Origin: Pomacea canaliculata
Taxonomy: Eukaryota > Mollusca > Gastropoda > Architaenioglossa > Ampullariidae
Length of the DNA: 64,000 nt
Assembly: GCF_003073045.1 (NCBI RefSeq)
Contig: NC_037602.1
Location: forward strand, 1,302,001 to 1,366,000
Direction of reading: 5' to 3'
Shown: in pieces, positions 1 through 64,000 of the stretch
Position numbering within the stretch: the first letter of the stretch is position 1
Layout: the number at the start of each line of letters is the position of its first letter
Notes under the pieces: model-generated
The model's input: the letters and a program-made list of their open reading frames with translations, nothing else
The model's database searches: none
What the model was told of the DNA's origin: nothing
Made by a program: the position numbers and the translations under genes

Positions 1-184
1 TCAAGCAATAAGCAGCACAGTTTTTCATATTATTGTCATTACTTTTCCTGTTGATCAAAAATTTCCTCTGTGACTAATGTGGCATATTATCATGTATGAT
101 CATAGAAATCTGAATTTCCTGTGGATTAATGGCTTATGTGAATTATGTGCCACATGATGAAAATATATATTTAAATCTTTATAG

Positions 185-2307
185 ATAACAACTTTCCATG
201 CAACCACCAAAACCCGCACAAATGTGAAGGAGATCGGCAGAATAGTGGAGGGTCCCATTGAAGAGGGTCAGTCCTTTTCATGGGAGGGGAAGGTATTTGT
301 GCTTCCCCCACTTCCCCCATCATACCTTGCAGGATGCAAAATTATTGATATTAGGTACATTCTCCAGGTAAGGAAGTTTCCAGGTTGTCAATATATCATA
401 GCCACACTTGTTTAAGGGAGATGTTTACAAGTAGCAACTATGAACTTCTCTATTCTTTGACCTATACTGGCATAAAATTATTCCTGTAAAATATATTTGT
501 GCTATTTTTGGTTGTAAATGAGCAAAATAATGATGTTTGATCAATATTCAGTTAGAGTCATTGTCCTATTGGTATGTTTATTTTAAATGTTAGCTGCTTC
601 AAAATGTACATATTTAGTAAATATAACCACCCCATATTTTTACTAGACCTTCTTATTGTGATAAGAAAAGAGCTTTTATGTGCAGTATTTGCATGTTTGT
701 TTTTCATTTATTTTTCATTTTTTTAAGATTTTCATAAGAGCTTCTTAATCCATTAAAAGGAACTGTGGTCATATAAAAATAGATGGAAGAGTAAGATACT
801 GGTTGAGAAAAAAAAATCTTACTTTTCCATCTATATGTGCTGTTTAGGTTTTTGCAGAACACTATGTATGTTTAAATACGACTGTCTACTCAACTACATT
901 TTTGTATTACTGTCTGGTTAGGTGGAGGATTAAATAGCTAATGACTTGCAGATAATACTTGCTACAAATTATTTTAAATTGGGTGAAAGTTTTTCGCTCT
1001 AAAGAAAAACCGAATGAAGACATAATGCACTTTTGCAAAGTTTTCTTTGGATAGGAGACTAAATGGTTAGGGATTAGTGAGAAAAAAGCTTAAAACATTA
1101 AGCCACTTACATGCAAGTATGGTACTTGTAGTTGCTTTCATGTTTGCTTTGAATATCATTTGGAAAAATTAACTTATTTAACAATAAGATAATTATCTTA
1201 GATAAATTAGAAGAAAATGACACTTGACTAGGAAAAAAGTTTTACATTACCTATCAATATATCAGACCTTTAAATTCAAATTTTATCAACCTCACCTAAT
1301 TCTGTGTATTGAATCCACTGTGGGTTGGTCCACAAGAATTATACCTTTAAAGAACACCAGCCCAGCATGAGAAAAAAAATAATTTGTTTGTTTCTGGTTT
1401 CATGAAGCTGAATGTTGACCCTTGTGGCCCATCACTGGATCTGGAAGTCCCACTGGAGATCATTATTGGCACCATCCCTCTTCGCCAAGCTGTTGAATTA
1501 TGCCCTCCTTGTGCCCCACAGCCATTCCAGCCACCAGTTGGATTCCCTGTGACTGTAGGAGGGATAGGTGGAGTGGGTGCCACACCATCTGTGCCTCTTC
1601 AGCCTGAGATGCCCTACCTACCACCCAGCAATATCCCTAACCTGCGTATGTATTCATTGGAACCCAATATTTGTACAGTTCTATCTAGAGAATGTGTGTG
1701 AACTTGTATTTGAATTTCTGTATTTGCATGAATTTATCCATGCTTGTTTGTATTTTTATAAATATAAATATTTTTACAACTTTAGTAATTCATTATGCTA
1801 TAATTCTTAAATTAAATGCTTATGTGTACTATTTACAATTCTCTGTAGTTTTTGCATATATTTTCATACTTTGATTTTATAGTTTAATATGGGTTAGATT
1901 ACTTTGAGATAACATTTCATTCTAAGGATCCATAATCCTAGTGTTAACTATAATGCTTCCAATTTTATCCTGTAAGATTTTCAGGAACATTTGATGGCAG
2001 AGTTATCTTTCTTCTTCATTGTCTATCTTAGTGTGTTAGTTTTTTTGTGTGTGTGCATCTGCATTACTGTTGGTCTTTATCCTTGTTTATAGTTATACAA
2101 GTTTGTAAACTCTGTGCTGAAGCAAAACTAATTTATTTTGGTCTTTTTTGTGTTTCAGCACCACCCTCCTATAATGAATGTTTCTTTGGGAAGGTGAACG
2201 TAAAAGATGAAGATGATGATGAACACACTCGAGGAGCCCTAGACTTTGCTCCTATGTACACATATTATAACTGGGGCTACCCACCCACCACAATGAATGG
2301 GAAGTGA
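185..2307 (+). CDS. Alpha-arrestin (ARRDC2/3-like) copy 1, last three exons only
   Basis: Partial gene cut by the left window edge. Visible coding exons are 185-367, 1408-1645 and 2159-2307 (TGA stop), bounded by AG and GT sites. They match exons 5-7 of the complete copies downstream in length and phase (183, 238 and 149 nt). The first exon encodes arrestin C-domain strands including FVLPPLPPSYLAGC. The second holds the conserved VPLEIIIGTIPLRQ strand followed by a Pro-rich tail. The last encodes the tail PPPSY motif, created across the splice junction, and ends in TTMNGK. By family, alpha-arrestins are cytosolic or endosomal adaptors that link membrane cargo to NEDD4-type ubiquitin ligases through PPxY motifs. 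Sequence is very close to copy 2, so a recent tandem duplicate is likely. The N-domain and the first four exons lie outside the window. Confidence 0.9.
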
Positions 2308-5300
2308 GCAAGTGAAGAATCTTAACGCCTGCATCTTAACCATCTTAATCTTCTACCTGGTTATACACAGTTTAAAGTTAAAACTTCCTACACTTTGTAG
2401 AACTTAATACATGCTGTTCATATTGCTTGTAGTAAGACCACACATCTCCTATCTGATGTTTATGGGGGTAGGGTTCATCATCAATTATTTCCGCTTTCGA
2501 CATTTTCAAGATATTTTTTCTTATTGTACATTTTTTTTGTTTACAATTTATTGTTGTGCTTATGTTAAGATATCGTTTGTTAGTGTCAATCATTTTGAAA
2601 GAGATTTACAATGCAGCAAGAATTTAACATGCAAATAATATTATGTGCTTTATTATGGAAACTGGATGTATTATGTACCTACCACTAGTATACAGTGGAG
2701 GAAAAATTGCTTAGTTTCATTTGTGGTTTTTTTTTTTTTTTTTTGTATCATATTCTACAGTCTGTGTGTGTCTGTAGTTGTTGGGGAGGGGAAGGGGGAG
2801 GCCTCACAGCCCTGTTGGAAAGAAAACAATGCAATTTGACATAAGCATAAATTTAAATTCATGTTACTTTTTTTTGCTCCCAAACATCACACCAAGTTTA
2901 AAATGCTGCATAAGTTCTTTACTGGTCACAGTAATCATGTCTTTTGTGATCTAAAATGTGCTATTGCTTTTTTCCCTTATTAACGTAAGTGTAGTGTCAC
3001 CCACTTATAATCAAGGGCAAGGCAAAGTGTATATAGAGGATATAGAACTCATAAATAAGGGTATCTGTTATGTTGGCAAGATAATGAGCTGAGAATGTAG
3101 TTTGATTGTGTACTAAATGATTTTTTTGTTTTATTTACAATCAGGGAATGTAAATGTATGGTCAGGATGTGTGTGTGAGAGAGACAAAGACCAGCTTACC
3201 CTAGCCATTAGAAAAATATTCTGTAATTCCTCACATGAAGTGAGCTGGCAGTTTCTAATCAAGACTACAGAACTAGTTAGTCCCTAATATGACAGAGGCA
3301 ATATAGAGTGGAAGAAATCAAGTCTATTTTGAGAAGGGATTTGTTAGTTTTACTGGATTTTAAACAAGACTCGTAGATTTTACACAAAGGGTCTAGGAGA
3401 CAGGAAAGTTGTAAGGCACACATTATTTTTATTTATTGCTTGGTTTTACAAAGACAGGGTATAGCACATACTGTTAGAAAAGTATATGGTGTGCACACAC
3501 ACACACACACTTGTATAGCATGTTTTGCTTTTTGGAAAATAAGTTAGCATCATTGCAGTCCCTAATGGTTGGTTTTTTGATATTGGGGAAATGGTTTGGT
3601 GATAAGATTTACATTTATTAAATGTCACTGGTTTTTATGACTACCTCTGTGAATTGTAATTATGTTTTATGTAGAGCTAACCTTTATAAAACCTAACTGG
3701 GTAATATGTGGAGATTAAGTGCTAGTTTGTTGTTGTAAATCACGGACTCATTGGGAGCAATGCTCTTTAAGTGATCCTTATTATATATGAATTACATTTA
3801 AATAAAAATATTTTATGAAGTCTTATTATTATATGTGATAGGAGACAGAAAAACTGTTAATGTCTATATAGTGACCACGATGTGTTTTTGGGGGTTTTCT
3901 TTTTTACCAATGTTGATCAGTATTATACAGTGTTATTTGCAAGGAAAACAGAATTCCACATCCAACTGATGCTGTCCCAGTAGTATGTTTTAAGCGCCAT
4001 AAAATCAACTTCATCATTATTATTCATGTTGTTTATTTAATAATCGGTCTCAGATCTTGCCAGTTAATATGGCAACACAATGATAGGCCTGATTATTCCT
4101 TTTGTTCTGTGCCATTTTCATCATTGAGTCAAAGTTCTAGTGCAATGTCATTTGAAAAATAAACAATTTTCTCTTATTTTATAAAATTTCAAGGCAAAAT
4201 TTACAAAGTGTTGAACTGTGTGCATTTTTGTAGTTCTTGTAACAGCATTTACCTCTGCCATAATATTTTTGTGCGAGTTGAAACATATTTTACAATTATT
4301 TTTTAATTATATCTTTTGGGAAATAATCTCTTTTTTATATTGTATTACATTCATTTTGCTGTGCTGTAGTTATTCTTTAAAATAGTTTTTGATAATATAT
4401 TTTACATATTGTTTCCCATGCAATAAATGGTATTTTAAATTGTGCATAACCATTTATATAACTGTTGTGACAATAGAAAAAAAATTAAAGAAATCAATAC
4501 ATTGCTTATTTTCAACACATCTGTCAAGCACCCATTTCCGTCAACATCAAAAAGACTGCCTAAAGAGAAAAAAATTAATCTGTGGAAACAGTGTCCTAGA
4601 AGAGCATCTTCATTGCTGGCAAATCTTTCAGTTGGTAGCCTTAAAACATAAACAGGGTTCCCTAGCAACATAGAAGCAGATGGTTCCAAATAAAAGAATC
4701 CAACCCAAGCATCTTACATTTTTCTGGAATCTGTCCACTGTCATAATATGACAGCTCCATCACAGTACTGACAACTTATAGCTCCCTTTGGTGAAGTTGG
4801 TGTTTTGTCGCTGCAGGGGCCATAACGTTTGGATGCATGGTCACCACAGGGGCTGGAACTTATACAAGAATGGTAACTAAAGAGGCAGTATAAACTATAC
4901 ATGTATGCCAACATACAGTCCACGAGCTTAGTATATGCTGCATGAGAATCCTTTATACAACATCCTCATAAAGAGATAACTGGACGCAAGGCTGTGTAGG
5001 TACATGTTACAACAGAGAAAGCAGACATAGTGGTGACGACATTTAACAACTGTCATAAGATGTGAATACTGGATTGAACATTATACATTTACTAAATATT
5101 ACAAACTGTTAATAGCTGATTGGGCACTGAATGTTTATATTATTTTCCTGCAAACTGTTTAAGACTGTAAATGATGGACAACAGATTATGCGACTTTTGT
5201 GTGTCATCAGAGACTCTGGTGTCACCGACAGCTGTCACCAAGACCATTTAAAAAACATTTAGAGGCTGGAAGTACATATTTTACTACAGCAGTGCACCGA

Positions 5301-6299
5301 CCCCACTGTTGTCGAGTGTCCAACCCACTTTAAAATGTTGAAAAATTTGCTATATAAATCAACATTATTGACAAAATTTTAATTTAAAAGATTTTTTAAA
5401 GACAAAAACCACTTAAACGATTGTTTAAAGAGATAAACCACGTTTATTCGCCACTGTTAGATACGCTGTCTGCATGCGCCAAGCCGCCATTTCTGTGAAG
5501 TAAAGTGGAGGCTATATATTATTTGCGTATCTATACTGTTCGAACAACAAATGAATCTCTTGGTAATATTAAACGTCATTAACTACTTGTTTCATCGGTT
5601 ATAGATGTTTCTGTTGGGCTTGTGAAGATTTGACCTTTGGTCATAGGACAAAGTAGACATAGCTGGGACGAGTTGACTTGCTTTGGGGCGAAATGATCGG
5701 CTACCGAGTTGTCGTCGCCAAGTGTTTATTAATATATGAGGTGTCCAGAAGCTACTATATCGCATACTATCCCACTGTGTTCTATCCTGTATGTGTACCT
5801 TAGTATCGCAAAACAAAAAGTAAAGTCCACGCGAGGTAAAAACGAGGTCTGCAGCATTACACGCACACACACACCAGTGATGTGGGCTGCTGATGGATTT
5901 AAAGAGTTCTGAAGTCGTTAGCTGACCATATCAATCAACCAGTGTTTTATAATTGTTGCCGCAATAGGTCCGTCTTATCTAAACTAGGCTTACGCAAGTT
6001 GCAGTTACAAGAGTTAACGGTGGGATTGCGCAACTTGCGGCTATGTGCAAGGGTGAGCTAACAAATACCTCACACAGGGCTTCCCCAGTCACATAGCAAG
6101 GCTGTGCCCACCAGCTGCACATCTGACATCGAAGTAAGGATCGAGAAGCATTCAATACATTTTTTAAATCTTCCACGCGTTCTACACAGTTTAAAGCTGT
6201 GAATCTTCCATTCAGGTGATTTCTAGGCCTACCTATGACAGTATAATTTGAGAAGTTTAAACACGACGATACGAAAAAAGTTTCCTTTGTTTTATGCAG
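2308..6299. other. 3' flank of copy 1 and upstream region of copy 2
   Basis: AT-rich non-coding stretch. The 3' UTR of copy 1 probably occupies its first part; AATAAA-type signals occur near 3801 and 4158. A short CA run lies near 3494-3511. A segment around 3200-3300 resembles the 3' flank of copy 2 (about 10855-10960). The start of copy 2 sits directly behind a splice acceptor (tttatgcag ending at 6299), so a non-coding first exon must lie somewhere upstream. A GCCGCCATTT motif near 5483 and a TATA-like tract near 5513 hint at a promoter, but this is weak. Confidence 0.5.
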
Positions 6300-6300
6300 A

Positions 6301-9300
6301 ATGGGCAAACTGAACATCTTTGAGATTACACTCAACAGTTTCCAGGGTGTGTACTATGCTGGTCAAAATGTGCAGGGTCACTGTACTGTGGAGCTAAACG
6401 AGGAAATGGCAATGAGAGGTGAGGTATATATATTTTTTTTACCTTTATGATTTACACTTACTACGTGGACAAAGGATCGAGTAAGCAGCCAGGTTAGATG
6501 AAAGATATATGTTCCTTAGAGACAGATAAGCTGTATGCACCTCCTGGTGACTATAATTGTCTATAATTCATTGTACACAAGCATAGTTAGGCACATAAAT
6601 GTCCCATCTCTCTCATATGTAACAGTTTGATAGTTGTCTATAATTCCTTGTACACAAACCTGTTTATGCACGTTACATCGAACTCACACATGTATGCACA
6701 TATGTTCATGTATTATTTTAAAGTTGAGACTTAATAGGTATTAAGAGCAAACATTCAACAACCATGTATAGGCTGTGTGACTACAGCAGTTAGATAAAAG
6801 GTTTGTTAGCTCCTCATCATCTAACATTTCTGATTAAAGGATATAAACAGAAATATCATGACGAGCAACTTGCATTTACAGGCATCAGACTGAAGTTCGA
6901 GGGCAAGGCATACGTTCACTGGACAGAACAACACTCATCAGGATCTGGAAAGAACCGAACAACACGCACTGTCCATTACTCAGCCACAGAAAAATACTTT
7001 GAACAAGAAGTGCTGCTGTTTGGGATCTGTAAGTTTTAGTGAAAATGATTCTCATGATTCGAATTCTGAAGAGATTTTACATTATTTAGCTGCTAGTTTA
7101 TCCATGTGAAGTAAACAGTATTAATTCATTTTACTTAGTAAACATATTAGTAAACATGCACTGTTATTAAAAATAATATACCAAACAATGTAAAATAGTA
7201 ATGAAAATTACTCACAGTGTAAAAAGTGAAATAAAATATTGTTTGTTCTTATCTGTCATTACTACTTAGACTAATTTCTCTTTGTTTGTCACATGTCACA
7301 ATGAATTTATAATCAGATATTTTCATTTCATTTCTAGGCATAAGCATATAAATCTATGTGCAGGCTCTGATCTCTTTTGCTGTTACATATTCATTTATGT
7401 TTTGTTTCTGGATTATTTATTTCTATTGATTTGTTTCTTTGATATAAACATCCTATGCCTTCTTATGAACCTGCATTCAAATTTCTTTATTGCAAAATTG
7501 TTAAAATTAAAAATAATAACATTTCCACATATATATCTATGCAAGTATTCTAGAAGCTGCAATGTAGCTGACTTTGTTGGTTGGGAAAGAGGCAATTATC
7601 ATTGATGTGCCAGATGAGAGCAGAGTTTTATTAGTTGCAGAAGTAATCAGAACACGTCTTTCAACAAATATTTTTCTTTTATTTCAGGGCCAGGCCAGGG
7701 AAGTGACACATTTAAACTTGCAGCTGGCCGGACCACTTATCCCTTCTGCTTTGTCCTTCCTCCAAACCTTCCATCGTCCTTTGAAGGTGCACATGGTTAT
7801 GTGCGATACAGCGTGAAAGGTATTATTGATAAGCCATGGAGGTTTGATCACACAACCAAGCGTCCTTTCACCATCATCAGTGTTTTTGACCTGAATGCTG
7901 ATGCCAATGCTGTGGTAAGATTTAATAGTTGTAAGTCTTCAGCAATAATTAATTATTAATTTTAACTTTTAATTATCTTCTTTTCAAGTTATTGCAGTTA
8001 TGACCCATCAAGACTTAAACCATCATGACGTTTTTTTTTTTATGTCCAGGAAGTTTATTTGTTCAGGTTTTTTTTTATTTACAGTTATTTTTAACATATA
8101 ATCTTAGATTCTTTTTAATAAAGAGAGGCAGTATGAAAATAGTCTATAAATGAATGAACATCTGCAACATCATAATATTTTAAAAAGTTTTAACTATGAT
8201 GCTGTCTGTAATAGATGCCGGTAGAGAGTGTGAACCAGAAGACTTTGTGCTGTCTGTGTTGTGCCAGTGGACCCATCACAGCATCGTTTCACCTTGAACG
8301 CCGTGGATATGTTCCAGGGGAGGCTATTAAATTATATGCTGATATCAGGAACAACAGTAATCGGAAAATGGACAAGTCTTATGTAGACCTGAGAATGGTG
8401 AGACACATTTTCCAGTACTTATAATTAAATAATGAAATTTATATAGCCCATGTCCACACAGAGGCAAGCTTGATATACTTTAAAAAAATACAGAGGGCAA
8501 TAGGGAATGAGATCTTCTCTCATTCCCTATGACAAAGATGGTGATAACATTCTGGCAAAACACACTGACATGTACAGTAACATTCACTCGCATGTACAGT
8601 TACAAGCAGTCAAATGGTATATTAGGCTAAGCATGTTGTGTACTTGCCAACAATTGCATGTTCGTATTTACCAAGAGGTAAGATCAATGAAATTAATTTT
8701 TACTGTGAATCTAGTATGCAGGTTATAGGATGTGCTCTATGGCGACAGTTCAGATAATATGATTTCAATCTTTCTTAGATAACAACATTCCATGCAACCA
8801 CCAAGAGCCGCATGTCTGTGAAGGAGGTTGGTAGAGTAGTGGAAGGTCCTATTGAAGAGGGTCATTCTTTTTCATGGGAAGGGCAGATATTTGTGCTTCC
8901 TCCACTACCACCCTCATACCTTCCAGGATGTAGGATTATTGACATCAAATACATTCTGCAGGTAACAAAATTTACAATTTTTTTGAATATTGTTAATAAT
9001 AATAATAGGATTTGTATAGCGCATTTCACCATACAGAGGCAAGCTCGATGTTCTGCACAAGAGACCAGAGGCAGTGGCAAAAGAGGCAATGTGATGTAGA
9101 CATCACAGTCGAGTACAAACAAGCACAACATACATATATGAACAGGCACCTGTTTGCAATACAAGTACTTGAACGAATGCAGAGATAGGAGTGTGGGAGA
9201 AAAAAGGCAAGAGCATAATTAGATCCGCGATAATTATTGCCCTGTAAACACACCAGTATGTGATTAATGTGATAAAACATTTATCTATTTAATGACATTA

Positions 9301-10503
9301 AATGAATGTTCAATCTATTTTATCCAAGCTGAATGTTGACCCCTCTGGCCCATCATTGGATCTTGAAGTGCCACTGGAGATCCTCATTGGCACCATCCCT
9401 CTTCGCCAGGTGGTTGCACAATACCCCCCACGTGCTCCACAGCCAACAGTTGGATTCCCTCTTCCTACAGGTGCCACACCATCTGCTCCTTTTGAGCCGA
9501 TGATGCCGTACTCACCACCCAGCAGTATTCCTAACCTGCGTATGTGATGTTTAAGAATTTAATGCTTGATTTATGTGTGTGTTTGTGTAAATATACAAAC
9601 TGAAAATTTACACTACTTAGAGTTAAATATTTTCATGTGGTCTTAGTGGAAAATTACTCGTTTGTTGAAGGAAATATTGTTGAGTAAATTTATGACCTTT
9701 CCAAACTGAGCATCTAAAATATATAATCTTAGCATTAAACAATGATAATGTTAATTTAGGTAGAGCAATCTTTTCCTTAACTTTAGGTGTCACACTCAAT
9801 GAGCTGCATACTTGAACTGTATATCATAAGGCTTAAGGAATGTTCATAAAATCTGTAGATAAAACTTTTGATAAATCAGAAATGGCCTGGTAGAATCTTA
9901 TTAAACATAGAAGTTAAGCAACACAGAAGACAATTTCCTGCTGACTGAAGATCACTGCTGCAAACAGAAAACAAAACTGATGGCCTAATATGCCATAAAC
10001 TGGATTACAAAGTCATGTATAAGGTCCAGTCCATCTGCAGCAAAGAAAAAGGTAGCCACAGCACAGCAAAAGTCAATACAATGTTTGACACATGAAAATC
10101 CCTTACTGAAATCTAACTGAAAACGTCTACAACATATCAAATTTAGGGACGGCTTGTCACTGTTAGCCTGTTAGATGAAGTGACTGCTGCATTTGTATGA
10201 TATAAGTGGCAGAGATCCTTCACCTTGTCTTCTGTTAATACTCATACTCATGTATGTTCTTACCCTATCAGCGCTTCTTAATGCTATCTTTATACAGTTT
10301 TGCAGACTTTGTGGAGAGGAAACTAATTTATTTGTTGTGCTTTTTTTTTTTCAGCACCACCCTCCTATAATGAATGTGTCTTTGGGAAGGTGAACGTGAA
10401 AGAGGAGGACGATAATGAACACACTCGAGGAGCCTTAGACTTTGCTCCAGTCTATACATACTATGACTGGGGCTACCAGCCCACCACAATGAATGGGAAG
10501 TAA
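6301..10503 (+). CDS. Alpha-arrestin (ARRDC2/3-like) copy 2, complete coding region
   Basis: Seven coding exons: 6301-6418, 6882-7028, 7688-7914, 8215-8397, 8779-8961, 9329-9539 and 10355-10503. They total 1218 nt (405 aa plus TAA), with every junction GT-AG and phases 1,1,0,0,0,1. The start MGKLNIFEITLNSFQGVYYA is the typical opening of this family, and the ATG is the second base after an acceptor, so the 5' UTR is spliced. Residues 1 to about 164 form the arrestin N domain (LKFEGKAYVHWTE, YFEQEVLLFG, LPPNLPSSFEG) and residues 165 to about 310 the C domain (QKTLCCLCCASGPITASF, RRGYVPGE, IGTIPLRQVV). A Pro-rich tail carries one PPPSY at 357-361. PPSY at about 269-272 lies inside a C-domain strand and may be structural. 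Role by family: NEDD4-ligase adaptor in trafficking of membrane cargo. Introns 4 and 5 each carry a SINE-like insert. Confidence 0.93.
8425..8700. repeat. SINE-like dispersed repeat, copy in intron 4 of arrestin copy 2
   Basis: The block starting near 8425 contains atatagcccatgtccacaca followed by gaggcaagcttgat. The same opening, with small changes, recurs at 8991 in the next intron of the same gene. This pattern (AT-rich lead, tatagcgc/tatagccc box, CACAGAGGCAAGCT) is what I associate with dispersed short repeats in molluscan DNA. Boundaries are uncertain. The block includes a perfect 13-bp hairpin at 8500-8530. Confidence 0.5.
8500..8530. repeat. Perfect 13-bp inverted repeat (hairpin) in intron 4
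   Basis: Arms 8500-8512 (ATAGGGAATGAGA) and 8518-8530 (TCTCATTCCCTAT) are perfect reverse complements around a 5-nt spacer. It lies inside the SINE-like block. No function can be assigned. Confidence 0.8.
8991..9290. repeat. SINE-like dispersed repeat, copy in intron 5 of arrestin copy 2
   Basis: It starts with an AAT-repeat tract, then ggatttgtatagcgcatttc and cagaggcaagctcgatg, matching the block at 8425. The remainder contains CAAACAAGCACAACATACAT-like sequence. Ends are approximate. With its sister copy it brackets exon 5 (8779-8961). Confidence 0.5.
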
Positions 10504-12109
10504 ACAAATGAATTGATTTTTCCCTAAAGTTTTTAAAACCACATTTTTAAACTATAACAATCTCATTTAAAGTCACGGAGCAAAACAATGCACAGAAAAC
10601 CGGCCAAGTTGAGTAATATTTTGTTTGTACTTATATAAGAGCCAAGAAGTGTATATGTCTAAATTATTTTTGCTATAGTCTTTACAGTCACATTAATTCA
10701 AGGTAAAGCCCACATGGAAAGGGTAAAAGGCAGTGTCATTAGTTTTTATCAGTATTATGTGTACCTGCATCTACAGAATTGGTTCTCTGTTTGTTTGTTT
10801 GTTTGAGTAATTAAGTGAAAGAGAGCGATTTATCTAAATCAGTCAAGACTCCTCATTTGTAAGAGAAATATTCTGTCATTTCTCACAAGCAGCACAGAGT
10901 AAGCTGGCATATGCTAATCAAGACCAAACATCTAGTGGTCTATTTAGGAGAGTACCTTGGATCACTAACAAGGAATGGAATAGTTTTCTGAATGTGACAC
11001 TAGACTTGCATTGTACCCAGAGGATCTGATAGGAGTATTGCAAGGAAGATAATTTTAAGACAATCATTAGGCACACACACGCACACATTTCTTATTATGT
11101 TATTGTTTGAATTTACACAGAGGAGGCAGCAAATTTCAAGCAAGATTTGTTATTTTTGTAAAAGTTTGACACATTTTCATTGTATATGCTTTTGAAAAAA
11201 TTGTGCATCAGTGCCTGGCTGCCAGTTGAGGCTGGGATAGACTTACTATATTTAGTGATTTGTTATTGCCTTTATAGAATTTGGTTTCTATGGATACTCA
11301 AGCCACAAAACTGCACCAAAAATAACCGTATAATGCTTACATCAGGCAGTGATCTTATTTAACCATGCTAGAAGAGAAAAATATATTGCTGATGTATCTG
11401 ATTTAATGTGGTATTACAATAGTTTGTACCAACTTTGCGTGTTAAGAGAACAATGTAATTTTGTGAGCTGAGCCAAGTACATGGATTCAGTCATTGTTAC
11501 CTCATTATTTATCTGTGAAGATAATATGCATAAACACAATTAAGAAAGTGTTGGAGTATTATCTACCTGTTATTTGTTATTTTTTCAACTGTTGTAAAGC
11601 CTTCCATAATATTTTCTAGTTGGAGCATATACTGCACAAACGCTTTTACTTGTTGGTCCAATTTGTTAAAATGTGACAGAATATTACTGAAAATTTTTTT
11701 GGCCCTTTATTGATTGCTTTAACATGAATTTGCTCAAAATAAAAATTTCTTTCATGGAAGTCACAGGAATAGGCCAAAAATGATCAAACTAGAAGGAAGA
11801 CATGCAAGCCACAAATCAGGCAGATTTGAGGGACTAGTACTGATAATTCTGTTTTGAGACAATTTTTCAACCATGCCTCCAAGACGTGACAATGCCCCCA
11901 ACACAACACTTGGTATATGAAGCTGGACAGGCTCTCTGTGTGGCTCTCGGAAGGTGTCAAGGGACAAGAAGTGTTTCGGTTTAGCAGTTTCCCAGGCAGT
12001 CATTTTAGCTGCCACTTTGCCTTGTCCTTTCAATACGGAAGAATCTGCATCTGGAGGTGACAGGAAGAGCACAAACAGGATACTACAGTGAAGGACCATG
12101 ATCACAGCT
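10504..12109. other. 3' flank of arrestin copy 2
   Basis: AT-rich non-coding sequence after the TAA. About 10855-10960 is similar to the 3' flank of copy 1 (about 3200-3300): both contain AAATATTCTGT(A/C)ATT followed by TCTCACA or CCTCACA and then CTAATCAAGAC. A GTTT run lies at 10791-10806. AATAAA near 11738 could end the transcript. No gene is evident. Confidence 0.5.
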
Positions 12110-12530
12110 GTGTTTACAGGCATTCTGACATGGGGGAGAATTGGGGTGATCTACAGAACACCCCAGCACCGAGCACTGGCATTGGCTACAGAATAACATG
12201 CAGCTAGCCATAGGCCATCTCTCCAGGTCATAGGACAAGGCATCATTCTCCAGGATGACAATGCCAGACCACATGGTGATCCATTCTTTAAAAACTTCCT
12301 GCAGTATCAAGTTAATCCCATGAGCTGTCTAGTGTGTTCATCTGATCCATTTGAGAATCTGCAGGGTGGACTGGGTTGCCAAATACAGGATAGCACACTC
12401 AACGTCTCTCATTCAGCTGCTCTTTCTTCTTTAACATGAATAGCAGATGGTGTTGCTAATGACTCAGATTTCAGTCAATGAGACAATGTTTCCAAACATT
12501 CAGGCCAGTGGGAGACGTACATGGTTTTGA
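12110..12530 (+). mobile_element. Tc1/mariner-type transposase remnant
   Basis: The + strand around 12220-12440 reads IILQDDNARPHGDPFFKNFL, followed in the same frame by DPFENLQGGLGCQI. In the Tc1/mariner transposase family these positions are the QQDNARPH motif with a catalytic Asp and the SPDLNPIENLW motif with the last catalytic residue. The Pro-Ile-Glu core is damaged here (DPFENL for LNPIENL), and an in-frame stop lies upstream near 12193. No terminal repeats were found. It is a dead fragment in the intergenic region between arrestin copies 2 and 3. Confidence 0.62.
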
Positions 12531-14967
12531 ATTTGTTTTAAGGTTTTGTGGTGCATCTGTTCTAATATTTATAAAAGAGGGTTATGTCTGTGAAAGTGGA
12601 AATTCTTACTAATGTTGATTTTTATGATTACAAAAGAACGAGAAAACAAATGACAGCAATATATTATTATAATCATTTTAAGTAATGTATAAATAAGCAA
12701 AGCATCTCTTTATACGTATGTATTGCTGATTGTATTCTTTGAATATATATTTACAAATACATTTTTACGTATTGATTTTACACAATAAATGAAAATTTAG
12801 TCATTTTTGTAGTTGTGGAAAATAAATGTAATCTGCATGCTGTTTGTTGTCTTCAGCTTGTTGTGTAATTTACTTATTGATTGGCCTTTAGCTGTGACAG
12901 TGAGCTTAAATTAAGCCATACCAGTTAAATGATACCAGCATTAGCAGCATCCATAAGGCGCCTATTCAACAGGTACTAGGCGCACTTATACACCCTTCAT
13001 AAAACACGAGCATCCTACCTTCTAACCATGACAATCACTTATACTCATTCAATTGATACTAGACTCTGTAAGTATAGTACTTTTAAAACCGTTGCTAGGG
13101 AGACAAAGCTTAATGTATGACAAAGAATTTCAACAAATTAATAAGAAAGTTAAGTATTTAGCTCATTTTCCATGTAAATATTTCAATCTGTCAAAAAGTT
13201 AATTTTGTAAAGGTACAGAATAGAATTCAAGGAACACGACACACACAAACCCACACACAGTTCTTAAACATCACATAGGCAGGTTCTGACCCTGACATGT
13301 CATCTGCAGCAGACAGCATATAACAGACAACACAAGCAACAATAAAAGACATTAAAAAGAAAAGACGAGAACTAGTAAAAACCGAGACTAACACCACAAA
13401 AGAGGGTAGAGGCAAACAATCGCATACTGCAAGAGAATGAATTGTAATATACAGGAGACCACCCTCCAAACCAAGTTTCACACCCCAGCAAGACTCGATG
13501 TTGAAGCGAGGCATGCAAAGAGAATGTAGTGAACCTTACAAGAACAAAATACTAAAAAGTTAAATTTAACAGTTGAAAAACAAATGAAACTTTTAGGTTC
13601 AAATTATTACAGCTTGCAAGTGATGTGGATAGTGGACTATTTTCGCTTCATATTCCTGCGCGAGTGGGTGTTTAATCGTCTGCTAAAGAGTAAATACGTT
13701 TCTAAGTGATAGCTTTGAGCAAGGCAAGAAACTGTTTTTCCAAATATAGGCAAATGACCACCTCAATAATTATGTTCTCGAAATTCTAGCGTACAGACAT
13801 CATCATACACAGGTAAAACTCTTACTATACTTTTATTTTACCACCTTAACCCACGGAAGTACACATTCTATACAACGACCATGCAGGCTACAGTACTGGA
13901 CTGTTTTCCGCGGTTACATAAACATTGTCATTTCTTAGGATTTTGTGACTGCAGAAATTATGTACGCAATTGCTTTAGTCATATCAGAACCCATTACACA
14001 TGATACAATCACCCCTACCATTTACCGCGGAATTGAACTCCTACATTCATAGTTGGTGCGTGGATCGGTTGTCTAGCTGTGGCTGCTGAATGTGTCTGCT
14101 AGTAACTCAAATAAAGATTTTGTCTGATATTACTGAGTGATCATAGAATTTGAGTAATAAATGCCTTATTCGAGTAGCACGCGATGCCACGAGCCTTATA
14201 ACTGTCGGGTATAAATTTAAGGTGTACATACTATATAAATGGTTCGTAACAACACGTACACCTCTCCCTTCCTTCTGCTCTGTACCACCCATCCCCACCT
14301 CTACACCCTTTCGTTGAGTGGGATCGCACCCGACACCTCAGGATTTGTACAGAATTCGCTTACAACTTATATTAATAAAAATGTGCAAGCAATATTTTTA
14401 CAAGGAAAAATGTATAAGCAAGATTAACGTGATACTAAAATGCAGATGGGTTAAATTTATTAGTTGCATATACATAGTGGTTCAAGATCTCAGTCAAGGG
14501 ACAGGGGCATGCATACTAGCCGGTTATGAATTTTTCCCCAAAGAAATATATAGGAACCATATATGGCCGTACTAGCTGGTTTATTACCTATATGTTGTGT
14601 AGCTGACTTGCTCCAGTTGTTCCAGCAGTTGAATGGATACTTTAACCCTTTAGAACTCCTATATAGGAGGCTGGGTAAGACATCTGTGAGGGCACCACCA
14701 TCACAAGACAGTTGGCCTTCATAACAGTGTTATTAACACTTTCCTTCTCTACAACTGAAAGGTTATACAGGGCTAACTTTACCATCATAGTGAAAATTAC
14801 TTTTATTGGCCAGCTGCTGAAATGGTTTTGAAAAAATATAAAGATAAGAATGGAAAAACGTGTCAGATGCTGCTTCCATTATTCCATCATTCCCACCCCA
14901 GTCAGCCTTTTCAAGTGTCTGAGTTACTGAAGTACCAGAAAAGAAAAAGTGTTACTTTTATTTGCAG
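12531..14967. other. Intergenic region before arrestin copy 3
   Basis: AT-rich sequence with no convincing coding potential; short open stretches lack codon bias or recognisable motifs. The coding start of copy 3 follows a splice acceptor (tatttgcag ending at 14967), so a non-coding first exon should lie in or before this region. I could not locate it. Confidence 0.4.
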
Positions 14968-14971
14968 CAAA

Positions 14972-17900
14972 ATGGGCAAACTGAACATCTTTGAGATTAG
15001 TTTCAGCAACATCCAGGGTGTGTACTATGCTGGTCAGAATGTGCTGGGTCACTGTACTGTGGAGCTAAATGAGGAAATGGCAATGAGAGGTGATATACTT
15101 TTGTTCATCTTTACTTTGGTGCCTTTTCTAATCCTAATGTTAGTCTTTCTTCATGGTGAATTTGGCTCTTTTTGATGTCCTTTGAAGAGATAGGTTAGAT
15201 GGCTATTTTTATTCCACTGTACATGTGCACGTGTGCATGTTTAGCACCCCAGTGGCCACAAGCACATTGATGCCAAGGATGACTAGTTTTTATGTGTATG
15301 TGCAGTGCACGGGATGGTTTGATAGCAAAAGATTGATATTATGGGTGAACGACTGTTTGGTGGCAAAGATACATATTATGTACAAATTATTGTTTGGTAG
15401 AAGATGCTATTAATGAATGTTTGCATATTGGCATGAAAGTGTTTTAATATGTACAGTATTCCTTGGGAGTAAAGAAAAAGTAAAAAACACAGAATGAATG
15501 TGAAGGACAGTGAGAGAGAGAACAAAAGCATGCTTATCTCTTGTTTACATGTGTTCATATACTTTAATTTACTTGACTACGTATGCAGGTATACACAAAG
15601 AGGTTGGAAGAAGGAAAGAATGAGTGCATGATGGAAAGAATTAGTTTGTTTCACTTTTTTTCCTTTTTATTTTCTGTTGTTGCTGATGTTGGTTTATTTT
15701 TATTATTTGTCATAAACCAACCAGAGAGTGTGTGTATATGAATAATAAATACTATTTATAAAGATATGAATGTGTGTGAATATGTATGGATTTTTTAAAA
15801 TATCTTAATACCCCTTAGAGGGTGACAGAATAAAGAATCTTGGATCTCTTGATAGAGAAGATGCATATAATGAACAAAAGACTGGTAATAGAAAATACAT
15901 ATTGTAAACAAATGACTGTGTGGTGATGGAGCATGTATATTATGAACCAGTCTACTTTTCTTTATCTCCATCTCTCCCCCTATCCCAGTGTGGTCCAGTG
16001 GCCCAACGGTTTGTGCTTGTCACCAATACAGTGAAGGTTGGCTGTCCTGGGTTCAGCTCATGCCTCATGGCAAGCTGCTGTTTCTCTGGAAGGGGCATCT
16101 TTTTACAGGGTTGGCTGTCTTGTGATATAGCCTTCGTTGCTGGCTCAGCGTGAAACACCGATTCCCACCCCCACTCTCACCCCACTCTCATTCACATTTG
16201 TTGTGAATGCCACACCCAATCACTGACAATTATAAGCTATTGCTTTTAATGTTCAGACTCCACTATTGAAGGAAATCCTTACTAAAAATCATATTACAAA
16301 ATCAATTTTGTAACCAAATATTTTCTAAAGTATTGCTAATGCCTTACAAAATGTTTGTCATTATACACTTTAATATGTAAGAATTTTTTAACATGTGTAT
16401 GCACAGCTTAGCAGAAAGTTAACCAGCAACAAATTTTGTGTGCAGGTATCAGATTAAAATTTCAGGGCCAAGCAGATGTTTATTGGACAGAAACTGAAAC
16501 AAGAGGAACTGGTGATGACCAGCAGACTGTCACAGAATCTTACTCTGCCAAAGAGAAATATTTTGAACAAGAGGTTCTGTTGTTTGGAATTTGTAAGAGA
16601 CATTAAATTGTTTTGCTTTCCTTGTGTGTTACCCAACAGATTATACTTTGAATATACAGATGTTTACGAATAAAGACTAAGGAAAACTATAGATGACCAT
16701 CTGACATCGTTCCAAATTATTCATTTGTCATTACAGGGCCAGCACAGGGAAGGGATACAGTAAAACTTTCAGCTGGACGAACTGTTTTCCCTTTCTGCTT
16801 TGTTCTTCCTCCAAACCTTCCCTCATCCTTTGAAGGATCTGATGGTCATGTTCGATACAGTGTTAAAGGTATCATTGACAAGCCCTGGAAATTTGATCAC
16901 ACAACTAAGCGACCTTTCTCCATCATTAGCATCTTGGACTTGAATGCAGACCCAAGTGCTATGGTATGATCAGTTAACTGCCTGTAGGGATTGCAGGCTT
17001 ACATGTACTTGCATATGCACACATATTCATTCATTATGACCATGAGCATAACAACACATGTAGTTAATATTATATGTGGTAATATACTACCTAAAAGAAG
17101 GTAGTTTAGCAGAAATGAATTTACAATTATTCTGTCATTACACTTTTTGTTGTGTCCAGTCATAAAATTTACATCGCCACATATTGTCAGATGGTTTCTG
17201 AATCTCTCAGCTGACCTAACTCACTGCATAGCTTACTTATTCTGAGAGGTTTTATCTTCCATCATTCTTGTATTCAAGATTTTTTCCTTTGTAGCATGAG
17301 GACTCTGAATCCACAAATCAAACATAGTAGCGACGATGTAATAATTGTTGTAAGGTGTGCTTCTATATTTTAGAACATGTGTGATATATTTTTATGTGCC
17401 AATTTCTATTTTTATAATGATTTTAACCGTTCTGTCTTAGATGCCAGTGGATGGTTATAACCAGAAGACCATTTGTTGCTTGTGTTTTGCAAGTGGCCCT
17501 ATTACTGCATCATTTCACCTTGAACGCCGTGGTTATGTTCCAGGGGAAGTCATTAGACTGTTTGCAGATATTAGGAACAATAGTTCACGTAAAATAGATA
17601 AGTCCTACATAGAGTTGAAAATGGTAGGTATTTCTTTGATCCATCCAATATTGCTCAAATAAAGCATGTGTTATTTCCCTTCCTCTCCTCCATGCATGGA
17701 TATGCGTAGACATATTTCCATTTGTAAGCAACGACTCAGATTATAAAATGGATAGACATTTTCACAACTTGGCATTGAGCCAAGCAAGAGAAGAAATGCA
17801 GAATCAGAATATCAAAATTGCAAAATTGAAGCTGATGATATTTTGTGCTGTGTTTTTTTGCTTTCTGTTACTGAAGTTTATATTTACTAGCTATTTTCAC

Positions 17901-19409
17901 AGTTTAAAACACTGCTGTTTGTTTTCTGTTATTTTGATATGACTCTGCATCATGCTACAGCACTTGTTCAATATTTCTTGCTTTTTGCTTGGTTTGACTT
18001 CAGCTGTAGGACTTAACTGTTTTCAAGCCCTCTGTGGCTGATGGATAATACAAGGCACATTCTATGAAGCCACGAAAGGTGATGAAGTCTGAAGTTGATT
18101 TTTCTTTTCAATTTTTTTATAGGTAACAGTATATCATGCAACCACCAAGAGCAAGACCACTGCAAAGGAGATTGGCAGAATTGTTGAGGGTCCTATTTTA
18201 GAGGGGCAATCTTTTTCATGGGAGGGCCAAGAGTTTGTCCTTCCACCTCTGCCTCCTTCGCATCTTGCAGGATGCAAAATTATTGACATCAAGTACATTT
18301 TGCAGGTAATTACAGTGTCTTGACCATAAAATGCCCTTTACTGGGTGACTGAACTTATTGCAGTGTATGACATTTTTCTCACAGCCAAACTGAAAAATGT
18401 GATTTGATCCTAGAAGTTTTCAAAATAGTTGCAAATACAACAGATCAATGAAGAGTTTTATGAGAAGAACTGGAGTTAAGCTTACTGTTGGTAAAAATCC
18501 CAACACAATGCATCTTCTTTATTCTGCACTTGTGAAGCTGAATGTTGACCCTTCTGGGCCTGCACTGGACCTGGAAGTTCCTCTAGAAATCATCATTGGC
18601 ACTATCCCCCTGCGTCAAGTTGTACAGCAGTTTCCTCCTCGTGCTCCATCTCCTCTTCAACCATTATCTGGATTCCATCAACCTACAAGTGGACAATATG
18701 CTGGTGCCAGTTCTCAGCCCTTAGATCCCAGTGCACCATGGGAACCTGTGATGCCCAGCAACATTCCCAACATGCGTATGTTGTTTCTGAGAACATACAA
18801 TACTTTCCTTTATTTCTCTGAACTGCACGGTTTTCTCTTTCTCATGCTGTGTGTCTGTGTGTGTGAGTGATCTAGTGGAATAGATAGAATTTGAATGAAC
18901 ACATCCATAGGTAGTAACATATTCTTAGTTTTCTTATCAATCATCACCAAAGAGATGTTAAAGTTCTATCAAAGCCAGACAGCTTTGCTAAAATCTGCAT
19001 GCAACACCTTCAGGGTGCGTCTCTTGATTGTTAATGGTCGTCTTTGGAGTGACAATCCATCTCAGTTGATGTGCACTTGGCATCTTGGATTAATTGTTAA
19101 TCTTTGATGTATGATCAACTTTCTATGAAGACTGAACATTTCTTTATATTTATGTGAACAACTTTACTGTGGAGATATTTCAACCATCTGTACACTTTTG
19201 TGTACAGGGTTACCAGTCACTCACAATTTATTATTGTTAATAATAATTTTTTTTTACCAGCGCCACCCTCATACAGCGAATGTGTCCTTGGGAAAGTGAA
19301 TGTGAAAGATGAAGGTGACAGTCAGTATACTCGTGGGGTCCTGGAGTTTGCTCCTGTGTACACTTACTACGACTGGGGTCACCAACCCACTACCATGAGT
19401 GGGAAATAA
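14972..19409 (+). CDS. Alpha-arrestin (ARRDC2/3-like) copy 3, complete coding region
   Basis: Seven coding exons: 14972-15089, 16446-16592, 16737-16963, 17441-17623, 18123-18305, 18538-18775 and 19261-19409. They total 1245 nt (414 aa plus TAA). Exon lengths 1-5 and all phases equal those of copy 2. It starts MGKLNIFEISFSNIQGVYYA; four leader bases separate the acceptor from the ATG. The N domain has LKFQGQADVYWTETETRG, YFEQEVLLFG and LPPNLPSSFEG. The C domain has QKTICCLCFASGPITASF, RRGYVPGE and VPLEIIIGTIPLRQVV. The tail is Pro-rich with a single PPPSY at 366-370 and ends TTMSGK. In the C-domain strand the copy-2 PPSY is PPSH, which suggests the internal motif is not a required ligase site. 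Intron 1 carries a tRNA-type SINE. Predicted role by family: NEDD4-type ligase adaptor. Confidence 0.93.
15988..16170 (+). repeat. tRNA-derived SINE (+ copy)
   Basis: The 5' part resembles a tRNA gene with an A box near TGGCCCAACGG and a B box GGTTCAGCTC, separated by CACCAATACAGTGAAGGTTG. A second copy of the same family lies at about 35190-35378 on the opposite strand; the two share the central 26 bases and the tail segment (atatagcctt, gttgctg, aaacacc). It sits in intron 1 of arrestin copy 3. It does not fold as an intact tRNA, so it is a SINE rather than a tRNA gene. Confidence 0.75.
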
Positions 19410-21282
19410 ATCAGCTTTGTTTAAATCACTTGATGTAAGTGCATACTGAGTATATACTTTTCATACGTTTATTTAGGATGATGCACAAATGATATAGAGA
19501 TACAAAAATTCATAAAAAGCCACACTGAGATTAATTGTGGCATTTGATGCCTCTGATCATTTCATTTTGTTTGAACAACTGTCCTTGAGTTTTGGTGCTG
19601 GGAGAATGGTGCTGACATGAATAGAATTTTATCTAACATGCCACAGTTAATGGCTGTTGTCTTCCTCTACTGCTTTAAACTATGGCTTTCCTTGGTGAAT
19701 GGGTAGAGGGTTGTGGGTGTCTGTACTTGGTCCTGTTTTCTTCGTGTTGTGTCTGCAACCTTTGAGTTCCACCATCAGATCTTGTGGTCATCTCAATCAC
19801 TGCTGACAATTCAGTGATCCATCTAATGTTTCTAGACTTGCTTCGAGCATTAGATACTTGTATTGAAATGCAGACTGGTTACTAAGCTGAAAATAAGACA
19901 GAAGCTGTTCTCACAGGCACCGAAACTTGATTTTCACTCACGTTTTGTTTTCATTGCGAGATTACATTTTCTGACTCATTTTGCAATCATTGTGTTTATT
20001 TTGACTCACATTTATCTGTGAATATACATAATCTTTAAAATACTAATTTTTTCTTCATCTCAGCAAGAGTTGCAAATATTTGATAAATATGGATATAATA
20101 TCATGGAAGTGACCGACTAACATTTTGTGTCACTTTTTCATGTTTAGATTTCCACAATGTATTTTTGCCAATTCAACTGATTTTAAGTTGAACTGACTTC
20201 AGAGAATCCATTGTTCTGTGTAGGCTTTACCACATAGTCGACTCAGTTATGATACCTCACTGGGCTTCCCATTATAACATAAATTGAATACAAAATGGCT
20301 CACCCTGTACTTGTGAAAATGACAGAAGACAGTATGATGATGTTATTAATGCACGTATTCATGATTGGCATGCATGCAAGTTTTTAATGTGTCCACAGAT
20401 GCATCATTTGGGATTGAAAGACTGCATATTTTTTATGCACATCATTTATTTCTATAATCCCTATATGGTATGACATATTTAAGGCATGTAGTAATGAAAT
20501 ACATATAATATATATATGCACACACAAATAAATAAAAATAGTTTACATCATATATTTAAGCACTGCGATGAATAAATAACATAGTAGAATTTCTAGAGTG
20601 AGAGTGAAAATTTGTGTCCAATCTACATTCAGTTGTTTAGAACCTGGTTGCAGTACAAATGTGATGGCACGTATGATTGTGCATGTCCTAGAACCTGAGA
20701 ACATGCTTATATCAGAGATGCATGCAGCCAGATATTTGCATGTCTTTATTACAGAAAACTCTTAGTCTCTCTCCGGTGGTTTGTTTAATTGCTAAAACTA
20801 TTAACTTCTCATACAATTTCCACAATAATTACAATGTAGACAATGTAATCTCTTTAACTATAATCCCACATTTTGCATAAATACATACCATGCATATTTA
20901 ATACAACAGTTCTTTCATATCCCATGTCACTGACCGTTACAGTGGGAAGATTTTCCACTTGCGTGACGTTGTCTCTGTGGAACTGATATCCTCTATGTTT
21001 CACACAACAGATCATGTTTAGGTTGACAGTTTATTCACCATACAACTTCTCAGTGTAGGCATGGCCTCATGGAGGTTGATGTCCTACTCGCAACACGACA
21101 GTGTGGGGACTCTTGGGTCGGAAGCTTTCAGGCTGTCTGACAAATCTGTTGTTCTGGCTATCTTCCGTCTCAGCCACACAAACAACCCCCCCCCCTCAAC
21201 ACCCTCCAAAAAATAAAAACTGTACCTAGCTAAACATCCTTCATCTCTTTGAACAATAAACTTCTTTAAGAAATGTTACCTT

Positions 21283-21331
<49 letters not shown>

Positions 21332-22240
21332 ATTAAACGTACGTCGTCACAGTAACCACAAGAAAGTTTTCCACTTATGATGTACAAAACTGGTCAGGCC
21401 ATCGAAATATAAATGTCTACCTGACGTTAGAGAAAGGGTTCACTGCTACACGTACCTTTCTTGATGGAAATAACACAATGCGCGCTCTTTCACATTCCGC
21501 TCCGCACGTGCGACTTGACTTGTCTGTGCACAAAACATTCTGACTCAGAGCACATAAATTTCTTCACATTTTAAACAAAATGTTCCGTGTCACCTATAGG
21601 CGAAAGTTGGTACATATACTAACATATTGAATGGCAGATTGTGCAATATGCAGCATGTTTTCACAGCAGCAAATAAAGAGAAAATACAAAATTAAACGTG
21701 AATAATGTGTCTTGCTGATACCTCTAACGCACAAGTTCGTGTTTTTATTAACATTTTATTACCTTTCTGAATTTTTATCTTTGTAACTAAGATCAGTAAA
21801 TGTTATCTTTATATACATATCAACAATGCTTACAAAGAATTTATTTATTCATACAATATTTATGTTTATAATAAAAGTTTTTGATATTTCACGTTTCCAC
21901 TTATTTATGCACGTGTCGAGTGGCAGCGTGAAAGGTTTATTAAGCAAGTTTTCTTTAAACAGAAATTGATTATCAAAACCTTATGGAGCCAGTCGTATAG
22001 CATATTTCTAAATTTAATTACTTGTAGGCCTTAAAATCTATTTACATAATCAGTTTTATAGAAGTAAATTGCACAACACAATTTTTAATTATTTTTTTAG
22101 CTGTTCGTTCACGTCAACACAATCTTTAGTATGCGGTTGTGCAAGGAACTTCAACGGCAAAGAAATTATTTTTAAATATGTTTCAAACTCTTCCTTAGAA
22201 TATTTCTAAGTTTTAGAAGCGTGCATTGGTTCCAGGAGCT
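19410..22240. other. 3' flank of arrestin copy 3 and AT-rich intergenic DNA
   Basis: No gene seen. AATAAA-type signals occur near 20527. A homopolymer of about 40 T lies at 21284-21323, and a C run at about 21187-21197. The T run reads as A on the minus strand and could be the tail of a retroposed element, but no body was recognised. Confidence 0.4.
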
Positions 22241-22260
22241 TGACTGATGATGTATCCGAT

Positions 22261-22490
22261 GTTTTACTAATGACATCACGACTGATGACTTATCCTATTA
22301 ATTTGACAAATGACATCACGACTGATGACTTATCCTATTAATTTGACAAATGACATCACGACTGATGACTTATCCTATTAATTTGACAAATGACATCACG
22401 ACTAGCTGATGACGTATCCGACTATTTTGACTAATAACATCATGACTGATGACGTGTCCGACGATTAATTTTTGACTGATGACGTACTGC
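22261..22490. repeat. 40-bp tandem repeat with CRE-like TGACATCA / TGACG motifs
   Basis: TGACATCACG recurs at 22271, 22311, 22351 and 22391, exactly 40 bp apart, with near-identical units between. Flanking degenerate units (22240-22270 and 22411-22490) carry TGATGACGT variants. TGACATCA differs by one base from the CREB/ATF site TGACGTCA. An inverted CCAAT box (tgattgg) follows near 22503. No downstream gene could be tied to it. Confidence 0.8.
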
Positions 22491-22821
22491 AGTGGCGTTG
22501 TATGATTGGACAACGTGACCAAACACCTGTTAATCACAAACTTGTATTACTGGACTGCTGGCAGTTATAACTACTAAAACGAGGCTGGTGTGTACAAAGC
22601 TTCTGGTTTAGTCACATTCATTGTTTAGGCTCTCCGAGACTAACACAAGAAGCTAAGCATTGGTCTCGGCAGACGGACAGCTATCCACCTACACGTCCAT
22701 AGGTTAATTAACTAAGGTGTTAGTTAAACAGATCAGAGATAAGCAAAGTAGGTTATCAAGCATTTTGAGTGCATGCATTCATGCAGTTAGTTACGTGGGC
22801 AGTACAAGTGATAAACAAAGT

Positions 22822-22989
22822 AAATAAGAGGGAAACAGGAGTAAGAATAACCTAGAGTGTATAGTGAATATAGGAGTAAATTAGAGGGAAACAGGAGTAA
22901 GAGTAACCTAGAGTGTATAGTGAATATAGGAGTAAATAAGATGGAAACAGGAGTAAGAATAACCGAGAGTGTGCAGTAAATGTAGATGG
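22822..22989. repeat. 56-bp minisatellite, three units
   Basis: Units start at 22822, 22878 and 22934, each opening AAAT(A/T)AGA(G/T)GGAAACAGG and containing AGTGTATAGTGAATATAGGA; the third unit is diverged. Open reading on the minus strand here is a by-product of the repeat. Confidence 0.85.
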
Positions 22990-24545
22990 TGAAGAAGACA
23001 AAGGGGAGGAACGAGTGCTGTGTGTACGAGCGATGTTGGGTTGACAAGGCCAGGAAGGTTATCCTGCATCCCAGTAACTCATGCGACTATACATATTCAC
23101 GCTACACATTTTTATCTACACTACAAGGTTTTATCCAGGTATGTCTAATGTAACAGAAAACATTACAGTGGAGACAAAACGTATCCCCCCACCCCATCGT
23201 GTCTTACTGTGTATATTCTTGCTCTTTAATTTCTTGCACTTTGTATATTATATATTTGTACTGAGCTTCACATCAAAACAACTAATAAAGTTACTAACAT
23301 TGTTACTCTCATCAAAATTCTTTTGTGAAAGAACGAAAAATGAATGTGTATCGAATAATTTTATACTTGTTTAGTACAGGTCAAATCGTTTCCCTAAGCA
23401 GTGGTCGAGTTGGAAAATGTTTGTCCACCACCTTCTCTCCTCATCCTACTACACTTTCTTTTCAGTCAATAACTCGTCGGTGGCGATCGGCAATTCTTCT
23501 TTGATTGTGTGTGTAGCTACAGCCACCTCACCTGATGTAGGTGCTCTATGGGAATCACGCGACGTTGGTACTGAGACTAACAGTGTGAAGTGATTGTGCT
23601 GTGAACTGTGACTTCATAATGCAATGTGAAGCCACCTGCGACACTGGCTTTGGCAATGTGTTAACTCAGAGCACTCGTACTAGTCTTGACCAGAAAGGGA
23701 GAAATTTAATATACATGTACTGGAAAGCCAGTAGGAATTCAACACTGATTTTCTCTCTCTCTTCGTCACATTAACGAACGCGAGCACACACACACACATA
23801 GGCCCGCGCGAAAAATCAGACACCAGGGACACGAGTGCCGCAGGAAATGCAAACTGTCGGGTATGACTACTTACAGAGGTGCTGCCTTTTAGTCCACCCG
23901 ACCCAATAGTGGTGAAACAATGTCACGCTCGAGTGAACATGGCCTTATACACGCGAAGGAACGATTGCCGACACTGAGACGCACCGTCACTTCTTTTTTC
24001 AAGATGCATGATTAACTGTCACCAGCGGTGGGCCCTACAATAAAACCCCAACACATTCTGGTGGTCGTGGTGTGTCACCATCAGAACTGCGGGGTGGACT
24101 GCTAATGTGCTCTCGGCATCGTTGTAGCTGTCGACCTCGGGTGCACATACACACCCCACCACAAAAGACTCTCTCTCTGCTGGACGATTGATGATCTTCG
24201 CTGCTGATGACTGTGTGAAGTGCCTGATATTGTGACACGACGATGTGAAGAAAAGTGTACATAATATCGTGTTTTTTCTCCATTGCTTCATTCACCTGTC
24301 CCGTCAAAAGGAACACGGTGACACCAGCAGATAAAAGTGAGTATATAAATAGTTTCGGGTCGCATATCCTTTCTGTATTTGCCAAGCTATCAGGCCACAG
24401 AGTTCCAAACTCCATCGTCATCACTAGCAAGTTAAGGGTTGTAGGAAGTTATCTGGGCCAAAGGGGTAAAGAAATGTAGAAGAGAGCTCATAGAGTGGGC
24501 ACATTGACCATTCGTCTGCTCTTTCGGCGCGGCAGCTGTTCAGTA
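22990..24545. other. Intergenic DNA without recognised genes
   Basis: Mixed composition. A CA run lies near 23788-23800. Overlapping open frames on the minus strand at 24019-24430 show no family motif. A possible splice donor (AAAGTGAGT) lies near 24328, which could end a non-coding first exon of arrestin copy 4; this is speculative. Confidence 0.35.
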
Positions 24546-24775
24546 AGTATGGTTGCCCATTAGGTCCATCATCTAACTTTTTCACAGATGTTTATCAAGT
24601 GTACTAGGCTACCTGTTAGTATGGTTACCCATTAGGTGTATCATCTACCTATTTCACAGCTGTTCAGCAAGTATACAAGGTTACCTGTTAGGTACGTCAT
24701 TGACCTGTTTCCCTGCTGTTCAGTAATTATATATCGTTACCCATCAGGTGTGTCATCTACCTGTTGCTCAGCGGC
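24546..24775. repeat. Four-unit minisatellite, mostly 56-bp spacing
   Basis: Units marked by GGTTRCC(C/T)(A/G)TTAGGT begin at 24551, 24623, 24679 and 24735 (the last as CGTTACCCATCAGGT), spaced 72, 56 and 56 bp. Each also contains TCAT(C/T)(T/G)ACCTRTT- and GCTGTTCAG-like blocks. Confidence 0.75.
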
Positions 24776-25321
24776 CTGAGTCAGTGTTCATCAAGAAGGT
24801 GCATGACTGGCTCACCTTGCTGCGCATTGCCCTCAATTTTTTTTTTTCAGCCTCAATATTTTTGGCCTTGACTTTCAAAAGGTCGCACGTTTCGCTTGGG
24901 CGCCCACAAATCATGTCACGTGATATTCTTGTGGCATTACCAACGTGTTCTGAGCAACTTTGTTGACTATGGCTGGTGAGATGTCCACCTTTCAAAATAA
25001 AGAATGCACTTTTTACTCACATTATGAACAGAAATTAAAAATCAACCAAAACTTTTATGACTAGTAGAATGCAATTTGGTTTTAAAATTTGACATTATTT
25101 GATATTTTTTTTAACCAGACAGGCAGGGTCCGCTCAGTACAGTCAGTAGAAAGTGTCCTGAATCATCGGGCCATGTGTTATGCAGGGAGCTGAGTCGAAA
25201 CGTGCGACGTTTTCAATGTCAAGGCAAGAAAAAAGAAAAAAAAAAAAAAAGAAAAGAAAAGAAACAGAAAAATGAAGGCAAGGCTCAGTGAGGCAAATCA
25301 TAGATGATAACGAGGCACAGC

Positions 25322-28300
25322 CAGGCCCGGTTCTACCTATTAGGCGAACTAGGCCGTCGCCTAGGGCGCAGCGACCGAGGGGGGCGGAAAAAATGGCCTG
25401 CTTTTTTTTAAGATGAATAATTTTAGGGGATTACAAAATGATATTAGCAGGACACTTTTCCTCTGCTTGTAGACTGACCACCACGCTAGTTTCTCAGTAC
25501 ATGTATGACAGGAAAACCCCATTATCGCATTATCCAGGGCGCACCTGCAGTGACCACAGCTAACCGGCAGGGAGGTAGAGGGCGGGAGAGGGGCGGGGAG
25601 GGGCGCTGAGAGGGGCGGTGTTGGTGGAAGGCAAAGGAAGGCAAAGGACAAAGGTGAAAGGCACCTTTCATCAGCTTGTAGGTTGACTTCACCGAGTTTC
25701 TCAGTTCATGTAGTGATGTAGTACAGGAAAACCCATTATTACAGGGCGCACTTGAAGTGACCAGCTAACCAGCGGGGGGGGGGGGGGGGGGGGGGAAGAA
25801 GAGGGCGGAGGATAGACAGCGGAGGGGCGGGTTGGTGGATGGGACTCAGTGCGGACCCCTAGGATGGAGTGGACTACATTCCTCTAATACCAAGCTCACC
25901 TTTCTTTCTTCTATCCTACTTTGGAAGATGTTCCACACTTATGCATTGAAAACACTGCAGCTGAGATCAGGGACAACAACACTGACTTAAGTTTGCTACG
26001 AGTTTGGTTATGACAACTAAACAGTTGCTCAATATTGTTTACACTTACGAACTTGCAACCCGAAGGAACTTACCTAATGTCACCAACGCGTTCTTAGTTA
26101 ATAAGAGTATTAAAGTCTTTAGCAGACAAACATCAAGGTAGAGCCATTTGAAGTTTATAGCATATCTACTTACTGACACTGATGGCCTATAGTCTTGTAC
26201 TTACTGTTGTGACTCATGGTCGTGAATATTTAACTTTCTTATTAATTATTAAATTTCTGTTCGATTGGTGTATTACGCTTTAGTTGTCAAATTGTAATGT
26301 TTATTTTTATTATCTAAGAGTGCATCTGTTTGTCTACAGTTTGAATGGCTAGCTTGTTGTTATGCTCCATTGACAGAATATTTGAAATTGGTTATTAAGA
26401 GATAATGCGTACTAAGACCTACAGTCTATATACTTCTCTTGTTTTCAACAAACCCTATGCTGGACACCACGCAGTGTTGATCACTGGACTGTGTTTGGGG
26501 AGCTGCCCTGACACCATGATTTACAACTTTGCATTGTTAGTGTCCAGAAGACTCTCTCTTGACAGACCTTGCTCCCCGCCCACCTGTGAGGTGTGACTGT
26601 GGTGTGACTTTGGATGGGAACAAAGTAGCTGCTATCAGGGTGGTCTAGAGGCTGGAAGCTGTGATAGCTTGAGTTTTAGACCACACAGCAAACTAAGACC
26701 AGAGCAAGGTGCTACACATTTCTTGTCTCCATCAGTGTGCACTCCATAAAACCTTTTACACGAGTGTTTGAGATCCCGCTACTCATAAGTGTAGGTCTGA
26801 TTTGGGAGGCATGCAAGCATCCATGTGTGTATGATGCACGCCTGCAATTGAAAAACAGACGTACCTTTTCTTGACAAAAAGTAGTTCTTACTTATAAGTT
26901 ATTAATCAAATCTGACAGCAAATTCTCGAAAAAGATTTAATTTTAGTAAGCCAATCTTTGACACTTCTGGGTTCTAACGCCTCTGGTCGTAATGAGTTCT
27001 TGTAGAAAACCACTTTTCTACTATTTTTAAGCAGCAAACATGTAGTCAGTTCGCTTTTACTTGTTAGTTCATCTGTAAGATGAGAAAGAAGAGAACAATT
27101 GAAAGGACTTGCCGATGGAGGTGCTAGCAGCTAGGTGGACAGGCCCACAGGTAGCGATAAATCTGTCACAGTTAATGACCAGTCGGATCAGACTAGAAGA
27201 CTGGACAAAGAAGGTGGTGCGATGTTACTTGATAGTTGTCCGTGAGATGAGAAAGAGAGAGGAGAGAAAGATTGAAAGGACCTCAGTGGGGTGGCTTAGT
27301 GGAGAAGGGTAGAGATAAATCTCTACCACTTTAAACAAAGTCAGATCACATTACTAGGGCTGGACAGCCAGAGTGGGGAAGTAGTTTGAACTTTGAACTT
27401 AAAACCCACAGGACGATGTACAAACCTCACTTTTCTGAGCGGCTGCAGACATCTTGTGCTGCTGTTTGAATTGACTTTGTAATCGTCTGTTCGGGTGCTT
27501 GGAGCGATCATCCTTCCACAGCTGAGTCAGTAAAGGTTGTGAACTGCATTTAGCCTGCCAGACTGAACAGAGCTACTGTCCTACAGCCACTTCATGAGAG
27601 TTTTAAAGATAAGTTCGCATGAATTTTATACACTGTGACATAGCTGTATATATTTTATTAACACGATTTATGTCTTTCTTTACATTAATTTCATTTCCTT
27701 ATTTCTTACAGTGCTTATTTTGATTGTGTGGATGCAACGGGTTGCGATAGCGGTGGTGTCACTTTTTGCAAAACTGTTCATTGCACAAACGGGTCCGTTA
27801 CAGTCTGGTGGTCTTTATCACATCACAATCGTGTTTAGTTCTGAGACAGACCGCCGCAATCATTACTGGTAATATTTAAGCCTAGCTTTCTTGTTTGAAG
27901 TGCGTCCATTGAAGACAGATTTAAACAGTTTCAGGAGCACAGTGCATTATTTGGATTTCTTTATGATATCCAAAGCATTTCTGAAAAACCAAGGAAGGAC
28001 ATTCTACTATCTTGCGAGGTCTTGGCAAAGGCACTAATGCACAGAGACAGCAAAGACATTGAAGTGGAGGAACTCTGTTCTGAATGACAGGTTGTGGCTA
28101 GAAGACTTCCCAAGCCTAACATGAACCCCAAAGAAGTCTTAATATTCATAATCCAACATCAGCTATTTGATATTGTGCCGAATGTTGTAGTGTCTCTCAG
28201 AATTTTATTGATCCTTCCAATTTCTGTTGCCAGTGCAGAACGGAGTTTCTCAAAATTAAAATTAATTAAAAACTATACGAGATCAACAATGTTGCAAGAG

Positions 28301-28548
28301 AGACTGACTGGGCTGGCCACCATATCTGTTGAGCATGACTTGGCAAATGCACTCAATCTGAAGGAACTGATAACTCGTTTTGTACAGCAAAAAGCAAGAA
28401 AAGTGAGGTTTTAAGCATCAATTTCAGGACCAGGACTAAATAAATTGCAAAACAAATGATATAACATGGTTCACTTTTTGTGAGGTGGGGGGGGGGGCGC
28501 AGAATTTTTCTTTCGCCTAGGGCGCAACACAGCCTAGCGCCGGCCCTG
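25322..28548 (+). mobile_element. hAT-superfamily DNA transposon, non-autonomous or decayed
   Basis: The element is bounded by a perfect 8-bp direct repeat GGCACAGC (25314-25321 and 28549-28556), the target duplication length of hAT. Its ends are imperfect inverted repeats: it starts CAGGCCCGG with GTCGCCTAGGGCGCAG nearby, and ends with TCGCCTAGGGCGCAAC and CCGGCCCTG. A transposase C-terminus lies at 27902-28414. Internal duplications are present: about 25450-25600 recurs at 25655-25770, and about 27065-27200 at 27232-27380. A run of about 20 G occurs at 25775-25795. The upstream two thirds show no transposase, so the element could move only with help in trans, if at all. Confidence 0.9.
27902..28414 (+). 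pseudogene. hAT transposase C-terminal part (dimerisation region)
   Basis: One frame runs from SIEDRFKQFQEHSALFGFLY through LPISVASAERSFSKLKLIKN to the end KVRF and a TAA. SVASAERSFSKLKLIKNYTR is the signature of the hAT C-terminal dimerisation domain, of the ZMYM1-like or ZBED-like type. A single in-frame TGA lies at 28085-28087. The catalytic N-terminal two thirds are missing. Lies inside the element at 25322-28548. Confidence 0.88.
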
Positions 28549-28891
28549 GGCACAGCAGCAGGTTGTGTGCTGAGGCCAAGATGAAGGCTTTAAAACCCTC
28601 GCCATGGAGACCTTTGAGTTTCATGTTGTAACGACCGGTGGTGCCACCTTTGTTGTTTCACTGATACTCTGCAGGCAGCTGGTGCCAAGGATCTGGTCCA
28701 ACCAAGTTATAATTCAAGATACAAACATTCTGGTTTCTCTTATATTGCAACTCTTACTATTTATGAGGCGTTACCTACATATGCTTTATGGTATTTTTAT
28801 TTTGCTTTGGGATTTGCAAAGTGGAGTGACTTCGAATTGAAATTGCTAATTAGTTGTTATTGTTTCATGACAGATTGTTTATGTTGGCAGA
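28549..28891. other. Short intergenic stretch before arrestin copy 4
   Basis: Begins with the right target duplication of the hAT element. No gene is seen. It ends in a splice acceptor (tgttggcag ending at 28890) directly before the start of copy 4, so the hAT element may lie within the 5' UTR intron of copy 4. Confidence 0.45.
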
Positions 28892-31800
28892 ATGGGCAAG
28901 CTGAACATCTTCGAAATTTCCCTCAATAATACGCGGGGTGTGTTTTACGCCGGACAAAACCTTTTGGGACACTGCACCCTGGAACTCAACAGTGAACTGA
29001 CTCTCAGAGGTAAAGAGCATGTGGATATTTAATGCTTCAAAGACCAACATGAATGGTTTACTTTTGTGGCAGATAACAGTAGATATAGACGATATAGACC
29101 TAACCTGTAAATTTCAGCCTCCAGACCCATCCGTCAATTAGTTAATTTTGATGAGGCCTACATTCTGTCATTGTCACACAAGTCAAGATTATTCAGGCTG
29201 AAAATGTCTGATTACTACCGAGCACATAAGTCACATAAAACTTTGCATGAACTCCTCATGAAAATCTCCCACAACAACCGCAAGTGTCTCGAACTTTCTT
29301 AGGAAAATTTGTGGCTTTTGCCGCGTTGCCACTCGGGGTTGAGGAAAGTCCAATCAATGTAAGCAATCACGGCGAATGGGAATGTATTGTTTGAAGGGAC
29401 ATCTACCCCTAAAGACGACTAACTGTTCATTTTCTTAGGGTTCTTACGATTCTTTCAAGTTATTTACCCAAAAATCAAATATTTCAGAGATTGGTGATAG
29501 CTTTTCATCGGGTCGCCTTTGAAGTCGCTCAGCATCATCATCACATCGAAGCACTCTCATCAGTTGCACGAATTTAGCTTTGAGCATCGCTTTGGGATAA
29601 ACAGCTTTTCCGTGCTTCCTGCTCCACAACTGTTCTTTCGGTTCATCCTGAGCTTTACAAACACCAGTCAAACTCAGTAAACTCATAAAGCACTCAAACT
29701 GATTGTTAGTCATCTTCTTCTAGTTTTAGCCATAAACTAGTTCACTCTCCTTCTTCGTCCATTTTATAATGTCACAAATCACGACACACAGGGAGGGCGA
29801 GGGGACAAATGGATGACGTCATGTTTATTTCTTGGAATTCATCCGTCAGCACGTGACATTTACACCCGGGGTCTGAACGATGGTTAATGAAAGAATTTTA
29901 ATTTGCGCTACGATTTTTGCAGATATTTGAAAATTTGTTTCATCCACAATGAGTCCACCACTAAAGTGTAAAAGTCAAGAAATTTTAAAATGTTGAGATA
30001 AACGGTTTGAGTTTGTGTCTCGTTGTTACACTTAGGGATCAGATTGAAGTTCGAAGGCAGAGGTCACGTGCACTGGACAGAAACACACCAGAAGGTCACA
30101 TGGAAATATTCCAGGTCAGAGACAATCACTTTCTCCGATAGTGAACAGTACTTCAATCAAGAAGTTCTCTTGTTTGGAATTCGTAAGTGAAAATTCTCTT
30201 GTTTGGAATTCGCAAATGAACATTTTAGTTTTGAGAGAGAGAGAGAGGATGACAATATGACACCTAAAATGATAGCTTGTCCTTCTTGATAAAGCTGTGT
30301 GCCAAAGTCACATGAACCTCTTGATGCAAACAATACAGATAGTAATACTGTAGTCAAAGTGCCAAGTACCAATATTTTCCCATACAGGGGGGGGGGAGTT
30401 TGCGGCATTTCGGAAGTTTGACAATTCAACACATTTCAGTAAAGAAAGGCCTTGAGGAGAGCAACAGGATAAGTTCTGAGATGTATAGAGAGAAGCGTAA
30501 TCTTGACACTCACAGGTTTACACAATTCATTGGGAAAGTGAACGAGATGATGATGATGATGATGATGTGTATGTGTGTCCGCGCCCACAGTGCCCTCGGA
30601 AGGTCGGAGCACGAGCAGTCTGTCTGCCGGCCGCCACACCTTTCCTTTCTGCTTCGTCCTGCCCGAGGACCTGCCGTCATCGTTCGAGGGCGTCCATGGC
30701 TACGTGCGATACGTCGTCAAGGCCATCATCGACCGGCCCTGGAAGTTCGACCACACCACGAAGTGCAACTTCACGGTCATCGGCATCCTCAACCTCAATT
30801 CCGAGCCCAACGCCTCGGTAGGATTCATCATCGCCATCATCATCATTGAAAGTTTCAGGAACGAGAGCAACTGTAAAAAAAAAAAAAAAAGCATTAAAGC
30901 CCTGAGCCAGAAAAGTTTTATACACAGATTTACATATTGAGACACTGGTATCATGCGCTAATGGAAAGCACAGACAATATATGTTACAATGTGTGTAATA
31001 TAGTTTGTATGCTGTATGTTATATGTTTATGCTGTGTGTTGTATGCTGCAGATGACTGTGCAGGGTCAGAACCAGAAGACCCTGTGTTGTCTGTGTTGTG
31101 CCAGTGGCCCCCTGTCGGCGGAGTTCAGCCTGCAGCGCCGGGGTTACGTGCCGGGGGAGGCGGTGCCGTTGTCGGCACACATCGAGAACAGCAGCAACCG
31201 TCTGATCTCCAAGTCCCATGTCGACCTCAAGATGGTGAGACGACGAGCTTGCTGGACATACACCTCACCTAGCGAGATGTCTGTCTTACTGTACTTACTT
31301 TTGTCTCATTTCTCATTGTAGGAAAAGCATTACTAAAGCATTACTAAAGCATTACTAAAAGATAAACGGTGCTAATGCCAAAAGAAAGTAAGTTCTTGTC
31401 CAAGAGTATTTCTTTAACCAGATTCTCAGACACAATCACTTGTGCACCTTTACTTGCTTCACAAAGAACAACACAAGTCCTAACAGCACACCTGCATACC
31501 TGAAGGTCTGAGCTCAACCGCTCCAAAGCCGCTATTAACAGCCACAACCCAAATGCTCAAATACTCATTTACTGAGGTTCACAAGAAAGAGCCAAACGGC
31601 TCCAGTGACCGAAACACTGCATCACCATAGAAATACAAACACAAATGTGACGGTCCACCCGTAGAAAGAAGAAATAAAAGAATTGTGGTAAAATAAGAGA
31701 AAATTGTAGGTGACGAGGCAACCTGTCTTCTTTCAGATTAGCACATTCCACAGCACAACCAAGAGTCGCTCGGTTTCCAAGGAGATTGGAAGGGTAGAGG

Positions 31801-32597
31801 AGGGACCTATTGGGGCAGGACAAACGTTCACCTGGGACAGACAGCAGTTTGTCATCCCTCCGCTTCCTCCATCTTACCTTAATGGATGCCGAATCATCGA
31901 CATCAAGTACATTTTACAGGTGTGTACCCTTTGATTATTGTAAAATTATATAAGCCCTGATTGTACGTGTCTTCTTCTCAGGAAAATTATGTTTCACGGA
32001 ACAATGTCCACGCCGAAATATTGTGGATTTTTCTTTGGAATTCCTTATTGACATTGTTCTTATTGAGACTTACAATTATAAATTTCAAACGTATTTTCCA
32101 TGCGTTTCATTTCTGTTAATATCTGATTTAGAAGTTAATTGCCAAAACTGAAAGAAATGAAGAAAACATACTCCTTAGTTCATATAGAGACGCAGGGATG
32201 CTACAAAAACATAAAAAGCTTCTCAACGGCTCATCTGAATGCGCGGAACTATTTGCTCTACTGTTGTTACCTTTTGTCCCTCTTCTAGCTGAGCGTCGTG
32301 CCGTCAGGTCTGTCCAAGAATCTGGAGGTTCCACTGGACATCATCATCGGCACAATCCCCCTTCTCCAAGTCGTCGAGAATAACCCACCTCGAGCCTCCG
32401 AGCCCTCCCAAGCTCTGGTGGCTTCCGACCAGCCGTCCAGCGTCACCTACCCGATGGTCATGGGAGGGCCAGGCACCCTGTCCTCTCCTCCCAGCTACAG
32501 CCAGTTGCCGGACCTGCCGATTTTCCCACCCAGCTACTACCCCGACATACGTAAGCGGATAGTAGATCATCATCGTCGTCCTCGTCGTCGTCATCAT

Positions 32598-32661
<64 letters not shown>

Positions 32662-33069
32662 CCACGCCCTCAGCATTGCTAACAGCTAGCAAGTGGTGTG
32701 AATTTCGAGTGGTATTCTGCATTCTTAGCTTATCATGCATGTATTCATCCTGTATTTCTGTAAACTAGGGTTTATCCTGCTACTCCAGTGTCATGAGCTA
32801 ATAATCCCTCAATTTGTATTCCGTAAACTAGTTTTATCCTGCTTTCATATTCATCTTGTTGCTCCTACAAAATTGTATTTGTTGTTTACATTCAGCACGC
32901 TGTTGTCTTCATTCTGTCATCCGCAGCCCCTCCATCATACAGCGAGAGCATGCTTGGCAGCCTGGGTGTCAGAGATGAGGATGATCAAGAGAACTCAGTA
33001 GGAAACCCGACACACATGCCCGTGTACCCGTATTACGACTGGGGCTACCAGCCCACCACCATGAACTGA
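28892..33069 (+). CDS. Alpha-arrestin (ARRDC-like) copy 4, divergent, three tail PPxY motifs
   Basis: Seven coding exons: 28892-29009, 30036-30182, 30591-30817, 31052-31234, 31737-31919, 32289-32550 and 32927-33069. They total 1263 nt (420 aa plus TGA). Exons 1-5 equal the other copies in length and all phases match. It starts MGKLNIFEISLNNTRGVFYA. The N domain has LKFEGRGHVHWTE and LPEDLPSSFEG; the C domain has QKTLCCLCCASGPLSAEF, RRGYVPGE and VPLDIIIGTIPLLQVV. The tail differs from the sisters and carries PPSY at about 353-356, 366-369 and 375-378, against one in each sister. Exons 3, 4 and 6 are GC-rich with many C/G third positions, unlike the AT-rich sisters. Intron 1 holds an antisense piggyBac remnant. 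Role by family: PPxY adaptor for NEDD4-type ligases, possibly with higher avidity. Confidence 0.92.
29250..29720 (-). mobile_element. piggyBac-type transposase remnant in intron 1 of arrestin copy 4
   Basis: The minus-strand frame 29713-29444 encodes LWSRKHGKAVYPKAMLKAKF, then RCDDDAERLQRRPDEKLSPI. This matches the N-terminal part of the piggyBac transposase domain (LW..., RFDD, RR..DKLAPI). After two stop codons in the same frame, 29440-29380 encodes NEQLVVFRGRCPFKQYIP, the family's DEQL.FRGR.P.RQY motif with Asn for the first Asp. The segment between the two motifs is deleted and later motifs are absent. It is a dead fragment, antisense to the host gene. Confidence 0.85.
32598..32660. repeat. 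(CAAT)n microsatellite in intron 6 of arrestin copy 4
   Basis: About 15 uninterrupted CAAT units directly downstream of a GTC/CAT-rich tract (32566-32597). Lies in the intron after exon 6. Confidence 0.9.
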
Positions 33070-34561
33070 CTGGTCTGTCTCCCACGTGTCACTACTGGAC
33101 TACACCATAGACTCTAGTGCACGGATTGTGGACATTTAACAAGTTCGATAAACTTTCAGGGTTTCCTCAAATTTTCTGGCCATTAATTGCAAAGCTCATT
33201 ATTTCCTTCCATTATTGCCAGAGCAAATAACTCTGAAAGTGGACGAGCTGTTGTTATGTACAAACTGCTATCTACGGGACCACCAGGTGTCCAGTGTTCA
33301 CCTTGTACGGTTTGTGATGGCATCACCTGGCTGCTTTTGTTGCTGGTATGGTTTTATTCCAGCACCGGACTACACACCAGCATTTGTTAATAAGCTGTCT
33401 GATTAGACCCGTGAATGCGATTTGCTGGAATATTAATAATTTCTTTGCTATTCTAGTAAATACTTCAGAACCTTGTTAGATATTCAGCAATTTCAAGGTA
33501 GTATACACGTCTTATTCGTCTACTGATAAATAATTATTAATTTTTAAATTGCAGCACTTAATAGGTAAGAAGGTGCGTGCGTGTGAGGATCTCCAAAGCT
33601 CGACTCAGTCAAGTGTTTCTAATGACAAAGTTTGCTCAAGTCTGACACATCAAAGTATTTCTTGTGATCACGAAAACAAAACCTTGCTCAAACTTGACAC
33701 ACTCCATTGTCTTGCCTGCTGGTGTGGAGAGCATCCTGTGGTCACCCAGACATTATTTTGTCCGCATGTGCGTCTACGTCATCAACGTTGACATCACGCG
33801 CTGTGCATAATTAACACCTGCACAAGGTGTTCATGCTGCACACCGTTTGCTCCACGTGTTTCCGCAAAAAAGTTTTCAGTTAATTGCAATTAAATAAGCT
33901 TTAATACCCTTATATCGCAATAGATAGGTGCACACGCTCACATTATATCTTTGGGAATACTTTTACAAATTATATTTGCACAAAAATAATATTGCAAAGA
34001 TGCTATATTTTAGTGTTTGCGTACACATTTGTGGGAAACATTTTAAATTACTACGCTGCAGGTAGGTTTTACAACTTTTATCAGTTTTGCATTGTGAACA
34101 ATTTTTAAAGGGTTCCTTTTTATCTTAAAAAGATAATTTGGTTAATTTTCACTACCTTGTGAAAAAGGTCTGGCTATAGCAGCTTTAGTTTTATTATTAT
34201 TATTATGAAAGAATTATTTATTGTTTGGTGCTTATATTTCTAAAAACTAAGGAGTGCGGAGACAGACCTGAATCGGATGACAATGGCGTCGATGGTTTTG
34301 CTGAGATGATGCTGGTTCAGATGGGGGAGGCCTGTGTTCAAAGCCAGTGTTCATTGCCTATGCTCTTTCAAAGTCTTTATTTTGCTACATGTCTTAAAAT
34401 ATATTGTTCGACAATATTCAGAAGAAGATGTGTGTGAAATGTAATAAAATTTTATGAATAATGGGTTTACAGAGCACAAAAAGTGATTATCGCAAGGAAC
34501 CGACTCTGTCTTGACATTACTCTTGTGTTAGTGCTTCACGTGACTTTTGCTTTATGTACAG

Positions 34562-34636
34562 TCCACACACACACACTCACACACACTCACACACACACAC
34601 TCACACACACACTCACACTCACACACTCACACACAT
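34562..34636. repeat. CA/CT-interrupted dinucleotide microsatellite
   Basis: Runs of CA broken at intervals by CTCA. The open frame through it, rich in His and Thr, is a repeat artefact. Confidence 0.9.
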
Positions 34637-35189
34637 GCTTGTACGTGTACAAATAAACTCATAAACCCAAAAGCATGTTACCATCCAAAGCCTTATTATT
34701 TGGCCATCCTTTGCACATCCATGAAAGACATTCTTTAAAAAATCAAATTTTCGTCTTTGGATCTGGTGGTTTTGTTTAGCAGGTTGATCGTTGAAGAAAA
34801 CATGTCATTATAATGATCTGTAATAACAACGAGTAATGATCTGTAATAACGAGGAGTGGTAATTTGAATGTGTAAATGATCAGAAAAGCTGACTATCCCA
34901 CGGGTGGTGGGTGAGCACTTGTAACAGCCGTTGTACCCGTCGCGGGGTGTGGACAGGTAACTGCTCAGCCATGACGTAGACGTTTCCATGGTGCTACCCG
35001 TTCCCGCAACCTTACTCGTGGTGCTAAGGGGAGGGGAGGAGAGTTTGTTTATTCCTTGTTGCTACGTCGAGGAGCCTAGGGCCGCAGGGGAGGAGCAGGG
35101 TACCGTGGGTCACTTTGTCCCAACCACAGCCTGTCAAGTCGCCCCGTCTATAGCCTTCCCAGCAAGACCACATCGCCCCAGCAGCGAAG

Positions 35190-35378
35190 GAAGGGGGGGC
35201 ATTGGTGTTTTACGCCGTGTCAGCAACTAAGGCTATATTACGGCAAGCAGCCAGCCCTGTAAACAGATGCCACATGCAGAGAAAGAATAGCGTGCCCGAG
35301 ACGAGAAATGAACTCTGAGCAGCCAACCTTCACTGTATTGGTGACAGGCGCTAACCGTTGCGCCACCGGACCGCTGCC
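35190..35378 (-). repeat. tRNA-derived SINE (- copy)
   Basis: The reverse complement opens near GGTCCGGTGGCGCAACGGTT (A-box-like), then CACCAATACAGTGAAGGTTG and a B-box-like GAGTTCAT stretch, and closes with ATATAGCCTTAGTTGCTG and AAACACCAATGCC. It matches the copy at 15988-16170 over head and tail. The A box is better preserved here than in the other copy. Confidence 0.78.
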
Positions 35379-36136
35379 CCAGCAGCGAAAGCGAATTGTC
35401 ACAGGACCAAACGAGACATTAATTGTTCGAACTACCTATGGTTCTGTTCATAATATTTGACATTTCTATCTACCGTGTCATCGGTGTGATCAAAGATACT
35501 ATAAATACTACTTATCAAACGATTCAAAAATGCTTTGGTTGAATCTCGAAAGCCGATGTCTGGGTACCCGCCATCGACAGTGCCTATAGCCAGCTAGACC
35601 ACCCGCCAATGTGTCCGTACGTTACACTGGGTGGACGGTTCATCGGTCTGTGTACAGTCCTATAGCCTGGGAAACAGTTGGCCTCGCTTTGATGAATTGT
35701 TGCAGGTGAATGGCGCAGTTCAACTCTAGCTCTCATAAACTCTCGCTTTATCAAACCTAACGTTACGCGTAGGGCGTTATCTCCACCCGGGTGTGCGCAG
35801 GAGTGTGCCGCGTGGTCCAGTACATACCCACAGGAAACAGTCTGCTGGGTTGCTGTACAGATATGTAACCAGCAGACACGCATGTAACTGATCCGCCACC
35901 AAACAAAGATACACCGAAAAATGAAACGCCTACTCTTTCCCTGACACCACCCAAAACATCTGAGGTAAAGGATGTCCCATATAGGGAGAGAGAGAGGAAG
36001 GGTACAAAAAAATAAAGGGTGGTGGTATCCAGCAAACCAGTCGGAGTCTCGTTGAGACCTGGGTGGCCTTTGTCCTAGTTACCCTGTAAAGGTACTTCCT
36101 TAGTCAGACATTACCGCTGGTGTATACAATTCTAAG

Positions 36137-39100
36137 ATGACTCCAGAAGAGATGTTCGAGTGCATGGATTTGCTACAAAGATTAAGTGATAAGGACCTGT
36201 CGTCACTGAAAGAGACCATAGTTGGACGACAACTTGCTGTGGAAAGCAGGGACCGTAAGTATTTGTCTTTCACACAATATACCCTGAATCAGCTAGTTTC
36301 GTTTCACTGACTGCTTTACAAGAAGACACAAGTGCATGAAACGATGACTTTAGCGTTTCCAAAACTCAGCTGCCATAATTACTTTCATTTATAATCCAGG
36401 CATGTAATGCATAATCCAGGCATGCACACTTCAACGCTTGTTTCTCATGAAGATAGTTGTTTTACAGATATTACTTTTCAAGCAGGTGTTAAAATGTGTG
36501 CATTTAGCGGTTTTCTTTGTTATCATGTAATGTTAATATATAAAATGGATTTGAAGCTGTTTCTGCTATGGTCTTGTACTAGCTTCACAGGTTTTCAGTT
36601 GGTGTCTTTCCTTTCAAACCTATCTAATCTCCAATTTTGAAGTTTAGACAAAAAGAAAACAATTACCAAACACTTTCTTATGACCTTATCTGGTAAGGTA
36701 ATAGAAACATTGTTTTCAGGTTTCAGAAATTGTGTATGCGTGCATGTATGTCTGTGTGTGTTTGCATGTGCGCATGTGTGTGTGTGTTTTCAGAGACCAT
36801 AAGATTAATCCTACAATGCTCTCCAAGTGCAGAAGAACTACTTCAGCGCAAAAAAATCCGTCGTGAAATTCTTTTTCAATATCTAGTATCCAAGTCTCAC
36901 CCTGTTGGATCATCAGTAGAGAAATCCGACTTGATCAAAAGAATACTGGCTTTCTGGGGTTCTCTGCAGCAAGTGTACACAAACTTACAGGTACAGATTT
37001 CTACTGAGATGAGTTTTACTGCAGCATGGAGTGAGCTATGCATGAAAGGGAAAAAAAGGTATGCTAGAAATTCTGAAGGTCTTTAGAAAGCTGAACTCAA
37101 ACACCCATCCATCTTTTAAAAATTCTTTGACTACCAGGTAAAATCAGTCTTGACATAGGTTGCAGAAATCTGGGGTTTAGTTAAAAACAACCCTCTGGGA
37201 AAAAAATCACACATTTGCGATCAAGTATTTCTTTATTTTTAGTGTTCCCCTGCATTCTTCAATATGGTTGTGCTTGGGGAAGTTGGTTGATATTCCCTGT
37301 ATATTATAGACACTTATATGAAATGCATAAAATTTTGGCTACAAGTCCTTAAACTGTCCATGACAAGACTTTGTAGACAAGCTTATCAAATGCTTCTTCA
37401 ACAGTATGAGCCTGGGAAACTCGACTGGATATCTGATGTAAAGAAAGTATTATCAGAGAATGGGTTCAGGATACAGTGGGTTAACCAGGAAGTGGCTGAT
37501 ATGTTCCTATCAGAATTCAGACTGTCTCATCTGTTCTTTGAGCCAAAACAGACACTCAAAAATGGATGATGACACAAAATATGGGTGGTTTCTCTCATTT
37601 AAAGATAGTATGCAGACAAAAAACATTTATCTGTTATAAGCAATAGGTGTGACAGAAACACTGTGGCTAGACTATGAACAAGAACTCTAAACCTTAATGA
37701 CAATAAAAGATGGTTTGATCCATCGATAGCAGCTCACTCAGGTTGTCAACAGAAGATGAACATTTTCTGTTCAGCTATCCCTATTATGAGATTCTTCAAA
37801 AGAAAAATAAGCTCTTCCAAACACCAACTGTTCAAGAAATAGAGGCTTGTCTGTCATGAATGATGATTTGCTGGTGTCCTTAGGAAAACATAGCTGAAGC
37901 AAATGATATGTGAGTAAAAGCACTTCTGAGTAAACAGAGCAGAGACTGGTTAATGTTTCATGTAATAATGGATACTTTCATGTAGCTGGAACTATTTTAA
38001 ATGTAGCAGAGTCTATATATGTAAGTTACAGAGTATGTGTGTATGTGTGAAAATGGTGGAATAGGTAATGCTTTACTTATAGAAGTGTGTATGTGTAGAT
38101 ATATAGAAATCTATTGAAATACCTGCATATTTATAAATAATTAGTCATGCCTCTCTGGAAAGAGAATATTCCTGATGACCATACACTCTGATTTAAATGA
38201 TATGAAAATATACATTTGCCTATAAGACTGCTGCTAAACACTGTTTTGTATTTTAAATATGCTTGTATCTCCCCATGTCATAATAACCATGAGTCATTGG
38301 CATTTAATATATCATATCATGTCTGCAGCATGTGTACACAAACATAGAGATACAGATCATAGTAAATTTTAGTAGTTATTTTATTCTTTTTTGTGACATA
38401 TGTGGGAGATTAGTTTCTCAATGACAGAAAAGACAGCCACTACAAGAAATATCCCCAAAACCTTTCTATGACAGCACAAAGAATCTTAAACAAAATATCC
38501 ATTCTTTATTGTTTGATTATTCTGAACCAGATTTTTAACCACTTTTAAAAAGGATCAAGAAAAGAGAATATTTCATATCCTATCCTGTTTCTCGTCCCTT
38601 TAGGCCACTGCAATCAATACCAGTCTGGCAATGCCTATGTCACAACGATCAACATTAGGGATAGCCACTGCTTCAAGCCAGCTGCAGAAAGAGACACCTC
38701 TAAAAAGGAGCAACAATAAGGACTCAAAGAATCAAAAAAATCCAAAGGTCATATTTTTTTTTAGTAAACAATGTACAGCAATACCAAATTGTTACCTCAC
38801 AGCTGATAGTGTGCCAAAGGGGAGTTGGGCTAAGATGAATGGAAGAATATTGGGACACAAGATAGTCGCAGAAATTCTGTTGATCATTTGCTTTGCTGAT
38901 TTTATTTGAATAACATGTTTGATGATATAATTTTCTATGATATTAACATGTATTTCAAACTGGCAATTTTATTTAGTTAGTTTCTTCAATAATTTGAAAG
39001 CAATGTTTCAGTAATGATAAATAACTAATTTTATTTAGTTATACTTTCTTCAATAATTTGTAAGCAATTTTCAAGTAATGATAGAAAAAATTCTGAAGCT

Positions 39101-42100
39101 GATATTTATCCTTTCTCTATACTTCCTTCAGGCTACCGCTTCCAACACCTCTCTGGCAACACCTGCTTCACTGAGAGCAGACTTGGCAACATCTACTGTT
39201 TCTAGCAATCCACTTCAAGAAACACCTGTAATCCCTATATATGGAGGCATAGATATGGACAATTTTTTGAAGGTTGAAATTTTTCTCAAAAAGAGAATTT
39301 CTTTCTTTTCTTTCCTTAAAGTGGCATACTGAAAGGGGTTTGGGCAGGGGTTTGTGGAGATCCCAGGTGAAACAAAAGAACACCCTAGAACATTTGTTTT
39401 CACTGCTTAAGATGTTGGCTAAAATGGATTTCTATTCCTTTTGTTTTTTGAGATTACTACTCTTACCACACTTTTCATACCAATATATTTTTTCCTTATC
39501 AAAAATTATTATTTTAATATTTAGGGGTATTTTTGAGGTGTTTTCTACAAAACGAGCTTGCATTTTACTTGAATTTAGGAAGAATTTAGTTTGGCTTTCC
39601 TGGCCCCCTAAAACCCTATAACAAAAGCAAGAGTTTTTTTTTATTGCGTTCTCTTTCTCTTCAGGAAGTTGTGGCTAATGCTTGTAAGGCAGCATCTGCT
39701 TCACAAATAGACCCAGGCACAGCCCCTGCTTCAAACCAGCCACTGAAAGAGACAGCTGTAAAAGAAAGCATTTATAAAGAAGACCTAAAGAAGAAAGGAA
39801 ACCAAAAGGTCAAAACTTTTTGTCAGTCAGTGCAGCCAAACTAAACAGATCACAATTACCTTGAAGTCCGTGGTGTACCAAGGAGGATGTATGTAGGGAT
39901 GGGTAGAAGTACAATGTTCTGTATTCACGGGACAACCGTTTATATTGTGTTTTAACAGATGGTGACCAGTGGAGCATTTAGTTTTGCTCTACCCAGGCAC
40001 ATTAATCCCTGTTTACAGTTTGGTTCACCACTGAAACTTGTATTCTCAACATTAAATTAGTACCAACACAGCTTTACAAACTTTTCAGAGTTTTTTAGTT
40101 TAAAATTCCAGTAACAATATAAATGTCAAACAAAAGTAAAAGATTTGTATTTAACATTGTGTCTTGTTTCCCCTCAACACTATATCTTGCTGGCCACCTG
40201 TTTGACAACATCCACTTTATAGAAATCAGCCTCAGGAACAGACACTGTTTCAAACCAGCCACTGCAACAGACACTTCTACAAAAAAGCTTTTATGAAGAT
40301 CCAAAGAATCAAAGCATTCCGCAGGTAATTGTATTGAATGGTGCCAACAAAGTAGACACATTCTTTCCATTAGTTGTAAATAATGACTGTAATACCCTAG
40401 CTCACAACATCAGATTTGAACCTAAAAATCTCCCAGATATCTTTTCAAATTTTGAAGAGCTTTTCTTCTAAGTTTAGTTGACATATACAGATAAAAGTAA
40501 AACTTGTTCATGTCTTACTCTGGCAGTGAGAAAACACTTAAATAGCTATTACGACTGATCTACGACAGCCTCTACAAATTCCAATGCTACTTATTGCTTA
40601 ACAATTACTCTCTGTTCATGTGACTTGGTCCCCAACAATGTAATAGCTTTATCTTTGTTACTTTTTCAAGATGAGGATATTTTTTAGTTTCTTTAGTATT
40701 ATTCATGCAGCATTCCAGTAATGACAGGAGCGACAAGGAACAAACTTTTCCAGTAATGACAAATCTTCAAAAAAAAAAGCAAGAGCTTTAATTGTTCTTC
40801 ACAGATTACTGTTCCCTCTCCTTTCACACCATTGTGTCGGATTCCCCCATTTAGCAACACTTGTTATGATCCTTATGACAGATTTCTACTGTTTTAATTA
40901 TTCTTAACCAGTTTGACCACTATTAAGCAGAATCAAGCATTTTATATTTGACATTCTATTCTGTTTCACCTGACTTTAGTCCACTACAGTCAGTACCAGT
41001 CTGGCAACACCTACTTTACAAAGATCAACATCAGAAACAGCCAGTGCTTCAAGCCAGCTGCAGAAAGAGACTCCTACAAAAATAAGCATTAATGAAGAGC
41101 AAAAGAAGAAGAAAAAAGTAAAGGTCAACAATTTTTTTTATCAATCAGTGCAGCAATACTAATAAGCATATTTTTTGCATGTGATGTTGTAACAAAGGGA
41201 ATATGGGCATCTGTTATGATGGGACGTCCCAGACAGTCTGTTGCTCTCTTTTTTTTCTTTTTTTTTTTATACATATGATGCTTATAGCATATAATCTGTG
41301 AAATGAATAAATATTTTAACTGATGGTGCTTGGTTATAAATGTCGCTTGCTTTCCTCCCCTAAAACAAAATCTGTTGAAAGAACAATGCATTGAATTTCA
41401 TATTCTCAATATTGAATTTTGCACAAAGACACTTTTAAAAAAAATTCTTATTGCTTTGTTCTTATGTAAAATTTTGATAATGCACTGAACTTCAAACAAA
41501 AGTAACAAACTTGAGGAGACACTGCATCCTAATTTCCCTCAACACTGGCCTTGTTTGGTAAAATCTACTTTACAGAAATCCGCCTCAAGTACAACCACTG
41601 CTTCAAACCAGCCGCTACAAGAGACACCTCTACAAAGAAGCTTTCATGAAGGGACAAACAATCAAAGCATTCCACAGGTAACATTTGTATTTAAAGGTGC
41701 TAAAAAAACCTATACACATTTTTTTCCATTAATTGTAAATAATAACTGGAATTCACTAGCTCCCAACATCAGCTTAGCACCTGAAAATCTCTCTGACATC
41801 ATTTCAAATGTTGCTGATTTTTTCAATGTTTAATAGAAATAATTATAGATATCAAAATAAAATTGATAATGTCTAACATTGACAGTGAGAAGGTGCTTAA
41901 ATAGCTATTGTGACTGATCGCTTGATCTTTATTATTTTTTCAAACTAATATTTTTTTAGTGTTTTCAGTATTTTCTGTCCAACAAAAACAAGAGCTTTGT
42001 ACTTTTCAGATTCCTGTACCCTCTCCTTTCACTCCATTGTGTCTAACTCCCCATTTTGCAACACTTATGATGCTTCTGAAACAGATTTCTACTCTTTGTT

Positions 42101-45100
42101 GTTTGGCTATTCTGAAGCAGTTTATTAACCTCTTCACAATCAAGAGTTTTATATTTGACATTCTATTCTGTTTCACCTGACTTTAGTCCACTACAGTCAG
42201 TACCAGTCTGGCAACACCTACTTTACAAAGATCAACATCAGGAACAGCCAGTGCTTCAAGCCAGCCGCAGAAAGAGACTTCTACAAAAATAAGCATCAAT
42301 GAAGAACAAAAGAAGAAGAAGAAACCCAAGGTCAACAATTTTTTATCAATCAGTGCAGCCATACTAATTAGCAAATGATAATTTGTTTGCATTTAATGCT
42401 GTAACAAAGGAAATATTGGCAACTGTAATGATGGGACATCCCAGACAGTCTGCTGCTCTTTTTTTATATATACATACGATGCTTATAGCATGTAATCTGC
42501 GAAATGAATAAATATTTTAGCTGATGGTGCTTGGTTGTAAAACACAATCTGTTGAAAGAACAATGCATTGAATTTCACATTCTCAATATTAAATTTGCAC
42601 CCAGACATCTTTTTAAAAATTCTATCATTGCTTCCATCTGAGGTGTAATTCCAATAATTTTATAAACTTCAAACATAAGTCAAAAACAAATTGCACTGAA
42701 CACCGTATCCTGTTTCCGAAAAAATTGCCTTACCTGGCAAAATCTACTTCACAGAAATCAGCCTCAGGTACAACCACTACTTCAGACCAGCCGCCACAAC
42801 AGACACCTCTACAAAGAAACTTTTATGAAGTCACAAACAATCAAAGCATTCCACAGGTAACTGTTTTTGTTAAATGATGCCAATAAACTAGACATATTCT
42901 TTCCATTCATTGTATTCATTTTATGCTGTAAGGACGTATCTTGAAACAGATTTTTACTTTTTATTGTTTAATAAAAACTAAAACAGTTTTTTAACCACTT
43001 TTTAAACAGAATCAAGAGTTTCATATTTGACATTCTATTCTGTTTCACCTGACTTTAGTCCACTACAGTCAGTACCAGTCTGGCAACACCTAGTTTACAA
43101 AGATCAACATCAGAAACAGCCAGTGCTTCAAGCCAGCTGCAGAAAGAGACTCCTACGAAAATAAGCATTAATGAAGAGCAAAAGAAGAAGAAGAAACCCA
43201 AGGTCAACAATTTTTTTTTATCAATCAGTGCAGCAATACTAATAAGCATATTTTTTGCATGTGATGTAACAAAAGGAATATGGGCATCTGTAATGATGGG
43301 ACGTCCCAGACAGTCTGTTGCTCTTTTTTCTTTATATTTGACATTCTATTTGTTTCACCTGACTTTAGTCCACTACAGTCAATACAAGTCCAGCAATACC
43401 TGCTTTACAAAGATCAACATCAGAAACAGCCAGTGCTTCAAGCCAGCTGCAGAAAGAGACTCCTACAAAAATAAGCATTAATGAAGAGCAAAAGAAGAAG
43501 AAAAAACCCAAGGTCAACAATTTTTTATCAATCAGTGCAGCAATACTAATAAACAAATTATATATTTTTTCGTGTAATGCTGTATTATATACAAAGAAGT
43601 TTTAATGAAGGCAGAAACAATCAAAGCATTCCACAGGTAACAATTTTTATTAAATGGAGCCAACAAAGTAGACACATTGTTTCCTTTGTCAAGTCTCGCA
43701 GCAACACAACAGGCTTCTTCCTCTTTCCCTCACCATCACTGTGTCCATCCTGTTCTGGCATACGCTCACAAGTAGATATACCCTGGATTGTTCCACACCA
43801 GTGGTGAGACAGTCACATGCCTGGTACATACATGTACCCCGACGATACTCAGCTCCTGACATCTGGCCCAGCTTGCCAACTTCAGTTTGTTTACCAGTAC
43901 TCAGCAAACCCTCGACTTTTCAAACACTGGATGTTGGCGAAAAAATTACTGGTCAAAATCAAAGTCTTTTCTACCACTTTCAAACAGAATCAAGAGTATA
44001 ACATTTTATCCTGTTCCACTTTCCTTTAGCCCGCAACAGTCAATACCAGTCTAGCAACACCTACATCACAAAAATCAACATCAGGAACAGCCAGTGCTTC
44101 AAGCCAGCTGCAGATAGAGACACCTAACAAAAGAAGCATCAATGAAGACCAAACGAGTAAAAAGAAACCTAAGGTCAACACTTTTTTTATATCAACCAGT
44201 TTAACAATACTAGTAAACAAATTACATATAATGCTGTAACAAATGGAATGTGGACATCTGCGATTATGGGACATCACAGAAGTTATTTCTCTGTTTCACA
44301 CTTTTTTAAAATGAGATGTGTATAGCATGTCATCTATTAAATTAATAAATATTTTAACTGATGGTTATTGTTTGGAAATTTCGGTTTGCTGTCCTCGCCC
44401 ATAACACTTGATTAGCTAAGAGGACTGTCCATTGGAACTCATATTCTCTATATCAAATTTGCAACTAGACATCTTTTTTAAAATTTTGTGTGCTTTTCAC
44501 TAATTTAAAATTTCAATAATGTATTAAACTTAAAATAAAAGTAAGAAACTTGCATTGGACATTGTAGCCTGTTCACCCTCAGTACTGGCCTTGTTTGGTA
44601 AAATCTACTTCACAGAAATCAGCCTCAGGTACAACCACTGCTTCAGACCAGTCGCCACAACAGACACCTCTACAAAGAAGCTTTTATGAAGGCACAAACA
44701 ATCAAAGCACTCCACAGGTAACAATTTTTATTCATTAGATTTGCACCTGAAAATGTCCCAGACATCGTTTCAAATTTCGCAGTCTTTTTTTCCATATTTA
44801 TTGAAAATATGCAGATAAAACTAAATCTGGCACTCAGGAAACACTTCAATATCTATTATGACTGACCTATGACAGAGTAAGACAGTGTTGCATATTATAG
44901 CCAACAATCTTCCCGATGGTCATAGACTGGGTTATTTGCAATACAACCCAAGACAACAACACCGGTATCCAGTGGACCTTCACCTGGTGGACCTGGACTT
45001 TGCAGATGGCATTAGTCTACTATTTCATTGTCAGCAACATGCAGAAACCAAACTGAGTCAGCTAGCAGAGGAAGTAGAGAAGACTGGCTTACAGGTCAAC

Positions 45101-48100
45101 AGAAAGAAGACGGAAGTGATGAGAATAAACAACAAGCAGGAACTCCCAATCCTACTTCAAGAAGAGAACATCCTGGAAACAGACCGCTTCACATATCTCA
45201 GGAGCATCGTTAACACAGACGGTGGAGAGGACGATGACATCAACAAGGCCAGCCATGCTTTCAGCAACCTGCACCCCATCTGGAACTCCTGAGCATTGTC
45301 CTCTAACACAGCAGTAAGACCCGTGTCTTCAAGCTCCAGACATTTACCAACCGATGCCTACGCCATATTCTGGGAATAAGATGAATTAAAAGATCTCCAA
45401 CAGCTGCCTGTGGAAAAGAACCAACCAGAATGTCACTAGCCAAGACAACAAAAAGCGCCAATGAGGCTGGGCAGGACACACCCTGCACAAACCAGCTGAC
45501 ACCATTGCCAAGCAGGCACTTGACTGGAACCATCAGGGGAAGAGGAGAGTTGGGAGACCTTTCACACCACCATTGTGTCGAGCACACGTTTGGCAACTCT
45601 TGTTATGACCTGACAAAGATGTCTGCTCTTTATTGTTTGATTATTCCGAACCAGTGTACTTACCACTTTTAAACACAATCAAGAGTTTTATATTTCACAT
45701 TGTATTCTATTCTCACTTTAGGCCACTACCAGTCTGGCAACACCTTCTTCACAAAAATCATCATCAAAAGCAGCCACTGCTTCAAGCCAGCCGCAGAAAG
45801 AGAAACCGAAAAAAGGAAGCATTAATGAAGAACAAAAGACTAAAAAAAAACCAAAGGTCAACAAATTTTTTTTCAATCAGTGCAGCAATACTAATCAACA
45901 AATTGTAATTTTCTTGCATGTAATAACAATCGATATATAGACATCTGCAAAGATGGAACATCCCACAAAGTCTTTTACTAGTCATCATTACTGTTGTTGA
46001 TTCTGATGTTCTCCATCTGTTTGCCCATGTCTCCTTCTTTTCTCAAGTGTTATGAGCACAGTGCAGCCGCTACAAAAAGCTTATGTGAAGACCCAAAGTC
46101 GCCATACATATTCTTTCCTTTCATGGTTTAACAAATGAGTTGAATTTTTTGCTATCTCCATTGCAGAGATTTTTTTAAGTTTCATTCCCACATCCAAATA
46201 AAATAAACTATTAGGACTGGGCTATGACAGGCTCTACAAGTTTCAATGCTCCTTAATCCTTAACAATTGCCATCTGCTCATGAAACATCCTTCACCAACA
46301 TGTCGCTTTATCTTTGCTACTTTTCAAGCTGATAATATTGTTTAGTTTAGTATTTTTAATGTAACTTTCCAGTAATGATAAACAAAAGCAAGAGCTTTGT
46401 ACTTGACATATATTCCTGTTCCTTGACATTTATGCCTGATGGCACTTGTGAAGTACAATGTTTCTGTAGGAGAAGCTATTATGTAAAAAAATCAACTAAA
46501 GGGGAAAAAAGTATGGGCACACCAAAATGTCTGTAGCCATTTTTAAACTCTTTTTGTGTTGTTATTATTATGCTTCTTGAAAGTATTTCTATTCTTTATT
46601 AATTGTTTATTCTGAGCCAGATTTTTTTAACATTATAAACTTTTTTAAAAAGATCACGAGTTCTGTACTTCACATTTTATTCTGTTTCTCCTGCCTTCAG
46701 TCCACTCCAGCTAAAACCGCTTTGACAACACCTACTACACAAGGATCAGCCTCAGAAACAGCAATTATTTCAAGCCAGCCTCCTAAAAAGGCACCTGTAA
46801 AAAAAATCTCTAAAGAAGGCCCAAAGAAGGAAAAAAATCTGAAGGTAAAAATGTGAGCTAGAAATCTGTCGACAACCTATAGAGTTCATAAAGATACACG
46901 TGTGTATGTTAATGTGCAAGAGCTGCCATCCAGTAGAACTGTCATCACGACAGCTGACTGTTTCTCTTGTACACACAGGTGTATACAGAGGTGTGTGTGC
47001 TTATGTACTTGTCCCCCAGAAGTCTCTACGACAACTAACCGTCTCGCCAGGTACACAGTCTGTAGGGGGTTGAAGGTGCCCTAGATGTCTAGTTTCCTCT
47101 CCGGAATCGTGGGTGCAAACCCTAGACAAGACCTGAAAACAAGCTACCCAACACTGAACTTTGCCAGTTATTTACATGGCAAGTTGGATGCTGTCATCTT
47201 CCAGATCATTCGCGCCATTCACTTCTCACGTGGACATAAGGGTGGTGGGTGGGCGGCAAGATGAAAAGTGAAGGTGCCAAGGAAGCTAGTGTCTCACACA
47301 AGCTCCCGCATCTATGAAATAAGTATTTTAACTGACGGTAACTGGTGGTGAATATTTCTTTGCTCTCATCGCAAAAAAATCTCCGGTGAGCATAGGACAA
47401 TCCGTTGAAAGTCATATTCTCAACACAAATTTCCACCCACTCAGCTTGTTACAACTATTTTCAGAGCTTTTTTCTAATGTAAATTTCCAATAATTATAAA
47501 GGTAATTATAATTAAAAGTAATTACAAACTTCAAACACAAGTAAAAGACTTTGCATATGGTGTTGTTTTCTGTTTCTTTTGAACACTGGCTTTGTCTTGC
47601 AACATCTACTTTACATGCAGAGACCAGCCTCAGAAATGGAGACTGCTTCAAGTCAGCCGCTGCAAGCGACACCGGTAAAGAAAAAACCAAAGAAACCAAA
47701 AATTAAAGAGGTAACATCATTATTAAACATTACCAACAGACTAGACATATTCTTTCTGTTCACGGTAATTAATGACTAGAACTCACTATTTCCTAGCATC
47801 ATATTTGCACCTGAAAATCTCCCAGACAGCTTTATACATTTTGCAGAGATTTTTATCTTTACGTTTAATTGAAATATACAAATAAGAATAAACTCTAGCA
47901 GCAGAAAATGCAAAAAACACATGGGTCCCTTGACAGTGAAGATGTTTCTACCTTAACTCTGCTGGACCTGTCTGCTGCATTTGACACTATGGACCACTCT
48001 CTGCTCCTTCACCTCTACGGGATTTCTGGACCTGCACTAGCGGGGTTCAACTCCTGTCTCACTGACAGGATGTAGACTGTGTGTTGATGGTCAAACATCT

Positions 48101-49096
48101 CGCCATGCTCCACTTTCTTGTGGTGTCCCTCAAGGCTCAGTACTCGGCCCACTTCTGTTTATTCTGTATATGAAGCCACTTTCATCTTGCATCCAGTCTC
48201 ACATCGTTTCTTATCAATCATATGATGATGATACACAGCTGTACAACTCCACTCCACCGGCTGTCTCTCTCTGCTACCAGCACCATAGAAATCTGAATTA
48301 ATGAAGTCAAAGACTGGATGGTGACAAACAAACTTAAAGTCAATGATGATAAAACAGAAACCCTCCTATGTTCGAGAAAAAGAAATCCATCTTCTCTCGT
48401 TTGTCCACCAAATCACATCAAGGTGGGGACACCAACATCACCTTTGTGTCCTCCATCAGGAACCTGGGATTTATTATCACTACTGACATGACTCTTGATT
48501 GACAAGTTACAGCTGTCTGTCAGTCTGTCTATTATGATAAACAAGTCGCACCTGTTTGTCAGTCTGTCTATTATAATAGACAAGTCACAGCTGTCTGTCA
48601 GTCTGTCTATTATGATAGACAAGTCACAGCTGTCTGTCAGTCTGTCTATTACGATAGACAAGTTACAGCTGTCTGTCAGTCTGCCTATTATAATAGACAA
48701 GTCACAGCTGTCGATAGAAAAGAGGAAAAAAAATTTTCAATTAAAAAAATAACACCTTGTAACGACCAGGGTGTTACACTTTTAAAGGCAGATTCTGTTC
48801 TTTATTTAATTACTCTCAACAATTTTTTCACAGCCTTATATAAAGTAAAGAGTTCTGTATTTGAGAATGAGATATTTTTCTATTCCCTTCAGGCCACTTC
48901 ATCTGACACCGGTTTGGTAACACCTTCAACCTCAGGAAGACCCAGTGTTTCAAACCTGCAGTCGCAAGAGAAACCTTCAAGGCGCTTCGATGAGGACCAA
49001 AATAACCAAGCCACACACAATTTCCAACAAAACTCAGACAATCAAGACAATGAAAATCCACAGAGTAAAGAAACTGGTAAATGCATATTGTCATGA
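36137..49096 (+). CDS. C3orf38-like gene A: N-terminal domain plus about 16 tandem linker exons, no C-terminal domain found
   Basis: Exon 1 is 36137-36254 (phase 1) and exon 2 is 36794-36972 (an alternative end at 36990 is also in frame). Together they encode about 99 aa: [20 protein letters not shown]..., [18 protein letters not shown] and [20 protein letters not shown] recognise this as the N-terminal domain of vertebrate C3orf38 (DUF4518-type, function poorly known). The linker exons follow, all phase 0-0. A type: 38604-38747, 39132-39272, 39665-39808, 40980-41123, 42187-42330, 43059-43202, 43369-43512, 44030-44173, 45722-45856, 46701-46844 and 48893-49096. B type: 40223-40324, 41576-41677, 42755-42856, 44616-44717 and 47621-47710. 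With every exon the product would be about 808 aa, mostly Ser/Thr/Lys-rich and probably disordered. The last exon either reads into a TGA at 49094-49096 or is spliced at a possible donor at 49077; no C-terminal NTF2-like domain appears before gene B. Exon inclusion is inferred, not proven. Confidence 0.72.
36719..36793 (+). promoter_or_regulatory. TG-rich tract at the 3' splice site of gene A exon 2
   Basis: An imperfect TG tract ends in gtgtgtgtgttttcag immediately before exon 2. Gene B has an equivalent tract at 57839-57887, and both introns share a TTTCAGGTTTCAG block just upstream. In other animals, UG runs next to 3' splice sites are bound by TDP-43 or CELF-type proteins and weaken exon inclusion. 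Regulation here is inference. Confidence 0.5.
37085..37570 (+). mobile_element. LINE fragment: C-terminal region of a non-LTR retrotransposon ORF2
   Basis: The + strand 37309-37570 encodes [20 protein letters not shown], then [20 protein letters not shown] and [19 protein letters not shown], ending in TGA. Upstream pieces read VKSVLT.VAEIWG and [10 protein letters not shown] in shifted frames. This order ([29 protein letters not shown]...GF, W.NQ.V) is a C-terminal pattern I associate with LINEs of molluscs and cnidarians. It sits in the intron after exon 2 of gene A. Several stops and frame changes make it a dead fragment. Confidence 0.65.
43690..43990 (+). mobile_element. LINE reverse-transcriptase fragment
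   Basis: The frame 43817-44029 encodes [18 protein letters not shown] and then [15 protein letters not shown]. This resembles the (Y)ADDTQL catalytic box followed by the W(M)..NKL.VN..K block of CR1- or Jockey-like LINEs, with Pro in place of Ala. The preceding 43690-43816 may derive from the [10 protein letters not shown] region but is too decayed to say. It lies between an A exon and a decayed B exon on the left and the next A exon (44030). Confidence 0.7.
44880..45560 (+). mobile_element. LINE reverse-transcriptase and C-terminal fragment
   Basis: The frame 44885-45292 encodes [20 protein letters not shown], then [20 protein letters not shown] and [16 protein letters not shown]. This is the reverse-transcriptase catalytic box (FADD, here FADG, with the last catalytic Asp lost) followed by the GLQVN..KTE block. 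Further on, [18 protein letters not shown] and neighbouring frames recall the C-terminal block RRWKWIGHTLRKP...WNPQGKR of the same LINE type. An internal deletion separates the two parts. It lies in an intron of gene A. Confidence 0.8.
47925..48490 (+). mobile_element. LINE reverse-transcriptase fragment (CR1/Jockey-like)
   Basis: Recognisable blocks in order on the + strand: [54 protein letters not shown] (catalytic box with Asp for Ala), [20 protein letters not shown] and [19 protein letters not shown]. Stops and frame changes separate them. The end of this coding sequence runs directly into the 39-bp minisatellite at 48498. Located in the intron before the last A exon of gene A. Confidence 0.88.
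48498..48716. repeat. 39-bp minisatellite derived from LINE coding sequence
   Basis: About 5.5 units of GACAAGTCACAGCTGTCTGT plus CAGTCTGTCTATTATGATA (39 bp). Because 39 is a multiple of three, frames stay open on both strands. In the LINE frame the unit reads [13 protein letters not shown], which continues from TTDMTLD of the adjoining reverse transcriptase and resembles its normal next block (HV.AVCRSAYF). Confidence 0.88.
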
Positions 49097-50411
49097 TCAT
49101 TCACCAGACAGTCAGTGTTTTAAGAACTGTAGCTGTCATATCTCTTATGTGAAGTCTTATATAGAATTTGCTAGAGATTTATTCATGTCTTCCACTTGCT
49201 CTTACCTCTAAAAGCTAACCTTTCTGCCAACAGTACCTTGATGATGGATCTCTGGCATTTGATTAATCACAAGTAATATTGTAGTCTCCTAATAGGCTTT
49301 GTCAGCCACATGTACATACAAGAGAGAGGAGTGCTTTGACAGCACAGCTGTTTGTGTAGACATAGCTATGTGATAGTTCTGTATATCTGAAACAATTCAT
49401 ATTGAAATATTCCCGGTGCTCAGTGAGTTAAGCACCCTAGATCACAAGTATTATTTGCACCTTTACAATCAACTTGTCTTCTATTGACTGGACTTTAAAA
49501 GCTTCCTAAAGTTTTAGAAAATTGAACATTTTGTCTCTCTAGTTTTTGTTGCTAGAAAATGCATTTACTATTTTAGTTTTGCTTGTTTGTGAAAACTTGG
49601 TCTCTACTTTCTCTTTATTTCTTTCAATTTTAACAAGCTTCAAGAATCCATTATCCATGTGGAAAATGACAGCTGTCTCATTCATTACCTTTCAGCCTTT
49701 TAATTATAAGTCTCGTGCTCATATTTAGCATGCAAACTACTTTTCATATTGTTTCTCAGAATTGTAATTTGAGAAATATTTTCTTAAATAACAGACAATT
49801 TAGTGCTTAATATTTTTCAAATTTGTGTTATAACCGTACGTTGAAAGTCCTACTGGGACAAAAGTATTATGGGTAGCACCATGGAATTCCAAAGTTACTA
49901 TGTAATGAGGTCTAGTAATGCCAGAAAGATCATGTTAATGTTAGGTGACCACGAAGTAGACTCAAAATAGTTTACAGTTCTTGTCCAGAAAATGTATGTC
50001 GATTTTAATGTTGTTCATTATATTATTAGTTATATTATCATGAAACGAGTATTATTCAAGATTTTGTTTCCTCTGTGCCTTCTATGTTACATAAATGCTT
50101 AAAATAAAATAAAAAATCAGTGAGCAAATACACACACTTCTCGAATATAACATTTTTATCAAACATTGTAAGAATGCCAAACAAACGTTTCTTTTGATAA
50201 AAACGTGTCCAGATGTTTGATTTTATTAATATATTCGTTATATTAGAATTGTTTTACTGCTCTCTGGGACAAATATAATATTGTTTTACTGCAGATTTGT
50301 AAGAGATTTATTTGTGCTCAGTTGCATACTATAATTAGCCTAACACGAGAACAAAGTTATATTTATGCATAGTACAAAGTTGGTAAATATAGATCCAATG
50401 TAACTAGACAA
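49097..50411. other. Downstream region of gene A
   Basis: AT-rich, no coding potential recognised; probably the 3' UTR of gene A if its last exon reads through to the stop at 49094-49096. AATAAA-like signals occur near 50103-50110. No sequence resembling the C-terminal domain of gene B was found here. Confidence 0.5.
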
Positions 50412-50700
50412 GGTATGCCACCTCAAAGAAAATCGGTTAGTAGCATAACTGACTTAGAGGCCATAACAAACGGAGATATATATACACACACATATAAGTA
50501 GAGTCTTTGAGATTCAGCCTTCTGGTATAAACCTTCACAAAGGATTCCAGATCCCCCAAAATAGGGGAGGGTGTCAATAAATGCACTTGTTGCATCACCA
50601 TAAAAAATGCCAACTGTTTCCAAAAACACCAAAAGAGATTTGAGGGAGGCAAGAAAAGAAATCAAAAGAACAGGTTGCTTTTGTAGCCCTCTTAGCACAT
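50412..50700. mobile_element. Partial copy of a pogo/Tc1-like element (subterminal region)
   Basis: TATGCCACC at 50414, then tcggttagtagcataactga, followed by a stretch that matches 63917-63998 nearly base for base. There the same sequence lies just inside a terminus beginning CAGTCAAACC after a TA dinucleotide. Only the interior part remains here and the right end is not defined. Confidence 0.55.
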
Positions 50701-50711
50701 AAAAATATAAC

Positions 50712-51254
50712 ATTGTGTCGCGTTCCACCTCCAGCGGCGCCCGAAGCACGCTCACAGCCGCTCACACAGCCGGCCAGACACGCACAGACACTCGGCCGGA
50801 GGCAGGCAGCGACTTACCTCTCGAACCCGTGCACGGCACAAACCACGACAACGACGGGAAAAACGACACAAGCACGCAGTTTAATAAAAATATAAACACG
50901 AATACACGTACACACTCACACCAACAAAAACCAGATAAACGGATCAAAAACACACCTACGAGTACTCGTCAAATAAATATAAAAACAACAGGGGACTGCC
51001 TCCCGCAAAGAAGTTACAAATAAAATTCACACACAGCAGAGAAAATACAAAGTGCACTGCGACACAGCACAGTCAAGTGTCCGTTCAGGGTGTTCACAGA
51101 ACCAGCGGTGCCACCCCCTCTCCCTCTGGACCAGCTGTCCAGCAGACCTCACTACCTCGGCCGGGTAGACCTTGGTCACGGAGTCTCGGCTCGCCGGCCC
51201 TGGAACAGGAGCGTCCCCAGGCGCTGACAGAAAGGCCGAAACTGGCTAATAACT
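50712..51254. other. Unidentified GC-richer stretch upstream of gene B
   Basis: Higher GC than its surroundings, starting near TGTCGCGTTCCACC. Overlapping open frames on both strands show no recognisable motif. Composition and abrupt edges suggest an inserted repeat of unknown kind. Confidence 0.3.
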
Positions 51255-51385
51255 AAAGACTGAAGACAGCAGTGGGTGATGTTTGTTTATATTATTGCTG
51301 CTCTGAGGTAAAGGTCAGACCAAGAAACCTCTAAATTTTTGGAAAGTAGAAAACTTGAACTTTGCAATGAAAGTAATAAAACTCG
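51255..51385. repeat. Segment shared with the left Harbinger copy (52590-52722)
   Basis: CAGTGGGTGATGTTTGTT, then ATTATTGCTGCTCT, later GAAAACTTGAACTTTGCAAT and AAAGTAATAAAA recur in the same order inside the left Harbinger element but are absent from the right copy. It ends about 210 bp upstream of the gene B start codon. Confidence 0.75.
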
Positions 51386-51596
51386 CCTTCCCCGTGTTTT
51401 CCCGGCCAAGCCATGATGGTGGCCTATCATGGGTACAGGGCTAATTAAAGCTCGCTGTGCCCAGGCAGCAAGTAGCCGCCTCTGATCGATGGCGTCGCGC
51501 GCTTGCCGCGAGGAGGCGCCAGCAGGCCACACCCTTGCTCGGGTACTTGTCTGTGTACAACACCCACATCGCGTCCACCCGTCATTGGCCACGACG

Positions 51597-54500
51597 ATGA
51601 CACCAGAAGAGAAGAGGGAGTGTAGATGTCTGCTCCGCTTTTTAAGTTATGAAGATCTCGTGTCTTTGAAAGACACTGTAGTGGGACGAACATTTCCCGT
51701 GAAAAAAAGGCGGGGTGCGTATATTGTCTCTCTCTATATATATATATCATTAACCTACTTTTGGTTTCGTTCCGTTGAATAAGGAAAAGATGTATTTGTC
51801 GACAGCTTAAAAAGCAAAGCAGTTATACATTTTTCTAGGAGCTGTATCTAACTGAAAGTGAGTCCCTTAATCTCACAAAATGTTCGAATCCAAAGTTTTT
51901 CAAGTTTTTTTAATCACTAGTACACGAATGAAGTAATTGTCTGGCACCACATCATATCTGTTATCACTTGTATAGAAGGGTACACAACAGTGGCTCTCAG
52001 CCATTCTTACTAAAATCATGACATGCACCTAGGCTGCGGTGCATAGGCGGTCTTAACTCGAGTTAAGACCGCAGTTAAGCCAAGCACGCTGTCTTAACCT
52101 AAGACGCCTGTTAAGCGCGGTGCATGGGCGATCTCAACTCGCTAAGCAAGCGGTCTTAGTCTTAAAATTTGAGACTGGTCCCCCCCAGGCTTAACTCCTT
52201 GCGACACGCTGCTTACGCATGACCGTACGGCAGCTTTCGTAGTGACAGTGGCGCTTGATCGTGTTGTTTACTGAGTTGTTCTGTGTATACCATTGACAGA
52301 TACAGATTTTTGACTACTTCAGGGATCGATCAAATCCATTTGAAATGTATGACGTCGATTTGTTTCATCGTTTTTGATTCCGTCGAGCGAACATAACAGT
52401 GGAAAATGATTTCGACCATCATTTTCAACGAAAAGACTCTATTCCGCCTTTGTTGCAGGTAAGACTATACAGTCACCACCACTATATAAATATATAATTA
52501 ATAAGTGTAATTGACAGCATTACGTTAAAAATATTTAATAATGTTAGAATGACATCAAAATATAGTTACACAATAAAACAATGGCGTAGAACTGAAGACG
52601 GTGTTGACGACAGTGGGTGATGTTTGTTGTTATTATTGCTGCTCTCAGGTAAACATGAGACCACAAAACTTATACATATTTGGAAAGGAAAAAACTTGAA
52701 CTTTGCAATAAAAGTAATAAAAATTTTCTACTTTCACTCTGGTGACAGCAATAATCCAAAAATTTCAGTTTGCTGTACTTGGGTTATATGAGCAGACGCA
52801 CAATTCTGGCCATCCACTGTGCTCCGAGTGTTGTTTTAGAGTATGTAAACATTATTAAAAAATTGATGGCATTGTATTTAAGTAAAACAACACAGAATAA
52901 AGTAGCAGAGCACCCAGAATCTCTTATATAGTTTGATTTAATACATGTTTATCAATTTGACAGGCAGTTCCTTGCAGTATGTCTCAAGTTGTAAGCATGT
53001 GGCTCAAGAGATAGATAATCATAATAGGTTAATGTTATCATCGTCCTTTTTAACTAAAAATGGACAGTTTTGTTTAGATGTGAATACTAAAATATATAAA
53101 TCCTTGAGGTCAATAATATTTCCTATGTCTTTTGCAGGTGATGGTGGCATTACAATTTTATGCTACAAGCATAATGCAAGTTGTAGTGGCTGACGGCATT
53201 GACATGGGATGAATATGGGAGACAGTGGCTACCCGCTGAGGGACTGGCTTAGTTTCCCTTTTTTTAAATGCAGACAAGGAAAAGAACTCCTCCCCTTTAA
53301 TATCATATGCTTCAGAATATATTTGTGACTTCAGATACATCCCTGCCAAAACAGCAAAAATCATCATGTGTTCCATTGTGCTGTCATAATTTCTAACTGA
53401 ATAGTCACATTATTATTCAATTTGACTTTGGCTGAATAGCAACATCCACCCCAATCAGTTGGTGAACACTTTCAGCAGCTGGCATTACCAATCCATTTCC
53501 ATCTGTTTTTCCGTCTAGTATTTGTTACCTCAGCCTGTGCCAGATTTATTTTGATTTCCATGAATTGCAATTCTTTTTTAACAAGATTCAAGTTCACTGT
53601 CCAGGAGCTACAAAGTTTTTCGTTCTCTTATCTTTGTTGTGCATTCTTTTGTATCATCAGGTATTTTGCTTTCTTCGGGTGACCCAGTTGACGGATGGAA
53701 TTCTGGCTGCATGGTACATCACCTTGTGTGTTTTATCTGACAGTCAAAAAGATTTTTTCAGAAATGTGCAGCTGTCTAGGCCTAAGCCGCTTTGATGGCT
53801 TTGAATATTGCTGTGTGGCTCTCTGTGTGGTCTTGATGCTGCGCGAAAGAAATGTTTCTTAGAACAATTGATTCATGACACTTCTACTTGGGAGCACTGA
53901 GTACTTACCATCGCATTAGGTTACGTAAAGGTATTGTTTGAATTACTCTTCTGTGTAAGGTTTCTATATAAATAGATTATTGTGTTGCTTGTTATTCTTT
54001 GTGATGCCAAGTAACTAGTAAAAAGCAGTTATGTTGATATTTACTACATGCTGCTAGTAGGATTGTGAAGGACATGTTTCTCTCTTTAGAGTTAATATTT
54101 AGCACTTTTCACTGGACTCAGGTGTAGCCATTTCAGAACTTCATAACATCTTATTTGCAACTGTTTAAGAATGTAGACACTGCAAATCTGTCATTCAGAA
54201 GCTGATCAGTGTCTACTGGAATCTAAACTGTAGAACACTGGTACTGTAACATGTATTAGACTTGTAGTTAAAACTTGTTAAATGTCCAAACTGACTGTGG
54301 ATGTCAAGACAAACCTGCTGTGTACATCTCCCAAATTATGTCATAGTCTGTGTTTGGCACTTGAATTAAACAATTTATAATTTTAAGCCAGCTGTGGAAA
54401 ATTATATGTAGCTGCCCTCTCTAAAGTACAAAAACCTTGGTGGCTTTTCCTTAATATTTCATGTTTTGTTCAAAAATACCATCAGGAATATCTGATATAA

Positions 54501-57500
54501 AGTACATTTTTAAAATTTCCCATTTGAAAACATCATCATCTGAAATGTTCAATTCATTGTTGTTTGTTATGCATGAAAATAATAAATCTGCATATACTTC
54601 TAGCAAAAGCATCTCCATTGTTGAATTAGAAGATTGAACTGGAGTGTTCTATATTGCACCTCCTATATATGTCAATATTATTATTTTATTACTCTCATCT
54701 ATCATGAAAAACTTCTGGAGGAACCAGCATATTAAATGATTCACCACCTGTAACAAAAACTAAATCAGAAATGTATCTAGTTATTTTAAATAAATGTATT
54801 TCGGCTGTTGTGTGCTGACTATAGGCTTTGCATTTGCATTCTCTCGGTATCTAGAGCTTTTTCTGCGGATGACACAGACGTAAAAAAAAAAGTCTACACA
54901 GGTAAACAAAAAGACCAACCTTCGATGTTTATGCCTTCCATCAGTTCTCTGAAATCATCTACCAAAATATTTATCACTTTCTCCTTTCATCACGGGTGTT
55001 TCTGGTGGCACCCTGTCCGCTGATGGATGTTTCTGACGACATCGAAATGAAATTATGGAAGATCTTAAATCCGCTCATATCTTTCTTATTTCATCTTTTT
55101 CTTTTTTCTGGTAAAGCCTCTTCTTCTCCCTGGTAACCTCCTCGATTAAGACTAATATTTCGCTGTCGCACATCCCTACTTCGTTTCAGTAATGGTGCGC
55201 AGACGAATTTCGCGGCTCGGCACCATCGATGTAGCGCAGTTTTCATTGGTGGAATATACGGTTGGCAAGGCCGCTCCCAAACGAATTTATTTATATCGCC
55301 GACCTCGACCGCCGCGCTGACCTGACCCGGTTCTCAGCTAAGCAAGGGGCTGAGATCGCTCATGCAACAGGCTTGAGACAGCGAACTTAGCCAAGACGAA
55401 AAGCGAGTTAAGCAAGACGAAAAGTTAAGACCGCCTATGCACCGCAGCCCAGGGCTCCGGTGCATAGGCGGTCTTAACTTTTCGTCTTAAGATGCCTTGC
55501 TTAACTCGCTTTTCGTCTTGGCTAAGTTCGCGGTCTCAATCCTGTTGCATGGGCGAGCTCAGCCCCTTGCTTAGCTGAGAAACGGGTCAGGTCAGCGGGC
55601 GGTCGAGGTCAGCGATATAAATAAATTCGTCCGGGGAGCGGCCTTGCCAACCGTATATTCCACCAATGAAAACTGCGCTACAGCGATGGTGCTGAGCCGC
55701 GAAATTCGTCTGCATACCATGGCTGAAACGAAGGAGAGATGTGCGACAGCGAAATATTAGTCTTAATCGAGGTTACCGGGGAGAAGAAGAGGCTTTACCA
55801 GAAAAAGAAAAAGATGAAATAAGAAAGAAATGAACGAATTAAAAATTTTCCACAATTTCATCTCGCAGTCGTCAAAAACATCCACCAACGGGCGGGGGGG
55901 GGGGGGACCACCAGAAATAAACGGAGAAAGTTATATTTTAGATAATTGCAGACAACTGATGGACGGCATAAACATCGAAGGTTAGTCATTTTGCTCACCT
56001 GTGTAGACTTATTTTTTCACGTCTGTGTCATCCGCAGAAAAAGCTCTAGATACCGAGAGAATGCAAATGCAAAGCCTATAGTCAGCACACAACAGCCGGT
56101 TTAGAAAATAAATATTTCCATCCGAAATACAGTTATTTAAAATGACTAGGTACATTTCTCATTTAGTTTTTGTTACAGGTGGTGAATCATTTACACTGGT
56201 TCCTCCAGAAGACTTTCATGATAGGGGAGAGTAATAAAATAATAATATTGACATATGTAGGAGGTGCAATATGTGTACTTATGTAGAACACTCCAGTTCA
56301 GTCTTCTAATTCAATAATGGAAAAGCTTTTGTCAGAAGTATATGCAGATGTATTATTTTCTTGCATAACAAACAACAAGGAATTGAACATTTCAGATGAT
56401 GTTTTCAAATGGGAAATTTTAAAAATGTACTTTACATCACATAGATATTCCTGATGGTGGGGAGGAATTGATGTATTTCTAAACCATGATGCAAACAAAA
56501 GGGTGCAATATATTACAACATGGAGTAAAGACATACTAACCAGCCCACAGGCAAAACTTGTGCATTTTAAGTCTGACAAAGCAAAGACAGTATTTACCGT
56601 AGTTGTGCCTGAAGAAAATGGAACCAATTTTTGAGAACATCATTGGTTCTCTCATTGGTGTCCCTTGTTGAGCTGTGTGTACAGTTGAACTTTTCCTTGG
56701 CTCTAGTGTCTGCATTTTAAAAAAAGGGGATACTAAGCCAGTCCCTCAGCAGGTAGCCACTGTCTCCCATATTCATCCCATGTCAATGCCAAAAGTGTCA
56801 GCCACTACAACATGCATTGTGCCTTTTTTGCATAAAATTGTAATGCCACTATCACCTGCAAAAGACATAGGAAACATTATTGACCTCAATGATTTATATA
56901 TTTTAGTACTCACATCTCAACGAAACTGTCCATTTTTAGTTAAAAAGGACGATGTGAACATTAACCTGTTATGATTATTTACCTCTTGAGCCACATGCTT
57001 ACAACTTGAGACATACTGCAAGGAACTGCCTGTCAAATTGATAAACATATATTGAATCAAACTATATCAGAGATTCTGGGTGCTCTGCTACTTTATTCTG
57101 TGTTGTTTTACTTAAATACAATGCCATCAATTTTTTAATAATGTTTACATACTCTAAAACAACACTTGGAGCACAGTGGATAGGCCAGAATTGTGCCTCG
57201 GCTCATATGAGCCAAGTATAGCAAATTGTAAATTTTCTTGGATTATCATCACCCACTGTCAACACCGTTTTAAGTTATACGCCATTGTTTTATTATGTAA
57301 TTATATTTTGATGTCATTCTAACATTATTAAATATTTTTAACGTAATGCTGTCAATTACACTTATTAATTATATATTTATTTAGTGGTGGTGACTATGGT
57401 CTTACCTGCAGCAAAGGCGAAATAGATCGAGCCTTTTCGTTGAAAATGATGGTCGAAATCATTTTCCACTAAGTTATGTTCGCTACGAAATTGAAAACGA

Positions 57501-60500
57501 TGAAACAAATCGACGTCATACATTTCAAAAGGATTTGATGGATCGCTGAAGTAGTCAAAAATCTGTATCTTGTCAATGGGCAACTCAGTAAACAACACGA
57601 TCAAGCACCTCTGTTACTACGACAGCCGCCGTACGGTCATGTGTAAGCAGCGTGTCGCGGTTAAGCAAGGAGTTAAGCCTGGGGGGGACCAGTCTTAAGT
57701 TTTAAGACTAAGACCGCTTGCTTAGCGAGTTGAGACCGCCTATGCATCGGAGCCCGGAGCCCTGGCCTTCTTTTGGTAAGTTGGAAGACCCATGAATATG
57801 GTCGATAGAAACCATTTTTTCAGGTTTCAGTCAACATCAATGTGTGTGTGTGCGCGTGTGTGTGTGGGTGTGTGTGCATTTTTTCAGAGATGATAAACGT
57901 AATCATACGAGGCCATTCAAGTGCAGGAGACCTACTTCGCCGCAAAAAAATTCAAAGAGAAATTCTTTTCCGGTATCTTGAATCCAAGTTGATCCCTGTT
58001 ACATCAAGAACAGAGAAATCTGTCTTAATCACAAAAGTACTGGCTCTCTGGACATCTCAGCAGGTAAGATTATAGTAATAAGCTTAAGTAGTTGATTCTT
58101 CGGTCTTTTTTTTTTTTTTTTTAGTCGAATGCAGATACAATTTTCAGCAACAAAGTTGACACTCATGTCCAATTTTTAGTTGAGCTTAAAACTGAAAATA
58201 CTTAGAAAAGTTAATGTTAAACATTTTATCAATGTACAAAAGACATGGATACTAAAAACATTCTTTCTTTAATGTGTGATTAGCTACTAGAGCTCTTTTT
58301 CTCCCTACCTCAGTTCCATACCTAAGAACCTCCGAGACAGTTTTTTCAGATCTTACAATCATTTTTGTTTCTTACCTTTGATTGAAAATATGCAAATAAG
58401 AATAAAGTTTGAGAAAACACTTAACCATAACGCCAGGGCTAGAAAAGGTAGGTCTCTAGTACTTTCAATATAACCTTATCCTTAAACATCACCTTCTCAG
58501 GCAAGTGATGTGGCTATCCAAAATGCTTCTGTCTTATCTTTTTACTATTTAGCTTCTTGTCTACTTATGTTCTTCAGTATTTTGAATGCAATATTCCAGT
58601 AATGATATTAGACTTCAGACAAAAGCAAGAACTTTGACATGGTCTTCTGTGTCTACTCTTCATTTATCCTGCAGCCCTTTGCTTCTAACACCTATCGAGG
58701 AGCTCCTACCTCACAGAGATCAACATCACGAGCAGCCACTGCTTCTAACACCAGTCGAGCATCACCTACTTCACACAGATCAGCATCACGAGCAGCCCCT
58801 GCTTATAACACCAGTCGAGCATCACCTACTTCACACAGATCAGCATCACGAGCAGCCCCTGCTTATAACACCAGTCGAGCATCACCTACTTCACACAGAT
58901 CAACATCACGAGCAGCCCCTGCTTATAACACCAGTCGAGCATCACCTACTTCACACAGATCAGCATCACGAGCAGCCACTGCTTCTAACACCTCTAGAGC
59001 AGCTCCTACCTCAGACAGATATACATCACGAGCAGCTCCTACCTCAGACAGATATACATCACGAGCAGCTCCTACCTCAGACAGATATACATCACGAGCA
59101 GCTCCTACCTCAGACAGATATACATCACGAGCAGCTCCTACCTCAGACAGATATACATCACGAGCAGCTCCTACCTCAGACAGATATACATCACGAGCAG
59201 CTCCTACCTCAGACAGATATACATCACGAGCATCCACTGCTTCTAACCAACCACTCCATCAAGACCCAAGAAGAACCTTTTTCTACAAGTACACAAAGAC
59301 TACGAGAAGTATGAAGGTAACACGTTTTATCAAACAGTGCTGGAATACTGTATCAAGAATAAATTTTCTTACAGGAAAATATTCCTCTTCTGAAAAGGAG
59401 TGCCAGAGTTTCTTTACAAGAGGTCATCTCCGAAATTCTCTTGCCTTTTTAAAGTTCCTTTTATGTTAATACAGTGTTACTAAACCAGATATTTTTTCTT
59501 CAATATTTGATTATTCTTAACTTGATGTTTTCACAACAATAATCTCCAAACGAGTTTTTGTACTTCATTTTGTTTCACTTCCTCATTCGTCTTGCAGCCC
59601 ATTGCATCTCACACCAGAGAGGCATCACCTACTTCACAGCGCCCTGCATCAATGACAGCCACTGTTTCCGTAACAGCCACTATTTCAAACCAGCCACTAC
59701 AGGAGACATCTCCAAAAAGAAGTTGCTATGAATAACTACAGAATCAAAGAATTCCCAAGGTAACAGTGCAGCAATACCAAACTCATTATTTGCTTATAAA
59801 GTGGTAAGCCACTGGAACTCTCTTTCTCCAAACATGAGATCTGGACCTGAGAGGTTTCCAAACACCTTTTCAAATTTTATTGAAGCTTTCTATTTCTTGC
59901 CTTTGAAAATGTGAATGAAATTTGAAATAGGAATGAAGTCAGATAAAACCTAACTCTGGAAGTAATGAGAAGATATTTATAGTCACAAAGTTTTGTCAAT
60001 AGTCAGTCTCTATTACTTCCAGTACTAGTTATCCTTAAAAGATCACCATCTTCTCAAGCTATAGTTCTGATAATCTCTGCAACCCCTACCCCTACCATCG
60101 TCTAATCTTTTTCAGGCTGTTTCAGCTTTTGTGTTTCACATCATATCCTGTTTTTCTTCAGTTCAGGGTAAGTTTATCTAACACCACCTGTCTGGCGACA
60201 TCTGATTCACAGAGACAGGTATCACAAACAACCAGTGTTTATAACCAGCGCTTGCAAAAGACAAGTATAAGAAATTTCAATGAAGACCACAAGAGTCTGG
60301 TTGTGAGTCAATGCCAACAGAACCTACATAAAAAAAGGCCTTGGCGATTTCCATAAAAAAAGAGAATGAAGTTATGGGGGAGAGTTTAGTCATCTGGTTT
60401 TACAAGCTCCTCAATGCTGAAAATCCAGCCATGAATGCCGTGGATAAAGTAGACAAGTTTGGACCTCAGCATTTTTGGGATAACTGCACTCTGAGGGTTG

Positions 60501-60883
60501 TCAGCAGAACAGAAAGTTTCTCAGATGAAAAATTCACTGGTAGCTTGCTTGTCTCACAACGACGGAAAGCTCTTGTCAGAGAGGAACACGTACTTTTGTT
60601 CAATCCAAATGTCAGCAAGGAAGGTGTTCATACAATCAAAAGTAAATTTGGAACCTTCATGGTGATGGTATGTGGAACTATTCATCAACACAACACTTGT
60701 CTCGGCAGCTTTGAACAGGCTTTTGGTCTTGTCCGGGAATCTTTCCAATCCAATAAATGGAAAATTCAGGTCACACACTTGCATGTGGAGAGCTTCCATG
60801 AAATCGCTGTTCCCACATTAAGTAATTCCGTAGAACAGGACTTGCTCGCCATTGCTAGTGCACATGCCTTATGTTTATCTTGA
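51597..60883 (+). CDS. C3orf38-like gene B: N-terminal domain, repeat-grown linker, C-terminal NTF2-like domain
   Basis: Exon 1 51597-51714 (phase 1) and exon 2 57888-58063 encode MTPEEKRECRCLLRFLSYED..., SLKDTVVGR and DLLRRKKIQREILFRYLESK, matching gene A and vertebrate C3orf38. Exon 3, 58675-59316 (214 codons, phase 0-0), is the linker made of internal repeats. A putative exon 4, 59598-59759, contains an in-frame TAA and is probably skipped. Exon 5, 60162-60302 (47 codons, phase 0), ends at a GTGAGT donor. The last exon, from about 60365, encodes WFYKLLNAENPAMNAVDKVD, FGPQHFWDNC, KFGTFMVMVCGTIHQHNTCL and FEQAFGLVRESFQSNKWKIQ. This is the C-terminal NTF2-like domain of the family, ending in TGA at 60881-60883. 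The junction into the last exon is unresolved: 60365 needs a 62-bp intron with a poor acceptor, while a site at 60390 is in another phase. Intron 1 holds the Harbinger pair. Confidence 0.73.
52032..55450 (+). mobile_element. PIF/Harbinger DNA transposon, left copy of an inverted pair
   Basis: The left end GGCTGCGGTGCATAGGCGGT and right end ACCGCCTATGCACCGCAGCC are inverted repeats; further inverted similarity (CTTAACT, CGAGTTAAG) continues inside. It contains transposase pieces at 52295-52459 and about 53140-53230. A segment at about 52605-52735 is absent from the right copy. Sequence at 55100-55200 (minus strand: MCDSEILVLIEEVTREKKRL) may be the Myb/MADF-like second gene typical of Harbingers; this is uncertain. 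Flanking trinucleotides (CTA, CAG) do not match, so no clean target duplication is visible. Confidence 0.8.
52295..53230 (+). pseudogene. Harbinger transposase fragment, two exons
   Basis: First piece (to 52459, ending at a GTAAGA donor): IQIFDYFRDRSNPFEMYDVD, LFHRF, a TGA, then FRRANITVENDFDHHFQRKD and SIPPLLQ. Second piece after an acceptor near 53139: VMVALQFYATSIMQVVVADG. In the Harbinger family the order is FRDRSNPF(E)..D..FY.RFR..R, IPP.LQVLVALRFYATG. The DDE catalytic segment is not recognisable. Confidence 0.78.
55452..57755 (-). mobile_element. PIF/Harbinger DNA transposon, right copy, inverted
   Basis: Ends are GGGCTCCGGTGCATAGGCGG and CCGCCTATGCATCGGAGCCC. It abuts the left copy with about one base between and is its reverse complement over most of its length, with deletions. 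The transposase start lies on the minus strand at 57377-57604: IQIFDYFSDPSNPFEMYDVD then LFHRFQFRSEHNLVENDFDH. The + strand at 55737-55790 matches the left copy's possible second gene; another + strand stretch (56319-56450, MEKLLSEVYADVLFSCITNN) also occurs in the left copy on the minus strand. The internal region is shorter than in the left copy by about 1.1 kb. Confidence 0.8.
57839..57887 (+). promoter_or_regulatory. TG-rich tract at the 3' splice site of gene B exon 2
   Basis: ATGTGTGTGTGTGCGCGTGT continuing to gtgcattttttcag directly before exon 2. Same position as in gene A, so it predates their duplication. A splicing-control role is inference. Confidence 0.5.
58681..59238 (+). repeat. 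Coding tandem repeats in gene B linker exon: 60-bp then 33-bp units
   Basis: Five to six 60-bp units (20 aa, for example APAYNTSRASPTSHRSASRA) run from 58681 to about 59000. Seven 33-bp units (11 aa, APTSDRYTSRA) follow to about 59232. The 33-bp unit equals the second half of a 60-bp unit with small changes. Units in the middle are near-identical, so the expansion is recent or homogenised. Other frames through the region stay open only because both periods are multiples of three. Confidence 0.92.
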
Positions 60884-62579
60884 GGCAACAAAATCTAGAT
60901 TTACTTATTAAACTAATCCTCTGTACTGGAAAAATGACAATTTTCAGCAGACTGCTCATTTGCATTATAGTCCTCTGAAAGCAGCTAGGTACATTAAACC
61001 AAATGAAGTAAATTTAATAAAAGATTACCTTTATGCCACTAAGGTCAAACTCCAACAAAACATCTCCAACTTTTAATGAGCTAAAACATTATTGGGGTGC
61101 AACATTTGTTGTCGGCAAAGGTTAGTGCACGATACTGTTTCCCCAAATCTGGGCATACTATGCACAGAAAAATGTCACAATGGCCACAAGATGTACATGT
61201 TACTCACAGTTCTGACACAGGCTGAATATATTTGTATATTTTCCTAATGTTTTTGTTGTTGAGCTCTTTCTGTCATACTGATGTTTGTAGGCATATATCC
61301 CAAGAACAGAAAATAGGCGGAGAGGTATTCAGCCAAATCTGGGGGATCAGTATCTGGCAATGAGCTTTACCTAATCATTTGCAAAAATATTTGCATCTCA
61401 CTAGTTCTTTAAGCCAAAGAAAGAGTAGCTATCTCTGTTCCTGTCCTGTATGACAACTTTAAAATAATAATAATAAGGCTTTCTTTTGTCTGGACTGTAC
61501 GAGTTTCCAAACTGTTGAAGGATATGCATCAGGTTTAGTTTTTAAGACCTCTACGGGATTTTTTAGAGAAAACTATACTTACTTTTGATTTCTGCAGTCT
61601 TGTGAAAACTTGCTTATCTCTATCTGACTTCCGATCAATTATGTATATGAAATGAACATTTGTTCTGCAGTCAATAGTATCTTTATCTTCCATATTACCC
61701 GATTTTTTAAATAATAATAAAAAATGAATGAATGCACCTAACTTTCAGCTTTTTCTTTTGAGTTAGCCTTTTCAAACATGGAGATTTTTTTCCTTTTAGG
61801 GTACTGATCATATTTTTGGGAAAAAATATTAGTGATTTTAAGGACGTTATAGAAAACACAGTTTTAACTTTCAGTTCATGGATCATTTTTCTAATTTTTT
61901 TTTTTCCTTCTCAAGTTCCAAAAGTTTTATTAAAGCTTTTGTGCCCAAATCTTCACAAACACCTCTAAGGCGGCTGGAAAATAATGGCATGGGGTGCCGT
62001 GGCCGAGTTTGGAATAACACATTTTAATATTTTGACATAGAATACAGCGCATAGTGAGATGTAGATAAGACAGTCCATTCCCACTTAACAAAAATGTAAC
62101 ACATAGTACTATGTATGATGTCCCTGGATGCAGAAATTTTAATAAAACAGAAATTACTACACAAGCTATAATTATTCGCTGTCCCTGATGACCGGAAAAC
62201 GCCTATTGTTTTTTTTTTTTTTTTTTTTCTCGCTCTCTCTCTCTGCAGACGATTTCCTTCCATTCTCGAATGATCTTCCTTTGTATCGTCTAAATTCTCA
62301 TTTAAGTCCCGCACACGCATCGATGTCTTTCACGCTCATTCGTTCTATGGACTTTAACCTCCGTTCAAGGAAGACAACAAACAAGGCAAAAGTACAAACA
62401 GCGGAACAAGAAGATTCAAGCCTGACTTGCCCAGAAGCAATGATAAAAAAACCAGATATGACTAAACTAAAAGCACAAGTTGTCATCTCGATCAGTCCTT
62501 GTGTGTGGCTGAGAGCTAGACCCTGACAACTGAGGGTCAGAAAATCAAAGCTTTAAGACAAAGTTTTTCTCGAGACTCG
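60884..62579. other. Downstream region of gene B
   Basis: AT-rich, probably the 3' UTR followed by intergenic DNA. A T run lies at 62210-62229, followed by CTCTCT. An open stretch at 62188-62526 has no recognisable motif. Confidence 0.45.
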
Positions 62580-62905
62580 TGATGTCCGACAGAGAGCAAA
62601 GGACGAACGACTTCGTGCACAGTCCAGTCACCTGCTCGGTGGGAGGATCTGCTCTCTGCTCTCAAAACTCAGAAGCTGGTGTGGTTCAGTCATGTCGTCC
62701 GACACGACACCTTGCCGAAGACGGTCCTCCACAGGTACTTTGAAGGCGGTCGACGTGGTCACAAGTGACAGGTGAACACGTGACTAACGTAACTAACGGG
62801 ACTAACTTGACGGAATGGACTGGCTGTTGACTGGGGGACCTTCTCGAGCGGGGGCTTAAGTTCTGCTGTGTCCCGTAGTGTCTTCCATACGAATAGTACA
62901 TCCGG
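62580..62905 (+). mobile_element. LINE ORF2 C-terminal fragment
   Basis: Around 62655-62760 the + strand reads LKTQKLVWFSHVVRHDTLPK then TVLHRYFEGGRRGHK. This corresponds to the KRRKLAWFGHVTRHDSLSKTILQGTLEGGRRRGRQRK block near the C-terminus of a common animal LINE type. A preceding piece (REQRTNDFVHSPVTCSVGG) matches the block before it in a shifted frame. Stops follow. Dead fragment between genes B and C. Confidence 0.75.
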
Positions 62906-63405
62906 ATCCGGTGCCAGTTAAAGAATGAAAAAGGAAAAATTCACATAGCGTCTACGTTCGCAGCAATGATCATATAGCCGAGCTCAGGTGACTGGATGCA
63001 GAAATGTGAAAATGCATTGACCCTATATTGCAATTTACGCAGCGATTCCTTTTGTAACTGACTCGTACAGTTCTTCCCTAACACCTGATCAGATGGTATA
63101 CACTGTATAGAGATCCATCAGACATCCTATATGCACTTCAGAATTCAGCCAGGACTAAAATAAAATACTTCTTATCCATATCATTCGGGCATTTCCAGTT
63201 ACTGAGACGGCGCTGCAGGCGATTACGTGTTGGGACGAGTTGGTCTTGCTTGGATGGAGTTGGGATTGGTGGCTCTGACTCTGATTGGTTCGCGATGTAT
63301 ATGCCTGGCGGGGTTGTTGAATGTTAGGTCAAAGGAGCGACACCTACATCCCGTACATCCGTCATTGCTCTATCTGAGTCTATCATTCCATCGAACAGCT
63401 CGACG
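62906..63405. promoter_or_regulatory. Upstream region of gene C
   Basis: Two CCAAT-type boxes (GATTGG at 63264-63269 and 63283-63288) lie 120-145 bp upstream of the gene C start. A short motif just upstream of the ATG (CATCCGTCATTG at 63355-63366) resembles CACCCGTCATTG upstream of gene B (about 51576-51587), so the two promoters or leaders are probably homologous. No TATA box is evident. Confidence 0.4.
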
Positions 63406-63520
63406 ATGAATTCAGTAGAGAGTCGCGGGTGCAAACAATTACTATGTTTGTTAAGTGGAGAAGACCTGGTGTCACTGAAAGACACGGTAGTGGGACGCCA
63501 CATCGCTGTGGACGACGACC
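63406..63520 (+). CDS. C3orf38-like gene C, first exon only
   Basis: ATG at 63406 encodes MNSVESRGCKQLLCLLSGED then LVSLKDTVVGRHIAVDDD and ends in phase 1 at a GTATGT donor (63521). It matches exon 1 of gene B (LVSLKDTVVGR) and gene A ([11 protein letters not shown]) in sequence and phase; length is 115 nt against 118. The remainder lies beyond the window. It shows that the family forms a tandem cluster of at least three members. Confidence 0.75.
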
Positions 63521-63799
63521 GTATGTATTTATATTTGTCTCTATCATCTCGCAATGTAGCGCGATTTATCTACTTTCGGTTTCGTTTCACAAAATCCAGA
63601 AAGAAGCATTTCAAAGTTTATTGAAATACCATAATTATCACAATACATAATGCAAGGATGTACAATTTTATGTAAACATTTGTTCCACAGGCACTAATTG
63701 TAGTAAATTAGTTTCTCACATGTTTTCTACTAAGTCAAAAATAACAAACTTAATTTCTTGATGCCATTCATTATAAAATTGTGTTTTAGAATGAAAATA

Positions 63800-64000
63800 C
63801 AGTCAAACCTCGCTACTATGCCACCCCACTACTATGCCACTCTCGGTATTATGCCACTTTTGCTCGGTCCCGACTATAAATTCAATGTAAAATAAATTTA
63901 CTATGCCACCCCCTCGGTTAGTAGCATAACTGACTTAGAGGCCATAACAAACGGAAATATATATACACACACATATAAGTTGAGTCTTTGAGATTCAGAT
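63800..64000 (+). mobile_element. Terminus of a pogo/Tc1-like DNA transposon, running off the window
   Basis: After a TA dinucleotide the sequence begins CAGTCAAACCTCGCTACTAT, typical of pogo/Tigger-type ends (CAGT..ACCTCG). TATGCCAC recurs four times within the first 110 bp (near 63817, 63833, 63851 and 63902), probably repeated binding sites near the end. 63917-63998 is nearly identical to 50436-50517. It lies in intron 1 of gene C. Confidence 0.62.

Follow-up and report, generated by a model that had tools for sequence, protein, structure and literature searches.

Why does a gene of the C3orf38 family carry sixteen homologous exons in tandem behind its N-terminal domain, and is the reading frame that runs through all of them maintained by selection? 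The question is raised by 64,000 nt of Pomacea canaliculata DNA (GCF_003073045.1, NC_037602.1, positions 1,302,001–1,366,000, forward strand), which we analyzed as a whole and call the window. On its + strand lie gene 1 and gene 2 (its paralogue), both of the C3orf38 (DUF4518) family, and gene 3:

36137–36254, +: gene 1 exon 1, start ATG, DUF4518 N-terminal half, phase-1 donor C|GTAAGT (from translation and splice site)
36794–36990, +: gene 1 exon 2, entered in phase 1 and left in phase 0 (from the PF15008 match of the joined exons 1 and 2)
50103–50113, +: first poly(A)-type signals (AATAAA/ATTAAA) beyond gene 1, at 50103 and 50108
51597–51714, +: gene 2 exon 1, a first exon with its own start and without acceptor
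57888–58063, +: gene 2 exon 2, phase-1 acceptor
63406–63520, +: gene 3 exon 1; the remainder of gene 3 lies beyond the window edge

Gene 1 Is Probably a Truncated Member of the DUF4518 Family

A reading made from the sequence alone had proposed a C3orf38-like gene, and the profile search bears this out: the N-terminal part of gene 1 matches positions 3–98 of the 271 positions of PF15008 (DUF4518) with an E-value of 1.9e-24 (86.8 bits, cut-off 27). The two N-terminal exons join to 105 codons (118 + 197 nt), from which the array carries on in phase 0. The same reading had taken the array for an enlarged linker, which we have to correct: past the array gene 1 has no second domain, and the C-terminal half, located at 60332–60880 and matching PF15008 positions 127–269 of 271, lies behind the N-terminal exons of gene 2. 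We rejected the idea that gene 1 has a C-terminal domain of its own elsewhere in the window, as tblastn of the 60332–60880 protein across the window gave no other convincing copy (next best E 0.54); nor did a profile search find a DUF4518 match in A11, the final exon of gene 1. Since the only C-terminal half found in the window belongs to gene 2, the array is a tail and not a linker, and gene 1 is a truncated DUF4518 relative, except if read-through into gene 2 happens. Between genes 1 and 2 the N-terminal domain has a dN/dS of 0.77, which indicates that the domain itself is under loose constraint.

Structural searches added little: a PDB sequence search returned a single match (E 0.4), and an AlphaFold model of the C-terminal half, made with no alignment, reached a mean pLDDT of 36, too low for use. 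No relative of this half was found among viral contigs. PMC9576728 ranks C3orf38 within the nine most understudied selectively essential genes. In the titles and abstract beginnings of the open-licence PMC papers listed, no exon array is described for the C3orf38/DUF4518 family and almost no function is reported in the part searched; by the names DUF4518 and PF15008, the open-licence PMC literature returned nothing.

Sixteen Homologous Exons, Fifteen of Them Symmetrical

The array comprises eleven A-type and five B-type exons spanning 38604–49076, together with two truncated B remnants:

38604–38747, +: A1 (0-0)
39132–39272, +: A2 (0-0), donor GTTGAA, the weakest
39665–39808, +: A3 (0-0)
40223–40324, +: B1 (0-0)
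40980–41123, +: A4 (0-0)
41576–41677, +: B2 (0-0)
42187–42330, +: A5 (0-0)
42755–42856, +: B3 (0-0)
43059–43202, +: A6 (0-0)
43369–43512, +: A7 (0-0)
43590–43636, +: B remnant, 3' half alone, GT retained (by eye); nhmmer B positions 56–102, E 9.9e-8
44030–44173, +: A8 (0-0)
44616–44717, +: B4 (0-0)
45722–45856, +: A9 (0-0), 9 nt shorter
46067–46102, +: short B remnant; nhmmer B positions 52–88, weak, E 0.028
46701–46844, +: A10 (0-0), donor GTAAAA
47621–47710, +: B5 (0-0), 12 nt shorter
48893–49096, +: A11, final exon of gene 1, TGA at 49094–49096, candidate phase-1 donor after 49076

Homologues of these exons also occur in gene 2:

58675–59316, +: L1, homologue of the array exons, lengthened by tandem repeats inside the exon (units of 60 and 33 nt), 214 aa
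59598–59759, +: L2 (0-0), in-frame TAA, good splice sites on both sides
60162–60883, +: L3, last exon, A-like start followed, after a one-base change of frame, by the C-terminal DUF4518 half (60332–60880)

All sixteen exons, each with an AG upstream and a GT downstream, had been listed from the sequence, and nhmmer with A and B profiles recovers the same copies; of the two B remnants listed with them, one is clearly confirmed and the other weakly. At E < 0.01 the only further matches in the window are L1–L3 and the remnant at 43590–43636. Lengths are uniform: 144 nt in eight of A1–A10 (A2, 141 nt; A9, 135 nt), 102 nt in each of B1–B4 and 90 nt in B5. The claims that every exon is phase 0-0 and that any subset can be skipped without a frame change hold for fifteen cassettes, whose lengths are divisible by three, and fail for A11, which carries either a stop or a phase-1 donor: it measures 184 nt (48893–49076) up to the candidate donor and, if read on, ends at the TGA. 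The fifteen also continue the frame of the N-terminal domain, as had been claimed of the whole array.

Neighboring array exons are homologous in sequence and in their intron flanks, as seen in the nhmmer inventory, the flank alignments and the tree. From A start to B end, four A–B pairs measure 0.66–0.70 kb and the A10–B5 pair 1.0 kb; A4–A7 are recent copies, and A11 clusters with L3 and L1 at low support (56). Three cassettes and two gene 2 linker pieces had no match in Pfam. The idea of a described RNA family was rejected because an Rfam scan of 36000–64000 gave zero matches at the gathering threshold, and that of mobile-element fragments because the convincing profile copies in the window are confined to the gene 1 array and the gene 2 linker exons. 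Reverse-transcriptase-like pieces sit in introns and in none of the array exons.

Selection Appears to Act on the Frame and Hardly on the Residues

In the coding frame the sixteen exons contain no stop, against 23 and 33 stops in the other two forward frames; they were listed for looking intact, and counting both truncated remnants the tally is 16/18. Overlapping windows of intron are open in 202 of 1008 cases at 102 nt and in 107 of 912 at 144 nt. The open frames might be leftovers of recent copying: gene 1 would then be a decaying partial duplicate that lost an unneeded C-terminal domain and whose array grows by unequal crossing-over. The missing C-terminal half, the weak splice sites described below, the recent origin of A4–A7, a pN/pS near 1, and the in-frame stop and frame change in the adjoining gene 2 all agree with such decay. 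Nevertheless, we consider it unlikely, since the A copies diverged mostly after they had separated (terminal branches carry 1.90 of the 2.28 substitutions per site), yet a stop arose in no copy: neutral simulation left on average 7.74 of 10 A copies with a stop, and stop-free runs numbered 0 of 3000, or 15 of 3000 with branch lengths halved. The B exons alone are compatible with neutrality (mean 3.07 of 5 copies with a stop; 171 of 3000 runs stop-free).

The borders point in the same direction as the frame. AG and GT are invariant in 10/10 A and 5/5 B exons, where the exon rate predicts 12.5 changes over the four sites (P ~ 4e-6), while A donor positions +3 to +8 vary; on the other side, the ten A copies are equally invariant in flank columns -9, -6, -5, -4 and +10. 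Exon lengths differ by triplets alone, and introns often show gaps of 1, 2, 4 and 5 nt; some DNA alignments, however, contain compensating 1–2-nt gaps within A3, B5 and A-to-B comparisons. Exons also differ less than their introns in the three comparisons among A4B2, A5B3 and A8B4 (exon/intron difference ratio 0.46, 0.60 and 0.46; P 4.1e-4, 4.2e-3 and 3.1e-5). Among 47 comparisons, from which alignments below about 150 nt or with fewer than 80 exon or 60 intron columns were excluded, only six reach P<0.05, exons being lower in all six; most deeper pairs have ratios close to 1, as do two young pairs with short introns, A4/A7 (1.08) and A5/A7 (1.02).

The residues themselves behave differently. 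Pooled pN/pS is 0.88 for A and 1.12 for B, and minimum changes at codon positions 1/2/3 are 8/19/15 in A4–A9 and 8/9/8 in B1–B4; with position 2 as variable as position 3, these values indicate weak protein-level constraint. Of four measures in a neutral composition test, only Ser/Thr/Pro/Gln/Ala content is somewhat high (reached by 28 and 66 of 1000 runs). A frame free of constraint would have refuted the sequence-only reading; the frame instead looks constrained, strongly in A exons and only suggestively in B exons: selection acts on frame and splice dinucleotides, perhaps on length, with statistical support for A and suggestive support for B, and amino-acid identity is hardly constrained.

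Weak Splice Sites Point to Likely Skipping

We graded splice sites by a crude consensus score on which four arrestin controls reach 5.3–10.4. At least one weak site (score 3.3 or below) is present in 13 of the 15 cassettes, and a weak splice site is the usual anatomy of skipped exons. The weakness is divided between the two types: A1–A9 have poor donors (AAG|GTC in 8/9), whereas B1–B4 combine poor acceptors with good donors. The donor GTCAAC of A4–A9 scores 3.3, a value reached by 12.8% of GT in the window, and that of A2 scores -0.2, reached by 39.7%. The acceptors of A4–A7 are fair at 3.7 (11.8% of AG score as high), and the other six A acceptors are good. On this crude score skipping of cassettes is likely and the use of A exons putative; weak A donors and weak B1–B4 acceptors mean that several exons are perhaps rarely or never used.

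The 3' ends of A exons are purine-rich and in 8/10 encode a Lys-rich run; GAA-type hexamers, however, number zero in A1 and A2 and one or two in A8–A10. Charge follows the same division: A exons add mostly positive charge (+4 to +8 in 8/10), and B1–B4 add charge-neutral length.

Could the array instead be translated invariably, all exons or a fixed set such as those with good sites always being included to give one long repeat tail? The frame kept in every copy would be expected, both splice sites are fair in A10, A11 and B5, and exon 2 of gene 1, presumably constant, itself scores just 3.3 (acceptor) and 5.0, so that a low score need not mean skipping; being no better than the A4–A7 acceptors, exon 2 shows that the score is blunt. 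Against the weak sites in most cassettes, we regard a fixed tail as improbable.

Less probable still is read-through from the A11 phase-1 donor (49076) to the compatible phase-1 acceptor of gene 2 exon 2 (57888), making the array internal and placing the C-terminal domain at the end: the donor is respectable (CTG|GTAAAT, score 6.0, reached by 3.6% of GT), the stop follows just 17 nt later, and gene 2 exon 1, lacking an acceptor, would be skipped, but poly(A)-type signals at 50103 and 50108 intervene, the intron would span 8.8 kb with a foldback element inside, gene 2 has its own start, and the L3 frame change precedes the C-terminal half.

A Proposed Tail of Splicing-Tunable Length

The explanation that we tentatively favor, at somewhat under an even chance, is that the array encodes a disordered tail whose length is tuned by splicing, with selection on the frame. 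Gene 1 would be a tandem DUF4518/C3orf38 paralogue with the N-terminal domain present and the C-terminal one absent as annotated, in which a former linker exon multiplied, partly as A–B pairs, into fifteen 0-0 cassettes and a short last exon. The predicted product, in which a disordered tail rich in Ser/Thr/Pro/Gln/Lys follows the N-terminal domain, would range from 172 aa (zero cassettes) to 814 aa (all cassettes). Skipping would be the default, and SR/Tra2-type factors, acting where A exons end in purine-rich sequence, would raise inclusion.

Beyond this, the A–B pairs might form a two-letter splicing code for the tail. L2 looks like the undivided ancestor of A and B: such an exon, with good sites on both sides, may have duplicated into two lines, of which A lost the good donor and kept the old acceptor, while in B the old acceptor was replaced by a weak one within the exon, before the pairs multiplied. 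Length (B1–B4) and positive charge (A) could then be dialed almost separately, in up to 2^15 combinations. This extension is doubtful, and we rate it slightly lower because the A4–A7 acceptors are only fair.

Comparison with Known Exon Arrays

The nearest parallel is the PEVK region of vertebrate titin (TTN), likewise a long run of short repeat-like exons from exon duplication in which splicing varies length, and in whose duplications LINE insertions are implicated. In titin the region serves as a spring inside a giant muscle protein and is documented by RNA and protein data, whereas gene 1 offers a tail, predicted from DNA, on a small uncharacterized protein. In Dscam-type clusters one exon is chosen per group. 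These mutually exclusive exons, the subject of a survey (PMC9013439), are also tandemly duplicated homologues within a gene, but the fifteen 0-0 cassettes of gene 1 allow independent inclusion. Oyster alternative oxidase (PMC5589949), likewise from a mollusc, has a duplicated exon and is alternatively spliced; it yields two mRNA forms of an enzyme, in contrast to a fifteen-cassette array.

If transcribed, gene 1 would give a small protein fifteen cassettes, all in frame and independent of one another, in a family with almost no function reported in the searched literature and in an array that looks selected for frame, perhaps for length, and nearly without selection on residues. Within the family itself, about 28 positions of the PF15008 profile separate the parts matched by gene 1 and gene 2; at this place gene 1 has fifteen cassettes and no C-terminal half, and gene 2 the 214-aa repeat exon. 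Since L1 was lengthened too, growth of this segment recurs: two neighboring paralogues extended it differently, by whole exons in gene 1 and by in-exon repeats in gene 2, and would provide a natural test of how disordered tails arise by exon duplication.

Anatomy of the Exon Array

The features on which the analysis rests are the following:
36137-36254 and 36794-36990, forward strand: exons 1 and 2 of gene 1, a copy of the DUF4518/C3orf38 family (PF15008)
38604-49096, forward strand: array of the homologous gene 1 exons A1-A11 and B1-B5
51597-51714 and 57888-58063, forward strand: second N-terminal exon set, belonging to the neighbouring paralogue, gene 2
58675-59316, 59598-59759, and 60162-60883, forward strand: linker exons L1, L2, and L3 of gene 2
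63406-63520, forward strand: a third first exon, that of gene 3, which runs off the window

The existence of the array is solid: the 11 A-type and 5 B-type exons proposed by the sequence-only reading lie at 38604-49096, with borders read from the sequence and fixed by script, in the order A1 A2 A3 B1 A4 B2 A5 B3 A6 A7 (b) A8 B4 A9 (b) A10 B5 A11, (b) marking truncated B remnants, one after A7 and one after A9. The further claim that all exons are symmetrical and in frame holds for the 15 cassettes (A1-A10, B1-B5), which are divisible by three in length, flanked by AG and GT, in phase 0 at both ends, and carry on the reading frame from exon 2 of gene 1, but not for A11, which extends to a TGA at 49094-49096 and has a candidate phase-1 donor after 49076. 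An nhmmer search of the window with A and B profiles yielded no further convincing copies outside gene 1 and its neighbour's linker exons; three matches elsewhere reached E-values of 0.28-0.54 only. A 39-bp minisatellite of 5.6 copies (48496-48712) lies about 0.2 kb upstream of A11.

Constraint on the Reading Frame

In the coding frame, the exons contain no stop and 16 of 16 are open; the other forward frames of the same 16 exons have 23 and 33 stops, leaving 5 and 0 exons open, and in reverse there are 57, 18, and 44 stops, with 1, 7, and 3 exons open. Size-matched intron windows are open in a given frame in 202 of 1008 cases at 102 nt and 107 of 912 at 144 nt. Neutral simulation on the exon tree predicts that a stop would have arisen in 7.74 of the 10 A copies and in 3.07 of the 5 B copies; a stop-free A set arose in 0 of 3000 runs (15 of 3000 with branch lengths halved) and a stop-free B set in 171 of 3000 (565 when halved). 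The case for an open frame beyond chance is therefore strong for the A exons and suggestive only for the B exons, subject throughout to the ascertainment caveat that the exon list was compiled from intact-looking copies. AG and GT are invariant across the 15 cassettes, as are columns -9, -6, -5, -4, and +10 in the ten A copies and +3, +4, and +11 in the five B copies; positions +3 to +8 of the A donors, by contrast, are variable. If the four dinucleotide sites evolved as fast as the exons, they should have accumulated 12.5 changes (P about 4e-6); once the two most divergent copies are dropped and terminal branches alone are counted, the result for A weakens to P 0.04. Frame constraint on the A exons is solid.

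Regarding the kind of constraint, length differences among the cassettes are confined to 3, 9, and 12 nt, whereas gaps of 1, 2, 4, and 5 nt are common in introns. Some DNA alignments place mutually cancelling 1-2-nt gaps within A3, B5, and A-to-B comparisons, so short within-exon shifts are possible there. In local alignments, which retain alignable intron only and whose pairs are non-independent, the exon/intron difference ratio is 0.46, 0.60, and 0.46 in the three comparisons among A4B2, A5B3, and A8B4; P is below 0.05 in 6 of the 47 comparisons kept, with exons lower in all 6, and the ratio is near 1 for most deep pairs and the young pairs A4/A7 and A5/A7, with A1/A10 leaning in the opposite direction (1.53, P 0.053). 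Forced end-to-end alignment with 150-nt flanks, a method that inflates intron differences, makes the exons the less divergent part in 18 of 18 pairs. Pooled pN/pS is 0.88 for A1-A10 and 1.12 for B1-B5 (0.28-0.56 in the six pairs among A4-A7), and changes at codon position 2 are as frequent as at position 3, a pattern which argues that the frame is maintained and the residues hardly, as expected for a disordered spacer.

Domain Structure of Gene 1

Exons 1 and 2 of gene 1 match positions 3-98 of the 271 of PF15008, whereas the window yielded a single match to positions 127-269, at 60332-60880, behind the second N-terminal exon set and the linker exons L1-L3, in gene 2. The proposed giant variable linker in a two-domain protein thus fails as the sequence stands, the only C-terminal half detected in the window being that of gene 2, so that gene 1 as annotated is an N-terminal domain plus a predicted tail. 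The exon tree places A11 beside L1 and the A-like beginning of L3, at a support of only 56 (81 for L3 with L1), as would fit a stump of gene 1's last exon. A dying partial duplicate, which the lack of a C-terminal half would fit and which has to be set against the frame constraint on the A exons, is a possible though unlikely description of gene 1. An 85-bp stretch occurs in two copies, 98% identical, adjoining genes 1 and 3 (50433-50517 and 63914-63998).

Splicing and Possible Product

Under the domain-plus-tail reading, splicing would set the length of the tail. Splice sites were scored against a metazoan consensus, a blunt measure under which the presumably constant exon 2 of gene 1 scores 3.3 and 5.0. 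The A4-A9 donor GTCAAC scores 3.3, a value that 12.8% of the window's GT dinucleotides reach, and the other A donors 2.1 (A1), -0.2 (A2), 2.3 (A3), and 5.7 (A10); A acceptors score 3.7 in A4-A7 (reached by 11.8% of AG) and 8.2-15.0 in the remaining six. B1-B4 combine donors of 6.9-8.6 with acceptors of only 1.4-1.7, and B5 has fair sites at both ends. The last 45 nt of the A exons have a purine fraction of 0.76-0.84, except A2 (0.56) and A11 (0.67), compared with 0.49 averaged over the array; A3-A7 have 6-10 GAA-type hexamers and the other A exons 0-2. We suggest that cassettes would be skipped by default and included where SR/Tra2-type factors bind the purine-rich ends, giving possible products of 172 to 814 aa. 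Charges run +6, -2, +2, +5, +6, +5, +5, +4, +8, and +7 from A1 to A10, 0 in B1-B4, and +5 in B5; the A-type cassettes would mostly contribute charge to the predicted product. A translated array with an invariant tail, which would share the open frame and has to be viewed beside the low splice-site scores of most cassettes, seems to us improbable.

Small-exon arrays that encode repeat-like spacers are already known, and the titin PEVK segment is the closest known system to the gene 1 array in this respect. According to one study, PEVK evolution is partly dominated by total length rather than by selection on a particular exon, and LINE elements aided its duplications (PMC6469411). For the DUF4518/C3orf38 family, the titles and abstract openings of the open-licence papers searched describe no exon array.

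Origin of the Array

A and B are homologous across most of their length; in alignments, the B acceptor coincides with a stretch that is exonic in A, and no counterpart of the old A acceptor was found in B. An undivided A/B ancestor exon is likely because L2 combines an A-like acceptor and start with a B-like end and has good splice sites on both sides, though the root of the exon tree is weakly supported (31). The tree groups B1-B4 (77), with B5 outside them, and A4-A9 (89). Alignments of A4B2 to A5B3 and to A8B4 run through the introns for about 0.75-0.97 kb and point to duplication of A-B pairs as units. Gene 1 introns hold reverse-transcriptase-like remnants, presumably LINE, at 44873-45289 (RVT_1 match at E 0.0061 only), 37291-37566 (no Pfam match), and about 47955-48400.

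Gene 2 and Upstream Surroundings

L1 has grown within the exon by in-frame 60-nt and 33-nt tandem units, its repeats including seven copies of APTSDRYTSRA; it is the same segment as the gene 1 array, lengthened via another route. L2 contains an in-frame TAA and is 0-0, hence skippable. L3 shows a one-base frame change beside A runs (60162-60361), between the linker part and the C-terminal half; a slip in the assembly and a genuine lesion are both possible. Read-through from gene 1 into gene 2, for which the candidate donor of A11 could serve and against which gene 2's own start counts, is improbable. Most of the first intron of gene 2 is occupied by a foldback of ~5.6 kb (52118-57749), probably a large inverted-repeat element, whose 13 inverted segments show 84-96% complementarity.

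Upstream, several tandem arrestin-domain-like gene pieces were seen by eye at 1351-33070; the one tested (30566-30844) matches Arrestin_N at 6.2e-24. A hAT transposase dimerisation piece (PF05699, E 5e-11) lies at 28088-28414.
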